Below are positions 1-64,000 of a DNA stretch of 64,000 bases, piece by piece (position 1 is the stretch's first letter; every line of letters starts with the position of its first letter). The notes under the pieces were generated by a model that made no database searches, was not told the origin of the DNA, and saw only the letters and a program-made list of their open reading frames with translations. The DNA is from a virus: IMG/VR virus record IMGVR_UViG_3300008111_000023, positions 1-64,000 of that record; one strand, given 5' to 3'. Both the position numbers and the translations under genes were made by a program.

Positions 1-2563
1 CTCCTGCTTTAGATGAAATTTGTTTTTTACCGTAGCTAGTACCACCTACTTTATCCCATCCAACAGTTCCGCTGCCTCGACCACCCGATTCATATTTCTC
101 TGCTACAGCTCCTAAACCTGTACCAATCGCAGATGAAGATGCCCCACCACCTCCAACTGCCGATGCTCCAGGTTGATTAGTTGCTCCAGCAGTTTCACCT
201 TTTTGCCTACGTACCATACTATCAAACATTTTTTGAGGATTTGACAGATCAATACCAGGAACGCCACTAGGTCCAGCAGCGGCAGCTTTAGCTGCTGCTA
301 CTTCTGCTTCTTTAGCGGCAGCAACTTTGTTGGCTGCTTCAACTTCTTTTTCTTTTGCTCTTGCCGCTGCCCTACCAGCTACTGTTTCTTTTTCTTTAAC
401 TTCTGTTGCTTCAGTAGTTGCTGTTTTTGCATCTGTTTGAACTTCTTCTACACCTCTAGCTGTTCGATTTTCGGCACGTTTTGCATCTCTAACTAGTTCT
501 CGTTGTTTTAAATCTTTTCTTTCTGCAGCGATACTTTCACGACGAGCTTTTGCTTCATCCTTACTAATACCTCCAAATTTAGGTCCTAAAAATGCCAGTA
601 TAGATGTCATTAAATCTTTGAATCCCAATACAAATATATCGTATAGTTTATCGCCAACTGCTTCAAAAATAGTACCTAAGTCCCATCCCGAATTGTATAA
701 TGCTTTAAATGCTAGATATAGTGCTCCTACCACAAGAGCAATTTTTGCAAAAGGTCCCAACGCCATAAAGGATGCTACGCCCATTTTGAGTAAATTTCCT
801 GCGGCACTTAATGCATTTACTGCCATAGCTTTTAACGGTGCTAGACTCAGTGTTATACCTAATGTTTGTAATGATTGTTTTAAGGTAGCTAGTGCTATTA
901 TACCCTTGTAGGCCAAAAATGATCCAATCAATATGCCACCTGCAACTACTATGTTATCAAAGTTATCTACTACATAACGAAATGCTGGAACTACAACAAG
1001 TTCTACAACGTCAACTAGAGTTCGAAATGATTCCATCATTATGTCTAACAATCCGCTGTTAGCTAAAAACTTAGTAAACTCATTGCTTGTTTCTGCAATT
1101 TTATTTTTATATGCCTCCATGCTTGCTGGATCTAGCTGCTTGTCTTTTAATTCTTTTTCTTTGGCTGCACGTTCGGCTGCGGTCTTTTGTTGTTCGGCCT
1201 GGATCTGGCCCATAGTTTTTTCTCTGGCTGCGGCATCGGCTGCTCCTACAAAAAATCTTTTACTAGCTTCATCACCATGCAATGCCATATTTTCAGCAAC
1301 ACCCGATTTTACAAAAGCCTTTACTTCATTTTGATAGGCAGCATTAAGTTGTTGTGCTTGATTTGCTCCCATTTTACCTGTGGTACGAATCTGCTGATTC
1401 AACTGCATCATGTTTCTAGCACTTTGAGGCAAGAATGCCAATGCTTTTTTACCTGCTTCGGATGTAGCTGTACCTGTGGCAATAATTTCTTTCATGCCTT
1501 CTTGATGCTCTGCTGGTATAGAGTCCATTAAGGAATGCAAATTTTTCTGGCTTTCGGCATCTAACTTGCTAGCAATCAAACGGAACTGCGCATCTTTCAT
1601 CCTAGCATTACGCTGATCTTCTAATTCTTTTTTGCTTTGACCTGTTAACTTTGTCAGTGCATCAAGATCTTTTAAGTATGATCCGGTCTGAGCTATCAAT
1701 TGACTATTGCTCATTCCTTGCAATGCTCCGGTCTTGGCTAACTGGGCTGCATAAGATGCCATACCTTCGTTAATAGCTTCAGTTGAATAGCCTAGTCGAT
1801 TGAGATCTCCTGCTAATGGAGTTCCTTTAATTTGTTTACCTAGTGCTGCTAATCGTCTTGCACCTGCTTCACTATCACCACCTAACAATGCAAGGTCTTT
1901 ACCAGTCTTAGCAAGAATTCCACTAAACTGTTCAAATGTTAATCCAGCACCAGTTGCTGCATCCATCATCTCAGTCATGCTGCCGCCAAAGTTTGCACCG
2001 ACACTGGCAGATTTCTTAAATGCTTCATAGGTTTTTTCAGCAGCTCCTGCTACCGCACCAAACATAGAACCTAGTACGCCTCCTACAATTGGTATTTGAG
2101 TAAACACCTGAGCAGTTGAAGTTAGACTATCTCCAAGATTTGCCAAAGAACTCAACATGCCAGTCATACCAGTAGCCAAACTAGACACCGTTGATCCTAA
2201 CTGAGACAGTTTGCCCGCAACAAAATTCATTTGATCGAGCTGTTTTTGTTGGGCTTTTAATTTTGCCTCATCTGCCTCCTTGAGTTTTTTATCAATCTCA
2301 AGTTGTTTATTATCCGCTTCTAGCTTTTTTTTCTGAGCTTCAGTAAGTTTATCTTGCGCTGCCTGTTGCTTTTTGGCTGCTGCCGCAAGTTTCTTTAATT
2401 CTTTTTCAAGTTCTTGTTGTGATTTTGCCTGTGCAGCTTTATCTTTACCAGTATTATTGGCAATAACAGTCATGGCCGCAAGAAGTTGCTTTAGTGTAGC
2501 CTCCGTGGCTGCATTGTTTAATTGTATTGGCTGTCCGCCAAAATCACCAGTAACTTCTGCCAT
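1..2563 (-). CDS. Tail tape-measure protein, C-terminus beyond window
   Basis: Begins with ATG at 2563 (MAEVTGDFGG) and stays open to base 1, giving at least 854 residues; the C-terminus is outside the window. Residues about 40-90 are a Lys/Gln/Ala-rich coiled coil. Residues about 95-480 are Ala/Gly-rich and helical. Two hydrophobic stretches lie near residues 525-560 and 590-625, as expected of a tape measure that contacts the host membrane. A second charged coiled coil covers about 670-780. The last visible part (from about residue 822, YESGGRGSGTVGW then GGTSYGKKQ) resembles the start of a lysozyme- or transglycosylase-like domain seen at the end of some contractile-tail proteins. It diverges from the gp26-like gene, next to which a tape measure is expected. 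Function is inferred from architecture and context. Confidence 0.8.
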   Translation of the reverse strand, partial: MAEVTGDFGGQPIQLNNAATEATLKQLLAAMTVIANNTGKDKAAQAKSQQELEKELKKLAAAAKKQQAAQDKLTEAQKKKLEADNKQLEIDKKLKEADEAKLKAQQKQLDQMNFVAGKLSQLGSTVSSLATGMTGMLSSLANLGDSLTSTAQVFTQIPIVGGVLGSMFGAVAGAAEKTYEAFKKSASVGANFGGSMTEMMDAATGAGLTFEQFSGILAKTGKDLALLGGDSEAGARRLAALGKQIKGTPLAGDLNRLGYSTEAINEGMASYAAQLAKTGALQGMSNSQLIAQTGSYLKDLDALTKLTGQSKKELEDQRNARMKDAQFRLIASKLDAESQKNLHSLMDSIPAEHQEGMKEIIATGTATSEAGKKALAFLPQSARNMMQLNQQIRTTGKMGANQAQQLNAAYQNEVKAFVKSGVAENMALHGDEASKRFFVGAADAAAREKTMGQIQAEQQKTAAERAAKEKELKDKQLDPASMEAYKNKIAETSNEFTKFLANSGLLDIMMESFRTLVDVVELVVVPAFRYVVDNFDNIVVAGGILIGSFLAYKGIIALATLKQSLQTLGITLSLAPLKAMAVNALSAAGNLLKMGVASFMALGPFAKIALVVGALYLAFKALYNSGWDLGTIFEAVGDKLYDIFVLGFKDLMTSILAFLGPKFGGISKDEAKARRESIAAERKDLKQRELVRDAKRAENRTARGVEEVQTDAKTATTEATEVKEKETVAGRAAARAKEKEVEAANKVAAAKEAEVAAAKAAAAGPSGVPGIDLSNPQKMFDSMVRRQKGETAGATNQPGASAVGGGGASSSAIGTGLGAVAEKYESGGRGSGTVGWDKVGGTSYGKKQISSKAG

Positions 2564-2589
2564 TTAGTTTAGACCTTGAAAACTGCGCA

Positions 2590-2597
2590 TATAAATA
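2590..2597 (+). promoter_or_regulatory. T4-type late promoter for gp26-like gene
   Basis: Exact TATAAATA, the T4 late -10 box read by a gp55-type sigma factor. It lies about 33 bases before the ATG at 2631, which has a GGAG ribosome-binding site at 2621-2624. No -35 element is needed at T4 late promoters. Confidence 0.7.
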
Positions 2598-2612
2598 TAC
2601 GACTAGATAAAG

Positions 2613-2620
2613 TATTTATC
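2613..2620 (-). promoter_or_regulatory. T4-type late promoter for tape-measure gene
   Basis: Reads GATAAATA on the minus strand, about 50 bases before the tape-measure ATG at 2563. It lies downstream of the plus-strand late box at 2590-2597, so the two divergent promoters overlap and each transcript crosses the other box. Confidence 0.6.
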
Positions 2621-2630
2621 GGAGATAAAA

Positions 2631-3497
2631 ATGCCAGATCAAACAATGCCGCAACCTGTTAAAAAACACAATCCACTTGCTAATTATTTTAGGCAACCCA
2701 AGTTGTATATGAAACTTCCCAGTCACGGACGCTTCTATCCAGAAGGCTCATTAGATCGCAGCGAGATCGACGAATACCCAGTCTATGCTATGACTGCTAA
2801 AGATGAGTTAATGTTTAAAACACCTGATGCTCTAATGAACGGTCAGGCCACTGTGGAAGTTATTCGGAGCTGTGTACCTGCTATTAAAGAACCGTGGCTA
2901 ATGCCTAGTCTAGATTTAGATGCAGTACTTATTGCCATTCGAATTGCCACTTACGGCGAGCAAATGGATATTAATTCTAGCTGTCCAGAATGTAAACACT
3001 TTAACGAGTTTTCAATGAACCTCGTTCAGTATCTTGACGAAATTGCGCAAACTGATTATAATACCGAAGTTAATGTACCTCCATTGAGCGTGCATATTAG
3101 ACCGTACAGCTACAAAGAAATTAGTAAGGCTGCTATTAAAGGTCTAGAACAACAAAAAATATTCAGTATCGTTAACGACGAAACAATGCCTGATGAGGAA
3201 AAAATTGAAAAATTTGGAGAAAGTTTTGTTAAATTAACTCAACTTACTGTAGACGTTGTTGCAGGTTGTATTACAAAAATTATCACTCCCGAAGGTGAAG
3301 TTGAAGATCCTGCATTAATTAAAGAGTTTGTAGAGAATGCTCCTAGCGATATTTTCAATTCTATTAATGAACGAGTGCTGACTCTAAAAGAGCAGATGGC
3401 ATTAAAAGCACAGAACGTAGAATGTACAGAATGTCATCATAAATGGAATGTTGAAGTAACAATGGATCAAACAAATTTTTTCGGCAAAGGATCTTAA
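2631..3497 (+). CDS. 26: Baseplate hub/assembly protein, T4 gp26-like
   Basis: 288 residues. The start has a GGAG site six bases upstream. The protein matches the T4 baseplate protein family typified by gp26: an N-terminal segment with KLPSHGRFYPEG, a central helical region, and two zinc-ribbon-like cysteine pairs, CPEC near residue 120 and CTECHH near the C-terminus. In T4 gp26 is a minor protein needed for assembly of the central baseplate hub. The tape-measure gene next to it diverges, whereas in T4 both lie in one direction. The last codons contain a slippery heptamer followed by a hairpin, so a fraction of ribosomes may produce a longer form ending at 3709. Confidence 0.8.
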   Translation: MPDQTMPQPVKKHNPLANYFRQPKLYMKLPSHGRFYPEGSLDRSEIDEYPVYAMTAKDELMFKTPDALMNGQATVEVIRSCVPAIKEPWLMPSLDLDAVLIAIRIATYGEQMDINSSCPECKHFNEFSMNLVQYLDEIAQTDYNTEVNVPPLSVHIRPYSYKEISKAAIKGLEQQKIFSIVNDETMPDEEKIEKFGESFVKLTQLTVDVVAGCITKIITPEGEVEDPALIKEFVENAPSDIFNSINERVLTLKEQMALKAQNVECTECHHKWNVEVTMDQTNFFGKGS

Positions 3498-3519
3498 CAC
3501 TGCCTCAGGCTGAGATCCT
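3476..3519 (+). promoter_or_regulatory. Putative programmed -1 frameshift signal
   Basis: The heptamer T TTT TTC at 3476-3482 sits in the correct phase relative to the gp26-like frame (AAT TTT TTC). Five bases further on, 3488-3496 (AGGATCTTA) pairs with 3511-3519 (TGAGATCCT) in a nine-base-pair stem containing one G-U pair and a 14-base loop. The zero-frame stop (3495-3497) lies at the edge of this hairpin. Heptamer, short spacer and strong stem are the standard elements of a bacterial or phage -1 frameshift site. Confidence 0.75.
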
Positions 3520-3709
3520 AGAATATGTTAAGTCGTTGGAAAAAGAGGCTGTGGCTATTAAGAAAGATGCACTTAAAATATGTTGGTATATGAGAGGTAT
3601 GAGTTATGAAGAGGCTATGAATCTCAGCTACGAAGAACGTTCACTTGTTGGAGAAATTATCAAAGACAATTTAGAAACTACTAAGAAAAGCGGATTACCG
3701 TTCTTCTAA
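3482..3709 (+). CDS. Frameshift extension of the gp26-like protein
   Basis: A 75-residue open stretch in the -1 frame relative to the gp26-like gene, from the slip site to TAA at 3707-3709. It has no convincing start codon with a ribosome-binding site near its beginning. The peptide is soluble, charged and helical (for example LPQAEILEYVKSLEKEA and MRGMSYEEAMNLSYEER), so it looks like real coding sequence. The likely product is a fusion of about 360 residues made of the gp26-like protein plus this tail. The layout recalls the tail assembly chaperone pair of lambda-type phages (G and GT), which also sits next to the tape-measure gene. A separately initiated small protein is the alternative. 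Confidence 0.7.
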   Translation, partial: RQRILTLPQAEILEYVKSLEKEAVAIKKDALKICWYMRGMSYEEAMNLSYEERSLVGEIIKDNLETTKKSGLPFF

Positions 3710-3711
3710 TA

Positions 3712-3737
3712 AAAAAGGACTCCTAGGAGTCCTTTTT
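3712..3737. terminator. Bidirectional rho-independent terminator
   Basis: A perfect inverted repeat, AAAAAGGACTCCT / AGGAGTCCTTTTT, between two convergent genes. It gives a GC-rich stem followed by a run of T on either strand, so it can end both the gp26 transcript and the minus-strand transcript that terminates at 3743. Confidence 0.9.
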
Positions 3738-3742
3738 GTTTG

Positions 3743-5011
3743 TTAACGCTTTCTAAACAAACTGAAACTTTCTGAAACTTTCTCTCTAACTTTAGTTGGC
3801 TTTGAAGTTCCCATAATATTTCTACGGTCAGCATCAATCGATTCTTGAGCAGCTGGTGCTGCTGCCTTTGCTTTCATTCCTTTTCTAATTTTACCTAATG
3901 TATTCGAACCGTATTCTGCTTGTTTACGAACAGCATTAAGTGCTTGTCCAGGTAATGGTTTACCGGTTTCTTTGTCAAATGTTGGCTCACCAATATTGGT
4001 CGCACGTTTGAGTCCTACAGTGGCTACAGGATTTGCAATAACTTTTTCACCGCTTGGTGAAGTTGTGGTTGCTCCAGGTTCAGCAGCTGGTTTAGGATTT
4101 GGTTTACCAGTTTTAGTATCGAATCCGTATGGTGCTTCTGCTTTGGCAGCTTCGCGATTCTTTTTCATCTGTGCAGGGCTTGCTACACCAGTTTGTGTGT
4201 TGTAGTTTGGTTCATCAGCTGCTGGTGCTGCTGGCTCAGTTGTTGCTGCTGGTGCAGGTTGAGTCGGTGCTGAAGCAGCAGGCGCAGCATTTGGATTACC
4301 TGGTTTAGCTTTGTTAGTTTTGCTAGTAGGAGTATTGGCCATTGTATTAGGCTTTGCAGATGCTCCTGCTTTTGCCAATTGTCCTGCCATGTTAGCCATT
4401 GCACCACTATCAGCTGGAGCTTCTGCGCCACCTGCTGCCGGTTTTGCAGCAGGAGCCGCTGGCTTAGCGGCAGGAGCAGCACCTACTTCTTTTTGTAATG
4501 TTGCTAAAATTCTTTGCTTGCCTTTCTTATCAAGTTTGTCAATATTTGCTTTAACTTGAGCATAGGCGGTACCACCTGCTGCGGGTGCAGGTTCACTTGC
4601 CGGAGCTCCGCTTGCTGCCGGTGCCGAAGCTGCTCCACCACTTGCTGCAGGTGTAGTATTACTTGCCGGTGCTGAAGTTGCAGGTGCCGAAGCTGCTCCA
4701 CTACCTGCTGCCGTTGTTGTCTTAGTTTTTGGAGCTGCTTTAGCTGTAGGAGTTGTTCCAGCTGTTGCTGTATTGTCTGCCGGAGCTGCTCCAGCGTCTG
4801 CTGCTGGTTCGTCGCCTGCGCCTGCTACTGTGGCTTTACCTGCCTGAAATCCTTTTTTAACAGCAGACCCTAGACCTGCTACGCCGCCTGCTACTGCGCC
4901 AACACCTTTAGCAACAGTACCTGCAACTTTACCGATGCCGGCTCCAATTTTATTTAGAATAGGACCTTCGTCTAATTGGTTGTTTTCTACTAATATTTCT
5001 GTAATTTTCAT
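3743..5011 (-). CDS. Ala/Pro-rich putative internal head protein
   Basis: 422 residues, strongly enriched in Ala, Pro, Gly, Thr and Lys, with long low-complexity linkers. The N-terminus MKITEILVE resembles the capsid-targeting leader of T4 internal proteins, which the gp21 protease cuts after L/I-x-E; LVE is at residues 7-9. A glycine-rich amphipathic stretch follows (about 18-60). A compact segment at about 146-175 (YAQVKANIDKLDKK...) is shared with the C-terminus of the next gene. The basic C-terminus (SLFRKR) would suit contact with DNA. It starts one base after the stop of the upstream gene, so the two are probably translationally coupled. Role inferred: packaged core protein, possibly ejected with DNA. 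Confidence 0.55.
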   Translation of the reverse strand: MKITEILVENNQLDEGPILNKIGAGIGKVAGTVAKGVGAVAGGVAGLGSAVKKGFQAGKATVAGAGDEPAADAGAAPADNTATAGTTPTAKAAPKTKTTTAAGSGAASAPATSAPASNTTPAASGGAASAPAASGAPASEPAPAAGGTAYAQVKANIDKLDKKGKQRILATLQKEVGAAPAAKPAAPAAKPAAGGAEAPADSGAMANMAGQLAKAGASAKPNTMANTPTSKTNKAKPGNPNAAPAASAPTQPAPAATTEPAAPAADEPNYNTQTGVASPAQMKKNREAAKAEAPYGFDTKTGKPNPKPAAEPGATTTSPSGEKVIANPVATVGLKRATNIGEPTFDKETGKPLPGQALNAVRKQAEYGSNTLGKIRKGMKAKAAAPAAQESIDADRRNIMGTSKPTKVREKVSESFSLFRKR

Positions 5012-5012
5012 T

Positions 5013-6494
5013 TTATGAAGTTCCTAATTGTTTTTGTAGATACGCAGTAAGGCGTCGTTTACTTTTTTTATCTAGTTTAGCTAAGTCTGCTTTAACTTGA
5101 GCGTATAATGTTGCACCAGCATCCTGAGTTCCTGCACTAGATATTTTTAAAGATTTATACACAGTGTCAATGGCAGTAGTGTCTACTCCTTGACTAGTTA
5201 AAAACTTTTTAAGTTCTTCACTGTCAGTAGGTGCACCAGCTTTTTGCCAAGCTGAATTTAATTTGTCAGCGGTGATCTTGGTAGTTAAATTGGTACCAAC
5301 TGTGCGAGCTTTATCCATTGCTTTGCCAGCAAATCCTTTGATGACATCCATTGGCCCTTCGTTGAGTTGCGATTCAGTAATGCGTTTGAACACTAGATAT
5401 ACTTGTCCTTCACTTAAAGGACGAACTTGTTGTTCTATAGATTCTTTTTTAGTTAGACTGCCCTTGACCCCCGCACCGGCAACCGCACCTTGTGCAGCAG
5501 CACCGAGATATTTGGTAGCTTCTTGAGCAGCCTGTGCTGCTTGACTGATCATAGTTCTACTAGCTTGATCAGAAGCTATTTGAGCTATGTATTGTTTATC
5601 ATTAAATGTATCAGCAATCATACCTTCAAGTGACTTCCAAGTGGCTGCACTTTGTTCATAGTCGCCTGCTTTCCAATATTGTCCCGCCTCGCTAAACAAT
5701 TTTTTAGCTGTGTTTATATCTTCTGGAGTTCCTACTAGACCTTTAATTTCAAAATTAGCCCATCGTGTACCCAATTCTCCGCCAACTTCATCAAAGATCT
5801 GATTCATGTTCAAACGAAGTGCATTAGGGAACATAGTGTCCTTAACAACCTGCGCACCGCCTTTGATCGCATCGCCTAGCAATTCAAAAGTTTTACCTGC
5901 AATAAAACCGTAGGCCGCAGTTTTAATACCTTTACCAATAGCTGTTGAAAGTTTTTCACCTTTGAGTAATTCTACAGCGCCTCGCAGTACTTGACCAGCA
6001 ATTGCGCCACCAACTGGGCCTCCTGCTAATGAAGCGATTGCAGTAAGCACACCTACAATCGCTGCTGTTTTTCCAGGATTTTCTTTAGCCCATATCCCCA
6101 TTTGAGAAATACCATCTAGTATTTTGCTGTCCGGAAACTTGGTATTAATTTTATTCTTTAATTGATCAAACTTTTGATCAAAGGCTTTAACTGGAGTTGT
6201 ATCCTGTAGCCATTTACCGATATTATCAACAATCTCGTTGGCTTTTTTACCAACATCGATCCCTTTGCCTAACATGGTTCTATTACCGCCTGCGTCAGTT
6301 GCAGATTTTTCTACGGCACCAAATATAGATTTGATTTGATCAGGACTAAGGCTAGCTTCAATTAAAGGCCGTAATTCATGATAAATGCCTTCAACAACAG
6401 TACGTTGTTCTTGATCAAGGCCATGACACGATTCTAATAGAATTTTATTAGAATTATTCATATGTTGTTCAAATAATATATTGCTGATTCTCAT
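5013..6494 (-). CDS. Putative internal head protein with capsid-targeting leader
   Basis: 493 residues. The N-terminus MRISNILFEQ aligns position by position with that of the downstream gene and has an L-x-E motif at residues 7-9, as expected for cleavage by a T4 gp21-type prohead protease. Residues about 135-215 are Gly/Ala-rich and hydrophobic (including IASLAGGPVGGAIAGQVL), which could insert in a membrane. Residues about 370-440 form a helical module opening with LNEGPMDVI, and the last 30 residues repeat the YAQVKA module of its neighbour. A late-type promoter precedes the gene. I do not recognise a catalytic domain. A structural core or ejected protein is the best inference. Confidence 0.55.
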   Translation of the reverse strand: MRISNILFEQHMNNSNKILLESCHGLDQEQRTVVEGIYHELRPLIEASLSPDQIKSIFGAVEKSATDAGGNRTMLGKGIDVGKKANEIVDNIGKWLQDTTPVKAFDQKFDQLKNKINTKFPDSKILDGISQMGIWAKENPGKTAAIVGVLTAIASLAGGPVGGAIAGQVLRGAVELLKGEKLSTAIGKGIKTAAYGFIAGKTFELLGDAIKGGAQVVKDTMFPNALRLNMNQIFDEVGGELGTRWANFEIKGLVGTPEDINTAKKLFSEAGQYWKAGDYEQSAATWKSLEGMIADTFNDKQYIAQIASDQASRTMISQAAQAAQEATKYLGAAAQGAVAGAGVKGSLTKKESIEQQVRPLSEGQVYLVFKRITESQLNEGPMDVIKGFAGKAMDKARTVGTNLTTKITADKLNSAWQKAGAPTDSEELKKFLTSQGVDTTAIDTVYKSLKISSAGTQDAGATLYAQVKADLAKLDKKSKRRLTAYLQKQLGTS

Positions 6495-6516
6495 AAGTAT
6501 TCAAAGATTAATATGT

Positions 6517-6524
6517 TATTTATT
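6517..6524 (-). promoter_or_regulatory. T4-type late promoter for head-protein pair
   Basis: Reads AATAAATA on the minus strand, 22 bases upstream of the ATG at 6494. It fits the late box seen elsewhere in the window and would drive the two putative internal head proteins late in infection. Confidence 0.5.
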
Positions 6525-6697
6525 GTAATTGTGAGCTGAAGCTCACATTCGTTTTCGCTTTCGCTCAACGAATTTTCTTTCTTCTAAACATTGTTGATTA
6601 TAATAATTGCGAAGCAATTTAAGTATTATGCAGATTGTTCAGTCATACTTAGCCCTTGCGGGCTAAGAAGCATTATGCGAGTTGCACAGTACATACA

Positions 6698-6777
6698 GCG
6701 TTATGGCAATTACAGAGGCGGTCATCCGGTACCTCGAGCCACGTCTTATTAATGACGGCGGATTGCTACACAAACGC
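6698..6777. ncRNA. Possible structured RNA, multi-branched fold
   Basis: Pairings nest into one junction. Outer stem 6698-6702/6773-6777 (GCGTT/AACGC). Second stem 6704-6710/6762-6768 (seven pairs with one G-U). A hairpin at 6715-6735 (GAGG CGG / CCG CCTC with a TCAT loop and a GTA bulge). A hairpin at 6742-6757 (CGTC/GACG). The loop at 6721-6725 (GTCAT) can also pair with 6752-6756. It could be a non-coding RNA or a leader element of either strand. It matches no RNA family I know and is not a tRNA. Confidence 0.35.
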
Positions 6778-6814
6778 AGTCTTGCATAACAACCGTGGGT
6801 TTTTCTCCCATCTT

Positions 6815-7252
6815 TTAGCCTTGATATAATACTTTCTTGTACAGTAAACCGGTTCTGTAGGCATATCCGATCGTGGTCCTGTTAAGGATACTACTGTACA
6901 ATTTGTGATTAAATTGTTCTCTAGCTTCTATGTAAGAGCATTGCGCCTTGGATGTACAGTAAAATAATATGTCTCTACGGAAATTTTCTTTGCCTAATTG
7001 TTCCACATCCTTGCTTAATTCAACGTTTGACCCGTAATAATCACGCCAATCGCTGTCTATTTTAGAACGTATCTTCTTTTTCTTCTTGTTGCCGTTTTTG
7101 AGTTTTACTGTTTTGTAGCTAGTTTTTGAGAATTTGGCTAGTTTTTTGCCTATGTATTTCCTGCCAGTAATATTATTAGTAATAAGATAAACGAATCCTA
7201 CGCAAGTTTCGGGTAGCTCTTCTATTAACTGATTTTCATAATACCATGACAT
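6815..7252 (-). CDS. GIY-YIG-like endonuclease domain protein
   Basis: 145 residues. Near the N-terminus it has GFVYLITN then GRKYIGKK, which correspond to the two halves of the GIY-YIG nuclease signature. A very basic stretch (NGNKKKKKIRSK) follows, then helical residues. It is last in an operon with gp46 and gp47 and directly follows the 76-residue gene. It could be a free-standing homing or seg-type endonuclease, or a domesticated nuclease helping DNA processing. The catalytic Arg and Glu of the family cannot be assigned confidently by eye. Confidence 0.55.
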   Translation of the reverse strand: MSWYYENQLIEELPETCVGFVYLITNNITGRKYIGKKLAKFSKTSYKTVKLKNGNKKKKKIRSKIDSDWRDYYGSNVELSKDVEQLGKENFRRDILFYCTSKAQCSYIEAREQFNHKLYSSILNRTTIGYAYRTGLLYKKVLYQG

Positions 7253-7483
7253 TCACTTAGTTATTGTCTTGGGCCTTCCTATCATGCCTTTTCTGGATCT
7301 TTTGCGTTCTTCACGCTTTGCCTGTATTTCTACCCTGCGGGTGCTTGCTTCGTTGCGTATTTCACTTAGCCAATATCGTGCCTTAATGCCTGCTTCGTCT
7401 GAGCCTTTATATTCAAATCGTTCCTGCCACTTAAAATATTCCTGAAAAGCAGCAATCATTTTGTCGTGGCTTTCTGTAGTCAA
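7253..7483 (-). CDS. Small conserved basic protein downstream of gp46
   Basis: 76 residues, helical and strongly charged, with a basic C-terminus (KREERKRSRKGMIGRPK). The start is TTG at 7483, overlapping the TGA of gp46 by two bases. The residues after it (MTTESHDKMIAAFQEYF) look like the N-terminus of a small protein I know from marine T4-like phages, which supports the TTG over the ATG eight codons later. Function unknown; nucleic-acid binding is possible from charge alone. Confidence 0.6.
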   Translation of the reverse strand: MTTESHDKMIAAFQEYFKWQERFEYKGSDEAGIKARYWLSEIRNEASTRRVEIQAKREERKRSRKGMIGRPKTITK

Positions 7484-9258
7484 TCAACAATCTCCACATC
7501 TGTTGAATAACTAGTAAATCCGTTTTCTTTGATCACCTTAAGAACATGATTAACACGGCTGGTTAAATCGTCTCTATGTGAAATCAAGAACACATTTTTG
7601 TTGCGTTCACGAGTCATCTTCTTAAGAACAGCAATACTACTTTCAACACCACTTGCATCCATACCGCTGTCTACTAGTTCGTCAATGAATAGTAGGTTAA
7701 TAGCTTGATATAGGTTTTCCCATACATCGCGGAATGCCCATGACATCGATAATATCAATCGATTGCGTTCACCGCGTGACAGATTGTCAAAGTCTAAGTC
7801 TTGACCTAACTGGGTAATAATAACAGTAAGGTCGTTCTGAAATTCAACTGTATGTGGAAGTCCAATGCGATCGAGATAATAGGTCAATCTTTGATTCAAA
7901 TAGGCTAAGTTTTGATCAATGATACGCTTGCGAATAAACGAATCTTTATTAGTCAACAGTTTATGTAAAAATTCTTGGTGTTCTTTAATCCTAACCAATG
8001 TGTTTACATTATCAAAATTAATTTCTTGTACCGCTGTGTTGCGTAATTCGTCAATCTGTTCAATGTAGGGATTATTTTCAGCGACCTTTACTTCTAGATC
8101 ACGTTCTAATCCGCTAAGAGTATTTTTATGATTTAGTGCTTGCTCTAAATTGTCGTAAATTACACTTGGACACGCACCTAGTTCACCAATTAAACTAATC
8201 GCCTCGTTGAGTTCGCTTAGTTCTTCGCTGTGAGTTTTTAAATGTCCTTGACTTTCTTCAACCTGTTTAACTTTGGCAGTCATCATCTCGTCGTGTTTGA
8301 CATCGTGAATGTCTTGACCACAACTATGACATTTATGATCTGCTAGAGTTGTTAACTCTCGCTCTAACTTGTCTAGATTTTTTTGCTCTCGTTCTAGAGT
8401 ACTAGTTTGTTTAGCAATCAAAGCAGTTAGACTATCTCGTTCTTTTTTGCTTTTTGTCCATTCAATTAACGATCGTTGATTGGCAATTTCTTCGTCGATG
8501 TTAATATCTAATAGTTTTTCTATTGCTTTGGTTAAATTGGCAAGAGCTGTTTCGTGTTGTTCTTCCCATAACCGTTGTTTGCGTTCTAACGATTCAATAC
8601 TCTGTTGAATTCGATCATTAGACACTTTAATTGTTTCAATTTTTGTATTTTCTGTAGCAATAGAGTCTTTGCTATTTTTAATTTGTTCTTTTAATGCTTC
8701 GGCTTTTTCACTTAATTGTGTAATACCTAACAACTGTTCGATAATAGCACGTTGGTCAGCTGCCTTCATTGACAAGAAAGGTTCAGTGTAGGTATTCAAA
8801 GCCACAAGATGTTTAAACATATCGTGAGTCATACCAAAAACTTCTTCAATAGCCTTTTGTGTTTCTCTACTATCGCCTTGAGCTTCATCAGTTTCTAATG
8901 AAGATTGTTCGTGTCCGTTAACACTAAACTTTAGGACATTAGGTTTACGACCTCTCTCAATGTGATAATCAACACCGTCTTTTTCAAAACTAACTGTACA
9001 TAACATACCCTTGTTGTTAATTTTGTTAACAAGGTTATCTTTTTTAATATTAGTTAGAGCATTGCCGTAGATAGCATAGCTGAGACCATTGATGATTGTA
9101 GTTTTACCAGTACCATTACGAGCACCGCTGTCGTCGCCACCTAGATCTAGATTTTCACCTAGTACAAGGGTTAACTGGCCTTTGTCAAATGTAATAGCCT
9201 GCGTTTGAGCTCCAACGCTCATAAAATTTCTAACGGTTAAATCTTTAATCTTTATCAT
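7480..9258 (-). CDS. 46: Recombination endonuclease subunit gp46 (Rad50-like ATPase)
   Basis: 592 residues, an SMC/Rad50-type ATPase. The Walker A motif GARNGTGKTT lies at about 45-54. Two long coiled-coil arms flank a zinc-hook CHSCGQ near residue 311, and the ABC signature LSRGERNRL is near 494 with a Walker B-like LLFIDEL close behind. With gp47 it forms the Mre11-Rad50-type complex that resects DNA ends for recombination-dependent replication and host DNA breakdown. The start overlaps the end of gp47 by four bases, indicating coupled translation. Confidence 0.95.
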   Translation of the reverse strand: MIKIKDLTVRNFMSVGAQTQAITFDKGQLTLVLGENLDLGGDDSGARNGTGKTTIINGLSYAIYGNALTNIKKDNLVNKINNKGMLCTVSFEKDGVDYHIERGRKPNVLKFSVNGHEQSSLETDEAQGDSRETQKAIEEVFGMTHDMFKHLVALNTYTEPFLSMKAADQRAIIEQLLGITQLSEKAEALKEQIKNSKDSIATENTKIETIKVSNDRIQQSIESLERKQRLWEEQHETALANLTKAIEKLLDINIDEEIANQRSLIEWTKSKKERDSLTALIAKQTSTLEREQKNLDKLERELTTLADHKCHSCGQDIHDVKHDEMMTAKVKQVEESQGHLKTHSEELSELNEAISLIGELGACPSVIYDNLEQALNHKNTLSGLERDLEVKVAENNPYIEQIDELRNTAVQEINFDNVNTLVRIKEHQEFLHKLLTNKDSFIRKRIIDQNLAYLNQRLTYYLDRIGLPHTVEFQNDLTVIITQLGQDLDFDNLSRGERNRLILSMSWAFRDVWENLYQAINLLFIDELVDSGMDASGVESSIAVLKKMTRERNKNVFLISHRDDLTSRVNHVLKVIKENGFTSYSTDVEIVD

Positions 9259-10265
9259 AGGTTATTATAAATGTCTAATAGAAGAGCTTTGTCAAATGCA
9301 TCGCTGTCGATGGCATTGATTTGATTCATAACAATAGTGTCAACACTTTCAAAATTGATATCAATTGGAGTAGATTGTGCATCTACTTCTACCTTTTCTG
9401 GTATTAACATAAGTTCTCGAAGATTGTATTGAGGAACAAATGTTTCTTTAATAAAATTAGCTTCTTCAAAACTAATTGGCAAATCGATTGTGACGCGGCA
9501 ATGCATTTTTTCTTTCAGCAGGTCGTCGGGTTTGTCAATGATCTGACTCAATTTAAATGTTCTGTATACAGGTTGCCCTGGCCATGTTTTAAACTCCGGC
9601 GTACCTCCCCACTCTAACATCATCATACCTCGATCATCATCGCCTGCATCTGCATAATTGTGCGGAAACGCATTGCCAATATAATGTATGTTTCTATTGT
9701 GTTGACGCTTGTGAAAGTGACCAGTAAACACATATTCTTGGTTAACAAAATGGCTACTTTGTACTTGTCCGTGATCCGGCATTTGCACCATAGCATTCAT
9801 GTAAAAGCTGGGCAATTCTAAATGTCCAAACAAATACTTGCTTTTGATATTGGGAATGTTTTTCCACTCGTCAGCTACCAACCAAGGCATAATAGTGACA
9901 TCGCCTTCTGTCAACGTTTCCTTAATAGGAACTACATTTGGAAACAGTCGCATAAATTCAACAGAGTTAATCTCACGCTTGTCCTTGTAGAACAAGTCGT
10001 GATTGCCTAGAATAAAATAGACTTTTTCAAACGACTGACTTAGTTTTTCTAAGTTGGACACAGTATAGTTCATAGTACTAACATCGGTAGTACTACGATT
10101 ATGATGCCAATCGCCTAGAAAGATTGCAGTTTCACAACCTTCTTTTTTAGCAGTCTCACAGAACCAAGAAACAAAATCTTCACAATCTTGATTATGTGTA
10201 CGACTACCAGACTTTAGACCAAAATGAATATCGGTAAAACAGGCTACTTTTTTAAATAGTGACAT
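9255..10265 (-). CDS. 47: Recombination endonuclease subunit gp47 (Mre11-like nuclease)
   Basis: 336 residues with the calcineurin-like phosphoesterase motifs in order: DIHFG (12-16), GDWHHN (about 51-56), GNHD (about 91-94) and TGHFHKR (about 176-182). These bind the two catalytic metal ions of Mre11-type nucleases. It is the partner of gp46 immediately downstream. A strong AAGGAG ribosome-binding site precedes the ATG, and a sigma70-like promoter lies in the gap to gp55. Confidence 0.95.
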   Translation of the reverse strand: MSLFKKVACFTDIHFGLKSGSRTHNQDCEDFVSWFCETAKKEGCETAIFLGDWHHNRSTTDVSTMNYTVSNLEKLSQSFEKVYFILGNHDLFYKDKREINSVEFMRLFPNVVPIKETLTEGDVTIMPWLVADEWKNIPNIKSKYLFGHLELPSFYMNAMVQMPDHGQVQSSHFVNQEYVFTGHFHKRQHNRNIHYIGNAFPHNYADAGDDDRGMMMLEWGGTPEFKTWPGQPVYRTFKLSQIIDKPDDLLKEKMHCRVTIDLPISFEEANFIKETFVPQYNLRELMLIPEKVEVDAQSTPIDINFESVDTIVMNQINAIDSDAFDKALLLDIYNNL

Positions 10266-10280
10266 AGGATCTCCTTAGTT

Positions 10281-10309
10281 ATTATAACAGGTAAACAAGG
10301 TGAGATCAA
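10281..10309 (-). promoter_or_regulatory. Sigma70-type promoter for gp47-gp46 operon
   Basis: On the minus strand, TTGATC (10309-10304) and a perfect TATAAT (10286-10281) are separated by 17 bases. The -35 box overlaps the end of the gp55 gene. The position just upstream of gp47 suggests early or middle transcription of the recombination genes by host polymerase. Confidence 0.6.
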
Positions 10310-11172
10310 TCCCAATCACCGCCGTCCACCGGAGTAGTACTAACCGGACCATAACTAGCCCCACCTTTGCCCGCAGCGTTCTGTCTAGTCCAACTTGGAT
10401 TCATTCCGTTTATTTCTAAAATGTCATCTCGAATATTTTGATTGCGTTTTTCAATATTGATAATTCTAACAAAACTGTTAGTCACTGCGGCAGTATAATA
10501 GGCAAACGGATTATCTGATTTCGATTCGTCAAACTGTAGACCAATTTGTGTCAACTGGAGAATAGCCTGCCCACGCATTTCATCATTGTAAGTATACCCG
10601 CGAACGTTTCCTCTTGTGGCATATCGCTCGCAGAGTTTTAAAAACATACGAGCTAGATTGTTAGTCATCTGACCATGTTCTTTGTTAAATGAGCCAGTGT
10701 CTAAATCTCCCTTCCAATGACTTTTACCTACACATATAAGATTGTTATTGTCATCAAACTTCCAATGTTGGAACGGAGGAAAGTTCACCTTGTCGTGACT
10801 GTCTGCGGTATTTTTCAAAGTCTTTTTGCGACCAGGAGCCAACGGTATGTGATCAAAGGTCATAACCCTAAAAACAACGTCAGTTTTTTTAATAGTTTTG
10901 TAGTCAACTTCAAATTCTTTAGCTGGAATTTTCTTTCCGCCTGACTGTGCAATTTCGTGATTTTTTTTACCTATTTTTATTGCTCTGCTACGTTTAGCAT
11001 CGGCAATTGACCTAATATTAATTTTAGATAAATTTGAAATTATTAGATCATAATCTCCATATGCAGGATCAGTATAGGAACAATAGGTGTTTTTACTTAG
11101 ATGAATTTCTTTTAGTAAATCCTTATTAGTAAGATACTTGATCTTGGGAGGTTGAGTGGGCATTATTGTCAT
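10306..11172 (-). CDS. 55: Late-transcription sigma factor gp55
   Basis: 288 residues. The C-terminal half has the gp55/sigma region 2 hallmarks: ARMFLKLCERYATRGN, GYTYNDEMRGQAILQL, then FDESKSDNPFAYYT and RIINIEKRNQNIRDD. T4 gp55 is a 185-residue sigma-like factor that, with the sliding clamp and gp33, directs host RNA polymerase to TATAAATA late promoters. This one is about 100 residues longer, with extra sequence between the N-terminal LTNKDLLKEIHLSKN part and the region-2 core. Many matching late boxes in the window support its role. A TTGACA lies on the minus strand at 11219-11214 but without a -10 box at normal spacing. Confidence 0.9.
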   Translation of the reverse strand: MTIMPTQPPKIKYLTNKDLLKEIHLSKNTYCSYTDPAYGDYDLIISNLSKINIRSIADAKRSRAIKIGKKNHEIAQSGGKKIPAKEFEVDYKTIKKTDVVFRVMTFDHIPLAPGRKKTLKNTADSHDKVNFPPFQHWKFDDNNNLICVGKSHWKGDLDTGSFNKEHGQMTNNLARMFLKLCERYATRGNVRGYTYNDEMRGQAILQLTQIGLQFDESKSDNPFAYYTAAVTNSFVRIINIEKRNQNIRDDILEINGMNPSWTRQNAAGKGGASYGPVSTTPVDGGDWD

Positions 11173-11219
11173 TGTTATAGAATTCTCCAGTAGTTAATAT
11201 AATAGCATATTTTGTCAAG

Positions 11220-11227
11220 AATAAATA
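11220..11227 (+). promoter_or_regulatory. T4-type late promoter for baseplate operon
   Basis: AATAAATA, 27 bases before the ATG of the gp48-like gene at 11254. It heads the run of tail genes that follows on the plus strand. Confidence 0.6.
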
Positions 11228-11253
11228 GAGTATACAAGGAATAATCATTCAAA

Positions 11254-12408
11254 ATGTCACTATCTATTAACCCTTTGGCAAAATTAGTTTCCAGCGTGTC
11301 GTCTCAAGTTAGTGCAGCAGCAGATGCTGCCAGCGGCGCACTAAAAAGTGATAATTTTGCTGCTTTAAAATCTAACCTAGACTCAACTGTTGGTCGTTTA
11401 AGCGGCGAAATTGGCAGCGGTTTAAACGGCATGACAGCGTCGGCTAATACTTTTTTGAATGACGCTAAAGGAGCATTAGGACAAGCTACCGGCGCACTTG
11501 GCGGTATTACAGGTGCCTTAGGTGGAGTTAGCAGCACTATACAAAGTCTAGCGTCAAACGCTACTGGAGCATTAGGTGGTATTGCAGGCCAGTTAGGTGG
11601 CGCAGCAGGATCAATAAGTAATGCTGGCGCAGCAATTGGTGCAAGTTTGAACAAGTTAGGATTATCCAGTGGTGGCCTTGGCGGCATTGCTTCACTAGCT
11701 ACTTCAGTTTCGTCAGCAGCTGGCATGGTTAATAATTTATTAAGTATGGCAAGAGGAAAAAATCTGCCTAGCGGTGCAGAATTATTTAGTCAGGAAGGGG
11801 CCTTTGTAAAATTAGAAACTGGTTCAGCAGAAGACTGGCGTGTAAAATTAAATGCAAATTTTGGTCTGTTTGGTAGTGCATTCAGTCGACTTTCTGCTAC
11901 AGGCGGTTTTGTTTGGCCCTATCTTCCGTCAATTACTGTATCCTCAAAAGCCAACTATACTCAAATAGATCCAACGCATAACCTACAACCGTTCTATGCT
12001 TACAAAAACAGTCAAATAGATGATATCACTATCTCCGGAGAGTTTTCTGTTGAAAGTGAATTAGATGCTGGTTATTGGATTGAAGGCACTACTTTTTTAA
12101 AAACAGCCACTAGGATGTTTTATGGTACAGGGCCTAATCAAGGAAACCCTCCAATAATTTGTAATCTATCAGGGTATGGTGCTAGGGTGTTTTCTGGTGT
12201 ACCGGTTATAGTAAAAAGTTTTACAGTAGATTTTAAAGATGATGTATCTTATATAAAATACACTAAAGGTGGCGCACCTACATGGGTGCCTGCAATGAGC
12301 ACAATATCTGTGACAGTTTCTCCAATCTATAATCGAACACGATTGAGACAATTTAATCTTACACAATATGCCAACGGAAATATTGTAGCAGGTCAAGGAT
12401 TCATCTAA
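11254..12408 (+). CDS. 48: Baseplate tail-tube cap gp48
   Basis: 384 residues. The first 170 are a low-complexity Ala/Gly/Ser-rich helical segment. From about residue 185 the sequence follows the T4 gp48/gp54 tube-initiator family: FVWPYLPSITVSSKANYTQI, ISGEFSVESELDAGYWIEG and an ending in VSPIYNRTRLRQFNL. In T4 gp48 caps the baseplate and starts tail-tube polymerisation. It is first in the late baseplate operon and one base from gp53. Confidence 0.8.
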   Translation: MSLSINPLAKLVSSVSSQVSAAADAASGALKSDNFAALKSNLDSTVGRLSGEIGSGLNGMTASANTFLNDAKGALGQATGALGGITGALGGVSSTIQSLASNATGALGGIAGQLGGAAGSISNAGAAIGASLNKLGLSSGGLGGIASLATSVSSAAGMVNNLLSMARGKNLPSGAELFSQEGAFVKLETGSAEDWRVKLNANFGLFGSAFSRLSATGGFVWPYLPSITVSSKANYTQIDPTHNLQPFYAYKNSQIDDITISGEFSVESELDAGYWIEGTTFLKTATRMFYGTGPNQGNPPIICNLSGYGARVFSGVPVIVKSFTVDFKDDVSYIKYTKGGAPTWVPAMSTISVTVSPIYNRTRLRQFNLTQYANGNIVAGQGFI

Positions 12409-12409
12409 T

Positions 12410-12709
12410 ATGGCCAAATATCAAAAAGTATCTCCCTATTATAATACTCCACAGAACAATTTGTATCTAGACCTGTTGGCTATTCGACCCGTGCCTGCTG
12501 AAGCAGACGACTATCAATATACCATTGAAAATCAATACAAACATAGACCTGATTTATTAGCGTTTGATCTATACGGCAATGCTCAACTTTGGTGGGTATT
12601 TGTACAACGTAATATGGAAACAATCAAAGATCCAATATATGATTTTGCTCCCGGAACAGTAATTTACTGTCCAAAGAAATCAAATATAGAAAGATTTATT
12701 GGAATTTAA
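12410..12709 (+). CDS. 53: Baseplate wedge gp53-like protein
   Basis: 99 residues. It matches the T4 gp53 family, with the conserved pattern YKHRPDLLAFDLYGNAQLWW then FVQRN and KDPIYDFAPGT, a LysM-like fold in T4. In T4 gp53 binds the wedge and helps join wedges around the hub. T4 gp53 is 196 residues, so this is the compact core form. It sits between gp48 and the large hub candidate with almost no gaps. Confidence 0.85.
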   Translation: MAKYQKVSPYYNTPQNNLYLDLLAIRPVPAEADDYQYTIENQYKHRPDLLAFDLYGNAQLWWVFVQRNMETIKDPIYDFAPGTVIYCPKKSNIERFIGI

Positions 12710-12710
12710 T

Positions 12711-15260
12711 ATGCCTGATTTTAGGAATATAGGACAGGCAATCGGTCAAGCTACTAGTGCAATATCTCAAATTGCATCAACATCTAATCTAGCCATTGGC
12801 ACTGTTAAGAATATCACTAAGTCTATCAGCGACTCGGCAGCTACATTTAATGTGTCTAAAATTGCTGACGTAGTTTCTAATCCTGGATTAACTCCTTTAT
12901 TAAAAGCATTTGGAGCAATTAAACCTCCAGCAGGCGGCCCGCCATATGATAATGTGCTAGAACAATTTGCATCGTATACTCCTCTATGGACTTTGTGCTG
13001 CTTAACACCAAATCAATTTAATGATCCTAGAACCTACAGGGGTTCTCCTGCCGCACTACAGAATATTGTAATTTCGTCTGGTGGACGACAGGATAAACAA
13101 CGAGTAAACACAGCCTACGGAGCTCCGGAGTATTATATTGACAATGTCACAATGGCTACGTCTCTTGGCGGTACTGCTAATGCTGGAAATACCAACGTCA
13201 CTGGATTTAAGTTTGAAGTATTCGAACCTTATTCACTAGGTTTATTCCTACAAAGTCTACAAGCGGCAGCTATAAATGCAGGATACCCTACCTATCTAAA
13301 TGATTGTCCATACCTTCTTAAACTTGAAATAAAGGGATCTAAAGATGACGGGTCTATGTATGCAGGAAAAGATGAATTAACAAAATATTTTACAATTAAG
13401 ATTACTAAGATTGAATTTAAAGTTGACGAAGCAGGCAGCAGATACAACGTAGAAGCTTCTCCCATGCACCATACTGGATTTAGTGATCTTGTTAATGTGT
13501 TTCCTAATGACATGAATGCTACAGGCATGACAGTTAGCGAGGTGTTGATTTCTGGACCTCAGAGTATATGCAGTGAACTTAATAAAATACAATTACAAAG
13601 AGTAGCAGATGGGCAGGCAATTTATCCAGACCTTTACGAGGTAGTATTTCCTTTTAACGAAAGTGATAAGGTTGGCTTAGATGGCGGAACTTCTACCGAA
13701 GTGTTAAAAGCCATGGCCGACCCTAAGGCTCAAAAAACTCAAAAGATTGACACTGCTAGACGAGAATCACAAGCCGAATCGTTTGGATTTGGAGCCATAG
13801 GAAAAGCCAGTATGGGATTTTCAGAAACATCTGGCGGTAATTATAATTTTAAATTGGCAGGGGATGTAGTTGACGAGCAGGGAAATATAGTAAGAGACAA
13901 CATGACTATTGATCCTAAACAGAGAGCTGTAAATTTTCCTCAAGGTACAAAAATTACAGAAGCCATTGTTCGAGTGCTACTTTCTTCGGAGTATTGTGTT
14001 AAAGCGGTTAAAGGAGAAAATATCAAAGACGGCGAAGTTGATTGGTTCAGAATTGATGTGCAAATTCAACTTTTAGATTTTGATTCTAAGCGTAATGTAA
14101 GAGCAAAAAAATACATCTATAGAGTTGTACCCTTCAAAGTCAGTGCAGCAGTGTTTTCAAATTCAACTAGTGCTACTGCTGGTGAAGCAAAATTACAACA
14201 AATCATAGCTAAACGCTATGACTATTTGTATACAGGCCAGAACAACAATATTTTAAAATTTGATTTACAATTTAATGGACAGTTTTTCACAGCTATTTCT
14301 CCAACACCTTTACAAAATAATGATAAAATTGCCAACAAGGATCAACAGAATACCAATGATGAAAAAACTTCTAAGGCAGAAATAAAAGAAGGCGATGCTC
14401 CTACTAGTGCGACTTCTGTAAATGGCTCAGCACCAGTGAAGCCGCATCCGTTGTTATCGTTTGCTTCAGCTACTGGAGAGAAGACAGTTGAGCAAATGGT
14501 AGCCGATAACTTTAACCAATCGTTTACTAGATCTATGGATATGATAGATGTAAAAATGGATATATTGGGTGATCTTTACTTTTTATCGGACAGCGGAATT
14601 AACTCGAATTATCTTGCAGAATATGGACCTAACAGTCAAATAAAAGCAGACGGTGCAATGAATTGGGAAGGCAGTGAAATTTTTATCTATATTACATGGC
14701 GTAATCCAGTTGAGCCCAACTTAGGAACTACCGGAAAAGGCGGCCTATACAATTTTCCCAACAGCGGCAAACCTACACCGTTTAGTGGTATCTATAAAGT
14801 GAAATCCGTAGAGAATAAATTCTCAGGAGGGGTATTTACACAAACATTAGACTTAGCCCGTCAACCTTTTCAGTCTATTGATTATGAAGGTCAAGTTAAG
14901 ATTGCTGGAGAAAACAGTGTTATGTACGATACAACAAAAGAAGAGAAACCTAAAACTAGTGTGTTTGATAATGCAGCTGATCAAGAAGATGCAGACCTAG
15001 GAGCAGCTATGAGAGCAAATGCCGCCGGCGGTAATTCAACAAGTGCAGCAACAGGTGTAGGCATTCCCGGAGAAGAAGCTGCCGCTGCCGGAACAGGAAG
15101 AACTATTAACATTGACCTTAGAGCCGAGCAACAAGAAGCTAGAGTATCAGCTTATCTACAGGCACGTGCCTCTGGTCAAAGCGAAGAACAAGCACAAAAC
15201 ATATCAGCAACTGTTGGTAATAATGTAGGTGCGGCAGCATTAGCCCGCATTAAAATATAA
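12711..15260 (+). CDS. Large baseplate structural protein, hub (gp27-like) candidate
   Basis: 849 residues from the ATG at 12711, two bases after the gp53 stop; an in-frame TTG at 12699 exists but overlaps gp53. The N-terminus is helical, then from about residue 85 beta-rich sequence follows (FASYTPLWTLCCLTPNQF and GFKFEVFEPYSLGLFLQSL). The last 120 residues are Ala/Glu-rich. Its place between gp53 and gp5 suggests the trimeric hub that gp27 forms in T4, but I see no motif proving this. Similar large proteins occupy this position in marine T4-like phages. Confidence 0.6.
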   Translation: MPDFRNIGQAIGQATSAISQIASTSNLAIGTVKNITKSISDSAATFNVSKIADVVSNPGLTPLLKAFGAIKPPAGGPPYDNVLEQFASYTPLWTLCCLTPNQFNDPRTYRGSPAALQNIVISSGGRQDKQRVNTAYGAPEYYIDNVTMATSLGGTANAGNTNVTGFKFEVFEPYSLGLFLQSLQAAAINAGYPTYLNDCPYLLKLEIKGSKDDGSMYAGKDELTKYFTIKITKIEFKVDEAGSRYNVEASPMHHTGFSDLVNVFPNDMNATGMTVSEVLISGPQSICSELNKIQLQRVADGQAIYPDLYEVVFPFNESDKVGLDGGTSTEVLKAMADPKAQKTQKIDTARRESQAESFGFGAIGKASMGFSETSGGNYNFKLAGDVVDEQGNIVRDNMTIDPKQRAVNFPQGTKITEAIVRVLLSSEYCVKAVKGENIKDGEVDWFRIDVQIQLLDFDSKRNVRAKKYIYRVVPFKVSAAVFSNSTSATAGEAKLQQIIAKRYDYLYTGQNNNILKFDLQFNGQFFTAISPTPLQNNDKIANKDQQNTNDEKTSKAEIKEGDAPTSATSVNGSAPVKPHPLLSFASATGEKTVEQMVADNFNQSFTRSMDMIDVKMDILGDLYFLSDSGINSNYLAEYGPNSQIKADGAMNWEGSEIFIYITWRNPVEPNLGTTGKGGLYNFPNSGKPTPFSGIYKVKSVENKFSGGVFTQTLDLARQPFQSIDYEGQVKIAGENSVMYDTTKEEKPKTSVFDNAADQEDADLGAAMRANAAGGNSTSAATGVGIPGEEAAAAGTGRTINIDLRAEQQEARVSAYLQARASGQSEEQAQNISATVGNNVGAAALARIKI

Positions 15261-15298
15261 TGACAAACATAAAAACAAGTAGTTAACAAGGACATAAC

Positions 15299-16798
15299 AT
15301 GGCACAAGAAAAACGTTCACCAGAAAGGCCAGGAGGCAAAAAATTACCTGTTGGCATTTTGTTGGCTAAAGTTGTAAGCTACTTAGATCCATCGTTCATG
15401 TGCGGATTAGAAGTTACCTTGCTTAGAGAAAACGGAAATGACATTGGAGACACTGGACAATCATATCCGGTAAAGTACGCTAGCCCTTTTTATGGTATTA
15501 CTGCCTATGAAAACATGGGTCTTAATTTAACTGATTTTCACGATACTCAACAGGCCTATGGCATGTGGTTTCCTACAGTGGAAATAGGAACTACAGTTTT
15601 AGTGGCTTTTATCAATGGTGAAGTATCAGAAGGATACTTTATAGGATGTATTCCTAGTAGATTTATGAATCAAATGATGCCGGCAATTAGCGGAGCATCT
15701 GAGTTTGCAGCAACGCCTGAACAAAAAAAGAAATACGATACAACACAACCGTTACCTGTAGCGGAAATGAACAGGAAAGCAAACACGCTTGAAAAAGGCA
15801 CCAATACTGAAAAAATTAAAAAAGCCATACATCCTATTGCTGATAGATTTCTTAAACAGGGCCTCTTAGAAGATGATGTCCGCGGAGTTACTACTTCTAG
15901 TAGTAGACGTATGATTCCTAATTCAGTGTTTGGTATCAGCACCCCCGGACCGTTTGACCGCAGCACAAATGCTAAGAAACAATTTATTGGTAGCTCTCAA
16001 AGCAAAAGTCCTGTGCAATTACCTGCAAGTAGACTAGGTGGGACTACCCTAGTAATGGATGACGGCGACGATCGATATATTAGAAAAACGCCTGCAGGCG
16101 AAGGCCCTGTGTCATATGCTGATGTTAGCAAGAAAGAAAAAGGCAACGTCGATATTCCTTACAACGAATATGTTAGAATACGAACACGTACTGGACATCA
16201 ACTGTTGATGCACAATAGTGAAGATTTGATCTACATTGGAAATTCTAAAGGTACTACATGGATAGAATTAACCAGCAACGGTAAAATTGACATCTATGCC
16301 GAAGACAGCATCTCCATCCATACTGAAAACGATTTAAATTTTAGAGCCGACAGAGACATTAATTTTGAAGCAGGTAGAAATGTTAACATAAAAGCTGCCG
16401 GTGGAAAAATGCAATTAGAATCAGTTGGAAGCGTGAATATAATTGCTGCCGCTGACGGTAAAATTACTGTAGGAGCTGGATTTGATCTAGTGTCCGGATC
16501 GGGTACCAAGTTATCTTCAGGCGGAGCAACTAACATTAAATCATCAGGTACCAATATTGACGGCGGTAATATTAATTTAAATTCCGGACTAGCAGTAGCA
16601 GCAGCACCTGCCTCGCCACTGAAAACACACGTTAATCCTAAAACTAGTTCTAGCGGACAGTGGGGCAATAAAAAACGATATCAAACAGGAACTGCAACAA
16701 GTATAATGAAACGGATACCAATGCACGAACCGTGGACATTGCATGAAAACCAAGCTCCAAAACAATTAACGCCAACCAACACTGATAGGGAAACATAA
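15299..16798 (+). CDS. 5: Baseplate central spike gp5-like, without lysozyme domain
   Basis: 499 residues. The N-terminal part (about 1-130) fits the OB-fold of gp5/VgrG spikes. From about residue 300 short repeats of eight-residue period (IDIYAEDSISIHTEN, INFEAGRNVNIKAAGG) form the triple-stranded beta-helix needle. T4 gp5 carries a lysozyme domain between these parts; the corresponding region here is about 170 residues long, with no lysozyme motif that I can see. In T4 this protein is the membrane-piercing needle. It is followed by gp25. Confidence 0.8.
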   Translation: MAQEKRSPERPGGKKLPVGILLAKVVSYLDPSFMCGLEVTLLRENGNDIGDTGQSYPVKYASPFYGITAYENMGLNLTDFHDTQQAYGMWFPTVEIGTTVLVAFINGEVSEGYFIGCIPSRFMNQMMPAISGASEFAATPEQKKKYDTTQPLPVAEMNRKANTLEKGTNTEKIKKAIHPIADRFLKQGLLEDDVRGVTTSSSRRMIPNSVFGISTPGPFDRSTNAKKQFIGSSQSKSPVQLPASRLGGTTLVMDDGDDRYIRKTPAGEGPVSYADVSKKEKGNVDIPYNEYVRIRTRTGHQLLMHNSEDLIYIGNSKGTTWIELTSNGKIDIYAEDSISIHTENDLNFRADRDINFEAGRNVNIKAAGGKMQLESVGSVNIIAAADGKITVGAGFDLVSGSGTKLSSGGATNIKSSGTNIDGGNINLNSGLAVAAAPASPLKTHVNPKTSSSGQWGNKKRYQTGTATSIMKRIPMHEPWTLHENQAPKQLTPTNTDRET

Positions 16799-16800
16799 AA

Positions 16801-17238
16801 ATGGCAAAAATATATAATAAAAAATCAGTAGCGTCGATGACTGCTAGTGCTGGAAACGCCAATACTTCTGCATTTACCTATAAAGGATTTAGTTCTCAAG
16901 AATCAAAATCATCTTTTAAACTCAACGATATTGCTTTAGTAAAACAGGACATTATCAATCATTTTTATATTCGTAAAGGTGAGAAATTAATGAATCCAGA
17001 CTTTGGAACAGTTATTTGGGATTTGTTATTTGAACAATTCACAGAAGAAGTAAAAAAATTAATTACAGAAGATGTTGAACAAATTATTAACTACGATCCT
17101 AGGATTGCTATCAACGGAGTGTTAATTGACAGCACTGATATGGGAATTAGAATAGAAGCAGATATAACATATATTCCTTTTAACATCAACGAACGCATGT
17201 CCTTTAACTTCGATAGAGAAAATAAACTTATAAACTGA
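16801..17238 (+). CDS. 25: Baseplate wedge gp25
   Basis: 145 residues. The C-terminal 110 match the gpW/gp25 family: VKQDIINHFYIRKGEKLMN, DFGTVIWDLLFEQFT and EDVEQIINYDPRI. In contractile tails gp25 sits in the inner baseplate and nucleates sheath assembly with gp6 and gp53. It lies between gp5 and gp6, the usual order in marine T4-like phages. Confidence 0.9.
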   Translation: MAKIYNKKSVASMTASAGNANTSAFTYKGFSSQESKSSFKLNDIALVKQDIINHFYIRKGEKLMNPDFGTVIWDLLFEQFTEEVKKLITEDVEQIINYDPRIAINGVLIDSTDMGIRIEADITYIPFNINERMSFNFDRENKLIN

Positions 17239-17253
17239 CCACTTTATTTTTTA

Positions 17254-17261
17254 GTTAAATA
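17254..17261 (+). promoter_or_regulatory. Possible late promoter for gp6
   Basis: GTTAAATA in the short gap between gp25 and gp6, 19 bases before the ATG at 17281. It deviates from TATAAATA at two positions but matches the box before the fibre gene at 39041. Confidence 0.4.
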
Positions 17262-17280
17262 CACGATAGGATAGAAAAAT

Positions 17281-20200
17281 ATGACCACAACCTCTAGACA
17301 AAATAACTTAATCTTAAATGAAGATTGGACTAGAATCTATCAGACTTTCAAAAGTGCTGACTTCAAAAGCTACGACTTTGAAAATCTTCGTAGAGTTATT
17401 ATTGCCTATTTCCGTGAAAACTATCCTGAAGATTTTAACGACTACATTGAAAGTTCTGAATATCTAGCACTAATTGATGCAATTGCATTTTTAGGACAAA
17501 GTCTTGCTTTTCGTATAGACCTAGCCAGTAGAGAAAACTTTATTGAATTAGCCGAACGCAAAGAAAGTGTTCTACGTCTTGCAAAAATGCTTAGTTATAA
17601 TGCCAAAAGAAATATCGCATCTAAAGGGTTATTGAAGTTTGATACTGTAAGCACTACCGAATCGGTTCTAGACAACAACGGAAAAAATCTTGCTCAACAG
17701 ACTATTGTGTGGAATGACCCTACTAATTCTAACTGGGCTGAACAATTTATCACTGTATTAAATGCATCAATGGCTGATAATACAGTGTTTGGTCGTAGTC
17801 AAGGCACATCTGTAATTGACGACATTGCTACAGACCAATATAGATTTAGAACAGCATCAACCGATGTGCCAATCTTTACATTTACAAAGATCGTTGCTGG
17901 AAGAAGTATGACGTTTGAATTAGTTAGTACAGGGTTCAAAGGCAAAGAAGAATTGTATGAAGAACCACCAGTACCTGGTAATCAACTAGGATTTGTATAT
18001 AGGAATGATGGAAAAGGCGGCACTAGTTCAAACACTGGATTTTTCTTAATGTTTAAACAAGGCAGTTTAGAACTTGCAGATTTTTCAATAGATGTACCTA
18101 CAACTAACGAATTAATAGCCATCGATAGTAACAATATCAATAATGACGATATTTGGCTGTACTCATTAAACTCATTAGGCGCACAGTTAAATGAATGGAC
18201 TAAGGTATCGTCTTTGATAGGAAACAATATTTCTTATAACAGTATTGAATCCAACATTAGAAATATATATTCGGTAATCACTAAAGAAAATGACAGAGTT
18301 GACCTAGCATTCTCCGATGGTGTTTACGGAAATTTGCCCTCTGGTGCATTTAGAGTCTATTACAGGATTAGCAATGGCCTAGTTTATCAAATTGCGCCTA
18401 GCGAAATGCGAGGAATTAGTATAGCTGTTCCTTATATTAATAAGTCTGGAGTAAGACATACACTAACAATAACTTTGAGTTTAAAATATACAGTGAGTTC
18501 GTCGTCGGCCTCAGAGTCAGTAGCATCAATTAGACAAAACGCACCAGCACAATATTACACACAAAATAGAATGATTACCGGTGAAGATTATAATCTTGCA
18601 CCACTTTCTTCCTCACAAAATATATTAAAAGTAAAAGCTATCAATCGAGTTTCAAGCGGAATAAGCAGAAACTTTGATCTAATTGATGCCAGCGGAAAAT
18701 ATTCAAATGTTAATGTTTTTGCTTCAGACGGCCTTATCTACAAAGATGAAATAGAAAGATCACTGGCCTTTAAGTATTCTAATAGAATTGATATTATTAA
18801 TTTTATTAAAAATAGCATTGAACCAATTTTTACCGCAACAGATATCTATAATTTTTATCTAACTAAGTTTGATAAAATTTTGTTTACAGATATTAATTAC
18901 AGATGGACTCAACTAACTACCGACGTTAATAGTTCTACAGGTTATTTTTACAATAGTATAGATTCTACAATTTTAAAAGTGGGAACATATACCACAAGTA
19001 CATTAAAATATGCAAATTCTGAAGCATTGATTAAATTCACAGCCCCAGAAGGTAAATCTTTTAAAAGAGGCAAACTAGTAGATACCAACGCCTCTGATCC
19101 AGAACAAACTAATTTATTATGGACTAAGATTATTAAAGTAGTTGGAGATGGTACTAATGCCGGTAGAGGTGTATTGAGTACAGGATTAGGTCCAGTTCAG
19201 TTCAGTGATGTGATTCCTACAGGTGCAATTGCAACTAGAATTATTCCAAAATTTGTTTCAAATTTAACTGCGGGATTAGAATTAGAAATGACAAATTTGT
19301 TATTTTCAAATTTAAATTTTGGATTAAGGTATTCTATAATTGAATCGTCATGGAAGTTAATTACCTCTGCCAATTTAAATTTATTAGATAATTTTAATCT
19401 TGGTAAATCGGGAGACACGTCTAACAGCAGTTTAGATTCGTCTTGGATTATTGCATTCATTAAAGAAGCAGACGAATATTTTGTAAGAATTCGTGGACTT
19501 GATTATATATTTGGAAGCCTTGAAGAAAACAGATTTTATTTTGATTCAGCGCAAAAAACTTATGACAGTAAAACAGGCAACGTAATAAAAGATCAAGTTA
19601 ATGTGTTAAGTATAAATCCTGATAGTAATTTATTAGGTCCGTTAAAACAAGACATTATCTTTGAAATTAGTGATACGATAAAATACGATGACGGATACCA
19701 AAGTACCAACGAACTAAAAATAGCGTTTTCTGATACCGATGACGACGGAGTAATTGATAATCCTGAAGCATTTGAACAGATTGTGGGAACTGATCTAGCT
19801 CTCAATTATTTGTTTTTTAAACAATCTACAGATATTGCAGGAAATACAATAAAAGAATATGTAGATAACAGTGATAATCATATTACTATTGTTCAGAAAG
19901 AAAGTCTAGTAAACGTTAACAATTATAATAACGGAGATTTAATATATTTTTATAACAGCGATGAAAATGTTATAAAGCGAGTAGATAGAACAACAAATAC
20001 ATTGATATTAGAAAGTACCTATCAAGCAAATATTGGTCGTGCCGGATTGAAATTTCAGTACGTACACAATGCCAACGTTGATCGAAGAATTGATCCAAGT
20101 TCTAGTAATATTATAGATGTATACCTATTAACAAGAAGTTATAATACCGCTTTTAGAAATTATCTAGCAGGAGTTGGAACTGAACCCGAAGCACCAAATA

Positions 20201-20682
20201 GTGATAGTCTGAGAATAAGTTTTGGTTCTAATTTAGATTTGATAAAATCTATTAGTGACGAAATTATATATCATCCTGTAACTTATAAAGTTCTTTTTGG
20301 GCCTACGGCAGACGTAAAGTTGCAGGCAAAATTTAAAGTGGTAAAAAATACCAACAGATTAATCAATGATAACGATTTAAAAGTTAGGATTATTAATTCA
20401 ATAAATGAATTTTTTGATATTAATAATTGGGATTTTGGAGATAAATTTTATGTTAGCGAACTGATAACTTATATTGTTAATACTGTTTCTCCTAATATTA
20501 GTAATATTGCTATTCTTCCAAGACAGCTAACACAATCGTTTGGTAGTTTATTTGAGATACAAAGCAGAGTAGATGAAATTTTTGTCAGCGGAGCAACAGT
20601 GGACGATATAGAAATCGTTTCCTCTCTTTCAGCATCCGAACTTAGAATTTCTTCTGATGAAATCATATCGAGTACAAATTAA
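17281..20682 (+). CDS. 6: Baseplate wedge gp6
   Basis: 1133 residues; T4 gp6 is 660, so this is a long marine-type version. The N-terminus is typical of gp6 in marine T4-like phages (FENLRRVIIAYFRENYPEDF, YLALIDAIAFLGQSLAFRID). A J-protein-like segment lies near 395-430 (SVASIRQNAPAQYYTQNRMI), a hallmark of gp6/gpJ wedges. The C-terminal third (INSINEFFDINNWDFGDKFY, then SELITYIVNTV) matches the end domain of the gpJ family. gp6 dimers form the inner iris ring of the baseplate. Two bases separate it from the giant gene. Confidence 0.9.
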   Translation: MTTTSRQNNLILNEDWTRIYQTFKSADFKSYDFENLRRVIIAYFRENYPEDFNDYIESSEYLALIDAIAFLGQSLAFRIDLASRENFIELAERKESVLRLAKMLSYNAKRNIASKGLLKFDTVSTTESVLDNNGKNLAQQTIVWNDPTNSNWAEQFITVLNASMADNTVFGRSQGTSVIDDIATDQYRFRTASTDVPIFTFTKIVAGRSMTFELVSTGFKGKEELYEEPPVPGNQLGFVYRNDGKGGTSSNTGFFLMFKQGSLELADFSIDVPTTNELIAIDSNNINNDDIWLYSLNSLGAQLNEWTKVSSLIGNNISYNSIESNIRNIYSVITKENDRVDLAFSDGVYGNLPSGAFRVYYRISNGLVYQIAPSEMRGISIAVPYINKSGVRHTLTITLSLKYTVSSSSASESVASIRQNAPAQYYTQNRMITGEDYNLAPLSSSQNILKVKAINRVSSGISRNFDLIDASGKYSNVNVFASDGLIYKDEIERSLAFKYSNRIDIINFIKNSIEPIFTATDIYNFYLTKFDKILFTDINYRWTQLTTDVNSSTGYFYNSIDSTILKVGTYTTSTLKYANSEALIKFTAPEGKSFKRGKLVDTNASDPEQTNLLWTKIIKVVGDGTNAGRGVLSTGLGPVQFSDVIPTGAIATRIIPKFVSNLTAGLELEMTNLLFSNLNFGLRYSIIESSWKLITSANLNLLDNFNLGKSGDTSNSSLDSSWIIAFIKEADEYFVRIRGLDYIFGSLEENRFYFDSAQKTYDSKTGNVIKDQVNVLSINPDSNLLGPLKQDIIFEISDTIKYDDGYQSTNELKIAFSDTDDDGVIDNPEAFEQIVGTDLALNYLFFKQSTDIAGNTIKEYVDNSDNHITIVQKESLVNVNNYNNGDLIYFYNSDENVIKRVDRTTNTLILESTYQANIGRAGLKFQYVHNANVDRRIDPSSSNIIDVYLLTRSYNTAFRNYLAGVGTEPEAPNSDSLRISFGSNLDLIKSISDEIIYHPVTYKVLFGPTADVKLQAKFKVVKNTNRLINDNDLKVRIINSINEFFDINNWDFGDKFYVSELITYIVNTVSPNISNIAILPRQLTQSFGSLFEIQSRVDEIFVSGATVDDIEIVSSLSASELRISSDEIISSTN

Positions 20683-20684
20683 AA

Positions 20685-23600
20685 ATGGCAGATAAATTTT
20701 TTCCAGATAGTCAACTTCCTATAAGAAAGACATTAGATCTCTTGCCTCAGATTTTTCAAACTGAAGCAAACTCAAAGTTTCTTGCAGGAGCTCTAGACCC
20801 GTTGGTTCAACCGGGTGTCTTAGAAAAGAAAGTAGGATACATTGGCAAAAGATACGGAAAAACGTACAAACCTAATGAGATCTATCTAGACACAGATCAA
20901 ACTTTGCGCAGTCGGTATCAATTAGAGCCCGGCGTTGTTGTAGAAACAGATGGCAAAATTAAAAATTTCTATGATTATCTAGACTTTAAAAATCAATTAA
21001 AGTTTTTTAATAATAGTGAAGAGCGAGATGATCTAATTACAGCTCAGGAACATTATACTTGGTCACCGCCTATAGATTGGGATAAGTTTGTAAACTATAG
21101 AGAATACTATTGGGCACCAGACGGACCGCCCCCTATCAAGATTCTAGGCCAAGCTCAAAATATTACTAGCACCTATCGAGTAGGTCTCGGTGTGGGCAGC
21201 GTTTATATCTTCACTCCTGACGGACTAACAAATAATCCAACCTTAACATTATATCGAGGACAAACATATAAGTTTCAGGTTAATGTTCCGGGAAATCCTT
21301 TATTATTTAGAACTACAATTGATACAGGCACATTACTTTACAATCCTGATTTTCAATATTCTAAAGGACAATTAGTTGTCTTTGATAGCAAATTATGGAA
21401 AGCAAAAAATAATATAACCGGCAACGACGGTAGTACCATTGATGAAAATACCGACGACTGGGAATTTGTTGATTTTACCGCTGTATCATCATCCGCATTA
21501 AATTATACAAAGGGTATAACAAATTCAGGAATTGAAAACGGAACCATCACTTTTGAAGTTCCGTTAAATGCTCCGGATGTATTATACTATCAAAGTTTTA
21601 CAGATCCTAATAGATTTGGTAGAATTATTATTACTAATATAGAAGAAAACACTAAAATTGATGTAGAAAATGAAATTTTAGGTAAAGCAACCTATACCAG
21701 TAGCAACAACGTAGCTTTTAGTAATGGCATGATTGTTTATTTTATTGGAAAAGTTTTTCCAGAAAAATATAGTAGTAATACGTCTAACAACAAATGGGTA
21801 GTTGAGGGTGTAGGAGAAAAAATATCTTTAACTAATGTTGCCGACCTAATTGTGTCTACTACCTTCTCAGACACTGCCCCTGAGATATTATTTGATAATG
21901 GCGGTTTTGATACACAGCCATTTGACGATGCTAGCGCATATCCTGGAAAGAAAGATTACATTACTATTAATCGTTCTAGCCTAGATTCAAACCCTTGGAG
22001 CCGATACAATCGTTGGTATCATCGAGCAGTTTTAGATTATGCCCATACTCTAAATAATTCTAATTTTGATGCTCCGGAAACAACTCGAGCAAAACGTCCA
22101 ATTATTGAATTCAAACCTAATTTGCAGTTGTTTAATCATGGCTCAATTGCCAAAGCTGCTGTTGACTATGTTGATGATTTTACAACTGATGTATTTTCAG
22201 TTATTGAAGGCAGTACAGGTTATATTGTTGACGGTGAATATCTATTCAATGGTGCAAGACTGTTAATAACCAACGATACCGACACGCTAGCTAACAATCA
22301 AATTTACATTGTAAATTTTATTACTCACAATAATGTTAAACAAATTAGCCTAACTCGCGAATCTAATGTTGATACTCAGGCCGGAGACGGAGTATTAATA
22401 CGTCGAGGTATAAAGAATAAAGGAGTAATGTATCATTTTAACGGAATTGATTGGGTTCAGAGTCAATTAAAAACTGCAACAAATCAAGAACCGCTATTTG
22501 ATATGTTTGATGATAACGAAGTTAGTTTTGGAGATGCTGAAACGTATCCGGTTAGCTCGTTCGTAGGAACTCCTATTCTAAGTTATAAAATTGGTTCAGG
22601 ACCAACGGATATTGAATTAGGATTTAGCATTAGCTATCTCAATATAGATAATGTGGGTGATATACAATTTAATTTTAATATTGATGCAGATTCATTTAAC
22701 TATAAACTTGACAACATTAATTACTCTAAAGAAATTTCAACAGGATATTTGAAATTTAATAATGATGAAAGTTTTATTAATGCATGGAACACACTAGATT
22801 CTAATTATGTCCAACCAATAATTGACAGCGTAGATATTACAGAATCTACAAACGAAATTACCACAACTATGGTTGATTGGAATTTGTTGGACGATAAGGA
22901 CATCCGTAAAATACTAGTTTATCTTAACGGAGTACATGTTCGATCGGGTTTTACTAGAACCGCAGGTACATTTGTATTTGACAAACAATTTACAGTAGGT
23001 GATACGGTAGCAATTAAACTGTTTGCTGACATTGATCCCAACACAGGCTATTACGAAATTCCTTTGGGATTAGAAAAAAATCCCCTAAACGAAAAAATAA
23101 AAACATTTACTTTAGGACAGGCATCTGATCATTTAGCCACAGGATTAGAACTATTAGAAGACTTTACCGGAATATTTCCAGGATTGAATAATCTAAGAGA
23201 TATTAGCGGTTATCAAACGTTAACAAGAAGATTTTTAAAACACTCAAGTCCATCTCCATTATCTATTGCACTATTATGTAATAAAGAAAATAATATTATA
23301 AAATCTATTCAGTATGCAAAAAAATCATACACTGATTTTAAAAATAATTTTATTACTCTAGCATATGAAATATATTACGATCAAACTGCAAATGATTTTG
23401 TAGACTCTATTCTAGAAGAGATTAGTAGAACTCAAGATATCAACAGACCCTTTGCTGGATCTGACATGATAGGTAGTGGTGCCCATACTACTATAAATTA
23501 TACTGTTGAAGATACAGGAATTAAAACATTTGCTCTTTCAGAAAAATTTGATCTAAAAAGCCTAAGCTCACGGGCAGTTTACGTTTACTTTAATAATCAG

Positions 23601-26600
23601 CAATTATTAGTAAATCGAGATTATGAATTTAATTCTACATTTGGATTTGTTAATTTAATGATTAATTTAACAGAAGGAGACGTAATTCAAATTAGAGAAT
23701 ATACTTCAACGGCTATTAATTTTATACCACCGACTCCAACTAAGTTGGGATTATATAAAAAATATACTCCCAGAAAATTTGTTGACGATACGTATGTGGA
23801 CCCAAAAGAAGTAATTCAAGGACACGACGGAAGCATAACAATTGCCTACGGCGATTTTAGAGATGACGTTTTATTAGAATTAGAAACTCGAATTTACAAC
23901 AATATCAAACAAGAATATAACGAGTCTATAATCAACATCGATAATATTCTAGGCGGATATTATGGAAATGCACTCTATGGAAAACCAGCATTAGATAAAA
24001 TTATTTCTTCAGAATTTTTAAATTGGATTTCTGGAACAAATATTGATTATGTAAACAATTTATATTTCGACAGTGAAAATAGTTTTACATATACCTATAG
24101 TAATATGGTAGATCCAACAGGCACTCAAAACTTGCCAGGATACTGGAAAGGTGTTTATAGTTGGTTTTACGATACATACAGGCCACACACAAATCCTTGG
24201 GAAATGTTAGGCTTTAGTGAAAAACCATTATGGTGGGAAACTGAATACGGTCCTGCCCCGTATACAAGCAATAACCTAATTCTTTGGGAAGATCTTAGAG
24301 ACGGTATTATTCGTCAAGGAGAAAGAGCAGGTACTAGAGATAGATACAAGCGTCCATCGATCATGAGTCACATTCCTGTAGATGGCGATGGCAAATTGTT
24401 AAGTCCGTTAGATTCGGGATTGGCCGGTAATTTTTCTTTGATCAATAATCAAGGAGCATTCAAAATAGGGGACGATGCGCCAGTTGAAGCAGCCTGGAGA
24501 ACAAGTTCAGAGTGGCCGTTTGCAATAATTTCTGCTCTTGCCCTATTAAAACCTTTTGAATTTATTACTGATAATTTTAATAAATCATTTATATCAACTA
24601 ACAAGCTAGGTCAGACAATAAATTTAAAAACTAATTTATTTTCTACTTTTAATGATTTTGTCTATGAGAATACAACAGACACTCCGGTTTCAGGATTAGT
24701 AGTTTATATTACAAACTATTTAAAAAGTACCGCTGCGTCAACAGCTACCTTAGAAGATATTGTTGGAAACATAAATGTAAAATTATCTAACAGAATTTCT
24801 GGTTTTGTTGATCAGCAACAACAAAAATATATTTTAGATAGTAAAAATCCTAGATCTACATCTAATAGTGTTTTTATTCCGCCAGAAAATTATGACATTA
24901 TTTTTAACGTTAGTTCGCCAATTTTCAATTTATCCTATAGCGGAGTTATTTTAGAAAAAGTTAATACCGGATGGAAAATTTCAGGATACGACAATTCGAC
25001 TCCGTTGTTTTACTATTACCAGCCAACTGATTCTCAATCTGATCCTTTAATTTCGGTTGGCGGTCTAAGTGAAAATTTCTTAGATTGGACTGAAAACACA
25101 TTCTACGGCAACGGTGTAATTTGCAGATTTAAAGATAAATTCTATAGATGTCTTAGTAGCCATACGAGCTCAACTGAATTTTTAGAAAGCACAAACGGTT
25201 TAAATATTTGGAAACAACTACCGTCGTTGCCGTTAAATGGTGCAGTAGAAGCATTTAGAAGAAGAAATTTTAATAAATTAAAACTTAAAACTCTGTCATA
25301 TGGTACTATATTAACCAGTATACAACAGGTAGTTGATTTCTTGTTAGGCTATCAAGAATATCTTAAATCTGTTGGATTTATATTTGACGGATATGATAGA
25401 AATTCTTCAACATCATTTGATTGGTATACTTCTGCTAAAGAATTTATGTTCTGGTCTAAGCACAATTGGGCTGAAAATTCTTTACTTACACTTAGCCCTT
25501 CAGCAACTTACATAAAAATTAAATTTAATATCGGTGTAGTTGATAACATTTTAGACAGTTTCTATGATTACCAAGTTTTGAAAAATGACGGAAATCCTCT
25601 ACAGCCTAGATTTATTAATGTTAATAGAGACTTTCAAGAAATCGTAGTATCTACTACAAATACTACAGACGGAATATATTTTTTAAGAATGCACTTCGTA
25701 CTTAAAGAGCATGTAGTAGTATTTGATGATCGAACAGTGTTTAACGACATACTCTATGACAAGCCAACTGGTTATCGTCAGGAACGAATTAAGAGTCGTG
25801 GATTCCGCACAGTTGACTGGGACGGTGATTACACCAGTCCTGGATTCTTGTTTGACAATGTTAATATTGATGTTTGGCAACCATTTACAGATTATAAATT
25901 AGGCGATATTGTTGCATATAAATCTTATAATTGGACCAGCAAAAAAACTCAGTTGGGTTCTGCAGAATTTCAAGATGCGTTTTGGTCAAAATTAGATTCT
26001 ACTCCTAGTAAATCGTTGGTGCCTAACTTTGATTATAAAATAAATCAGTTTAGCGACTATTACGAAGTGAACACCGACGGCGTTGGGTCTAGTCAACGAG
26101 ATCTTGCAAGGCACGCAATTGGTTATCAGCAACGAGAATATTTGCAAAATATTGCAGAAGATGAAATTAGTCAGTTTAGAATATATCAAGGATTTATTAG
26201 AGAAAAAGGAACTGCAAATGCTATCGTTAAGGTATTTGACAAACTTAGCAGAACACAAGACGACAGCGTTGTATTAAAAGAAGAATGGGCATTTAAAATT
26301 GGAGAATTTGGAGGAACAAATCAGATAGATGATTTTGAATTTGAAATTAAAAAAGATAATCTTGTAATAAATCCTCAACCGATACTATTAACTTACAGCA
26401 CAAATTCATCTGTTGTTCTAGATCAATATTTAAGAATTAATTCTTCAAATTTTACAATCGCACCTACCCCGTTTACTACAGATTTAAATCGCACATCGTA
26501 CTATGACGGAGTCACTAGATCTGCAGGATACGTGAATACAAATCATGTTGATTTTGTTGTAAGAACAATAGACGATATTGTAAATTTAAACATTGCAGAT

Positions 26601-29600
26601 GTTTATGAAAATGCTCATATATGGATAACGTTTTATAATAATTCTTGGACAGTATTTCGATATAATCAAGAAGTTGCACTACGAGTAGAGTCTTTAATAA
26701 AGATAGATTCTAATGTAGAATTAACACTAAGTCGACTACACAATTTTAAAGTCGGCGATATTGTTGGTTTAAAATACATTGCTAATCTTACAGGCTTTTT
26801 TAAAATTACTGCAATTACAAATAAAACAATTACAGTAATTACTACTAGCACCAACGAACCTGAGATTGAAGATAGTACATCGGCAACTATTGGAATTTTT
26901 ACAGTTGCAAGAAAAACAAATTATCAAGAGTTAGATCCGCAACAGGCCTCATTGTTATCTCTTTCAGCAAGGATTTGGGTAGATGCAAATGAATCCGATA
27001 AATGGGAAGTTATTGAAAAAACCAAACAGTATACTACCTACGAATTAAGTGAATACGGAATCACAACCCCTGTGGGCACTGGCACATCGGTAGTCTATAT
27101 TGATAACCTAAAACAAATTGCCACAGGCATTCCGGGATCGGGTTATGTAATGATTTATACAACCAAGGCTTCTGGTGAAGTTATTGGCCTAAAACAAATT
27201 GTGCCACCGCCCGATGGATTTGAAACTGCGGTTGGAACATCGTTTGGAAAAGTATTAGCAGTTAGTCCGGATTACAAGTGGTTAGCTGTAGGATCTCCAA
27301 ATGCCAGCGGAGTAAAGAGTGCATATCAAGGCGAATTGTATCAATATAGAAGTTATCTTGCAGGCGAGATTGTGCTATATCAAGGAAAACTTTGGGAAGC
27401 CATTGATAACATTGATCTAGGTGACGGTAGTTCTATTAACTTTAACAGCGACGATTGGAAGCCAGCAACTATAGTTAACGCTAATCCTGCTGCCCGAGGC
27501 GACGGATTCACCGACCAGGGAATGATATCCTTGTACAAATACAGTCAAGGACAGTGGGAAATTGCCTACAGTTTTGTTAGTCCAAGACAAGCGGCCTACG
27601 AAGAATTTGGTTCAGCAATTACTATTGGTGTTTCTGGAACAACATATTATATGGCAGTATCTGCTCTAGGGTCATTATGTGATCCTGCAGTAGGACCAAA
27701 TACTGGTAAAGGAAGAATTTACCTTTATCAATACAACGGCACAGAGTGGAGACATTTAGAAAATACAAAGTACCTAGGAGTGTATCAACCATCACCCTTG
27801 GCATTTTATCCTGCTGGATCAATAGTATGGTCTAATGATAGTTTATGGGAAGCATTATACGACAACACCGGCGACGGCAGTTCGTTATCCTTAGAGTCAA
27901 GTGATTGGAAAAAATTAGATCCTATTTCTACGCAATGTTCGTTGCCAACAAATATTGCAATGGATGATGACGGTTCTACCCTAGCAGAAGGATTACTAAG
28001 TTCAACGCAGTTAGCCGAATTAGTTAAAGAAGGCGATCAGTTTGGTTTTTCTCTTACTATGAGTAGAGACGGACGTTTATTAGTTGTTGGCGCACCAAAT
28101 AGTGACGGTCAATATTTTGCCAATTACCGAGGCGACTGGAATGTTTATCAAGAATATAAAGAAGGTGATGTTGTAAAATATCAAAACGGCTATCATAGAT
28201 TAACCGACGCAACAACATCATCTATTACAAGTCTTGGACAATTTCCAGATGATGGATTACCTTGGTTAAATGTAGGAGATAGTGCATCTCCTTCTACGGG
28301 TAAAATTTACATCTACGAAAGAAATTCAAATGATTTGTACAGTCTAACACAGACAATTACCGCTGATTCTTTAAGCGATATAAACGATACTACGAATTCT
28401 GGGATTATTGGATCGGGGGACCAATTTGGATTTGCCATCGATATTGATGCATCGGGCACAACTATTGTAACAAGTAGTCCCTTAGCAGACATTAACAAAC
28501 AGAATCAAGGAGCAGCATATGTTTTCAAACGGGATGCTACTCAATTTAGGCTAAAACAAAAATTACAAAGCTACGAATATTTTACAAACGAGTATTTTGG
28601 TTCTAGTGTTTCTATCAGTGCTGCAACTGAACGAATTGTAATTGGAGCAAAAAATGCCGGATATGCTGTTGATGCATATTTTACCGATGGTACAACATTT
28701 GATAGAAGAAGAACCTCGTTCTCTTCTTCTAGAGGATTTCCTGGACAAGTCTATGTGTATGAGAGAAAAGATCAGGGATATTTCTTAGTTGAAAAATTAG
28801 AGGCTGAGTTAGTTTCTGGAGAGTCGTTTGGCTATTCTATCGATTGTACCAGTTCTGTAATTGTTGTAGGATCTCCTACCTATCAAGTAGAAGGTGTAGC
28901 AGTTGGTATGGTTAGACTGTTTAAAAAATCACCCGAAACAAATAGTTTCAATGTAATTTCTCAAGAAACACCTTTAGTAGATGTTGACTTGTTGCAAAAT
29001 ATTGAATTATATGATAATGTCAATAATAAAAAAATCACAGACCTTGATGTTGTTGACGGTTTTAAACTTAAAATATTAGGAGTTGCTGAACAAGAAATTT
29101 CCTATAAAACAATTTACGATCCTGCAATATACATGTTGGGTACTGACGACCAAGTAGTTGATGAATCACAACCGTGGTTTGAAAAAAATGTTGGAAAAAT
29201 TTGGTGGGATTTAAGTACAGTTAAATTTATAAATTATGAGCAGGATGATTTTTCCTATAGAATAGGAAACTGGAATTCTCAAGTAGAAGGCTCTTCAATT
29301 GATATCTACGAATGGGTAGAATCTGTACTATTGCCATCGGAGTGGAGTTTGCTTGCCGATACTGTAGAAGGATTAGTTGAAGGTATTTCCGGCCAACCAA
29401 AATTTGCTGACGATACAGTTTACAATACTAAGATTTTGTACAATCCAAACACAGGATTAACTACTGGAACATTGTATTACTATTGGGTTTCTTCAAAGAC
29501 ACTGCTCCCTGCTAATAATCCAAATAGACGAATTTCAGCATCAGCAATTGAAGATTTTATTAATAACCCAATTGGGTCTGGAATTCCGTTTGTAGGGATA

Positions 29601-32600
29601 TTAGGAACAGACAAATTTTTAGCCTATAATTTCCCAGCAGTTATTGGAACAGATACAGCACTGATAAATGTTGAATATACTAAAAATAAAAAACAATTAA
29701 CACCAATTCATAGAGAGTATCAATTATTAACTAGCGGAGTTGCCGACAGTCTGCCTTCTGAATACTTAGAAAAGAAATGGATTGACAGTTTAGTAGGATC
29801 AGACGAAGCTGGAAATGCAGTTCCTGATCCTAAATTGCCAGTTAAGAAACAACAAGGACTAAGTTTTAGGCCTCGACAAAGCATGTTTGTTAATAGAGAT
29901 AAGGCATTAAAGATTGCAATTGACAATATTAATTCTGTACTAATAACTAGACCTTTTGCTGACACGATTGATTTTAGTAATCTTAACAAATTTGATCCTA
30001 TTCCTAGTGAAGTATTAAATCAATATGATTTAGCAGTGGATACCTATATTGATTTGGAACAAGTAGGAACAGTAAAAATTCGTCAGGCAGAATTTACCGC
30101 AAATATTATTAATGGTGAAATTGATACCATTGATATTTCAGATGCAGGGTTTGGATACCGAACAGCTCCTTATATTGAAATTCAAGGCGACGGAATTGGA
30201 GCAAAAGCATTCATTACTTTAAACGCACAAGGTAAAGTAAATTCTATTACATTAACGTCTAAAGGAAAAAAATATACAACAGCTATCGTAAAAATTAGAC
30301 CGTTCTCTGTGTTGGTGCGAAACGATTCTACATTAAACGGATTTTGGAGTATATATGCTTGGGATCAACAACGTAAGATTTTTTATCGTAGTAAATCTCA
30401 AGGATACGATACTACCATTTATTGGGAATTTATCGATTGGTGGAAATTAGGATATTCTATAAATTCTAGAATTATTAAAGAAATTACTAATATATACCAA
30501 GAACCAACTCTAGATCTTTCTGTGGGTGATCTAATCAGAGTTAAAGAATATGGCAATGGCGGATGGGTAATATTAGAAAAGACAATAGAAGGTGACGGAA
30601 ATCTGCTTGGAAATTATAATTTAGTTGGTCGTCAAAATGGCACAATACGGATTACCGATACTCTTTATAATCGGTTGATTAACAGCCTTGGTTATGACAA
30701 TGTCGGTTCTTATGATGCAGCATTGTATGATTTACAACCAACTAAAGAATTACGAATTATTTTACAAGCAGCAAAAGAAAATATATTTGTTGATGACCTA
30801 AGAGTTGAATGGAACAATTTATTCTTCTCTTCGGTAAAATATGCGTTCTCTGAACAGACTTATATTGATTGGGCATTCAAGACAAGTTTCTTAAATGCAA
30901 TTCATAATGTGGGCGATCTCGAACAGAAGACCAACTATAAAAACGATAATTTAGAAAGTTTTCAACAATACATAGAAGAAGTAAAACCCTATAGAACCAG
31001 CATTAGAGAATACACTAGTCGATATACTAAAACTGAGTCTTCTAATTCAGCGGTATCTGATTTTGATCTACCACCTGCATATTCTGTTAGAGACGGTAAA
31101 ATATTACCAGTAAATCAATATTATAATAGATTCAGTGAATATCCATGGAAGTCGTGGTTTGACAACAATGGATATTCTATAGTAGCAATTGAAGTTGCTA
31201 ACGCAGGCGCTGACTATCGCACTCCGCCAACAGTATTAATTACAGGTAATGGTACTGGTGCTACGGCCCAAGCATTTATATCTAATGGTCGAGTGTCTGG
31301 AATTAGAGTTATTACTAATGGTAGTGGTTATACACAAACTCCAACAGTATCATTAGTAGGCGGCAACGGAACATCAATTAATATTGCTAGAGCTGTAGCA
31401 GTTCTTGGCGACACACCTGTTAGATCCTTTGATCTAACAATGAAGTTTGATAGAACAAATAAAATTGGTACTTATAATGATTTTGAATATTCACAAACTT
31501 TTATTGCTACGGGATATAGTTCAATATTTGATCTAAATTATGCTCCAACTAGAGATAAAGGAAAAATTACAGTAGTTAAAAACAATCAGTTAGTAATTAC
31601 CAATGAATATGAAATTAGTCTATATACTTCAACAATAGATACGTATGAATTATTAAAGGGTAAATTGAAATTTTTTACAAATCCAAATGCAGGGGACGTA
31701 ATTGTAATTAACTATGAAAAAAATACTGAATTGTTTAATAGCATAGATAGAATACGTAAATTTTATCAACCAACAGCCGGCATGAAAGGTAATGATCTTG
31801 GTCAATTAATGACCGGAGTTGACTTTGGCGGTGTACAGGTGCAAGGTACAACTTTTGATGTTACTGGCGGGTGGGATGCTCTGCCATGGTTCACAGACAG
31901 TTGGGATAGTGTAGAATCTAGTAATGATTTTTATTATGTAGCAGATGGTAGCACAACATTTGTTGTCTTACCTTATACACCAGAAAACAACCAACCTATT
32001 TCGATCTATATTAAACGAGTTGGAGATCAACGTCCGATTAGAATTGATGATCCTAATTATACTCCTAGCTGGGATTCTAGTGTAGCAACTAATCCCAACG
32101 CCGAAATGCCAACATTCGTTGGAGATGGATCTACAAATATAATTGAAGTCCATCGATATTTAAGTACCAATTCTGGAGATACACTAATCTTTAGAAAATT
32201 AGAAAGTGACGGTTCTGTTGTTATTAGTGATGTAAATTTATTAGATACAAGAATTAGCGGCGGATCGTTATCGAACATTAATGGCGCATATGTAACTGCC
32301 GCTGGATTAACTCCAGAAGAAATAGTTATAGACGGAGAAAAATTTATCAGTCCAGATCAAGTGCCGGCACCCGAAGAGAATATTCCAGGCCAAGTACTTG
32401 ATAGTTTAAGTATCAAGGTATTTAATAAAACCAATCCGGGTGCAGCCCCAATACAAAATAATGTTATTATTGGAGATGGTGTCAGAACTAGATTTACAAT
32501 AGGATTATCCATCTTTGAAGCAACGTCGGTAATGGTATATGTTAATAAAGTTAAACAAGAATATATTGGTGATAGTACTATAAATTACACCATAGATTTT

Positions 32601-34409
32601 GTTGAAAATGAAATTGAATTTAATCTAGCACCAGCGTTGGGAGATGTTATTGAAATTATTGCTGTGGGTATAGGCGGTATAGGATTACTAGATTATCAAG
32701 AATTTGTAGCAGACGGTGAAACTAACTTATTTTTAACCAAAGCTGCATACGATCAAACATCAATAGTTTTAGTGACTGTAGACGGAGTAGCTATAGACGT
32801 TGGTTTTGTCAACAGTTCAGATTTTATTGATACTAAAAATAAAACAATGATACAGTTCGGATTAACTCCTGCATTTAGACAAGTTGTAAAAATTATCTGT
32901 TTTGGTGCAGTCGAAGGTGCAGATTCGTTTAACTCTTCCTTTATTCGAATTAATCAACAAACAGTTCCGTATGATGGAAGTACTAGGACCATAGCATTAG
33001 ATAATTTTGTTAATTTAGAACAATCGTCGGCAGCTGCCTCAATTATAGTCAACGTTAATGGTACATATCTTCAAGGAGTTGATACTACCTATATTGAATA
33101 TGACGGTACTAATAACAATATATCAGTGGGTGTTGATCCTGCAGAAACAATTGGAACTATTACTTCTGGAAATGTCAAAGTATACATTAATAATGTTCAA
33201 CAACAATTTGTTATTGACTTTACCTATAACGGAAACAACAATTTAATTAATATACCTTCTTCAAATTTAGAATTAGGCGATATAATCAGAGTTGAAACTA
33301 ATGTTAGATCAAAATATTCGATTGTTGATGGAAATATTATATTAGATAATAGTGTTGATCTAGAGGTTAACGATGATATTCAAATAACATGGTTTAGCCA
33401 ATATTCTACAATGAATATTATTTCAGACGAATACCAAGGCGGTAAATTGCAATACAAACTGCCAAGGGATCCTCTAGATGTTAATTATGTTTGGGTATAT
33501 AAGAATGGAATTCGTTTAACTAAAGATGCAGATTATAGACTATCGCGGTCTTCTATTGTTTATCTAACTGAAGAGTCGTTATCTACAGACACTATTAAAA
33601 TTGTACAATTTAGTAACGTAATTTATTCAAGTAATAGGGCATTTGAAATATTTAAGGATATGTTAAACAACTATCATTATAAGAGATATTCTAGAGATGT
33701 TGAAGTTAAATTAGTTAAAGATCTAAATTATTTTGATACATCTATAGAAGTTTCAAACGCTGATAAATTATCAACTCCAATCTTTAGTAGACGAATTCCT
33801 GGAGTTGTTATTATTAATAATGAAAGAATTGAATATTTTGAAAAGAATGGAAATATTCTATCTCAATTAAGACGTGGAAGTTTAGGTACAGGAATTGCCG
33901 AATTACATCTAACAGGTAGTTTTGTAGTCGATGTTGGTGCAACCGAAACTCTTCCTTATACCGAAAATCAAGAGAAAGCCAACTTTATCAGCGACGGTAG
34001 CACAATATTGATTGGACCACTAGATTATACTCCTCGCCAATCTACAAGAAATAATTGGTACAGAGAATCGATACCATCTAATTTTGGTCCTTGCGACGAA
34101 ATAGAAGTATTTGCGGGCGGTAAGCGCCTACGTAAAAATCCTATAGATGCCTATCAAGAAGATAACGGCGCTAGCAGCCCTGGTGCTGATATTATGCAAG
34201 AAGCTGAATTTTCAGTTAACGGAACAACTGCATATATTCGATTAACTGACTCAGTACCTGCAGGAACTCGAATAACAATCATTAGAAAATTAGGAAAAAT
34301 TTGGTATGAGAAAAGTGAATTTGCAGCCAGTAAAGGCATTACGTTGTTGTCTAACAACACACCTATTGCTAGTTTCATTGCTGTAAAGACCACTGAGCTG
34401 CCCGAATAA
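20685..34409 (+). CDS. Giant virion protein, baseplate/fibre adhesin
   Basis: 4574 residues in one uninterrupted frame, over a fifth of the window. The N-terminus (DLLPQIFQTEANSKFLAGAL) resembles large proteins that follow gp6 in marine T4-like phages, where T4 has gp7, gp8 and gp10. Aromatic-rich repeats resembling carbohydrate-binding modules (pattern G-x-V-x-Y...LW-x-A...W) occur near residues 223, 1470, 1731, 2219, 2374 and 2487. Residues about 2180-2760 hold six FG-GAP-like blades (QFGFSLTMSRDGRLLVVGAP), suggesting a beta-propeller interleaved with those modules. Three GxGYxxxPxV modules lie near 3155, 3509 and 3546. The last 900 residues repeat beta-rich VYVNG...DYTI...GD.I units. Likely a baseplate-anchored receptor-binding or wedge protein. 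No enzymatic motif seen. Confidence 0.75.
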   Translation: MADKFFPDSQLPIRKTLDLLPQIFQTEANSKFLAGALDPLVQPGVLEKKVGYIGKRYGKTYKPNEIYLDTDQTLRSRYQLEPGVVVETDGKIKNFYDYLDFKNQLKFFNNSEERDDLITAQEHYTWSPPIDWDKFVNYREYYWAPDGPPPIKILGQAQNITSTYRVGLGVGSVYIFTPDGLTNNPTLTLYRGQTYKFQVNVPGNPLLFRTTIDTGTLLYNPDFQYSKGQLVVFDSKLWKAKNNITGNDGSTIDENTDDWEFVDFTAVSSSALNYTKGITNSGIENGTITFEVPLNAPDVLYYQSFTDPNRFGRIIITNIEENTKIDVENEILGKATYTSSNNVAFSNGMIVYFIGKVFPEKYSSNTSNNKWVVEGVGEKISLTNVADLIVSTTFSDTAPEILFDNGGFDTQPFDDASAYPGKKDYITINRSSLDSNPWSRYNRWYHRAVLDYAHTLNNSNFDAPETTRAKRPIIEFKPNLQLFNHGSIAKAAVDYVDDFTTDVFSVIEGSTGYIVDGEYLFNGARLLITNDTDTLANNQIYIVNFITHNNVKQISLTRESNVDTQAGDGVLIRRGIKNKGVMYHFNGIDWVQSQLKTATNQEPLFDMFDDNEVSFGDAETYPVSSFVGTPILSYKIGSGPTDIELGFSISYLNIDNVGDIQFNFNIDADSFNYKLDNINYSKEISTGYLKFNNDESFINAWNTLDSNYVQPIIDSVDITESTNEITTTMVDWNLLDDKDIRKILVYLNGVHVRSGFTRTAGTFVFDKQFTVGDTVAIKLFADIDPNTGYYEIPLGLEKNPLNEKIKTFTLGQASDHLATGLELLEDFTGIFPGLNNLRDISGYQTLTRRFLKHSSPSPLSIALLCNKENNIIKSIQYAKKSYTDFKNNFITLAYEIYYDQTANDFVDSILEEISRTQDINRPFAGSDMIGSGAHTTINYTVEDTGIKTFALSEKFDLKSLSSRAVYVYFNNQQLLVNRDYEFNSTFGFVNLMINLTEGDVIQIREYTSTAINFIPPTPTKLGLYKKYTPRKFVDDTYVDPKEVIQGHDGSITIAYGDFRDDVLLELETRIYNNIKQEYNESIINIDNILGGYYGNALYGKPALDKIISSEFLNWISGTNIDYVNNLYFDSENSFTYTYSNMVDPTGTQNLPGYWKGVYSWFYDTYRPHTNPWEMLGFSEKPLWWETEYGPAPYTSNNLILWEDLRDGIIRQGERAGTRDRYKRPSIMSHIPVDGDGKLLSPLDSGLAGNFSLINNQGAFKIGDDAPVEAAWRTSSEWPFAIISALALLKPFEFITDNFNKSFISTNKLGQTINLKTNLFSTFNDFVYENTTDTPVSGLVVYITNYLKSTAASTATLEDIVGNINVKLSNRISGFVDQQQQKYILDSKNPRSTSNSVFIPPENYDIIFNVSSPIFNLSYSGVILEKVNTGWKISGYDNSTPLFYYYQPTDSQSDPLISVGGLSENFLDWTENTFYGNGVICRFKDKFYRCLSSHTSSTEFLESTNGLNIWKQLPSLPLNGAVEAFRRRNFNKLKLKTLSYGTILTSIQQVVDFLLGYQEYLKSVGFIFDGYDRNSSTSFDWYTSAKEFMFWSKHNWAENSLLTLSPSATYIKIKFNIGVVDNILDSFYDYQVLKNDGNPLQPRFINVNRDFQEIVVSTTNTTDGIYFLRMHFVLKEHVVVFDDRTVFNDILYDKPTGYRQERIKSRGFRTVDWDGDYTSPGFLFDNVNIDVWQPFTDYKLGDIVAYKSYNWTSKKTQLGSAEFQDAFWSKLDSTPSKSLVPNFDYKINQFSDYYEVNTDGVGSSQRDLARHAIGYQQREYLQNIAEDEISQFRIYQGFIREKGTANAIVKVFDKLSRTQDDSVVLKEEWAFKIGEFGGTNQIDDFEFEIKKDNLVINPQPILLTYSTNSSVVLDQYLRINSSNFTIAPTPFTTDLNRTSYYDGVTRSAGYVNTNHVDFVVRTIDDIVNLNIADVYENAHIWITFYNNSWTVFRYNQEVALRVESLIKIDSNVELTLSRLHNFKVGDIVGLKYIANLTGFFKITAITNKTITVITTSTNEPEIEDSTSATIGIFTVARKTNYQELDPQQASLLSLSARIWVDANESDKWEVIEKTKQYTTYELSEYGITTPVGTGTSVVYIDNLKQIATGIPGSGYVMIYTTKASGEVIGLKQIVPPPDGFETAVGTSFGKVLAVSPDYKWLAVGSPNASGVKSAYQGELYQYRSYLAGEIVLYQGKLWEAIDNIDLGDGSSINFNSDDWKPATIVNANPAARGDGFTDQGMISLYKYSQGQWEIAYSFVSPRQAAYEEFGSAITIGVSGTTYYMAVSALGSLCDPAVGPNTGKGRIYLYQYNGTEWRHLENTKYLGVYQPSPLAFYPAGSIVWSNDSLWEALYDNTGDGSSLSLESSDWKKLDPISTQCSLPTNIAMDDDGSTLAEGLLSSTQLAELVKEGDQFGFSLTMSRDGRLLVVGAPNSDGQYFANYRGDWNVYQEYKEGDVVKYQNGYHRLTDATTSSITSLGQFPDDGLPWLNVGDSASPSTGKIYIYERNSNDLYSLTQTITADSLSDINDTTNSGIIGSGDQFGFAIDIDASGTTIVTSSPLADINKQNQGAAYVFKRDATQFRLKQKLQSYEYFTNEYFGSSVSISAATERIVIGAKNAGYAVDAYFTDGTTFDRRRTSFSSSRGFPGQVYVYERKDQGYFLVEKLEAELVSGESFGYSIDCTSSVIVVGSPTYQVEGVAVGMVRLFKKSPETNSFNVISQETPLVDVDLLQNIELYDNVNNKKITDLDVVDGFKLKILGVAEQEISYKTIYDPAIYMLGTDDQVVDESQPWFEKNVGKIWWDLSTVKFINYEQDDFSYRIGNWNSQVEGSSIDIYEWVESVLLPSEWSLLADTVEGLVEGISGQPKFADDTVYNTKILYNPNTGLTTGTLYYYWVSSKTLLPANNPNRRISASAIEDFINNPIGSGIPFVGILGTDKFLAYNFPAVIGTDTALINVEYTKNKKQLTPIHREYQLLTSGVADSLPSEYLEKKWIDSLVGSDEAGNAVPDPKLPVKKQQGLSFRPRQSMFVNRDKALKIAIDNINSVLITRPFADTIDFSNLNKFDPIPSEVLNQYDLAVDTYIDLEQVGTVKIRQAEFTANIINGEIDTIDISDAGFGYRTAPYIEIQGDGIGAKAFITLNAQGKVNSITLTSKGKKYTTAIVKIRPFSVLVRNDSTLNGFWSIYAWDQQRKIFYRSKSQGYDTTIYWEFIDWWKLGYSINSRIIKEITNIYQEPTLDLSVGDLIRVKEYGNGGWVILEKTIEGDGNLLGNYNLVGRQNGTIRITDTLYNRLINSLGYDNVGSYDAALYDLQPTKELRIILQAAKENIFVDDLRVEWNNLFFSSVKYAFSEQTYIDWAFKTSFLNAIHNVGDLEQKTNYKNDNLESFQQYIEEVKPYRTSIREYTSRYTKTESSNSAVSDFDLPPAYSVRDGKILPVNQYYNRFSEYPWKSWFDNNGYSIVAIEVANAGADYRTPPTVLITGNGTGATAQAFISNGRVSGIRVITNGSGYTQTPTVSLVGGNGTSINIARAVAVLGDTPVRSFDLTMKFDRTNKIGTYNDFEYSQTFIATGYSSIFDLNYAPTRDKGKITVVKNNQLVITNEYEISLYTSTIDTYELLKGKLKFFTNPNAGDVIVINYEKNTELFNSIDRIRKFYQPTAGMKGNDLGQLMTGVDFGGVQVQGTTFDVTGGWDALPWFTDSWDSVESSNDFYYVADGSTTFVVLPYTPENNQPISIYIKRVGDQRPIRIDDPNYTPSWDSSVATNPNAEMPTFVGDGSTNIIEVHRYLSTNSGDTLIFRKLESDGSVVISDVNLLDTRISGGSLSNINGAYVTAAGLTPEEIVIDGEKFISPDQVPAPEENIPGQVLDSLSIKVFNKTNPGAAPIQNNVIIGDGVRTRFTIGLSIFEATSVMVYVNKVKQEYIGDSTINYTIDFVENEIEFNLAPALGDVIEIIAVGIGGIGLLDYQEFVADGETNLFLTKAAYDQTSIVLVTVDGVAIDVGFVNSSDFIDTKNKTMIQFGLTPAFRQVVKIICFGAVEGADSFNSSFIRINQQTVPYDGSTRTIALDNFVNLEQSSAAASIIVNVNGTYLQGVDTTYIEYDGTNNNISVGVDPAETIGTITSGNVKVYINNVQQQFVIDFTYNGNNNLINIPSSNLELGDIIRVETNVRSKYSIVDGNIILDNSVDLEVNDDIQITWFSQYSTMNIISDEYQGGKLQYKLPRDPLDVNYVWVYKNGIRLTKDADYRLSRSSIVYLTEESLSTDTIKIVQFSNVIYSSNRAFEIFKDMLNNYHYKRYSRDVEVKLVKDLNYFDTSIEVSNADKLSTPIFSRRIPGVVIINNERIEYFEKNGNILSQLRRGSLGTGIAELHLTGSFVVDVGATETLPYTENQEKANFISDGSTILIGPLDYTPRQSTRNNWYRESIPSNFGPCDEIEVFAGGKRLRKNPIDAYQEDNGASSPGADIMQEAEFSVNGTTAYIRLTDSVPAGTRITIIRKLGKIWYEKSEFAASKGITLLSNNTPIASFIAVKTTELPE

Positions 34410-34412
34410 ATA
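34405..34412 (+). promoter_or_regulatory. T4-type late promoter overlapping the giant gene's stop
   Basis: AATAAATA; the TAA inside it (34407-34409) is the stop codon of the giant gene. A transcript would start near 34418, which argues that the next gene begins at the ATG at 34444 rather than at 34420. Confidence 0.55.
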
Positions 34413-34443
34413 CACTATTATGAATAACCAAGAAGAAACTAAT

Positions 34444-35088
34444 ATGTCAAATACACCAGAAAAATCAACAGTTCCTGATAAAATGCCAGACGAAGTTGGT
34501 GGTTTTCACTTCGAAGGGCATATAAAAATCTTTGATCCGCAAAGCGGAGAAGTTTTTATTGACAAGCGGAATGCAATTCATTACGAAAACATGAGCGTGG
34601 CCATGGTTAATAGCCTCTCAAATCAAGGCCAGGGCACAATTTATCAAATGGTATTTGGCAATGGAGGCACAAACGTTGATCCAACAGGACTTATTACCTA
34701 CTTAACACCTAACACTGTGGGTATTAATACCAGTCTTTACAATCAAACATTTAGCAAAGTAGTAGATCAAAATGCTGCCGAAAACGTAGATCCTGTTAGA
34801 AATAAAATGGAAATTAGGCATATTAGTGGCGCAACTTATAGCGATGTAATAATCAGTTGCATCTTAGACTATGGCGAGCCTGACGGACAGGAAGCATTTG
34901 ATAACAGTCAAGATATGAGTGGTAATTTTGTATTTGACGAGCTAGGATTGAAATCTTATAGTCCTAATGGAAATGGAAAACTATTAACACATGTTATCTT
35001 TCACCCTGTGCAAAAGTCATTGAACAGACTACTACAGATTGATTATACAATTCGAATTCAGAGCTTGACCAGCTTCACAGAGGTATAA
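34444..35088 (+). CDS. Conserved baseplate/tail structural protein, unassigned
   Basis: 214 residues from ATG at 34444; an in-frame ATG at 34420 would add eight residues but lies too close to the late promoter. Sequence is beta-rich (FHFEGHIKIFDPQSGEVFI, FVFDELGLKSYSPNGNGKLL) without repeats or membrane segments. It sits between the giant gene and the fibre genes, four bases from the first fibre. Proteins of this kind occur at this place in marine T4-like phages and are virion-associated. It could be a wedge or fibre-attachment protein, which is inference from position. Confidence 0.6.
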   Translation: MSNTPEKSTVPDKMPDEVGGFHFEGHIKIFDPQSGEVFIDKRNAIHYENMSVAMVNSLSNQGQGTIYQMVFGNGGTNVDPTGLITYLTPNTVGINTSLYNQTFSKVVDQNAAENVDPVRNKMEIRHISGATYSDVIISCILDYGEPDGQEAFDNSQDMSGNFVFDELGLKSYSPNGNGKLLTHVIFHPVQKSLNRLLQIDYTIRIQSLTSFTEV

Positions 35089-35091
35089 CAG

Positions 35092-37164
35092 ATGCCATAT
35101 ATTGTTAATTTTACCGATAAAGATAATAAACTGCCCATAACGGTTTATGATAATACTTCAAGTACTGATACCAGTTTAACATTTCCAGGACGAAATGTTA
35201 CAGGATACGGACAAACGATCGCTGAAAATTTTTTAGCATTGTTAGAAAATTTTGCCAAAGAATCACAACCAGCAAATCCTGTAGAAGGACAGTTGTGGTA
35301 TAATACTGCCGATGGGATACTTCAGATATGGGATAGCACTACATGGAAAGCTGCAAGTAATATTCAGAAAAGCGGAGTTGAGCCAGCTACTGAACAAAGT
35401 AAAGTTGGCGAGCTGTGGGTAGATACTACTAACCAACAGTTGTATGTATATTCAGGAACACGTTGGATTTTAGTAGGACCTAATTTTTCTACAGGTCTTA
35501 GAAGCGGACCTATTGTTGAAGCAGTTATTGATTCTGACAACGTATCTAAAGTTATTTTAATATTTTACATTGAAGACATTCCGCTTATCATCTTTAGTAA
35601 AGACAGCTTTACACCTAAAATATCTATTTCCGGATTTGTCACAATCAAATCGGGTCTTAATATAACAGAAAATGATGTAGGGCTTGGCGGATTTCCTACA
35701 AAAATTTACGGAGCAGCAACGTCTGCAGAATCTTTAGTAGTTGCAGACGTTGAAATTCCTGCAAATAAATTTTTAAGATCTGATATTATCAATACTACTG
35801 AATACGGAATCAATGTTAGAAATAATCAAGGCATCACATTAGGAGTTGACGGTACATTTAGTTTGACTACTTCTGAAATAGCTTCTAAAATTTATAATTC
35901 TTCTTCTGGTAGTAGTATCGATCTACAGATTAACAAAGATGGTATACCGTCTACAGTGCTTCGTGTAATTGGAAACACAGTAGGTGTTAACATACTATCT
36001 CCAGAAGAAGCACTCCATGTTGACGGCAACATTAAAACAAACGGTGCAATAATTCTAACTGATACTACGCCGAGTAGTAATTTTAGTAATGGAACTTTTA
36101 GAACAGCAGGCGGCGCAGCAATTAGTAAAAATTTATTAGTAGGTGACGGAGTCAAGGTAACTGGCACTAGTGAAGTTGACAATTTACAGCCTTCTACAAC
36201 TGATTTTTATGACAGCGGAACACCGCTAAAACGTTGGAACACAGTTAGAACAAAAACACTAATAGCCGAAACAATTGAAGGTGTTCTTACAGGAAATATT
36301 GTAGGAAATGCATCTACTGCTACTAACTTGAAATTTGTTACAACTTTTAAAATGGAAGGAGATGTTACAGCTCCAAATTTACAGTTTGACGGACAAGTAG
36401 GCGGAAACACAAAAACTTTTACAACAACTCTTACTTCGGGATTAATTAGCAGTAAGGATGAGCCATTTCCAAACATATCTATAAAAGCAGACACTGTATT
36501 GGTATACAGACCAGGATCGGGTCTTATCAAAGAGACTAGAGATACGTTTGTTGCCGATCTAGGAGTTCCCATTGGGGGAATTATGCCGTATGCTGGTGCA
36601 GAAGCACCTTACGGATATTTGTTATGCGATGGTAGTGAAGTTGAAAGAACTAAATTCAGTGACTTATTTGATGTGTTAGGAACTACATATAACGGTGCTA
36701 TTCCTTTAGTTGGAATTGGTACATTTAGAATACCTGACCTAAGAGGCAGATTTCCTCTAGGTAAAGACAACATGGATAATGCTGGAACTGTTCCTAATTC
36801 CTTAGGAGGATATGTTGACGCTGGAGGCGGAAACGTTGATAGGGTTTCTGGTACAGCACCTGACAACCTAGGCGACGGTGGCGGACAAAGTTCAAATATT
36901 TTAACAGTTTCAAATCTACCTGATCATGAACATAATATGAAAGGGTCTACGGGACAACAATATTACGCCACACGAATTGATACCGCAATTCCAAGCGATA
37001 CAGGATCGTTATCAGATAAAGGTCCTACAACTGTTGGACAAAGTCAGTATATTCCAACATCAGGCGGCATTAAAACTGCTGGAACATTAGGTCAAGAATT
37101 TAGTGTTATGAATCCGTTTTTAACATTAAATTATATTATTCGATCTGGTCCACCAGCATTCTAA
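35092..37164 (+). CDS. Tail fibre/collar-domain protein 1
   Basis: 690 residues. The first 180 share a domain with the next three genes (NVTGYGQTIAENFLALLENF, then GQLWYNTADG and RWILVGPNF), probably the virion anchor. A beta-rich shaft follows. The C-terminus is a phage tail-collar domain (GGIMPYAGAEAPYGYLLCDG, then GTFRIPDLRGRFPLG), as in T4 gp12 short fibres and microcystin-dependent proteins, where it shapes the receptor-binding knob. It is the only one of the four paralogues with this tip. Confidence 0.8.
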   Translation: MPYIVNFTDKDNKLPITVYDNTSSTDTSLTFPGRNVTGYGQTIAENFLALLENFAKESQPANPVEGQLWYNTADGILQIWDSTTWKAASNIQKSGVEPATEQSKVGELWVDTTNQQLYVYSGTRWILVGPNFSTGLRSGPIVEAVIDSDNVSKVILIFYIEDIPLIIFSKDSFTPKISISGFVTIKSGLNITENDVGLGGFPTKIYGAATSAESLVVADVEIPANKFLRSDIINTTEYGINVRNNQGITLGVDGTFSLTTSEIASKIYNSSSGSSIDLQINKDGIPSTVLRVIGNTVGVNILSPEEALHVDGNIKTNGAIILTDTTPSSNFSNGTFRTAGGAAISKNLLVGDGVKVTGTSEVDNLQPSTTDFYDSGTPLKRWNTVRTKTLIAETIEGVLTGNIVGNASTATNLKFVTTFKMEGDVTAPNLQFDGQVGGNTKTFTTTLTSGLISSKDEPFPNISIKADTVLVYRPGSGLIKETRDTFVADLGVPIGGIMPYAGAEAPYGYLLCDGSEVERTKFSDLFDVLGTTYNGAIPLVGIGTFRIPDLRGRFPLGKDNMDNAGTVPNSLGGYVDAGGGNVDRVSGTAPDNLGDGGGQSSNILTVSNLPDHEHNMKGSTGQQYYATRIDTAIPSDTGSLSDKGPTTVGQSQYIPTSGGIKTAGTLGQEFSVMNPFLTLNYIIRSGPPAF

Positions 37165-37175
37165 GGTAAACACAA

Positions 37176-39014
37176 ATGGCATATACACTTAATAAAACTG
37201 ATGGAACAATATTAGCTACCGTTGCAGACGGCCAAGTTGATGAGCTATCAACAGATATTACACTTATTGGAAAAAATTATAGCGGCTTTGGCGAATCTAT
37301 AAACGAAAATTTTATTAAAATTTTAGAAAATTTTTCTAGTACATCGCAACCATCTAGTCCTATTAGAGGACAAATTTGGTTTGATGCTAACGAATCAAAA
37401 TTAAAAGTTTATAACGGAACAGGGTTTGTACCAGTAAGCTCTGCAACAATATCCAGTCAACAACCTATTAATTTAGGTGTAGGCGACTTATGGTTTAATG
37501 ATACTGATAAACAATTATATTTCTTTGATGGTACTAACACTATTTTGCTTGGCCCTGATTATTCTGTTAGTCAAGGGGTTAGCGGATTACGTGTGGCAAA
37601 TATATTAGACTCGTTGAATCAAAGTCGAGTAATTACCTACTTGTATACCAACGGAGTTCTAATAGGTATATTCTCAAAAGATGCATTTACTCCAAAACTT
37701 CCAATAGATGGATTTAGCGGTAGTATTATTCCTGGATTTAATGCAAGTACATTAGCTGGCCTAAAGTTTAATGTGACTGCAACTAACAGTGAAAAGTTAG
37801 GAGGACAACTTGCTAGCTTATATGTTCGAAATGACACGTCAAACATTATTAACGGACAGATTATTGTTTCTTCAAATTTAGGTTTGATTATAGGTGATGC
37901 CAACCAAGGACAATTCCAAGTACAAGATGGTAATTTAATTATTGCTAATATTGCATCTAACAAGCAGATGGTTTTTAACGTTCGTCGAGATGTTATTGCT
38001 GAAGAAGCAATTGCAATTAGTGCCGATACCAGAACAGTTAATATATATGACGGATATCTTACAAGTGAAGTAGACATTGGTGGAAACTTAACGATTCAAG
38101 GCAATCTTACAGTGAACGGCGATGTTGTCACAGTTAACACTAGTGTAATGACTGTTGAAGATAAAAATATTGTACTGGCAAAACAGACAGGAGTAACTCC
38201 CTTTGATGCTAATGCCGCCGGTGGTGGCCTAGTTTTACAAGGGGCATCTAGCCATGTGTTTTTATGGCACGATGTTGGACAGACAGCACAGGCTTCTAGT
38301 TCAGAAGCTATTTCGGGTGGTTATAATGATGCTATTCCAGCACTGGCTAGTCAAGCGTGGACAAGCTCTGATCACATTAATTTAGCTTCAGGAAAAGAAT
38401 TTAAGATTGACGGAGTAACAGTTTTGTCAGGAACTTCGTTAGGAGCTGGCATTACCAGTATTCCAGGCGTTACTAGTTTCGGTACACAAACTCAGCTAAC
38501 AGTTGATAGTTTATATTTTAATGATGCTGCAATCGAAGTTACAGCATCTAATACTGATCTAACACTAACAATTAACGGCACAGGCGGCCTAAATTTAGGA
38601 AGTAAGCGGATTAAAAGTGTTGCTGATCCTACTACAAGTACAGATGCAGCAACTAAAAATTACGTTGATAATACTGTTAGATCTAGAAATCTTGTGCTTA
38701 GTATGGATATATCAGACGGAATTTCTAATGCAGGTATTGCCGCATTATTGGAGCAAATAGCACCAGTAGTCGAATATAACAACGGTACAATAGCTAGAGT
38801 TTTATGTTCGTTCTTGGTTAACGGTACCACTAACTTAGATATTAATCCGTTGCTGTCAACATCATCGACGGAATTTGTTACACCAACAGGAACAGCGTTT
38901 GGATTGAATAACATTAGTTTCACACCAGCAACCATTGCAGCACCTGGATTAGCAGTGTCTAGAACAGTTAAAACTTTTCAGATTATAACGGGCGCATGGA
39001 TATTTGTATCTTAA
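37176..39014 (+). CDS. Tail fibre paralogue 2
   Basis: 612 residues. The N-terminal 180 residues align with fibres 1, 3 and 4 (LIGKNYSGFGESINENFIKI, GQIWFDANES). Residues about 300-330 (LTVNGDVVTVNTSVMTVEDK) are a motif common in phage fibre shafts. The C-terminus is a different globular domain beginning about residue 500, ending ...KTFQIITGAWIFVS. Twelve bases separate it from fibre 1, with no visible promoter, so the two are probably cotranscribed. Confidence 0.75.
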   Translation: MAYTLNKTDGTILATVADGQVDELSTDITLIGKNYSGFGESINENFIKILENFSSTSQPSSPIRGQIWFDANESKLKVYNGTGFVPVSSATISSQQPINLGVGDLWFNDTDKQLYFFDGTNTILLGPDYSVSQGVSGLRVANILDSLNQSRVITYLYTNGVLIGIFSKDAFTPKLPIDGFSGSIIPGFNASTLAGLKFNVTATNSEKLGGQLASLYVRNDTSNIINGQIIVSSNLGLIIGDANQGQFQVQDGNLIIANIASNKQMVFNVRRDVIAEEAIAISADTRTVNIYDGYLTSEVDIGGNLTIQGNLTVNGDVVTVNTSVMTVEDKNIVLAKQTGVTPFDANAAGGGLVLQGASSHVFLWHDVGQTAQASSSEAISGGYNDAIPALASQAWTSSDHINLASGKEFKIDGVTVLSGTSLGAGITSIPGVTSFGTQTQLTVDSLYFNDAAIEVTASNTDLTLTINGTGGLNLGSKRIKSVADPTTSTDAATKNYVDNTVRSRNLVLSMDISDGISNAGIAALLEQIAPVVEYNNGTIARVLCSFLVNGTTNLDINPLLSTSSTEFVTPTGTAFGLNNISFTPATIAAPGLAVSRTVKTFQIITGAWIFVS

Positions 39015-39016
39015 TA

Positions 39017-39024
39017 GTTAAATA
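39017..39024 (+). promoter_or_regulatory. Possible late promoter for fibre 3
   Basis: GTTAAATA between fibres 2 and 3, followed by a strong GGGGAG ribosome-binding site and the ATG at 39041. Confidence 0.4.
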
Positions 39025-39040
39025 TGTAGGGGAGCGATAA

Positions 39041-40861
39041 ATGGCATACATCATAAACAAGTTTAGTGGCGGGCAATTAGTAGTGCTAGAAGACGGCACA
39101 CTAGATACTTCAACCAGTCTAGGATTGCTTGGCAGAAACTATACTGGGTATGGTGAAGTACAAAATGAAAATTTTGTATTCTTACTAGAGAATTTTGCCA
39201 ATGAAGATCCGCCTTCGCGGCCAATAACAGGTCAAGCATGGTATAATACATCGCTAGGATCACTTAATGTTTATAATGGTACAGCATGGACCCCAGTGGG
39301 CTCGGCAACAACCAGCAATACAGAACCCGAAGGATTTGACGGTGCTCTTTGGTATAAAGATACTACTGATCAATTGTTCATATTTGATTCGGGATTTTGG
39401 AAATTAATAGGACCAGAAGCAGTAGAAGGTTTTGGCGCTACTCGAATTAGAGCTAGAACAATATTAGACAATGCCAACATAGAACATGCAGTAGTAGAAA
39501 TTTTAGTAGACGGCACAACTTTTGTTATATGTGCCGACGAACCATTTACCATTGACGACAGCAACTTAGTTACAGGATTTACTAGTCTACAAGCAGGTAC
39601 AAATTTTTCATCTAATAGACCAGCAATTGGACCGTTAGTTGGTAATGCTTCTAGTGCATCTAGATTAGAACCAGGTAGACGAATTAACGGTGTCTTTTTT
39701 GATGGTCAAACAGATATTACAATTGGATCAAATACAACTAACACGTTAACAAGAGGCACATACTTAACAGGTGCAAATTTTAATGGATCGGCAGCAACAA
39801 CGTGGTCGGTAGATGCTAGTTCTGCTAACGTTATTGGTAAAATTGTTGCTAGAGACAGCGCAGGAGATTTTTCTGCAGGAACTATTACAGCTGATTTAGT
39901 GGGGAATGTCAGCGGTAATGTGACAGCAACTACCGGAACTAGTAGATTTATTAGGGTAGAAGCCAACGAGTTTGTTGGTGCTACATTATCAGGCAACGCA
40001 TTTTCGACCACAAAACTAGAAACAGCAAGAACAATTAATGGCGTACTATTTGATGGTACTGCAAATATCACAGTTCCTGCAAATGCAGAGACTCTTACAG
40101 GGGATAGGTTAGCTGTAGATATAAAGTATTCTAATCTAATTAGTGTAGGAACACTTCTTACTTTGCGAGTAAGCAATTATGCAACTTTTGGGCCTAGTCT
40201 TACTGAAAATGTAACAATTGGTTATTCGGATGCTACTAACCCTCTTCTAAGTAATGCAGGTTTTGTTAGCACAAATACTCCTTCACTCATATTATCTACA
40301 GGCGGTGCTGGTACCGGAGATGCGCTGACACTAGCCCTATGGAATAGTAATAAATCTTTGACTGAAGGAGGCGCTGCACAACCAGCACTAGTGCCATTAA
40401 ATGCAACGCCTCAAAACATAGGACACTCAAATTTTAAATGGAATAGAGTCTATGCTAATTATTTTGAAGGTATTGCAACTACAGCACAATATGCTGACCT
40501 TGCAGAAAAGTATGTAGCAGATGCAAATTACGAAGCAGGAACAGTGCTAGAATTTGGTGGTGAATTTGAAGTAACACTAGCAGAAGACGGTACAGCTAGA
40601 TTAGCTGGAGTAGTTTCCACTGATCCTGCATATTTAATGAATAGCAAGTGTGTAGGCAAACACACAGTTGCACTTGCATTACAAGGTCGTGTACCCTGTA
40701 AAGTAAGAGGTAAAATACAAAAGGGCGATATGTTGATGAGTGGCGGTGGCGGTTATGCCCGTAAAGCAACAAACCCGCAAATAGGTACGATTATAGGCAA
40801 GGCTCTAGCTGATTTTGATGGTGTAAGTGGAGTTATCGAAGTAGCAGTAGGCAGAGTTTAA
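39041..40861 (+). CDS. Tail fibre paralogue 3
   Basis: 606 residues with the shared N-terminal domain (LGRNYTGYGEVQNENFVFLL). The shaft carries two copies of the classical fibre repeat, RRINGVFFDGQTDI and RTINGVLFDGTANI. The C-terminal 130 residues (QYADLAEKYVADANYEAGTV, then GRVPCKVRGKIQKGD) form a domain shared with fibre 4, with a 28-base stretch identical at DNA level. It is a good candidate for a receptor-binding or chaperone-like tip. Confidence 0.75.
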   Translation: MAYIINKFSGGQLVVLEDGTLDTSTSLGLLGRNYTGYGEVQNENFVFLLENFANEDPPSRPITGQAWYNTSLGSLNVYNGTAWTPVGSATTSNTEPEGFDGALWYKDTTDQLFIFDSGFWKLIGPEAVEGFGATRIRARTILDNANIEHAVVEILVDGTTFVICADEPFTIDDSNLVTGFTSLQAGTNFSSNRPAIGPLVGNASSASRLEPGRRINGVFFDGQTDITIGSNTTNTLTRGTYLTGANFNGSAATTWSVDASSANVIGKIVARDSAGDFSAGTITADLVGNVSGNVTATTGTSRFIRVEANEFVGATLSGNAFSTTKLETARTINGVLFDGTANITVPANAETLTGDRLAVDIKYSNLISVGTLLTLRVSNYATFGPSLTENVTIGYSDATNPLLSNAGFVSTNTPSLILSTGGAGTGDALTLALWNSNKSLTEGGAAQPALVPLNATPQNIGHSNFKWNRVYANYFEGIATTAQYADLAEKYVADANYEAGTVLEFGGEFEVTLAEDGTARLAGVVSTDPAYLMNSKCVGKHTVALALQGRVPCKVRGKIQKGDMLMSGGGGYARKATNPQIGTIIGKALADFDGVSGVIEVAVGRV

Positions 40862-40874
40862 ATAGCTTTATAGC

Positions 40875-40882
40875 GATAAATA
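40875..40882 (+). promoter_or_regulatory. T4-type late promoter for fibre 4
   Basis: GATAAATA, 22 bases before the ATG at 40905. A GGAG ribosome-binding site lies at 40894-40897. Confidence 0.55.
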
Positions 40883-40904
40883 ATAGTTAGAACGGAGTAT
40901 ATCA

Positions 40905-42662
40905 ATGGCATATCAAGTAGACAAATTTAATGGAACTTTTCTAGTCTCAGTTGACGATGGAACCATTGATACCACCACTGATCTGCGTTTTGTAGGAAAA
41001 AATTACGCAGGCTACGGCGAAGTACAGAACGAAAATTTCTTGCATTTAATGGAAAATTTTGCAAATACTTCAGCACCACCCAAGGCAGTTGTTGGTCAAA
41101 TTTGGTATGATAGCGGCAATAAAAAAATACGTTTCTATGATGGCGCACGATTTAGAACAGCTAGTGGAGCTGAAGTAGGCCCAACTGCACCTTCCGGATT
41201 ACAGTCAGGCGATTTTTGGTTTGATACCAGCGCAGGACAACTATATACTTGGAACGGAACTGAGTTTGTATTAATTGGTCCAGAAACTCCTCCAGATCTA
41301 GGAGCAAGTGCAGTAGTTTCTCAAGTGGTAAAAGATACAATTGGCAACAATCATACCATTGTAAAGTTTCAAGCAGGTGGTGATGTAATATCAATAGTTA
41401 GTAAAGATGCATTTACACTAAACAGTACAATTAATCCTATTACAGGATTCACAACAATTAAGAAAGGTGTTAATCTAGTTAACACTAATGGTACAACAGG
41501 AGTTACATCCACAGATCATTATTTCTGGGGTACCGCAAGTAATGCAGCAAGGCTAGGTGGGTACCCAGCTTCAGAATATATTAGACTAGGTGAAGTATCG
41601 TTTGACAACGAAATTTCTTTTAAAGACACTGGTCTTACTATTGGCGATCAAAATGATCTGCGTATTAGAGTTGAAAACGGTGATGAACCAGTTATTGAAA
41701 ATCGATTAGGTAATACAATAACTCTAAGAATACGAGTAAGTGACAGCGATTTAAGAAACGTTGGAATTATCTCCTCAACAGGAATGATTCCCGGAACTAC
41801 TAATTTCTTTAATCTAGGATCTTCTACTTCTAGATGGGCCAATGTTTATTCTACATTGTTTACTGGGAATGTATTAGGCAATCTTACAGGTAATACATTG
41901 GGTATTCATAGAGGTAATTTGCTAGCCAACAATGAAGTTTTATCATTTAATGCAGATACTCAAACATTTATTGGTAGTTTTACCGGTACACTTACCGGAA
42001 ACGTAATTGGAAATATTACCGGAACATCTACCAATTCTTTAAGTTTAAACAGTCTAGTTGGCGAGCAAGGTGCCGTAGCAACTTCAGTTGCACTTAGAGA
42101 TGGTGCAGGAAATTTAACAGCAACTAGATTTATTGGAGTTACTGATAAATCCGATAGATTAAAGATTGATGACGTAGCAGTAGATACTGATCCAAATTAT
42201 CGATCTGCAAGAACAACTAAAACTGCAAACTCTATTGCAGCTAGAGACAGTTCTGGTAATTTATTAGCAAATACATTTGATGGTACTGCTACCGCAGCAC
42301 AATATGCTGACCTTGCAGAAAAATACCTTGCAGATAAACAATATGATGTTGGAACAGTGGTTGCAATTGGTGGAGAAAAAGAAGTTACAGCCGCTACATA
42401 TGGTGATAGAGCAATTGGCATAGTATCTGCCAATCCTGGATTTATGATGAACAAAGATTTAGAAGGCGGGACATATATAGCATTGAAGGGTCGAGTACCT
42501 GTAAAAGTACAAGGTACAGTTAAGAAAGGTGACAAACTTGTTCCGGCCCAAAATATGTACGGTGCTGCATCAGCTGCTAATAAATCTGACACAGATTATT
42601 TTGCTATTGCCCTCGAAGACCATCAGTCTGATTCGGGTGTTATAGAAGCATTGGTATTATAA
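40905..42662 (+). CDS. Tail fibre paralogue 4
   Basis: 585 residues. The N-terminal domain is the closest relative of fibre 3's (FVGKNYAGYGEVQNENFLHL). The shaft has TGNVxGN-type short repeats (GNVLGNLTGN, GTLTGNVIGNITGT). The C-terminal domain (QYADLAEKYLADKQYDVGTV, GRVPVKVQGTVKKGD) is the same as in fibre 3. The duplicated tip on different shafts suggests gene duplication followed by recombination. Confidence 0.75.
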   Translation: MAYQVDKFNGTFLVSVDDGTIDTTTDLRFVGKNYAGYGEVQNENFLHLMENFANTSAPPKAVVGQIWYDSGNKKIRFYDGARFRTASGAEVGPTAPSGLQSGDFWFDTSAGQLYTWNGTEFVLIGPETPPDLGASAVVSQVVKDTIGNNHTIVKFQAGGDVISIVSKDAFTLNSTINPITGFTTIKKGVNLVNTNGTTGVTSTDHYFWGTASNAARLGGYPASEYIRLGEVSFDNEISFKDTGLTIGDQNDLRIRVENGDEPVIENRLGNTITLRIRVSDSDLRNVGIISSTGMIPGTTNFFNLGSSTSRWANVYSTLFTGNVLGNLTGNTLGIHRGNLLANNEVLSFNADTQTFIGSFTGTLTGNVIGNITGTSTNSLSLNSLVGEQGAVATSVALRDGAGNLTATRFIGVTDKSDRLKIDDVAVDTDPNYRSARTTKTANSIAARDSSGNLLANTFDGTATAAQYADLAEKYLADKQYDVGTVVAIGGEKEVTAATYGDRAIGIVSANPGFMMNKDLEGGTYIALKGRVPVKVQGTVKKGDKLVPAQNMYGAASAANKSDTDYFAIALEDHQSDSGVIEALVL

Positions 42663-42671
42663 GGATAAATT

Positions 42672-43583
42672 ATGGCAATCGGTGATTTCATTTCCGCAAC
42701 AGATTACAACTCAATCAGAACTAAAATTATTAACGTCATGAGTACAGGATCCGGTAATTTTGGTTATGGTCAAACAACTTTTAGTTCTTTAGTATCTGCT
42801 GGAAATACTGTAACAAAAACACAATGGGATTCTCTTAGATACGATATCTACAATGCTATTCTACACCAAACTGGATCAGCAGCTTCGTTGGTGCAAGTGG
42901 CAGTGGGTGATGTTATTAGATTTGGTGCAAGCAATCCTAATTCTCAATATGACACTGTTGCTAATACCGCAGTTACCAATCGATTCAATTTAGGAACTGG
43001 CCAGTTTGTAACAGAAGCAATTAACAGCACATCATTTACTTCATCGTGGTATCAATCAGTTAGTGCTACAGCATCGGTTACATTTTCCACAGCAGAACAA
43101 GCAAGATTTTTCTTTAATGCAGGCGGAAAGATTCGATTTGCTAGCACCAGAACCGGCGGCAACGGTGAAGCACAAAATACTTCGTGGAGTAATTTATTAA
43201 GTTCTGCAGGAGCTCAATCATTTGTAGGCGGCCCCTCTGGAATTAATTTCTTTTCTTTAACTAGTGGTTTTCAGACTTTTGCTGAAATTTCAGGAAGCTC
43301 GGCATATTCTAATAACAAATGGCGTTTAGAAGCATCGTGTAATGTTGCAAGCAATACATTAGGAACCGCCAATGTTGTTAATTTTAGAATAACGTGGTTA
43401 GATGCATACACTGATCCAGTACCAGGAGGCGGAACACCGGCAATTCCTCCTGGAGATTTAGTTGACGGTACGCTTACTCTAACAGTTGATCAGGTTCGTC
43501 CTTCTGGATTTTTACAACCAAGTGGTACATTTACCACTGTAGGCCCATCGTCGTCTTCTTTGAGTGCAATCTCTGGTTCATAA
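42672..43583 (+). CDS. Virion structural protein downstream of fibres
   Basis: 303 residues. The N-terminus (ISATDYNSIRTKIINVMSTG) is helical; the rest is beta-rich, Ser/Thr/Gly-rich and without membrane segments. The C-terminus is low complexity (GPSSSSLSAISGS). Similar proteins occur as structural components near the fibre genes of marine T4-like phages. A weak late-type box, GATAAATT, lies at 42664-42671, just before the ATG. The role is probably in a fibre or baseplate appendage. Confidence 0.6.
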   Translation: MAIGDFISATDYNSIRTKIINVMSTGSGNFGYGQTTFSSLVSAGNTVTKTQWDSLRYDIYNAILHQTGSAASLVQVAVGDVIRFGASNPNSQYDTVANTAVTNRFNLGTGQFVTEAINSTSFTSSWYQSVSATASVTFSTAEQARFFFNAGGKIRFASTRTGGNGEAQNTSWSNLLSSAGAQSFVGGPSGINFFSLTSGFQTFAEISGSSAYSNNKWRLEASCNVASNTLGTANVVNFRITWLDAYTDPVPGGGTPAIPPGDLVDGTLTLTVDQVRPSGFLQPSGTFTTVGPSSSSLSAISGS

Positions 43584-43607
43584 ATTTTAATCCCCTATAA
43601 GACGCCA

Positions 43608-43615
43608 TATAAATA
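43608..43615 (+). promoter_or_regulatory. T4-type late promoter for the 43641 operon
   Basis: Exact TATAAATA, followed by AGGAG at 43631-43635 and an ATG at 43641. It would drive the small protein and, by overlap, the glycosyltransferase-like genes behind it, making them late genes. Confidence 0.7.
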
Positions 43616-43640
43616 ATGTGCGTGTTTTATAGGAGATACC

Positions 43641-43991
43641 ATGGACGACCGTCTAAAAGCTGCCTTAGATTTTTCAAATTATAGACAAACCCTAGCAATT
43701 CAAAGAAAAACCCTTAAAGAAAAAATTGAGGGCAAATTGACTTACGGCCACTCCGGCGGTATATTTAAGATTGATAGAACACTATTAGTTTTTGTTCAAA
43801 TGCTAATTGATCAAGACAGAACAGAAAATGTTCCTCTAATTGATCAAAATGAAAATCCAATTTTAATTCCAGACCTACAAATATTTCGAGATGAAATTTT
43901 AGATAGGTATTTTACTGCCACCTACGAATATCACGAAGAATACGAAAAAATTAAATCTAGCAGGACCGTAGAAAAATTATTGAATATATGA
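43641..43991 (+). CDS. Small conserved protein heading the glycosyltransferase operon
   Basis: 116 residues, soluble and charged, predicted mostly helical. It contains KEKIEGKLTYGHSGGIFKID and ends EYEKIKSSRTVEKLLNI. I do not recognise a domain. It has its own late promoter and a good ribosome-binding site, and its stop overlaps the next start (ATGA). Confidence 0.6.
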   Translation: MDDRLKAALDFSNYRQTLAIQRKTLKEKIEGKLTYGHSGGIFKIDRTLLVFVQMLIDQDRTENVPLIDQNENPILIPDLQIFRDEILDRYFTATYEYHEEYEKIKSSRTVEKLLNI

Positions 43992-44848
43992 CTAAAGGCG
44001 TATTAATTTTTGCTCATAATGGCCCAGAAGTAGATTACGGTGTAATGGGTATAATTTCTGGCGGACTAGCAAAAAAACATTTGGGATTACCAGTCAGTTT
44101 AATAACAGACAAATGGACTATTGCTTGGTTAAAAGAATCAGGGATGTATGCTAGAGCCGAGTCTATTTTTGATAAGATTATTGAAATTGAAAAGCCTAGA
44201 ACAAAAAATACAAGAAAACTGCATGATGGTTTCTACAGCCAGACAATTCCCTTTGTAAATTCAAATAGATTTTCAGTTTGGGATTTAAGTCCTTACGATC
44301 AAACTTTGCTAATTGATAGTGATTATCTAATTTTTTCTAACAAACTAAATGAGTACTGGAACACAGATAGTAGCGTAATGTTAGGACATTCTATGAATGA
44401 CATAACGGGTGACCGTAGTGGTATATTAGATCAACGTGTAAGTGAAACTGGGATTCATATGTTTTGGGCTACCACAGTAATGTTTACTAAAAATGAAGAA
44501 AGCAGATTCTTTTTTAAATTAGTTGATTATATTAAAGACAATTACAGATATTATGCCGACCTATTTAGATTTGATCCAAGACAATATCGAAATGATATTT
44601 CATTCAGCATTGCTAAACATATCATGAACGGGTTTGAAACAGAATTTATTTACACTCTTCCTCCTATTCTAACGGTGTTTGACAAAGATATTTTGCATGA
44701 TGTAATCGAAAATCGATTGACATTTCTAATTGAAAAACCACTCAATTGCGGAGATTTCTGGGCTGCAACTACACAAGGATCTGATGTTCATATTATGAAC
44801 AAACAAAGTATTATTAGAAATAAAGAAAAATTACTGGAGTTAATATGA
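43988..44848 (+). CDS. Putative GT-A fold glycosyltransferase 1
   Basis: 286 residues. The N-terminus (GVLIFAHNGPEVDYGVMGII) is followed by a nucleotide-binding-like fold and, near residue 105, LLIDSDYLIF, a D-x-D pattern of the kind that binds the metal and sugar-nucleotide in GT-A enzymes. Near the C-terminus are CGDFWAATTQGSDVHIMN. The arrangement recalls family 8-like transferases, but overall identity is not recognisable by eye. Overlaps both neighbours by four bases. Confidence 0.5.
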   Translation: MTKGVLIFAHNGPEVDYGVMGIISGGLAKKHLGLPVSLITDKWTIAWLKESGMYARAESIFDKIIEIEKPRTKNTRKLHDGFYSQTIPFVNSNRFSVWDLSPYDQTLLIDSDYLIFSNKLNEYWNTDSSVMLGHSMNDITGDRSGILDQRVSETGIHMFWATTVMFTKNEESRFFFKLVDYIKDNYRYYADLFRFDPRQYRNDISFSIAKHIMNGFETEFIYTLPPILTVFDKDILHDVIENRLTFLIEKPLNCGDFWAATTQGSDVHIMNKQSIIRNKEKLLELI

Positions 44849-45687
44849 ACTTTGGTTATTTAATTGTAGTTGCTTCAAATAAAGATATAGACTATCTTAA
44901 ATTAGCCTATGCTCTTGCATTAAGTATTAAAAATACTCAGAAGCCAGGATATGATAACGTTGCTTTAGTAATTGACAATCCTCAACTAGTTGACAATTTA
45001 AAAAGCCCTTGGGTCTTTGATCATGTTATTGCTTGGGATAAGGAAACGTATTGGGATGGTCGTAGTTGGATGGATCAATTATCTCCTTTTGAAAATACAG
45101 TATGTCTTGATGCAGATATGATTTTCCTTAGAGATCATAGTCACTGGATTGATTACTTTATTGAAAATTGTGAATTATATATTCCCTCAAAGGCATTGAC
45201 CTATAGAGGCGAAACAATTACAAATGATTTTTATAGAAAAACATTTACAAAGAACGGTCTTCCTAATTTATATTCTATGTTTACTTTTTTTAAACAGGGA
45301 TCTGAAATTGCAACAGAATTTTTTAATCTAGGTAGATATATTATAAAAAATCCTTTGGAGTTTAGTAATTTATATCTTACAAAACATAAACCAAAAGTTG
45401 TTGGAACAGATGAAGCGTTTGCCTTGAGTGCAAAGATTTTAGATATAAGTGATATTGTAAGTTATGATCTAGCGTTTCCTAACATTGTTCATATGAAACC
45501 TATGGTTCAAAATTGGTCATGGACTGCTGATAAAGTCACTGAACATGCTGGTTTTTATTTTAATATCCAAGGAAAATTAAAAATAGGAAATTATCAGCAA
45601 CATAATATTGTGCATTATGTTGAAAAAGATCTAGTTAATGACGAAATAGTTAGTATGTTAGAGGAGATTGCATGGAACAAGAACTAA
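44845..45687 (+). CDS. Putative GT-A fold glycosyltransferase 2
   Basis: 280 residues. The N-terminus YLIVVASNKDIDYLKLAYAL is typical of glycosyltransferases that bind a nucleotide sugar, and TVCLDADMIFLRD near residue 90 supplies a D-x-D motif. Later KVVGTDEAFALSAKILD fits an acceptor-side acidic loop, and a histidine near IVHMKP could be the last metal ligand. It resembles GT 1 in layout, so the two may be distant paralogues. Donor and acceptor are unknown. Confidence 0.55.
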   Translation: MNFGYLIVVASNKDIDYLKLAYALALSIKNTQKPGYDNVALVIDNPQLVDNLKSPWVFDHVIAWDKETYWDGRSWMDQLSPFENTVCLDADMIFLRDHSHWIDYFIENCELYIPSKALTYRGETITNDFYRKTFTKNGLPNLYSMFTFFKQGSEIATEFFNLGRYIIKNPLEFSNLYLTKHKPKVVGTDEAFALSAKILDISDIVSYDLAFPNIVHMKPMVQNWSWTADKVTEHAGFYFNIQGKLKIGNYQQHNIVHYVEKDLVNDEIVSMLEEIAWNKN

Positions 45688-46265
45688 TGGATTTTGACGA
45701 GTGGATCAAATTACCAGTCAATCAAACCGTTGAATACTATGCAACATTTAAAGATGACGGATCTTTAATTGGAATATATCCTTCTCATGCGGTATTTGAT
45801 AATACAAATAAGATAAAAATTGATGAAGAAATTGCTACAGCAGTGTCCACAGGTGCGGAAAATTTATTTTCTTATAGGGTTGATCTACCAACTAAGAAAT
45901 TAGTTAAATTAAACAAATTTTCCACTCATAGTCTAATAAAGATTGATGATATCTTGCATAGAATAATAGATAAAAAGTGGTCAAATATGCAAGATCCTGA
46001 TATCACAATTTCACATGATACAAAAAATAGTACATTAATATTTTCAATGAGCAACAAATACTCAAATAATATTATTTGGGACGGTGCAACTGAAATGATT
46101 TTTTTAGTAACTGATTACAACGACCCCAATGTCCTCCTTCATATGTTAAGCATTAGGGCAGGCGATATTACAGAAAATACAAAATTATTTACATTAGATT
46201 TGCCAAATAGATTTAGTGTTTACACAAGACGAATTTTTGACAAATATATATTTGAAACAATATGA
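45672..46265 (+). CDS. Unrecognised protein within glycosyltransferase operon
   Basis: 197 residues, soluble, with no motif I recognise. The start at 45672 has AGGAG six bases upstream, inside the end of the previous gene (16-base overlap), so it is real and coupled. It contains beta-rich segments (NTVEYYATF-like start, WDGATEMIFLVTDYNDPN). A role supporting the neighbouring transferases, or as an acceptor or structural protein, is inference from position. Confidence 0.5.
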   Translation: MEQELMDFDEWIKLPVNQTVEYYATFKDDGSLIGIYPSHAVFDNTNKIKIDEEIATAVSTGAENLFSYRVDLPTKKLVKLNKFSTHSLIKIDDILHRIIDKKWSNMQDPDITISHDTKNSTLIFSMSNKYSNNIIWDGATEMIFLVTDYNDPNVLLHMLSIRAGDITENTKLFTLDLPNRFSVYTRRIFDKYIFETI

Positions 46266-47173
46266 AAACAATAGAACTTGACATTGTATTTTTAAGTTAT
46301 GACGAGCCCAATGCAGATAAGCATTATGCTGATTTATGCAATAAACTTCCTTGGGCTAAACGAGTTCACGGAGTGAAGGGTAGTGATGCTGCACATAAGG
46401 CAGCAGCTGAGTTAAGTGAAACTGAATGGGTTATCACGGTTGACGCTGATAATATAGTTAATCCTAAATTCTTTAATCTAGACATTGATACAAGTAATCC
46501 TAAGATACAGGTATATAGCTGGTTAGGAAAAAACAAACTTAATGGCTTACTTTACGGTAATGGCGGACTTAAAATATGGAAACGAGATTTTATTCTCAAT
46601 ATGAAAACTCATGAAGCTAGTGAAAGTGATCGTGCTCAAGTAGACTTTTGTTGGGAAGATGGTTATCGTCAATTTAAAGAATGTTATAGTGATACTGATA
46701 TTACCGGAAGTCCTTTTCAAGCATGGAGAGCAGGATTTCGTGAAGGCGTTAAGATGACCTTGCTTGACGGAATTAAAGTGGCACCACAAGAGATTAGTGA
46801 ACGTGTTTGGTGGCACAATTTGCATAGATTACGTATGTGGTCAACAGTTGGTGCTCATGAAGAAAATGGACTTTATGCCATATATGGTGCTAGATTAGGC
46901 ACTTGGTTAGCAAACTGTACCGACTGGAATTATGTAGAGGTTCGAGACTTTGAAATCCTTAAAGGTATTTGGAATCAATATGGCCGCCCATTTGAAGAAT
47001 TAGGCGGTAATGGTCTAGATGAAGAAATTAAATCATTAGGTGAAAAAATTAAATTAGAACTAGGTTTTGATTATCCCTATCTAGATAGTCAACAGAGCAA
47101 ATATACTTTAGATTTGTACGAAGAAACTATCAAATTAACAAATACATATATGAGGACCACTGATGGTCTATGA
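46262..47173 (+). CDS. Putative glycosyltransferase with VDAD motif
   Basis: 303 residues. It starts DIVFLSYDEPNADKHYADLC, then AKRVHGVKG and WVITVDADNIVNPKF (about residues 56-70), a GT-A-like core with a D-x-D. The same core occurs at the C-terminus of the next gene, so the two are paralogues. The second half (WWHNLHRLRMWSTVGAHEEN) probably binds the acceptor. It overlaps the following gene by eleven bases. Confidence 0.6.
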   Translation: MKTIELDIVFLSYDEPNADKHYADLCNKLPWAKRVHGVKGSDAAHKAAAELSETEWVITVDADNIVNPKFFNLDIDTSNPKIQVYSWLGKNKLNGLLYGNGGLKIWKRDFILNMKTHEASESDRAQVDFCWEDGYRQFKECYSDTDITGSPFQAWRAGFREGVKMTLLDGIKVAPQEISERVWWHNLHRLRMWSTVGAHEENGLYAIYGARLGTWLANCTDWNYVEVRDFEILKGIWNQYGRPFEELGGNGLDEEIKSLGEKIKLELGFDYPYLDSQQSKYTLDLYEETIKLTNTYMRTTDGL

Positions 47174-48848
47174 TATTTTTTATGTAAGTAAAAATATTAT
47201 TGATGAACAAAATTGGAAACAATTTCGTTCTAAATTTCCATCTTCTCAAAAAATTGATAATGTAAAATCGTTTGATGACATTAAAAAGAAAGCATTTACA
47301 AAATTCTTTTGGGTTGTATGGGATGATTTAAACATTGTTGATACTTTTAAATTTGATTACAAAGTTTCTACATGGGATCAAGATTATATTCATGTGTGGT
47401 TAAATGGTGAAAACTACGACGGTGTTGTATTGTTTTCAAAAAAGTCAGTTCCCTCGGAAAAAGAATTTCAACATAGATTTTATGTTAACAAAAAAGAAAT
47501 CGATATAGTAGCTAGTAAACCTAAAAAATACCCTATTTTTATTATTAGCAATTATGCAGAATATCAATCTGCATTAAAAAATTCACCTTTAACAATGTTT
47601 TGGGTAGTATGGCCAAACATTGAAATAATTAATGATCAAATTTTTGAAACTTACTTTAGTCACCATAATTCCTATGATCGAAATGAAAATCATGTGTTTA
47701 AAAATATTTCTAACGATCAGGAATCGTTTGTTAACGGTGTTGTGTTATTTTCTACAAATAAGCCAGTATCTAAGAAAGAGATTGAACATAGATTTTTTAT
47801 AGATAAAAAAGAACACAATCTAGTGGCCAGCAAATATAAACCGTACGACAAATTTGTAATCGATACGTTTAGCGATTACGAACATGCTCTTAACACAGCT
47901 GATACAGATATGTTTTGGGCAATTCCTCCGGAAGTTGAACCTGTACCAGATTTTAAATTTGATCTTCAATTTCCATACCAAAATAAGTATGAGCTCAGTA
48001 TAAATCACGTCTTTAAAAATATTGATGTTGAAGAAATTAAGTACAACGGTATAATGTTATTATCGAAGAAAAGACCTATTTCTGCAAGAGAAGTTGAATA
48101 TAGATATTTGATTGAAAAGAAAGAATATGACCTTGTGGCAAGTAAATTAAAATTATACGATATTGTGTTTATATCTTATAACGAACCTAATGCAGATGAA
48201 AATTTTGCTAACTTAATTGATCGATTTCCAAGAGCTAAACGTGTACACGGCGTAAAAGGTATTCACCAAGCACATATTGCAGCCGCAAAATTAGCAACAA
48301 CTCCAATGTTTTGGGTAGTAGACGGTGATGCAATAGTAGAAGATGATTTTCAATTTGACCTACTACTACCTAAACACGATACAGATATTGTTCATGTTTG
48401 GTTAAGCAAAAATCCTATCAACGGATTAACATACGGCTATGGTGGTGTTAAATTATTGCCTAAAAACTTAACTATTAATATGGAAATGACTAGTGTTGAC
48501 ATGACTATGGCAATTAGCAAAAAATTTAAAGTTATAAAAGAAGTTAGTAATCTAACAGTTTTTAATACAGATCCGTTCAATACTTGGAAATCTGCGTTTA
48601 GAGAGTGTGTAAAATTAGCCAGCCGTCCTGTTGATTCTGGATATCAAGAAGAAACTGAAGATAGATTAATTACTTGGTGCAGTGTTGGATCTGATAAACT
48701 TTATGGAGAATATAGTATAGCAGGAGCTCGAGCTGGAAAACAGTACGGGCTATTGAATATTGCCGATGCTAACCAGTTAAGAAAAATTAATGATTTTGAA
48801 TGGTTGCAAAATCAATTTAATTTATTGCAACCCTTAGTAGAAAAATAA
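47163..48848 (+). CDS. Multi-repeat glycosyltransferase-like protein
   Basis: 561 residues. The C-terminal third (from about 330: DIVFISYNEPNADENF, AKRVHGVKG, MFWVVDGDAIV) is a paralogue of the preceding protein with an intact D-x-D (DGDA near 386). In front are three tandem units of about 80-100 residues, near 47-118, 143-224 and 249-328. Each starts FFWVVWDDL, MFWVVWPNI or MFWAIPPEV and ends with K-K-E-x-x-x-VASK. They look like copies of the catalytic core strand in which the D-x-D is lost. AGGA six bases before the ATG supports this start. Confidence 0.6.
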   Translation: MVYDIFYVSKNIIDEQNWKQFRSKFPSSQKIDNVKSFDDIKKKAFTKFFWVVWDDLNIVDTFKFDYKVSTWDQDYIHVWLNGENYDGVVLFSKKSVPSEKEFQHRFYVNKKEIDIVASKPKKYPIFIISNYAEYQSALKNSPLTMFWVVWPNIEIINDQIFETYFSHHNSYDRNENHVFKNISNDQESFVNGVVLFSTNKPVSKKEIEHRFFIDKKEHNLVASKYKPYDKFVIDTFSDYEHALNTADTDMFWAIPPEVEPVPDFKFDLQFPYQNKYELSINHVFKNIDVEEIKYNGIMLLSKKRPISAREVEYRYLIEKKEYDLVASKLKLYDIVFISYNEPNADENFANLIDRFPRAKRVHGVKGIHQAHIAAAKLATTPMFWVVDGDAIVEDDFQFDLLLPKHDTDIVHVWLSKNPINGLTYGYGGVKLLPKNLTINMEMTSVDMTMAISKKFKVIKEVSNLTVFNTDPFNTWKSAFRECVKLASRPVDSGYQEETEDRLITWCSVGSDKLYGEYSIAGARAGKQYGLLNIADANQLRKINDFEWLQNQFNLLQPLVEK

Positions 48849-48859
48849 TAATCTATACT

Positions 48860-48878
48860 AGATGCTTAATTGGCATCT
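48860..48878. terminator. Hairpin between convergent operons
   Basis: AGATGC (48860-48865) pairs with GCATCT (48873-48878) around a seven-base loop, exactly where the plus-strand glycosyltransferase operon and the minus-strand radical SAM operon meet. There is no T-run, so termination here is only suggested. It overlaps the stop codon of the SGNH gene. Confidence 0.35.
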
Positions 48879-49729
48879 CTATCATCCGGACTTTTACCCC
48901 ATCCGAAATGTTCTCTTGCTAAATCTCTAGCATATTCAGCATGACCGGGCGGAAGTACGTGCCCACACGCAGTCATTTGTTCGAACGCTCCTTTATTGAA
49001 CCATCGATCATTGATCTTATCAAATTCTAATAAATCAAACCAAAGCATTCGAAGCCATTGATTTTTAGAGTTATTAACTATTTCTTTGTATTGCCAAAAT
49101 TCACCTACGGTGTTTAAGAAAATAGGATCTCTTCCAATTCTCCGCTTAACATAATTTTTAATTTGTAAACATTCTTTTAGATAATCAATAAGCAATTCTT
49201 CATCACTGAGTGTTGTCCAAATAGCTTCAAACAATTTTTTATGTTTACTTTCATATCCTCGATAATGAAATCCCGGAATAGATGATTTAACCCAATTAAA
49301 AATTTTCCCAATATCTTGTGTATCTTCGTGATACCAACCTAATCTTCCAATGCTTGTTAAGCCTATGAAAACATAATCTGGCAAGTCTGCTCGACTTCTT
49401 AATGATTCAAGATAGGCAATAGTTCTAGTTGATATGCCCGTCATACATGATCCGCCAATGGCCCCATTAACTACATTAACAGTGTCATTAACTAGCATAG
49501 TATCAACTAGTTCACCTAATAATGTAGCCCACACATATTTCTTATTACTAAGTTGCCAATGATTATGTAAATCAAGATTTCTATCTAGCATTGCATGCCT
49601 TTTGTTACACCATGCTACGTCAAATTCTACGTCGCAAGAATGATGCCCTGGATACAAATCTGGAAAAACTTCTGGATCAGACAATCCGTCGCCAGCAGTA
49701 AAACTATCCCCATTTACATAAATTTTCAT
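48866..49729 (-). CDS. SGNH/GDSL hydrolase-like protein
   Basis: 287 residues. It opens MKIYVNGDSFTAGDG, a clear block I with the nucleophile Ser9. Block II fits NGAIGGS near residue 90. The block III Asn (usually GxND) is not evident (FIGLTSIGR), and block V reads CGHVLPPGH, giving a His but not the usual Asp three residues before it. SGNH proteins remove or transfer acyl groups, often on polysaccharides. Last gene of the radical SAM operon, overlapping its upstream neighbour by four bases. Confidence 0.6.
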   Translation of the reverse strand: MKIYVNGDSFTAGDGLSDPEVFPDLYPGHHSCDVEFDVAWCNKRHAMLDRNLDLHNHWQLSNKKYVWATLLGELVDTMLVNDTVNVVNGAIGGSCMTGISTRTIAYLESLRSRADLPDYVFIGLTSIGRLGWYHEDTQDIGKIFNWVKSSIPGFHYRGYESKHKKLFEAIWTTLSDEELLIDYLKECLQIKNYVKRRIGRDPIFLNTVGEFWQYKEIVNNSKNQWLRMLWFDLLEFDKINDRWFNKGAFEQMTACGHVLPPGHAEYARDLAREHFGWGKSPDDRDAN

Positions 49730-50526
49730 AATTCAAATCCTACTTCTAATCCTCGAGATAAATTTTGATGCATGAGTTGTTTAATTTCCCATTTATTCTT
49801 TTTAAAGTTTCCTAAAATAATCCACGGTGGCATAACTTGTAAATTATTTTGATTGCACCACTCTATATATGCTGGATTAGGAAGAATACCTTTATTTAAT
49901 TGTGGATTAAATACATATTCAAACCTAGCCGAAATTGTTTTGTAATTGCTAGTTTCTTCATCAACTGAACTTCCAGTAATCCATTGGTCATACTGATGTT
50001 TTCCTAAATCGTCAAATCTTAAAATTAGATCGTGTTGTGAGTATTCGCAATCTTCCGGCTGTATTTTAATATCAATATTTTCTAAATATGCTCCGTTTGT
50101 ATTAGTAAAATAAACAGAATAGTAATATTCTAAAGAATGAATGTATAAATTAATATTTTGCCAGGATTTCACAAAGCTGGGATAGTTTTGTTTCGTATTG
50201 TCTCCGTTGACTATATTTTTTAATCTGTCAGTGTACAATACCCATTTTTTATGTGACGCATTGAGCCATTGTTGATCAATACCAACAATTTTATTAAACA
50301 TGATTTGAGGTAGATTTTTTTCTACAGCAAACTTATTAACTATATCAATTGCAGCATTTAGATTATTAATAGTCTCATTAGAACGAGTTATAAACGAAGT
50401 ATCTCTAGCAAAATAACTCATATTCATTTTTTTAGAAAAAATGCTTTCAAACCAAACAGACGCTATGGGTGTATTGTTAGGCTCTAATTCTAAATAGTCG
50501 CCTGATTTTAAAAAAATAAATTTCAT
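49726..50526 (-). CDS. Unrecognised 266-residue protein in radical SAM operon
   Basis: 266 residues, soluble, acidic to neutral, rich in Asn, Tyr and Trp. No catalytic motif or cysteine cluster is visible. The C-terminal half is the most ordered-looking (LILRFDDLGKHQYDQWITG, FEYVFNPQLNKGILPNPAY, MPPWIILGNF). It is fused by ATGA overlaps to a radical SAM gene before it and the SGNH gene after it. It could be an accessory subunit or a substrate of the radical SAM enzymes. Confidence 0.5.
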   Translation of the reverse strand: MKFIFLKSGDYLELEPNNTPIASVWFESIFSKKMNMSYFARDTSFITRSNETINNLNAAIDIVNKFAVEKNLPQIMFNKIVGIDQQWLNASHKKWVLYTDRLKNIVNGDNTKQNYPSFVKSWQNINLYIHSLEYYYSVYFTNTNGAYLENIDIKIQPEDCEYSQHDLILRFDDLGKHQYDQWITGSSVDEETSNYKTISARFEYVFNPQLNKGILPNPAYIEWCNQNNLQVMPPWIILGNFKKNKWEIKQLMHQNLSRGLEVGFEL

Positions 50527-51731
50527 TTGAGTTTTGGAAAAATACTATTTAAATCTTCGTTACGCACAGTATCAATTTTTTCTGTAAAATATTTAAAGTA
50601 TTCCCACTGTCCGTTGGCTTCTGGAGTGTAGTAATGGCCATAGAGATCTTCCCAATTGCGTCGATCAATAATACCGTGTAATGAATTAATTTTATCCTGT
50701 CGCATTTGTTTAGGTAGTATATTAGCCGATAGATAGTCTGGGCTTTGAACATGATTTAATCCTACTCTAATGCGTATTTTATTGTTGGACAAATATCTTT
50801 CTAATTCGTCAACATACATAAAATTATAGACGCTGACAGTTTGAGTTACACGATAAATGAATTTGTAATTATTTAAAAATAATTTTAAGTTATTAATGGT
50901 TAAATCCCAATCGCTTAAACTTCTAATGTAAGTGTTGCGTTCTCCAACATCATCGATGCTGAAACTAATATGTACTTCTTTAAATTTAGTCAATAGATCC
51001 AATGCTGGAGTAATCTTATCCCATTTGTAATTTAAATTTGTGTGATAATGTATAGCAATATCAGTTTTGCCTTCACGTACTAATTTTTCTAGTAGTTTAA
51101 AGTGAGTAGGTACAAGAAATGGTTCGCCGCCACTTATATGTATTTGTTCTAGATTAGGAGCAAATTCTGTTAACCTGTTGTAAAAAGATTCATCGTCTAC
51201 CCAATCAAAACTAAAATCAGGATTACTTTTAATCCAATGATAACCACTAGCTAATTTGACTGTATCTTTTAATTTATAGTAATCTTGAATCCAACTTGTG
51301 CTAGAGTCTGCATTACAGCTTCGACATTTTAAATTACAAAAATTTCCTAATCGTAATTCAATGTGACGAAGATCTGTCTTAATAGAGCCGTCGGCAGCGG
51401 TTAGTGCAGCGTGATCTAAATTACGATTGGTTTCCTGTTGGCGCTTACTCTTTCCGCCAGCCTGTTCAATTTGATGGCATCCCTCACATGCAGTCGGTAC
51501 CTTGCCTGCTAACATGTCTAGTCTAATAGTTTTATAATTATCGCAGTTAATAATCTCTGGTATATTACTATTCATAACTGTGACAGTTTTAGTTTTATCT
51601 TCACTAACCCTGTTCCAGCTATGTCCGTTGCCCTTACCTGAATGTTTGGCAACACAACAAATTGTACAATTGCCTTGTGGAAACACACTCAGATGTATCC
51701 AAGGAAAATCACAAATAAATTTATCACTCAT
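50523..51731 (-). CDS. Radical SAM protein with N-terminal twitch-like region (A1)
   Basis: 402 residues. The radical SAM motif is C132-x3-C136-x2-C139 (NFCNLKCRSC), followed by the SAM-binding HISGGEPF near 196. The N-terminus has a second cysteine set: C7, GNCTICC (C22, C25, C26) and CEGC (C82, C85), resembling a SPASM/twitch auxiliary cluster domain placed before the core instead of after it. Such enzymes modify peptides or sugars by radical chemistry. It is most similar in layout to the next gene upstream (51728-52942). Confidence 0.85.
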   Translation of the reverse strand: MSDKFICDFPWIHLSVFPQGNCTICCVAKHSGKGNGHSWNRVSEDKTKTVTVMNSNIPEIINCDNYKTIRLDMLAGKVPTACEGCHQIEQAGGKSKRQQETNRNLDHAALTAADGSIKTDLRHIELRLGNFCNLKCRSCNADSSTSWIQDYYKLKDTVKLASGYHWIKSNPDFSFDWVDDESFYNRLTEFAPNLEQIHISGGEPFLVPTHFKLLEKLVREGKTDIAIHYHTNLNYKWDKITPALDLLTKFKEVHISFSIDDVGERNTYIRSLSDWDLTINNLKLFLNNYKFIYRVTQTVSVYNFMYVDELERYLSNNKIRIRVGLNHVQSPDYLSANILPKQMRQDKINSLHGIIDRRNWEDLYGHYYTPEANGQWEYFKYFTEKIDTVRNEDLNSIFPKLK

Positions 51732-52942
51732 AATGTATCAAACCATTCGGCTAATTCTGGTACAGCCGTTCTTATATCTTCTTTTCTAATACGGTCTAAC
51801 TTTATAGTATCTCTTTTAAATTTTTGTTGTAGTTCTAATGTTTTTTCTAGAGAAATTGTTGAGTTTAAATAAAATTTAACTTCGTTATATAAGTTAGCTA
51901 GCCATCGACTTTCTTCTTCAGTTACAATTGAAGTTATTTTTTCTAAATGTTCATCTAGTTGTATTCTTACTTTATTTTTTAACTCTTCAGGTAGTATTGA
52001 AGACATATAATGTTGCGGCCAGTTAACATGACTTACTAGTACTTTTCTAGTTGACATTTTTAATTCTATTAGTTTATCAATTAATTTAGTAAAATTAAAA
52101 ACAGTGAGAATATTTATAGTAGTTGATACTACATAACCAACATTCGATTGCGATAAACGGACTAAGTTTTCTTCCACTCTAGGCCAATCGGTTCCAGATC
52201 TACTGTACTCTGCATTTTCATCAATGCCGTCGATACTTGCAAAAATTCTAACATCTTTAAATCGTTTCCAAATATCAACTAGATCGTAATCTTTATACTT
52301 GATAGTACTCATGTTGGTGTTGTAACGCAAAAACACATCATATCGTTCTTTGGCAATTAACTTATCTAATATCTGATAGTGTTCAGCCATAAGTAATGGT
52401 TCACCGCCAGCAAAGTAAATCTCTTCAACATCATCAATAAACTGATCAACGTATTTCATTAAATCAGTTCCGTAGTATGAACTATCAAGAAATTTTATCT
52501 TAGTTTTCTTTTCCTCAGGAGTGAAGTCGTCAAACCAAGAACTGCTACTACCATGTCCGCACATACGACATTTAAAGTTACAGATATTACTAAATCTAAA
52601 ATCCCAAAAAATTATTTCAAATGTTTCGTAGGTACCGTCGGGTAATGTATTACTTTTAGCTTTTTCGATATGATGGCTGAATCTTTCAGTAACCGCCATT
52701 CTATAGCTTACACCCCCGCTGTCTTCTTTTTTAGTACAGGTTAGGCATCCTTCTGGAATTTTATTTTCTAAAAAGCTTCTACGCATAGATTTAGTATGTT
52801 CGTTATTCCATATTTCTTCTAGTGTAGTATCTTTTAAGTTTCCAAAGTCTTGCCCAAGATACGCACAACAAGGCTTAACACGACCGTTAGGTTCTGTATT
52901 AAGATGTATCCACGGCACTATACAAAATTTATCTTCGCTCAT
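51728..52942 (-). CDS. Radical SAM protein with N-terminal twitch-like region (A2)
   Basis: 404 residues. Radical SAM cluster cysteines at C121, C125 and C128 (NICNFKCRMC), then IYFAGGEPLL. The N-terminus (FCIVPWIHLNTEPNG, KPCC at 25-26, GNLKDTTLEEIWNN, GCLTC at 66-69) reads like a SPASM/twitch domain moved to the front; the family known as N-terminal twitch radical SAM proteins has this design. Overlaps its neighbours by four bases. Substrate unknown. Confidence 0.85.
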   Translation of the reverse strand: MSEDKFCIVPWIHLNTEPNGRVKPCCAYLGQDFGNLKDTTLEEIWNNEHTKSMRRSFLENKIPEGCLTCTKKEDSGGVSYRMAVTERFSHHIEKAKSNTLPDGTYETFEIIFWDFRFSNICNFKCRMCGHGSSSSWFDDFTPEEKKTKIKFLDSSYYGTDLMKYVDQFIDDVEEIYFAGGEPLLMAEHYQILDKLIAKERYDVFLRYNTNMSTIKYKDYDLVDIWKRFKDVRIFASIDGIDENAEYSRSGTDWPRVEENLVRLSQSNVGYVVSTTINILTVFNFTKLIDKLIELKMSTRKVLVSHVNWPQHYMSSILPEELKNKVRIQLDEHLEKITSIVTEEESRWLANLYNEVKFYLNSTISLEKTLELQQKFKRDTIKLDRIRKEDIRTAVPELAEWFDTL

Positions 52943-54267
52943 ATTGTGTTAAACCATTCTATAAATTCTGTTGGGAATACACTAGCTAATGCGATATTTT
53001 TTCTATCGGCATATTGTTGTGTAAAACTTTTTAAATCGTGCACCTTATTGGTTTGGCTGTCGGTATCTTCTTGACTGCGATCAACGTTTCGAAGATATAC
53101 AGCTATTCTCTCTATTTGATTACTTTCAGCAGGACTTAACCCAACAACATTACTTAGCCAAGTTTCAATTTTGTCTGCTTGTGCTTGTTTCAAATTATCT
53201 GGCAATACATTTAAATTTTGAAAACTAGGAAAACGCACTAGATTAAGACTCATATGGAACTGATGCCCGCCAAATTGTTTACGTAGTTCTAACATGTCTG
53301 TCATAAACTCTGTTATGGTCCAAATGCTTAGGGCACTAATAGTCATCATAACATGTATCATGTTATATTTCCCTTCTTTGGCAAACTGTATTAAATTATT
53401 ACGCCATACTGTATAATCTAATCCATGACGAACAAACTCGCCGTGGGCACCGTATCCTTCGCCGCTAGTATACAGATCAAATTTCTTAAACTTTTTACTA
53501 GCATTGATTAGTTGATGTAGTTTTACCTGATCCATTACTAGATTACTGTTAACGGCAAAATCAAAATTTGTACCTTCACATTCATCTAACAGTTTCCAAA
53601 ATGAAGGACTACGGGTAGGTTCGCCGCCTGTAATTCTTAGTTCTTGTAAATTGTTTTTAAGGCTAGCATGAAACCATTTAAAAAATGCTTCAATGTAGGG
53701 ATTGTTTTCATTTTTAATTCCGTAAGGCAAAGCATGTTCTCCAGCATTTTGAAATGCTCCACCGCCAGCTGTCTTTAATTCAATATATGGTCCGTTAACT
53801 TTAATATCGCTAGCCCAGGTAGAACTAAACTCTGCGTTACAATAACTACAACTTAAATTACATAAATTATCAAAACTAATTTCTAAAGTTTTTGGATCAA
53901 TATCTGATCCAGGATCTAATTTAGCTAGTTGAAGTATTTCATCTTCTTCGTAAATCCTAGTCTTATAAACTCGATCACTGTATACATCCGGTGCCGCATT
54001 ATCCTCAACAGTCCAGCAATAAGCGCACTCGTCACACCGCTTACCAATTAGCATTTCTAATCGACGATCTTTCTTAAAGGTTGTATTATGTAGTGCGGAT
54101 GGATTACGACTGATCTCGGCTATAGGTATTGTATGCGCCGGCGGCAAATGACAACTAGCTGTTCTTCCGTTGCCTAACCATATAGTAGCGTTATACCATT
54201 TTGCGGCACAAAAACTAGGACTTATTTCATTAATAATTTCTATTGTGCGTTTTACGTTTGTTGGCAT
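52939..54267 (-). CDS. Radical SAM protein with N-terminal cysteine-rich region (B1)
   Basis: 442 residues. Radical SAM cysteines C136, C140 and C143 (NLCNLSCSYC), followed by LRITGGEPTRS. The N-terminus has C20 (SFCAAKWY), C39 (SCHLPPAH) and CDECAYCW (C78, C81, C84), a pattern shared with the next gene upstream but different from the A pair. The tail (KSFTQQYADRKN) is helical. Paired with B2 by a 16-base overlap. Confidence 0.85.
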   Translation of the reverse strand: MPTNVKRTIEIINEISPSFCAAKWYNATIWLGNGRTASCHLPPAHTIPIAEISRNPSALHNTTFKKDRRLEMLIGKRCDECAYCWTVEDNAAPDVYSDRVYKTRIYEEDEILQLAKLDPGSDIDPKTLEISFDNLCNLSCSYCNAEFSSTWASDIKVNGPYIELKTAGGGAFQNAGEHALPYGIKNENNPYIEAFFKWFHASLKNNLQELRITGGEPTRSPSFWKLLDECEGTNFDFAVNSNLVMDQVKLHQLINASKKFKKFDLYTSGEGYGAHGEFVRHGLDYTVWRNNLIQFAKEGKYNMIHVMMTISALSIWTITEFMTDMLELRKQFGGHQFHMSLNLVRFPSFQNLNVLPDNLKQAQADKIETWLSNVVGLSPAESNQIERIAVYLRNVDRSQEDTDSQTNKVHDLKSFTQQYADRKNIALASVFPTEFIEWFNTI

Positions 54268-55586
54268 AATTGATAAAATTTTGTAAGTGCTGGAAAGATT
54301 TTATTAAAGTCAGTTCCTCGTCTAATATCATATTCAGTGATAAATGCTGCAAAGTCTTTTCTTAATTGTAATTCTTTGCTGTCAGTACCGTTCATATAGT
54401 CAAGCATACGACGCAACTGATCTATTTCACTTTCTGATAAATCAGGTCGTTCTATAATCAATGCTGTTACGTCTTTTGTAAATTGTTGTTTACTAGAAGG
54501 GTCTAAAATAGTCAATGACAAGAATTCTGGATACCGTAAAAAGTTAGTCATAAACTGAACTTTGTTAAATGTAGCATTCTTGTTATAATGCTTACGTAGG
54601 TCTAGCAAGTATCGTATAAAATCACAATAGGTTGTAATACTAGTTAAGTTAACAGTGGTCATTACAGCAACAATGTTATTGGTATTATCTAAAACTTTTT
54701 CCAAGTTTTTAGTCCATGCTGAATAATCTAATCCGTATCTAATATATTCAGCAGGAGCACCTACTGCTTCGCCGCTAGTAAATATTTGTACTTCTTTAAT
54801 ATTTTTAGATATACTATTGAGCTTAGTGATCATTCGATCAACTAGTTCGTCTGGAATGCCTAAATTGGTATTAATAGCAAATACTAAATCAGATTTAGGA
54901 TTAGCTTCGATGTCGTCAAGCATACGCCATACGTCTTTGCTTAACAGCGGCTCGCCGCCTGTAAGTCTAAGCGTTTCAAGTTTTTGGTATAGTTCCGGCC
55001 ACCATTTCCAAAAAGCATCTACATAAGGATTAGGGTCACTATGTTTGATAGGCATTTTACCTACCTCTTTAAACCATCCAAATCCGTTATACTTTTGACT
55101 AGTTGGATATTCCCCGTGCTTGGCAATTTCGTCATACCACTGGCTACTAAGGTCTGGGCTACAGTAAGCACATTTAAAATTACAAACATTACTAAAACTA
55201 ATTTCAACGTATGTAGGTTCTACGTCGGCTGTTTTATTTTTAACAACCTCGCCAATGTGAGGATACGCCCACGATGTAGCACTTTTATAACTTCTATCAC
55301 TAATGTGGCCGCTGTCCTCAGCAGTCCAACAATAGTCACACTCGCTCGGCCGAACACCGTCGAGCATTTTTTGCATTTGTTCTTTTTTATAATTAGTATT
55401 ATGTAGAGCCTTGTAATTTTGCTCTAATTCGTCTAGCGGAATCTTATGTGGGGAAGGATGATGGCAGCTGTGATTAAACCCATTTTGAAGATACAATGTT
55501 AATTGATACCATTTGGCTAAACAAAAGCTAGGACTAACAGCATTTAAGATTGGAATAACTTTTTGAAATTTTTCGTGTTCACTCAT
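54252..55586 (-). CDS. Radical SAM protein with N-terminal cysteine-rich region (B2)
   Basis: 444 residues, first gene of the operon. Radical SAM cysteines C135, C139 and C142 (NVCNFKCAYC) and LRLTGGEPLLS. N-terminal C22 (SFCLAKWY), C41 (SCHHPSPH) and CDYCW (C83, C86) mirror B1. No Shine-Dalgarno sequence is visible before the ATG. Instead a six-codon upstream reading frame (ATG at 55603) ends with a TGA overlapping the start, and a TATAAT lies at 55612-55607 without a good -35 box. Confidence 0.85.
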   Translation of the reverse strand: MSEHEKFQKVIPILNAVSPSFCLAKWYQLTLYLQNGFNHSCHHPSPHKIPLDELEQNYKALHNTNYKKEQMQKMLDGVRPSECDYCWTAEDSGHISDRSYKSATSWAYPHIGEVVKNKTADVEPTYVEISFSNVCNFKCAYCSPDLSSQWYDEIAKHGEYPTSQKYNGFGWFKEVGKMPIKHSDPNPYVDAFWKWWPELYQKLETLRLTGGEPLLSKDVWRMLDDIEANPKSDLVFAINTNLGIPDELVDRMITKLNSISKNIKEVQIFTSGEAVGAPAEYIRYGLDYSAWTKNLEKVLDNTNNIVAVMTTVNLTSITTYCDFIRYLLDLRKHYNKNATFNKVQFMTNFLRYPEFLSLTILDPSSKQQFTKDVTALIIERPDLSESEIDQLRRMLDYMNGTDSKELQLRKDFAAFITEYDIRRGTDFNKIFPALTKFYQLCQQT

Positions 55587-55709
55587 ATGATAATTGTTTT
55601 CATTTTATTATAACTTAGTCACGTAAATTGAGTGAGACTAATATCATCAATTAATTTTTTTTAGATGATTCGAAACCCTTAAAAAAGTATTCTTTTTGTT
55701 TCAACAGTC
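55587..55709. other. AT-rich boundary upstream of radical SAM operon
   Basis: A 123-base gap marking the edge of the accessory island. It holds a weak AAAAAG/CTTTTT hairpin (55682-55697) that could terminate transcripts arriving from the conserved genes upstream. It also has an ATCATC/GATGAT inverted repeat (55643-55669) and the TATAAT near 55610, so the operon may have its own promoter. Confidence 0.35.
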
Positions 55710-56018
55710 TTATTTAAAAAAGTCATTGGATTGATTTTGAATATCTTTCTTCAGTCTATCGACATCAATTTTAAAATCAATCTTTTTTATATCTTCTTTA
55801 TATTCGGCAAAAGTTTCTACCAACCGATTGGCAACAATATCGCTATGACTACTAGCTAATTGTTCTTTGATATTGATTTCCCAAATCCTACCATTGCCAA
55901 ATTCTAACCTAATTGTTTCTAGGTAATGAACTGGCATGGTATTCATATAAAGGTCTTCAAAAACTTCCGGCCACTCTTGTATAAGATGTTTAGGCGGTTT
56001 GAATAACGGTTTAGGCAC
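55710..56018 (-). CDS. Small conserved protein of marine T4-like phages
   Basis: 102 residues. MPKPLFKPPKHLIQEWPEVF followed by LETIRLEFGNGRIWEINI and a helical, Lys-rich C-terminus (KKIDFKIDVDRLKKDI). I recognise this type as a conserved small protein of cyanophage-like T4 relatives. No function is known. It overlaps the end of the upstream gene by eight bases. Confidence 0.65.
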   Translation of the reverse strand: MPKPLFKPPKHLIQEWPEVFEDLYMNTMPVHYLETIRLEFGNGRIWEINIKEQLASSHSDIVANRLVETFAEYKEDIKKIDFKIDVDRLKKDIQNQSNDFFK

Positions 56019-56649
56019 TTTCAGCTTCTTTGGCCTTTGCCGCTTTCTTTTGTGGTGGATCTAAATCGTCTGCTTCTTTACGTAGACGTGCAGCTTCTTT
56101 ATACATTGCATCTGCTTGACTACGATAGCTCTTGGCAATGTCTTTATCCGTTAGTACTTCGTTAGATGATGCCTTAAGCGGTACTGCTTTCTCTGGTTGT
56201 TGTGGTGAAAGATCTTTAACTTTGACTAGTTCTTCAGGTTGATCTTTTGGAGCTCCTGCCACAAATGTGCATAGGTCATCAACAGCACAATTCTTTTGTT
56301 CAGCAATTAATCCATTAAGTTGATGCAACGGAATCTCACTACCTGGGGACGGACTCATAATAACATCGTCAGTTGGCACTTTAGCCAGTCGTCCGTCTGC
56401 TCTTAGAGCTTGCAGCATTGGTCTACCGTCAGCAAACGATCTAGTAAATAATACTTCTCCTAGTTCAAATGCAGCTTGTGCTTCGTTGGTCTCGACAAGT
56501 TTCATGATATTGTCATGATATTCGTCTGGTAAACTGGCAACAGGAATAACTAATGCTTGATTAGATTCGCCTGGTAATGTTCTGAAAGCCACAAGAACTT
56601 TTGAACCTGCTTTTTTCATCTTTCCTACATGTTTTAATGATTTCATCAC
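56011..56649 (-). CDS. Conserved hypothetical protein of marine T4-like phages
   Basis: 212 residues. The N-terminal half (KVLVAFRTLPGESNQALVIP, SLPDEYHDNIMKLVE) is conserved in cyanophage-like genomes; the C-terminal 60 residues are a charged Ala/Lys-rich helix (SQADAMYKEAARLRKEADDL). No catalytic motif. Cotranscribed with small neighbours by start-stop overlaps. Confidence 0.65.
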   Translation of the reverse strand: MMKSLKHVGKMKKAGSKVLVAFRTLPGESNQALVIPVASLPDEYHDNIMKLVETNEAQAAFELGEVLFTRSFADGRPMLQALRADGRLAKVPTDDVIMSPSPGSEIPLHQLNGLIAEQKNCAVDDLCTFVAGAPKDQPEELVKVKDLSPQQPEKAVPLKASSNEVLTDKDIAKSYRSQADAMYKEAARLRKEADDLDPPQKKAAKAKEAESA

Positions 56650-56867
56650 TGATCCTTTTTAGAAACAGCCTCTAAGAAAGTGTTGAGTTTGTTATAAATC
56701 TTACCAACGGCTTCTAGTTCGGCTGCTTTGAACGCTCCACGCTGACTAGCTACATCTAAAATACTTCTTAATGCGGCTAGGTCATTAATATTTAAATCGG
56801 GTGCTGCTGCCTGTGTCTCTGGTTGAGCGGCTGGTGCCGCCTCTGGTGCTTTAATTTCTTCAGTCAT
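56646..56867 (-). CDS. Small conserved protein (73 aa)
   Basis: Starts at ATG 56867 (MTEEIKAPEAAP) because an AAGGAG site lies directly upstream; a longer in-frame form exists but would overlap the preceding gene. Pro/Ala-rich N-terminus, then a conserved helical part (NDLAALRSILDVASQRGAF). Similar proteins are found beside the same neighbours in marine T4-like phages. Function unknown. Confidence 0.6.
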   Translation of the reverse strand: MTEEIKAPEAAPAAQPETQAAAPDLNINDLAALRSILDVASQRGAFKAAELEAVGKIYNKLNTFLEAVSKKDQ

Positions 56868-57139
56868 GTGTTTCTCCTTATATGTGGACATGCTAACATA
56901 AAATAAGTTAGCTCTTTATGATCTTCAAATCCTACAAAAGTAGCAGTCTTTAATTTCCCATCTTGAGAAATAGTTGGCTGACGCTTTACATAGTATCTTC
57001 CTGCTAGTTTGGATTTGATCCAAGTTTCAACTTCAGTACCAAACAGGTCTCCGTCTGCAAGTTTAATTTTTGCAAATTGAGGAGCCACAAAATTAACTTC
57101 TCTGTGGCCTAAGATGTCAAGAGCATTAAGTTTTAACAT
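56864..57139 (-). CDS. Small conserved hypothetical protein (91 aa)
   Basis: 91 residues, basic, with alternating beta-type segments (REVNFVAPQFAKIKLADGDL, KSKLAGRYYVKRQPT). Its TGA overlaps the next ATG. No ribosome-binding site is evident before the ATG. Function unknown. Confidence 0.55.
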   Translation of the reverse strand: MLKLNALDILGHREVNFVAPQFAKIKLADGDLFGTEVETWIKSKLAGRYYVKRQPTISQDGKLKTATFVGFEDHKELTYFMLACPHIRRNT

Positions 57140-57163
57140 AGTGATATTTAATAGAATTATTTT

Positions 57164-57562
57164 TTAGTTAGAGGATTCTTGGCTTAATCTTTTGTTAAGT
57201 GCTTTTGCTGCACCCATTTTTCTAACATCGCCTGCAAACAGATACAGTTCAAATGCCGCTTTTTCAGATAATACTCTAATATATCTTTTTTGTAAATGAA
57301 AAGGAGAATCTAGATATTGATCGAGCCAAACTAACACTTGTGGCCCAATAGTTAGGTCTTTCGGAAGTTCAATTTTGTAGGTTTTAATTTCAGAATGTGT
57401 CTCTACAAATTCTAAACATTGATCGGTCATCCGTAAGCCGCCAACATCTTTGCCTCTTGTACTGAACCACCAAGCAGCACGGAATTTTTTTGCATATGCA
57501 GCATCGTGCGGTTGTCCTGCGGCTTTGAGGAATACCGAAGTATAGGTATCCTTACGGTCCAT
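57164..57562 (-). CDS. Conserved hypothetical protein (132 aa)
   Basis: 132 residues, beginning MDRKDTYTSVFLKAAGQPHD. It is mixed alpha/beta with a basic C-terminus (AAKALNKRLSQESSN). I recognise no domain. The gene starts three bases after its upstream neighbour's stop, so it belongs to the same transcript. Confidence 0.55.
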   Translation of the reverse strand: MDRKDTYTSVFLKAAGQPHDAAYAKKFRAAWWFSTRGKDVGGLRMTDQCLEFVETHSEIKTYKIELPKDLTIGPQVLVWLDQYLDSPFHLQKRYIRVLSEKAAFELYLFAGDVRKMGAAKALNKRLSQESSN

Positions 57563-57565
57563 ATA

Positions 57566-57850
57566 TTACTCTATTTTTTCACCTTGGCTTAGTTTATAAA
57601 CTGCAAAGTCTTTAGTCTTAAAAAGTCTATTAAGTTTTTTTGCAAGGTTGTGTGCATGGCCGGGATTACTAAATGAGACCTTCTTGTATTTAGGACCTGG
57701 ATAGCTAGCAACGAGACTACCACTCTTTAAATTGAATGGAGACTCTTTATAAAACACAGCCCAAATGGCATCACTTTCAAGTATTTGTTCAATCTTAAAA
57801 GTGTCTTTGTTTGCATGTTCAAGTATAACTTTGGGTTTCGGTCTGCTCAT
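57566..57850 (-). CDS. Conserved small basic protein (94 aa)
   Basis: 94 residues with VASYPGPKYKKVSFSNPGHA and a basic C-terminal half (NLAKKLNRLFKTKDFAVYKL). This is a conserved small protein of cyanophage-like T4 relatives. A late-type promoter lies just upstream (57881-57888). Function unknown. Confidence 0.6.
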   Translation of the reverse strand: MSRPKPKVILEHANKDTFKIEQILESDAIWAVFYKESPFNLKSGSLVASYPGPKYKKVSFSNPGHAHNLAKKLNRLFKTKDFAVYKLSQGEKIE

Positions 57851-57880
57851 TAATACGTGTTTCCTAATTAACCACGTATA

Positions 57881-57888
57881 TATTTATC
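57881..57888 (-). promoter_or_regulatory. T4-type late promoter for 57850 gene
   Basis: GATAAATA on the minus strand, 30 bases before the ATG at 57850. It overlaps the stop codon of the upstream 84-residue gene. Confidence 0.5.
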
Positions 57889-58141
57889 AAGAACCGAAGC
57901 CGCCCCCGTCGAACTTAACGTCAATCCTAGTAGTAGATTCACGTATTTCTGCCAGCATTTGATGTATCTCTTGAACTGTGCGCCCTAGTTTACTGGTTAA
58001 AATAGCCAATTCAGCAGTTAAATCACGTGCCTCTTGTATAGATAGTCTAATATCTTTCTGTTGACTGCGTTCTGCTGTTGCAACTCTAGTAAGCAGTTTT
58101 TCTACACTAGGTAAATTAGTAGGTAAATTATTTTGAGACAT
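57887..58141 (-). CDS. Small coiled-coil protein (84 aa)
   Basis: 84 residues from the ATG at 58141 (MSQNNLPTNLPSVEKLL); a longer frame reaches 58165 but overlaps the previous gene more. Most of it is a heptad-like helix (RDLTAELAILTSKLGRTVQE), so it may oligomerise. The glycine-rich end is GGGFGS. Overlaps the upstream gene by 14 bases. Function unknown. Confidence 0.55.
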   Translation of the reverse strand: MSQNNLPTNLPSVEKLLTRVATAERSQQKDIRLSIQEARDLTAELAILTSKLGRTVQEIHQMLAEIRESTTRIDVKFDGGGFGS

Positions 58142-58604
58142 TTGACAATACCTGCCGCATCTCAAACTCAGTTTTAAAAGGACCTTGATATGAGTATCTT
58201 TGCAAAGTGATCAATTTGGGACAAAAACTTTTAACCCAACCTTTGTCAAATTTAATTACATAAAACCCTGCACAATACAAACTCTTACTATCACCGCTCT
58301 TTGTAAATAACGGCAATTTTCTTTTAATGTCGAACATTGCATTATGCGGAGTTGTGCTAGTTGCATAGCCGTGAACTTCATTGGGTTCGGCACCATCAGC
58401 TTCTTTAACAATTTTAGCAACAAAGAAATTCTTACCAAACTGTCGAGTTAGACTTTCTTTATTGTCATAAATTTTAATTCCTAGTTCGTTGCTAAGAACA
58501 AATCGATTGTCTTCGTTCTTTCTCAGTGTGGCAAACTTTGTACCGTCTTTCTCAACGATCCAAAATTTATTTTCAATGATTGGTTTAGCATGTAAATCGG
58601 TCAT
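58128..58604 (-). CDS. Conserved hypothetical protein (158 aa)
   Basis: 158 residues, mixed alpha/beta, with KFWIVEKDGTKFATLRKNED, FGKNFFVAKIV and a C-terminal FCPKLITLQRYSYQGPFKTE. It overlaps the RNase H-type nuclease by four bases. Similar proteins sit beside this nuclease in cyanophage-like genomes, which suggests a link to DNA replication. No motif confirms it. Confidence 0.6.
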   Translation of the reverse strand: MTDLHAKPIIENKFWIVEKDGTKFATLRKNEDNRFVLSNELGIKIYDNKESLTRQFGKNFFVAKIVKEADGAEPNEVHGYATSTTPHNAMFDIKRKLPLFTKSGDSKSLYCAGFYVIKFDKGWVKSFCPKLITLQRYSYQGPFKTEFEMRQVLSNVSK

Positions 58605-59587
58605 AGTGTGTACCTCGCATTAAGTGGCTCAGCATAAGCCTGTGCCTGATCTGCAATCTTCTTAAGATCATAAAGATTACAAAATTTCATTAATCTAATT
58701 CCAACCTGACTGACATTTTTATTTGCCTGTGTTGCGGCAGTAATTGTGTCTGTCATAATCTGTCGAATATCATCTGGTTGAGCAGTTAGGTCAATCAGTT
58801 GCCGATTGCGCTCGTAATCTTCTTTAACTCTGTGTTCTTTACCTTCATGGTCGGTCCAACGCTGAAGCATCATATTGTTCCAATTGAACCCTTTTGTGTC
58901 TCGATCGCCAAAGGCTTCACGGAGACCAATCTTATTCTTTGTGCCTTTTTCACGTACTCCCGGATATGCAGAAAAGACGTTGTCTGAGGTATCGCCTCGC
59001 ATACACTTCTCAAAGAGTAGCCATTGCGGGTCTGGAGCCGCTTTGACTTCTTGAGTCTTTTTATCAATGACGGGCTTATTCTTTTTATCAAAGTAGCCTT
59101 CGTGCGTGATCGTGATTTCTGTGACGCCATTATATTGTTTTACGTTTGGAGCAATAAGTTGTACAAAATCTGTGTCGGTTGAAATAATTACATGATTATC
59201 GCTAGGATGACTCTGAATCCACCCTGCAATCAAATCATCTGCTTCAAGCCTAGGATGTTGCAATACTGAGCAGTTAGTCTTTTCAGTCACAAAATCTTTA
59301 AATGTATCAAATGCTTCCCAAAACACACGTTCTTCTTCTGCTTCACGTTCTGTATGTGCGGCACGAGCATCACTACGTTGTCGCTTATACGGAGCATAGT
59401 AATCTTTGCGCCACGAGCGACCTTCTAAAAAGAATACCACGTGTGTACCGCCAAAGTCTTGCCATGCTTTCTTAATTGAATTAAGAGTAATGTGAAAAGC
59501 CATGCCTAACTTAATATCAGCATCACCGTTGATAACGTGCCTAGCACGGAAAAATGTATTAGCAGTATCAACTAGAATATATGTCAT
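58601..59587 (-). CDS. rnh: FEN-type nuclease, T4 RNase H-like
   Basis: 328 residues. PIN/FEN-fold acidic residues appear in order: YILVDTANTFFRARH (Asp near 6), RLEADDLIAGW and ISTDTDFVQLI, then DTSDNVF, which normally holds the last acidic residues and leads into the helix-hairpin-helix region. T4 RNase H (305 residues) removes RNA primers and flaps from Okazaki fragments with 5'-3' polarity. The gene overlaps both neighbours. Confidence 0.85.
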   Translation of the reverse strand: MTYILVDTANTFFRARHVINGDADIKLGMAFHITLNSIKKAWQDFGGTHVVFFLEGRSWRKDYYAPYKRQRSDARAAHTEREAEEERVFWEAFDTFKDFVTEKTNCSVLQHPRLEADDLIAGWIQSHPSDNHVIISTDTDFVQLIAPNVKQYNGVTEITITHEGYFDKKNKPVIDKKTQEVKAAPDPQWLLFEKCMRGDTSDNVFSAYPGVREKGTKNKIGLREAFGDRDTKGFNWNNMMLQRWTDHEGKEHRVKEDYERNRQLIDLTAQPDDIRQIMTDTITAATQANKNVSQVGIRLMKFCNLYDLKKIADQAQAYAEPLNARYTL

Positions 59588-60024
59588 AGATTATTTTTTC
59601 TAACAGAATTAATATCAATAACGCCGGTATTAACAGCGCCTCCAAAATCTCCGTCAACTACCACATTAGCGCAGAGTTCACGAAACCAACGGTCTACAAT
59701 TTCTTCGTCTTTATCACCGTCGAAACCGTATCCTTCTTGCTTTAATTTTAACACAAATTGCTCATTCCAGTCAAGCTCAAAAAACCCATTGCGTACATTG
59801 TCTTTATTGATATGAGTGTTAAGAACACCTACCCAGGGTTCTTTCAATTTAGTTGCACGATCTTTTGGGTTTAATTTAGCAAGTTCTTCAGAAGTTTTAG
59901 CACGTTCTGCAGCCTCTACAGCATCTTTAGCAATCTTTGTTGATTCTTCAGCTAACTTTACTGCGGCTTCAGTTTCTGCTTTGAGTTTATCAATACCAAA
60001 TAATTTTTCTATAAATCGTTTCAT
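59584..60024 (-). CDS. Conserved hypothetical protein (146 aa)
   Basis: Start chosen at ATG 60024 (MKRFIEKLFGID): GGGGA lies upstream at the right distance and the stop of queE overlaps it as TAATG. A frame extending to 60036 also exists. The N-terminal part is a helical Ala/Lys-rich coil (EESTKIAKDAVEAAERA), followed by a compact acidic domain (DWNEQFVLKLKQEGYGF, DRWFRELCANVVVDGDFGG). Known from cyanophage-like phages without function. Confidence 0.6.
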   Translation of the reverse strand: MKRFIEKLFGIDKLKAETEAAVKLAEESTKIAKDAVEAAERAKTSEELAKLNPKDRATKLKEPWVGVLNTHINKDNVRNGFFELDWNEQFVLKLKQEGYGFDGDKDEEIVDRWFRELCANVVVDGDFGGAVNTGVIDINSVRKNNL

Positions 60025-60872
60025 TATGTTCCCCACTCATTTTTAAACAATGGTACCTGCAATCTGTCACTGTATCGCAATCCATTCTTCATAGCTAAGT
60101 CTGCCACTGTGCGATTGTTTAATGCGTAGACACTTTCAACACCGCCTACTGGCATTAAGTAGACATGTCCTTTAAATCCTGCTTTACGATAAGCGGCAAT
60201 AGCACACTCTGCATCTGCAAAGTCTTGTTCTGTGGCAATAACAAATTTCAAGTATGCTGTGCCAATTTGTTCGTATTCGCAAACTACTTCTGGAAGAATT
60301 GCTTCCTCCCACTTCTCACCACTGCACGGCAGTTTAGCACTTACTGAAAATGTAATTTCTCTATAAAAATCTAAGTTAGGCATTTGCCACTCTAACAAAT
60401 ATTCTTTAAACTCTTCTGTTAGTTTTTGAGTACCGTTTGTTTCAAATGTAATTTCTTTTAAGCCAGCCATTTTAGGATGACGCAACAAGTCAGGATAAGC
60501 ACGTTGCCACCCCAACAAGGGTTCACCGCCTGTAATAACTAGATGCTCATCTTGCCAAGTATTATGTGGAATAATTTCCATAATACGATCTACAATAGCT
60601 TCACTTGTAAGCATTGGGCTTAGATCTTTAAAGCGTGGATCCCAACTAGCATAGCTATCACATCCTGTACTAACCAACGGCAACATTTTGTAGTCGTTGT
60701 ATTTTGCTGGATCGATGTCATTTGCTTCTTGACTTAGCTCGCCTCTCAACATGCCAAATCCTTGACATTTAAAATTACATCCAAATGTACGTAAGAAAAC
60801 AGAAGGCACACCCATATAGCGTCCTTCACCTTGAATGCTGTAAAACAGCTCTGCGATTTTAATTTTGCTCAT
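60024..60872 (-). CDS. queE: QueE-like 7-carboxy-7-deazaguanine synthase (radical SAM)
   Basis: 282 residues. ELFYSIQGEGRYMGVPSVFL, then RTFGCNFKC, and later LVITGGEPLLGWQ are characteristic of QueE, which converts CPH4 to CDG in 7-deazaguanine synthesis (the route to preQ0, queuosine or modified phage DNA). The third cluster cysteine does not follow at x2 (CNFKCQGF); a candidate lies about 44 residues on, in STGCDSYASW. Cyanophage QueE proteins appear to share this insertion. A TTGACA/TATAAT promoter ends five bases before the ATG. Confidence 0.8.
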   Translation of the reverse strand: MSKIKIAELFYSIQGEGRYMGVPSVFLRTFGCNFKCQGFGMLRGELSQEANDIDPAKYNDYKMLPLVSTGCDSYASWDPRFKDLSPMLTSEAIVDRIMEIIPHNTWQDEHLVITGGEPLLGWQRAYPDLLRHPKMAGLKEITFETNGTQKLTEEFKEYLLEWQMPNLDFYREITFSVSAKLPCSGEKWEEAILPEVVCEYEQIGTAYLKFVIATEQDFADAECAIAAYRKAGFKGHVYLMPVGGVESVYALNNRTVADLAMKNGLRYSDRLQVPLFKNEWGT

Positions 60873-60877
60873 AATAT

Positions 60878-60907
60878 ATTATACACTCTTTTCACTATTG
60901 GTGTCAA
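60878..60907 (-). promoter_or_regulatory. Strong sigma70-type promoter, leaderless queE transcript
   Basis: On the minus strand, perfect TTGACA (60907-60902) and perfect TATAAT (60883-60878) separated by 18 bases. Only five bases lie between the -10 box and the queE ATG at 60872, so transcription should start at or next to the ATG. There is no ribosome-binding site. The -10 box overlaps the stop codon of the preceding 60-residue gene. Confidence 0.7.
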
Positions 60908-61061
60908 CCTTTTTCAAAAGCCAACTACCGTCTTTTTGGTCAATCCATGTGATGTTATCACCTTCTTTCCATCCTGCTTGTTCTAGCAGTTCTGGAGGAA
61001 AGCATAATATGTAATCTCCAGTTTTGGGATCTTCTTCTACGTTAAGTGTCCAGCTTTTCAA
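60879..61061 (-). CDS. Small AbrB-like conserved protein (60 aa)
   Basis: Start taken as TTG at 61061 (KSWTLNVEEDPKTGDYILC): an AGGAG lies six bases upstream. Longer in-frame starts run deep into the dCMP deaminase gene in another frame and add hydrophobic residues unlike the family. The protein has the beta-rich layout of AbrB/MazE-type small proteins (ILCFPPELLEQAGWKEGDNI) and is conserved in cyanophage-like phages. DNA binding is possible. Overlaps deaminase by 20 bases. Confidence 0.6.
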   Translation of the reverse strand: MKSWTLNVEEDPKTGDYILCFPPELLEQAGWKEGDNITWIDQKDGSWLLKKVDTNSEKSV

Positions 61062-61563
61062 TTTCAACTCCTGATTTTTTGAGGAATTCAACCCCTGCAT
61101 CATCTCTATAGTTTTCACCATAGTAAACACGACTAATGCCAGACTGATATATAAGTTTAGCGCATTCAATACAGGGGGCATGAGTGATAAAAATATCAGC
61201 GCCGTCTCCACTGTCATTGGACTTCGCTAATTTTGCAATAGCGTTTGATTCAGCATGGAGTACCTCTGGTTTGGTTTTTAAAGCATACCGTCTAGCATAT
61301 CCTATGTCAGGATCAAAGTCTTCCTCTTCAAATGGCCAGCGTTCTTCAATTTCGTCAGGATTCAACCATCCACCTGCATCTCCGCTCATATATTCTTTAT
61401 CTTCGCAGTTGTTGTCCCAACCTGCCGGCATACCATTATAACCGATACTAATGATTCTATCATCCTTGACCACAATCGCACCCACATGTAATCTGCGAGC
61501 ATGACTAAGCTCTGCAAATCTTGCGGCCACATCCATGTAGGTTTTTTTAAACCGAGATTTCAT
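61042..61563 (-). CDS. cd: dCMP deaminase
   Basis: 173 residues. Zinc ligands and the catalytic Glu are in LHAESNAIAKL and THAPCIECAKL, after the substrate-loop region GYNGMPAGWDNNCED. It converts dCMP to dUMP, feeding dTTP synthesis as in T4 (gp cd, 193 residues). The gene overlaps the 65-residue membrane protein upstream and the 60-residue gene downstream. Confidence 0.9.
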   Translation of the reverse strand: MKSRFKKTYMDVAARFAELSHARRLHVGAIVVKDDRIISIGYNGMPAGWDNNCEDKEYMSGDAGGWLNPDEIEERWPFEEEDFDPDIGYARRYALKTKPEVLHAESNAIAKLAKSNDSGDGADIFITHAPCIECAKLIYQSGISRVYYGENYRDDAGVEFLKKSGVEIEKLDT

Positions 61564-61744
61564 TGTTTCTCTTTTGATCTATTTGTCTACGTTTACGACA
61601 TTCTTCTTTGACTGAGTTAGGAATATCAGGATGCCATTCTGCCATCCCACAATCATATATCCGATATTCTGGCATCTCTACTTGTGAAAGTACAATAATC
61701 CAAATAGCACAGGCAACTATAAATCCTACAACATATTTGATCAC
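61547..61744 (-). CDS. Small single-pass membrane protein (65 aa)
   Basis: 65 residues with one N-terminal hydrophobic helix (KYVVGFIVACAIWIIVL) and a charged C-terminal tail holding two cysteines (YDCGMAEWHPD, EECRKRR). Such small proteins recur between deaminase and HIT genes in marine T4-like phages. Function unknown; overlaps neighbours at both ends. Confidence 0.5.
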   Translation of the reverse strand: MIKYVVGFIVACAIWIIVLSQVEMPEYRIYDCGMAEWHPDIPNSVKEECRKRRQIDQKRNNEISV

Positions 61745-61944
61745 AATCTATCACTCACTAATATTTTACACATAAAAGCATCTTGTTCATTCTCAAAATG
61801 AAAGCACATGAAATTCTCATTAAGCTCGGTTGTGTATCTATGACCGGGTAATCCAAAGTGTTCTAAAATTGTAGCGCAAGTTTCATTCCACCAAATGTTT
61901 GGCTGGTTGTCCCACGGAACGGTAATTGTTCTTAAGTTAGACAC
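61741..61944 (-). CDS. Small conserved protein (67 aa), GTG start
   Basis: 67 residues. The start is GTG at 61944, preceded by AGGA. It contains TVPWDNQPNIWWNETCATIL and FMCFHFENEQDAFM. It is a conserved small protein in this phage group, without known function. Confidence 0.55.
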   Translation of the reverse strand: MSNLRTITVPWDNQPNIWWNETCATILEHFGLPGHRYTTELNENFMCFHFENEQDAFMCKILVSDRL

Positions 61945-61954
61945 AATATCCTAC

Positions 61955-62332
61955 TCATTTTTTATAATTGCCTTTTTCTGGAATGACATGCCTAACACCA
62001 CCTCTGGGGTCTTCCATATCGCCTTTTCTTCGTGGGATCAAATGTATATGAGGATACATTACAGTTTGACCTGCTGCTTCGCCCCAATTAAGACCAATAT
62101 TGAATCCGTCACACTCGCCTTTCTCAATCATATCTTTTCCAACACTAAGCGCATCATTAAAGCAGTCGGTAATAACTCCGTCTGCTGCATACTGTGGAAC
62201 AAATAGTAGATGTCCGTCTGTAACAGGGTACTTATCTTTAAAGACTTTAACATGGAAGTCTTCTCGAACTAGATCTGTCCACGGTGCAATACCAGCAGCT
62301 TCGGCCTCTTCTAATACATATTCTTTTTTCAC
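61955..62332 (-). CDS. HIT-family hydrolase
   Basis: 125 residues. The HIT motif appears as YPHIHLIPRRKGD (H-x-H-x-I-P) near the C-terminus, after DFHVKVFKDKYPVTDGHLL and NIGLNWGEAAGQT, in the Ap4A-hydrolase-like order. HIT enzymes act on dinucleoside polyphosphates or nucleoside phosphoramidates. It is in a block with the phosphoribosyltransferase and deaminase, consistent with nucleotide metabolism. Confidence 0.8.
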   Translation of the reverse strand: MKKEYVLEEAEAAGIAPWTDLVREDFHVKVFKDKYPVTDGHLLFVPQYAADGVITDCFNDALSVGKDMIEKGECDGFNIGLNWGEAAGQTVMYPHIHLIPRRKGDMEDPRGGVRHVIPEKGNYKK

Positions 62333-62856
62333 TTAGTCCACCATTCTTCAAAGGGAAATTCGATCCATACAGGATTTTCTGCTTTGTTAATTTCTTCACC
62401 TACAAAATCCATTTTAACTTTAGACTCACTAGCAAGATTATCAAATATAGTGGCAAACCTTACATTTTGATTCCATATTTCATCAAGCCATCTTTCGGCG
62501 TCGGGTAAGCAACTACTTTGCCAGTCGTTTAAAATCCAATTGATAGTTGCACCGCTATCGTTAATGTCGTCGACAATTAAGATATTAGGAGTGGGAATAT
62601 CTGGGTCATATCCAAATGCATCCTCTGCCATCCATAGATTGCTTTCGGTGGCATGTTCTCCGCCGTTATCTCTAAGACTTACTTTTAGTGTTTCGCAGGG
62701 AACATTAAAATACTGACTGATCATAACAGCGGGCAATAGACCTCCTCGGGTAATACCTACTATATAATCCGGACGCCAATTACTTAAAGAAATATCTCTA
62801 CAAATGTTTGCTACTAGACCTTGAAACTCTGTCCAACTTACTTTACGTTTTTCCAT
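62329..62856 (-). CDS. Type I phosphoribosyltransferase
   Basis: 175 residues with PDYIVGITRGGLLPAVM and the PRPP-binding loop ILIVDDINDSGAT. This is the purine-salvage type (hypoxanthine/xanthine/guanine) fold, though the base used is not readable. AAGGAG precedes the ATG at 62856. Its end overlaps the HIT gene and its start overlaps the cupin-like gene. Confidence 0.85.
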   Translation of the reverse strand: MEKRKVSWTEFQGLVANICRDISLSNWRPDYIVGITRGGLLPAVMISQYFNVPCETLKVSLRDNGGEHATESNLWMAEDAFGYDPDIPTPNILIVDDINDSGATINWILNDWQSSCLPDAERWLDEIWNQNVRFATIFDNLASESKVKMDFVGEEINKAENPVWIEFPFEEWWTK

Positions 62857-63304
62857 GACGCTCCTTAAGATACTGCTCGTGTTGAATCCATTCGTCGTTT
62901 ACTAGAAATCCCCAATCACGTTTATGCGGACCGGGCATGAATAATGTCCATGCAGTTATGCCAGGCTTAAGCTCAACACGATGATAAGAATTAGGGCTAC
63001 ATATACGAAAATGGCCGGGTCCTCTCCATTTACGTACTTCACCTGATTTACTACCGTCTGCGTTAAATTCCGGAATCCATTCATAATATCCACCTTTCAA
63101 AATTAATGTTGCATAAGGCCAAGGATGATCATGTACATCATCTGGATCGCCTTTTAGGAATTTATGTAAAAATACATTAAAGGGAAACCGTGTTCTGTCT
63201 TTTAAGAAAACATAATATCTTTCTAGATAAGGCTCGTCATTAACACGATCCATAATAATACGTTTACGTCCAATGCGTTCTAAAAAATTAAGAAATGCTT
63301 TCAT
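62843..63304 (-). CDS. Cupin-like protein
   Basis: 153 residues from the ATG at 63304 (MKAFLNFLERIGRK); a longer frame to 63325 overlaps the previous gene further. HDHPWPYATLILKGGYYEW and GHFRICSPNSYHRVEL supply the histidines of a cupin metal site. Its family is conserved in cyanophage-like phages; substrate unknown. It may act on a small molecule in the same nucleotide block. Confidence 0.65.
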   Translation of the reverse strand: MKAFLNFLERIGRKRIIMDRVNDEPYLERYYVFLKDRTRFPFNVFLHKFLKGDPDDVHDHPWPYATLILKGGYYEWIPEFNADGSKSGEVRKWRGPGHFRICSPNSYHRVELKPGITAWTLFMPGPHKRDWGFLVNDEWIQHEQYLKERHGKT

Positions 63305-63528
63305 TCTACACCTTCTCCAAACCAATCATCTACCATACGTTCTGCTTCGTTTTGTGTGAGAGCAGGCACAAAGATTCTAGCAAGTTGTCCAACAGTATGT
63401 TGAATATTAAATCGAATAATACCTGGAGGAATAAGATCGTAATCTCTTTCAACTACGAATTCCTGCATATTTTTTGCACGATTAATTAATTCATTAGCCA
63501 TTACGGCTGCTGTTAGACTTGGGTTCAT
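63301..63528 (-). CDS. Small conserved protein (75 aa)
   Basis: 75 residues, mostly helical (ANELINRAKNMQEFVVERDY), acidic C-terminus (MVDDWFGEGVE). Its ATG overlaps the folE stop (ATGA). No domain recognised. Confidence 0.5.
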   Translation of the reverse strand: MNPSLTAAVMANELINRAKNMQEFVVERDYDLIPPGIIRFNIQHTVGQLARIFVPALTQNEAERMVDDWFGEGVE

Positions 63529-64000
63529 CTTGGGGCAAACTCCTGTTGTAGTTTAATGTTATCAAAAAACTCTTTCTTTGTGTGTGGATCATCCTTAAAC
63601 GATCCACGAAGCACGGTAGTTTGTGTTAGACTAGAGTGTGCCATAATTCCACGATTCTCACAGCATCCATGTGTGGCTTGAATGTAGACTGCCACGTTCT
63701 CTGAGTCGGTAGCTTTAGAAATTTCTCTAGCAATGTCATTACACAATTCTTCTTGCAGAGTACCACGTCTAGCACACCATTGTGCTATTCTTGTGTACTT
63801 TGACAAGCCAATGAGTTTTTGTGCGGCAATGATACCGATATACGCGACGCCAGCCACAGGCTGGTGATGGTGACTGCACATGCTACGAAGCTCACTACGC
63901 ACAACCAACATACCCTCATATCTAGCCTACGTGCTGTGCCTTTTGAGTTGGGATCATTTTCACGATCAATTAACAATGCATCTAACACTTGTTCAAATGC
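63525..64000 (-). pseudogene. folE: GTP cyclohydrolase I (folE), internally deleted and frameshifted
   Basis: The C-terminal part in one frame is clearly FolE-like: SMCSHHHQPV, IGLSKYTRIAQWCARRGTL and YIQATHGCCENRGIMAHSSL carry the zinc and catalytic residues. Running off the right edge in another frame is the family's N-terminal signature, LIDRENDPNSKGTARRL. The two meet near 63915-63930 out of frame, and about 25 residues that normally lie between them are missing (compare E. coli FolE). A stop (TAG) precedes the C-terminal frame. FolE makes dihydroneopterin triphosphate, the first step to folate and 7-deazaguanines. Biological deletion or an assembly error near a contig end are both possible. 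Confidence 0.7.

Follow-up and report, generated by a model that had tools for sequence, protein, structure and literature searches.

Four N-terminal twitch radical SAM enzymes encoded beside the tail-fibre and glycosyltransferase-like genes of a phage, with relatives in predatory bacteria

Introduction

What does a phage gain from four radical SAM enzymes encoded one after the other? The question is raised by a stretch of viral DNA corresponding to positions 1 to 64,000 of a 76,182-bp IMG/VR record (hereafter, the window), for which a preliminary description had proposed an operon of four such enzymes together with a protein of 266 residues and an SGNH-like protein. Here, we examine the class to which the enzymes belong, the genes that accompany their relatives in phages and bacteria, and the substrate on which they might act.

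Results

ORF calling recovered the proposed operon at 48866-55586 as a run of six minus-strand genes, end to end from 55586 down to 48866, and the described fusion by overlaps proved correct: B1 and B2 share 16 bp, while the remaining four junctions share 4 bp each. Specifically, the run begins with B1 (54252-55586; 444 aa) and its paralogue B2 (52939-54267; 442 aa), continues with two enzymes of a second subfamily, A1 (51728-52942; 404 aa) and A2 (50523-51731; 402 aa), and ends with p266 (49726-50526; 266 aa) and an SGNH-like hydrolase/acyltransferase (48866-49729; 287 aa) with conserved Ser9, Asn88 and His257.

The operon is inverted relative to a plus-strand block of fibre and putative sugar-transfer genes. 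Four tail-fibre paralogues of one family (35092-42662), with a Collar domain in the first and a Peptidase_G2 chaperone in the fourth, are followed by F5 (42672-43583), a conserved protein with family members in 49 loci, and by a cassette headed by the conserved F6 (43641-43991; 116 aa; family in 52 loci). Then come two GTa genes (43988-44848 and 44845-45687) coding for GT8/glycogenin-like glycosyltransferases (profile comparison with glycogenin, best 1.4e-7), the conserved cassette protein F8 (45672-46265; family in 48 loci), and two GTb genes (46262-47173 and 47163-48848), whose DxD-bearing products, with an invariant D61xD63, are putatively glycosyltransferase-like. The second GTb carries about three degenerate N-terminal repeats of a GTb-like domain ahead of the full domain, and its N-terminal length differs between relatives. 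Elsewhere in the window, a single ORF of 4574 aa (20685-34409) occupies the structural block upstream of the fibre genes, and a 145-aa ORF (6815-7252) matches homing-endonuclease PHROGs, its best match bearing the name NAD synthetase, which was probably transferred.

A search against radical SAM profiles placed all four enzymes in a named family, that of the NCBIfam model NF033640 (twitch domain-containing radical SAM protein, N_Twi_rSAM; curated cut-off 170 bits), to which no substrate has been assigned. B1, B2, A1 and A2 reach 348, 276, 379 and 332 bits, respectively, over nearly the full model length, and no other protein of the 76,182-bp record scores above the cut-off. The motifs agree with the scores, in line with the preliminary class assignment: each enzyme has the CxxxCxxC and GGEP motifs and, ahead of the core, a set of four cysteines (C..C..CxxC), a pattern present in 149 of 161 family representatives. 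The twitch cysteines 22, 41, 83 and 86 and the core cysteines 135, 139 and 142 are invariant in 44 B1 homologues. Pfam SPASM gave an end-to-end match on the N-terminal residues 7-70 of A1 (4e-12) and a weak one on A2, and did not match B1 or B2. Thus, an auxiliary Fe-S cluster domain is predicted from the Pfam match in A1 and from the invariant cysteines in B1; in the four enzymes it lies N-terminal to the core, and not C-terminal to it as in SPASM/twitch enzymes.

The assignment to a characterised pathway was rejected, as had been anticipated, since the equivalog models for MoaA, NirJ, PqqE and W_rSAM scored far below their cut-offs; likewise, neither QueE nor any other equivalog claimed one of the four above cut-off. 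In the literature searched, nothing was found on the NF033640-type family by name. When the AF2 model of B1 (mean pLDDT 94) was compared with known structures by Foldseek, SkfB and SuiB ranked at the top, followed by NifB, viperin and BlsE, an enzyme of blasticidin S biosynthesis that was among the matches below 1e-3; proteins of Campylobacter phages appeared only as remote fold matches. The TM of these matches is only about 0.35, so the fold cannot discriminate between possible substrates of B1.

A tree of the 161 representatives set A and B on opposite sides of a single branch with SH-aLRT support of 100, so that the proposed distinction of two subfamilies is real. B1 and B2 form sister groups, both of which contain phage and Bdellovibrionota rows, and their duplication thus predates the separation of these phage and bacterial lineages. 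A1 and A2, instead, fall into different A groups. The idea of two duplicated pairs therefore holds for B1/B2, as an old duplication, and fails for A1/A2, which are not each other's closest relatives. Changes between phage and bacterial labels number at least seven by the starred branches and 16 in all, indicating that the genes moved between phages and bacteria. As the tree is a quick build with many long branches, placements within A are unsure.

B1 had no match among 50,697 phage records, and at least 197 relatives were found in viral contigs, some of them 280-385 kb long. Radical SAM rows beside fibre and sugar-transfer genes are carried by large phages from lakes and oceans. We compared 41 distinct B1 loci of uncultured phages (<92% identity), each of limited length. 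B1 is the constant member, whereas B2 occurs in at least 21 of them, an A-type enzyme in at least 15 and p266 itself in at least 5; among the radical SAM matches listed per locus, there is one in 19 of the 41 loci and nine in two. In 18 viral records searched whole, matches to the NF033640 family range from 1 to 11 per record. With the size of the set varying this widely, an obligate set of four was rejected. The order B1-B2-A1-A2-p266-SGNH is kept in close relatives only, where the operon has one of two orientations: it faces the glycosyltransferase cassette, which is the arrangement of the window, or it follows the cassette in the same direction. L020 and L094 show the latter, with the fibre-associated genes, the glycosyltransferase genes and all four radical SAM genes on a single strand.

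Full-length N-terminal twitch relatives are also encoded by the Vibrio phages KVP40, QD01 and K566, near queC-like and nadV genes. The KVP40 and QD01 proteins fall under the NF033640 cut-off, and only two of those of K566 pass it. QD01 is a cultured phage propagated on Vibrio natriegens Vmax. The cultured K566 carries several N-twitch radical SAM genes (locus L104, 11974-18710), which adjoin a gene related to the PF00534 glycosyltransferase gene of KVP40, with a PagP gene close by.

The fetched flanks of the distinct B1 loci contain glycan genes in 39 of 41 cases (a raw count) and fibre genes in 23. In 33 fetched loci the gene immediately 5' of B1 is GTb, separated from it by -44 to +16 bp; in 13 others it is a GT7+LamG gene (near-duplicates included in both counts). 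Among the further genes around B1 in other phages are GT7 galactosyltransferase, GT2, UDP-sugar dehydrogenase, dTDP-4-dehydrorhamnose epimerase, carbamoyltransferase and methyltransferase genes, as well as a weak match to sugar nucleotidyltransferases. Searches of GTb against PDB, Pfam and profiles lent no support to a glycosyltransferase fold, and we dropped GTb as a proven glycosyltransferase.

The T4 late-promoter core, TATAAATA, occurs three times in the window, below the shuffled count. Two occurrences are intergenic: one lies 41 bp upstream of the baseplate-hub gene, the other on the plus strand at 43608-43615, 33 bp upstream of F6. Among relatives, the motif is found 20-45 bp before F6 at 7 of 25 sites, compared with 18 of 1034 other genes (p 6e-7); with a degenerate first base, the figures become 15 of 25 and 43 of 1034. 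The phage encodes a T4-type late sigma factor. No copy of the motif precedes B1 or the radical SAM operon in the window, and scans of the window for sigma-70 promoters and terminators gave fewer matches than shuffled sequences.

The two remaining genes of the operon also have relatives. The 266-residue protein, taken at first for an unknown, is no orphan: the profile of a Bdellovibrionota family adjoining B1 retrieves p266 homologues (5e-7), and the two families align by hhalign over 233 columns (1.6e-5), so that p266 is a divergent member of a radical SAM partner family common to phages and Bdellovibrionota. Members also follow the radical SAM arrays of three other loci (L030, L031 and L041); with the member from L155 as query, no close relative was found in viral contigs. 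His92, Asn126, His130, Glu133 and Gly175 are invariant in the family, and Asn89 and Asp189 nearly so. In the AF2 model, which is moderate (mean pLDDT 75), these residues sit for the most part on two neighbouring helices and may thus form a metal or active site. A fold assignment was rejected, the model being only moderate and the best Foldseek E value 0.47; the weak matches include ferritin-like proteins. The profile of the SGNH-like protein reaches further SGNH-like families, some relatives matching Lipase_GDSL below cut-off or DUF6071.

When GTDB genomes were scanned with the B1 alignment, 77 loci were recovered; almost all belong to Bdellovibrionota, a group of predatory bacteria, and some are in contigs of 0.3-1.4 Mb. 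Four of them (L170, L171, L190 and L194) share the run B1-PqqD-Peptidase_S74 (PqqD 4e-16, S74 9e-17), and the clade with this run also carries ABC-2 transporter, GT1, DegT aminotransferase and carbamoyltransferase genes, the carbamoyltransferase family being common to Bdellovibrionota and phage loci. The PqqD family is present in 14 of the 77 bacterial loci, mostly in one clade of the B1 tree; PqqD/RRE relatives were searched for in the phage loci and found absent. S74 is a chaperone/protease of phage fibres and of the MAT fibres of Bdellovibrio (PMC10769870). The literature searched contained nothing joining Bdellovibrio, radical SAM enzymes and fibres.

Stand-alone Peptidase_S74 proteins of 142-169 aa are encoded at L170:3439-3888, L190:11776-12207 and in 11 more Bdellovibrionota loci, in the vicinity of genes for PqqD and N-twitch radical SAM enzymes. 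They share a conserved N-terminal stretch, FGGI.EFNL.EIE...YLDVFAGSD, before the start of S74, and could be either RiPP-like precursors or trans-acting fibre chaperones. Apart from these, a few contigs from MAGs of Neomarinimicrobiota, Verrucomicrobia and others, namely L146, L147, L193 and possibly L139, L182 and L195, contain phage-like blocks with B1, in the first three a fibre-F5-F6-GTa-GTb-B1 block; they are probably phage contigs binned into MAGs.

Discussion

On the basis of the gene coupling and of the promoter, we favour the reading that the four enzymes tailor a surface glycan as part of a phage-encoded, late-expressed module linked to the tail fibres, and we give it a probability of just under one half (0.48). 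According to this model, the GT8-like and GTb proteins would assemble a glycan, its probable acceptor being the tail fibres of the same gene block. B1, translationally coupled to GTb in relatives, would use the 5'-deoxyadenosyl radical to abstract a hydrogen at a ring carbon, the substrate being a sugar or an NDP-sugar, and the N-terminal twitch cluster would accept the second electron. In the manner of BtrN, the sugar would end up in the keto form or epimerised. B2, A1 and A2 might introduce further modifications, with p266 as a putative helper, and the SGNH protein could put an acyl group on or take it off. The glycogenin match of GTa, the sugar-related neighbours in other phages, the single-strand arrangement of L020 and L094, the oxidation of an aminocyclitol by BtrN and the presence of BlsE among the fold matches also speak in favour of this reading. 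Against glycan tailoring count the absence of fold and profile support for GTb, as well as the inverted orientation of the radical SAM operon in the window and its lack of a TATAAATA of its own. The best fold matches of the B1 model, the peptide maturases SkfB and SuiB, would also argue against it.

The same fold neighbours favour the main competing explanation, namely that the enzymes modify amino acids of the tail fibres directly, as RiPP maturases do, by epimerisation, cross-linking, thioether formation or oxidation, which would stiffen or diversify the receptor-binding parts. Fibre genes adjoin B1 loci in phages, and the B1-PqqD-Peptidase_S74 run of Bdellovibrionota, where B1 stands beside a fibre chaperone/protease, suggests that the substrate is a peptide or a protein. 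Yet PqqD is limited to a minority of the bacterial loci, the phage loci are devoid of a PqqD/RRE relative, and the phage neighbourhoods consist chiefly of glycan genes; we consider direct protein modification rather unlikely, albeit ahead of the two explanations that follow. The enzymes might instead remodel the host surface, altering LPS or capsule and so excluding other phages, as put forward for pelagimyophage glycosyltransferases (PMC7029224), and sugar-nucleotide enzymes do occur in related loci. Exclusion, however, would be expected early in infection, whereas the cassette often bears a late-promoter motif and the genes are located within the fibre block, making this explanation improbable. 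Finally, general metabolic or nucleotide-modifying enzymes could have landed in a variable island by chance: other phage radical SAM proteins are QueE-like, and the Vibrio phage relatives have queC-like and nadV genes as neighbours. Against this, B1 recurrently occupies a position coupled to glycosyltransferase-like genes, and QueE, MoaA and other equivalog models failed to reach their cut-offs; we consider this last explanation very improbable.

Whether the acceptor is protein or glycan, the bacterial relatives allow a broader and more tentative proposal, to which we assign a chance clearly below even: phages and predatory bacteria might share a radical pathway that covalently tailors the fibres recognising host or prey, with A- and B-type enzymes acting in series together with a partner of the p266 family. 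If so, radical chemistry would mature virion fibres or their glycans, a new kind of post-translational modification of virions; a large uncharacterised radical SAM subfamily would acquire a function, and host recognition by phages would be linked to Bdellovibrio-like prey recognition through common enzymes. The cultured Vibrio phages with full-length relatives, such as QD01, offer a route to testing. As far as the literature was checked, four points are new: B1 is coupled to glycosyltransferase-like genes, a late-promoter motif is enriched, p266 belongs to a partner family, and predatory bacteria are linked to these phages. The enzyme family already had a name.

Published phage systems offer precedents for the operon. 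In pelagimyophages, the available part of the description (PMC7029224) reports a host recognition cluster, a single variable island between VrlC and gp14, comprising tail fibres, glycosyltransferases (GT8 being the most represented) and radical SAM cassettes. The window has the fibres and the glycosyltransferase genes, while VrlC and gp14 were not identified in it; that part of the description, in turn, does not resolve the twitch type, the subfamilies, the coupling to glycosyltransferase-like genes, p266 or the relatives in predators. The Campylobacter phages CP220 and CPt10 encode 11-12 radical SAM proteins (PMC2853527), a multiplicity within one myovirus that resembles the present case, but theirs are associated with amidinotransferase genes. 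At the level of the enzymes, all four are members of NF033640 by cut-off, a family entry with neither substrate nor pathway attached. Known twitch enzymes either oxidise or rearrange small molecules (MoaA and BtrN, which oxidises an aminocyclitol) or modify peptides (SkfB), and the authors of the SkfB work noted that sequence networks predict function poorly in its subfamily. RiPP maturases of the sactipeptide type have an RRE/PqqD domain or partner, and the phage loci have neither. BtrN, MoaA and SkfB combine, as the phage enzymes do, a radical SAM core with one auxiliary cluster domain; their twitch domain is C-terminal, whereas in the four phage enzymes it is N-terminal.
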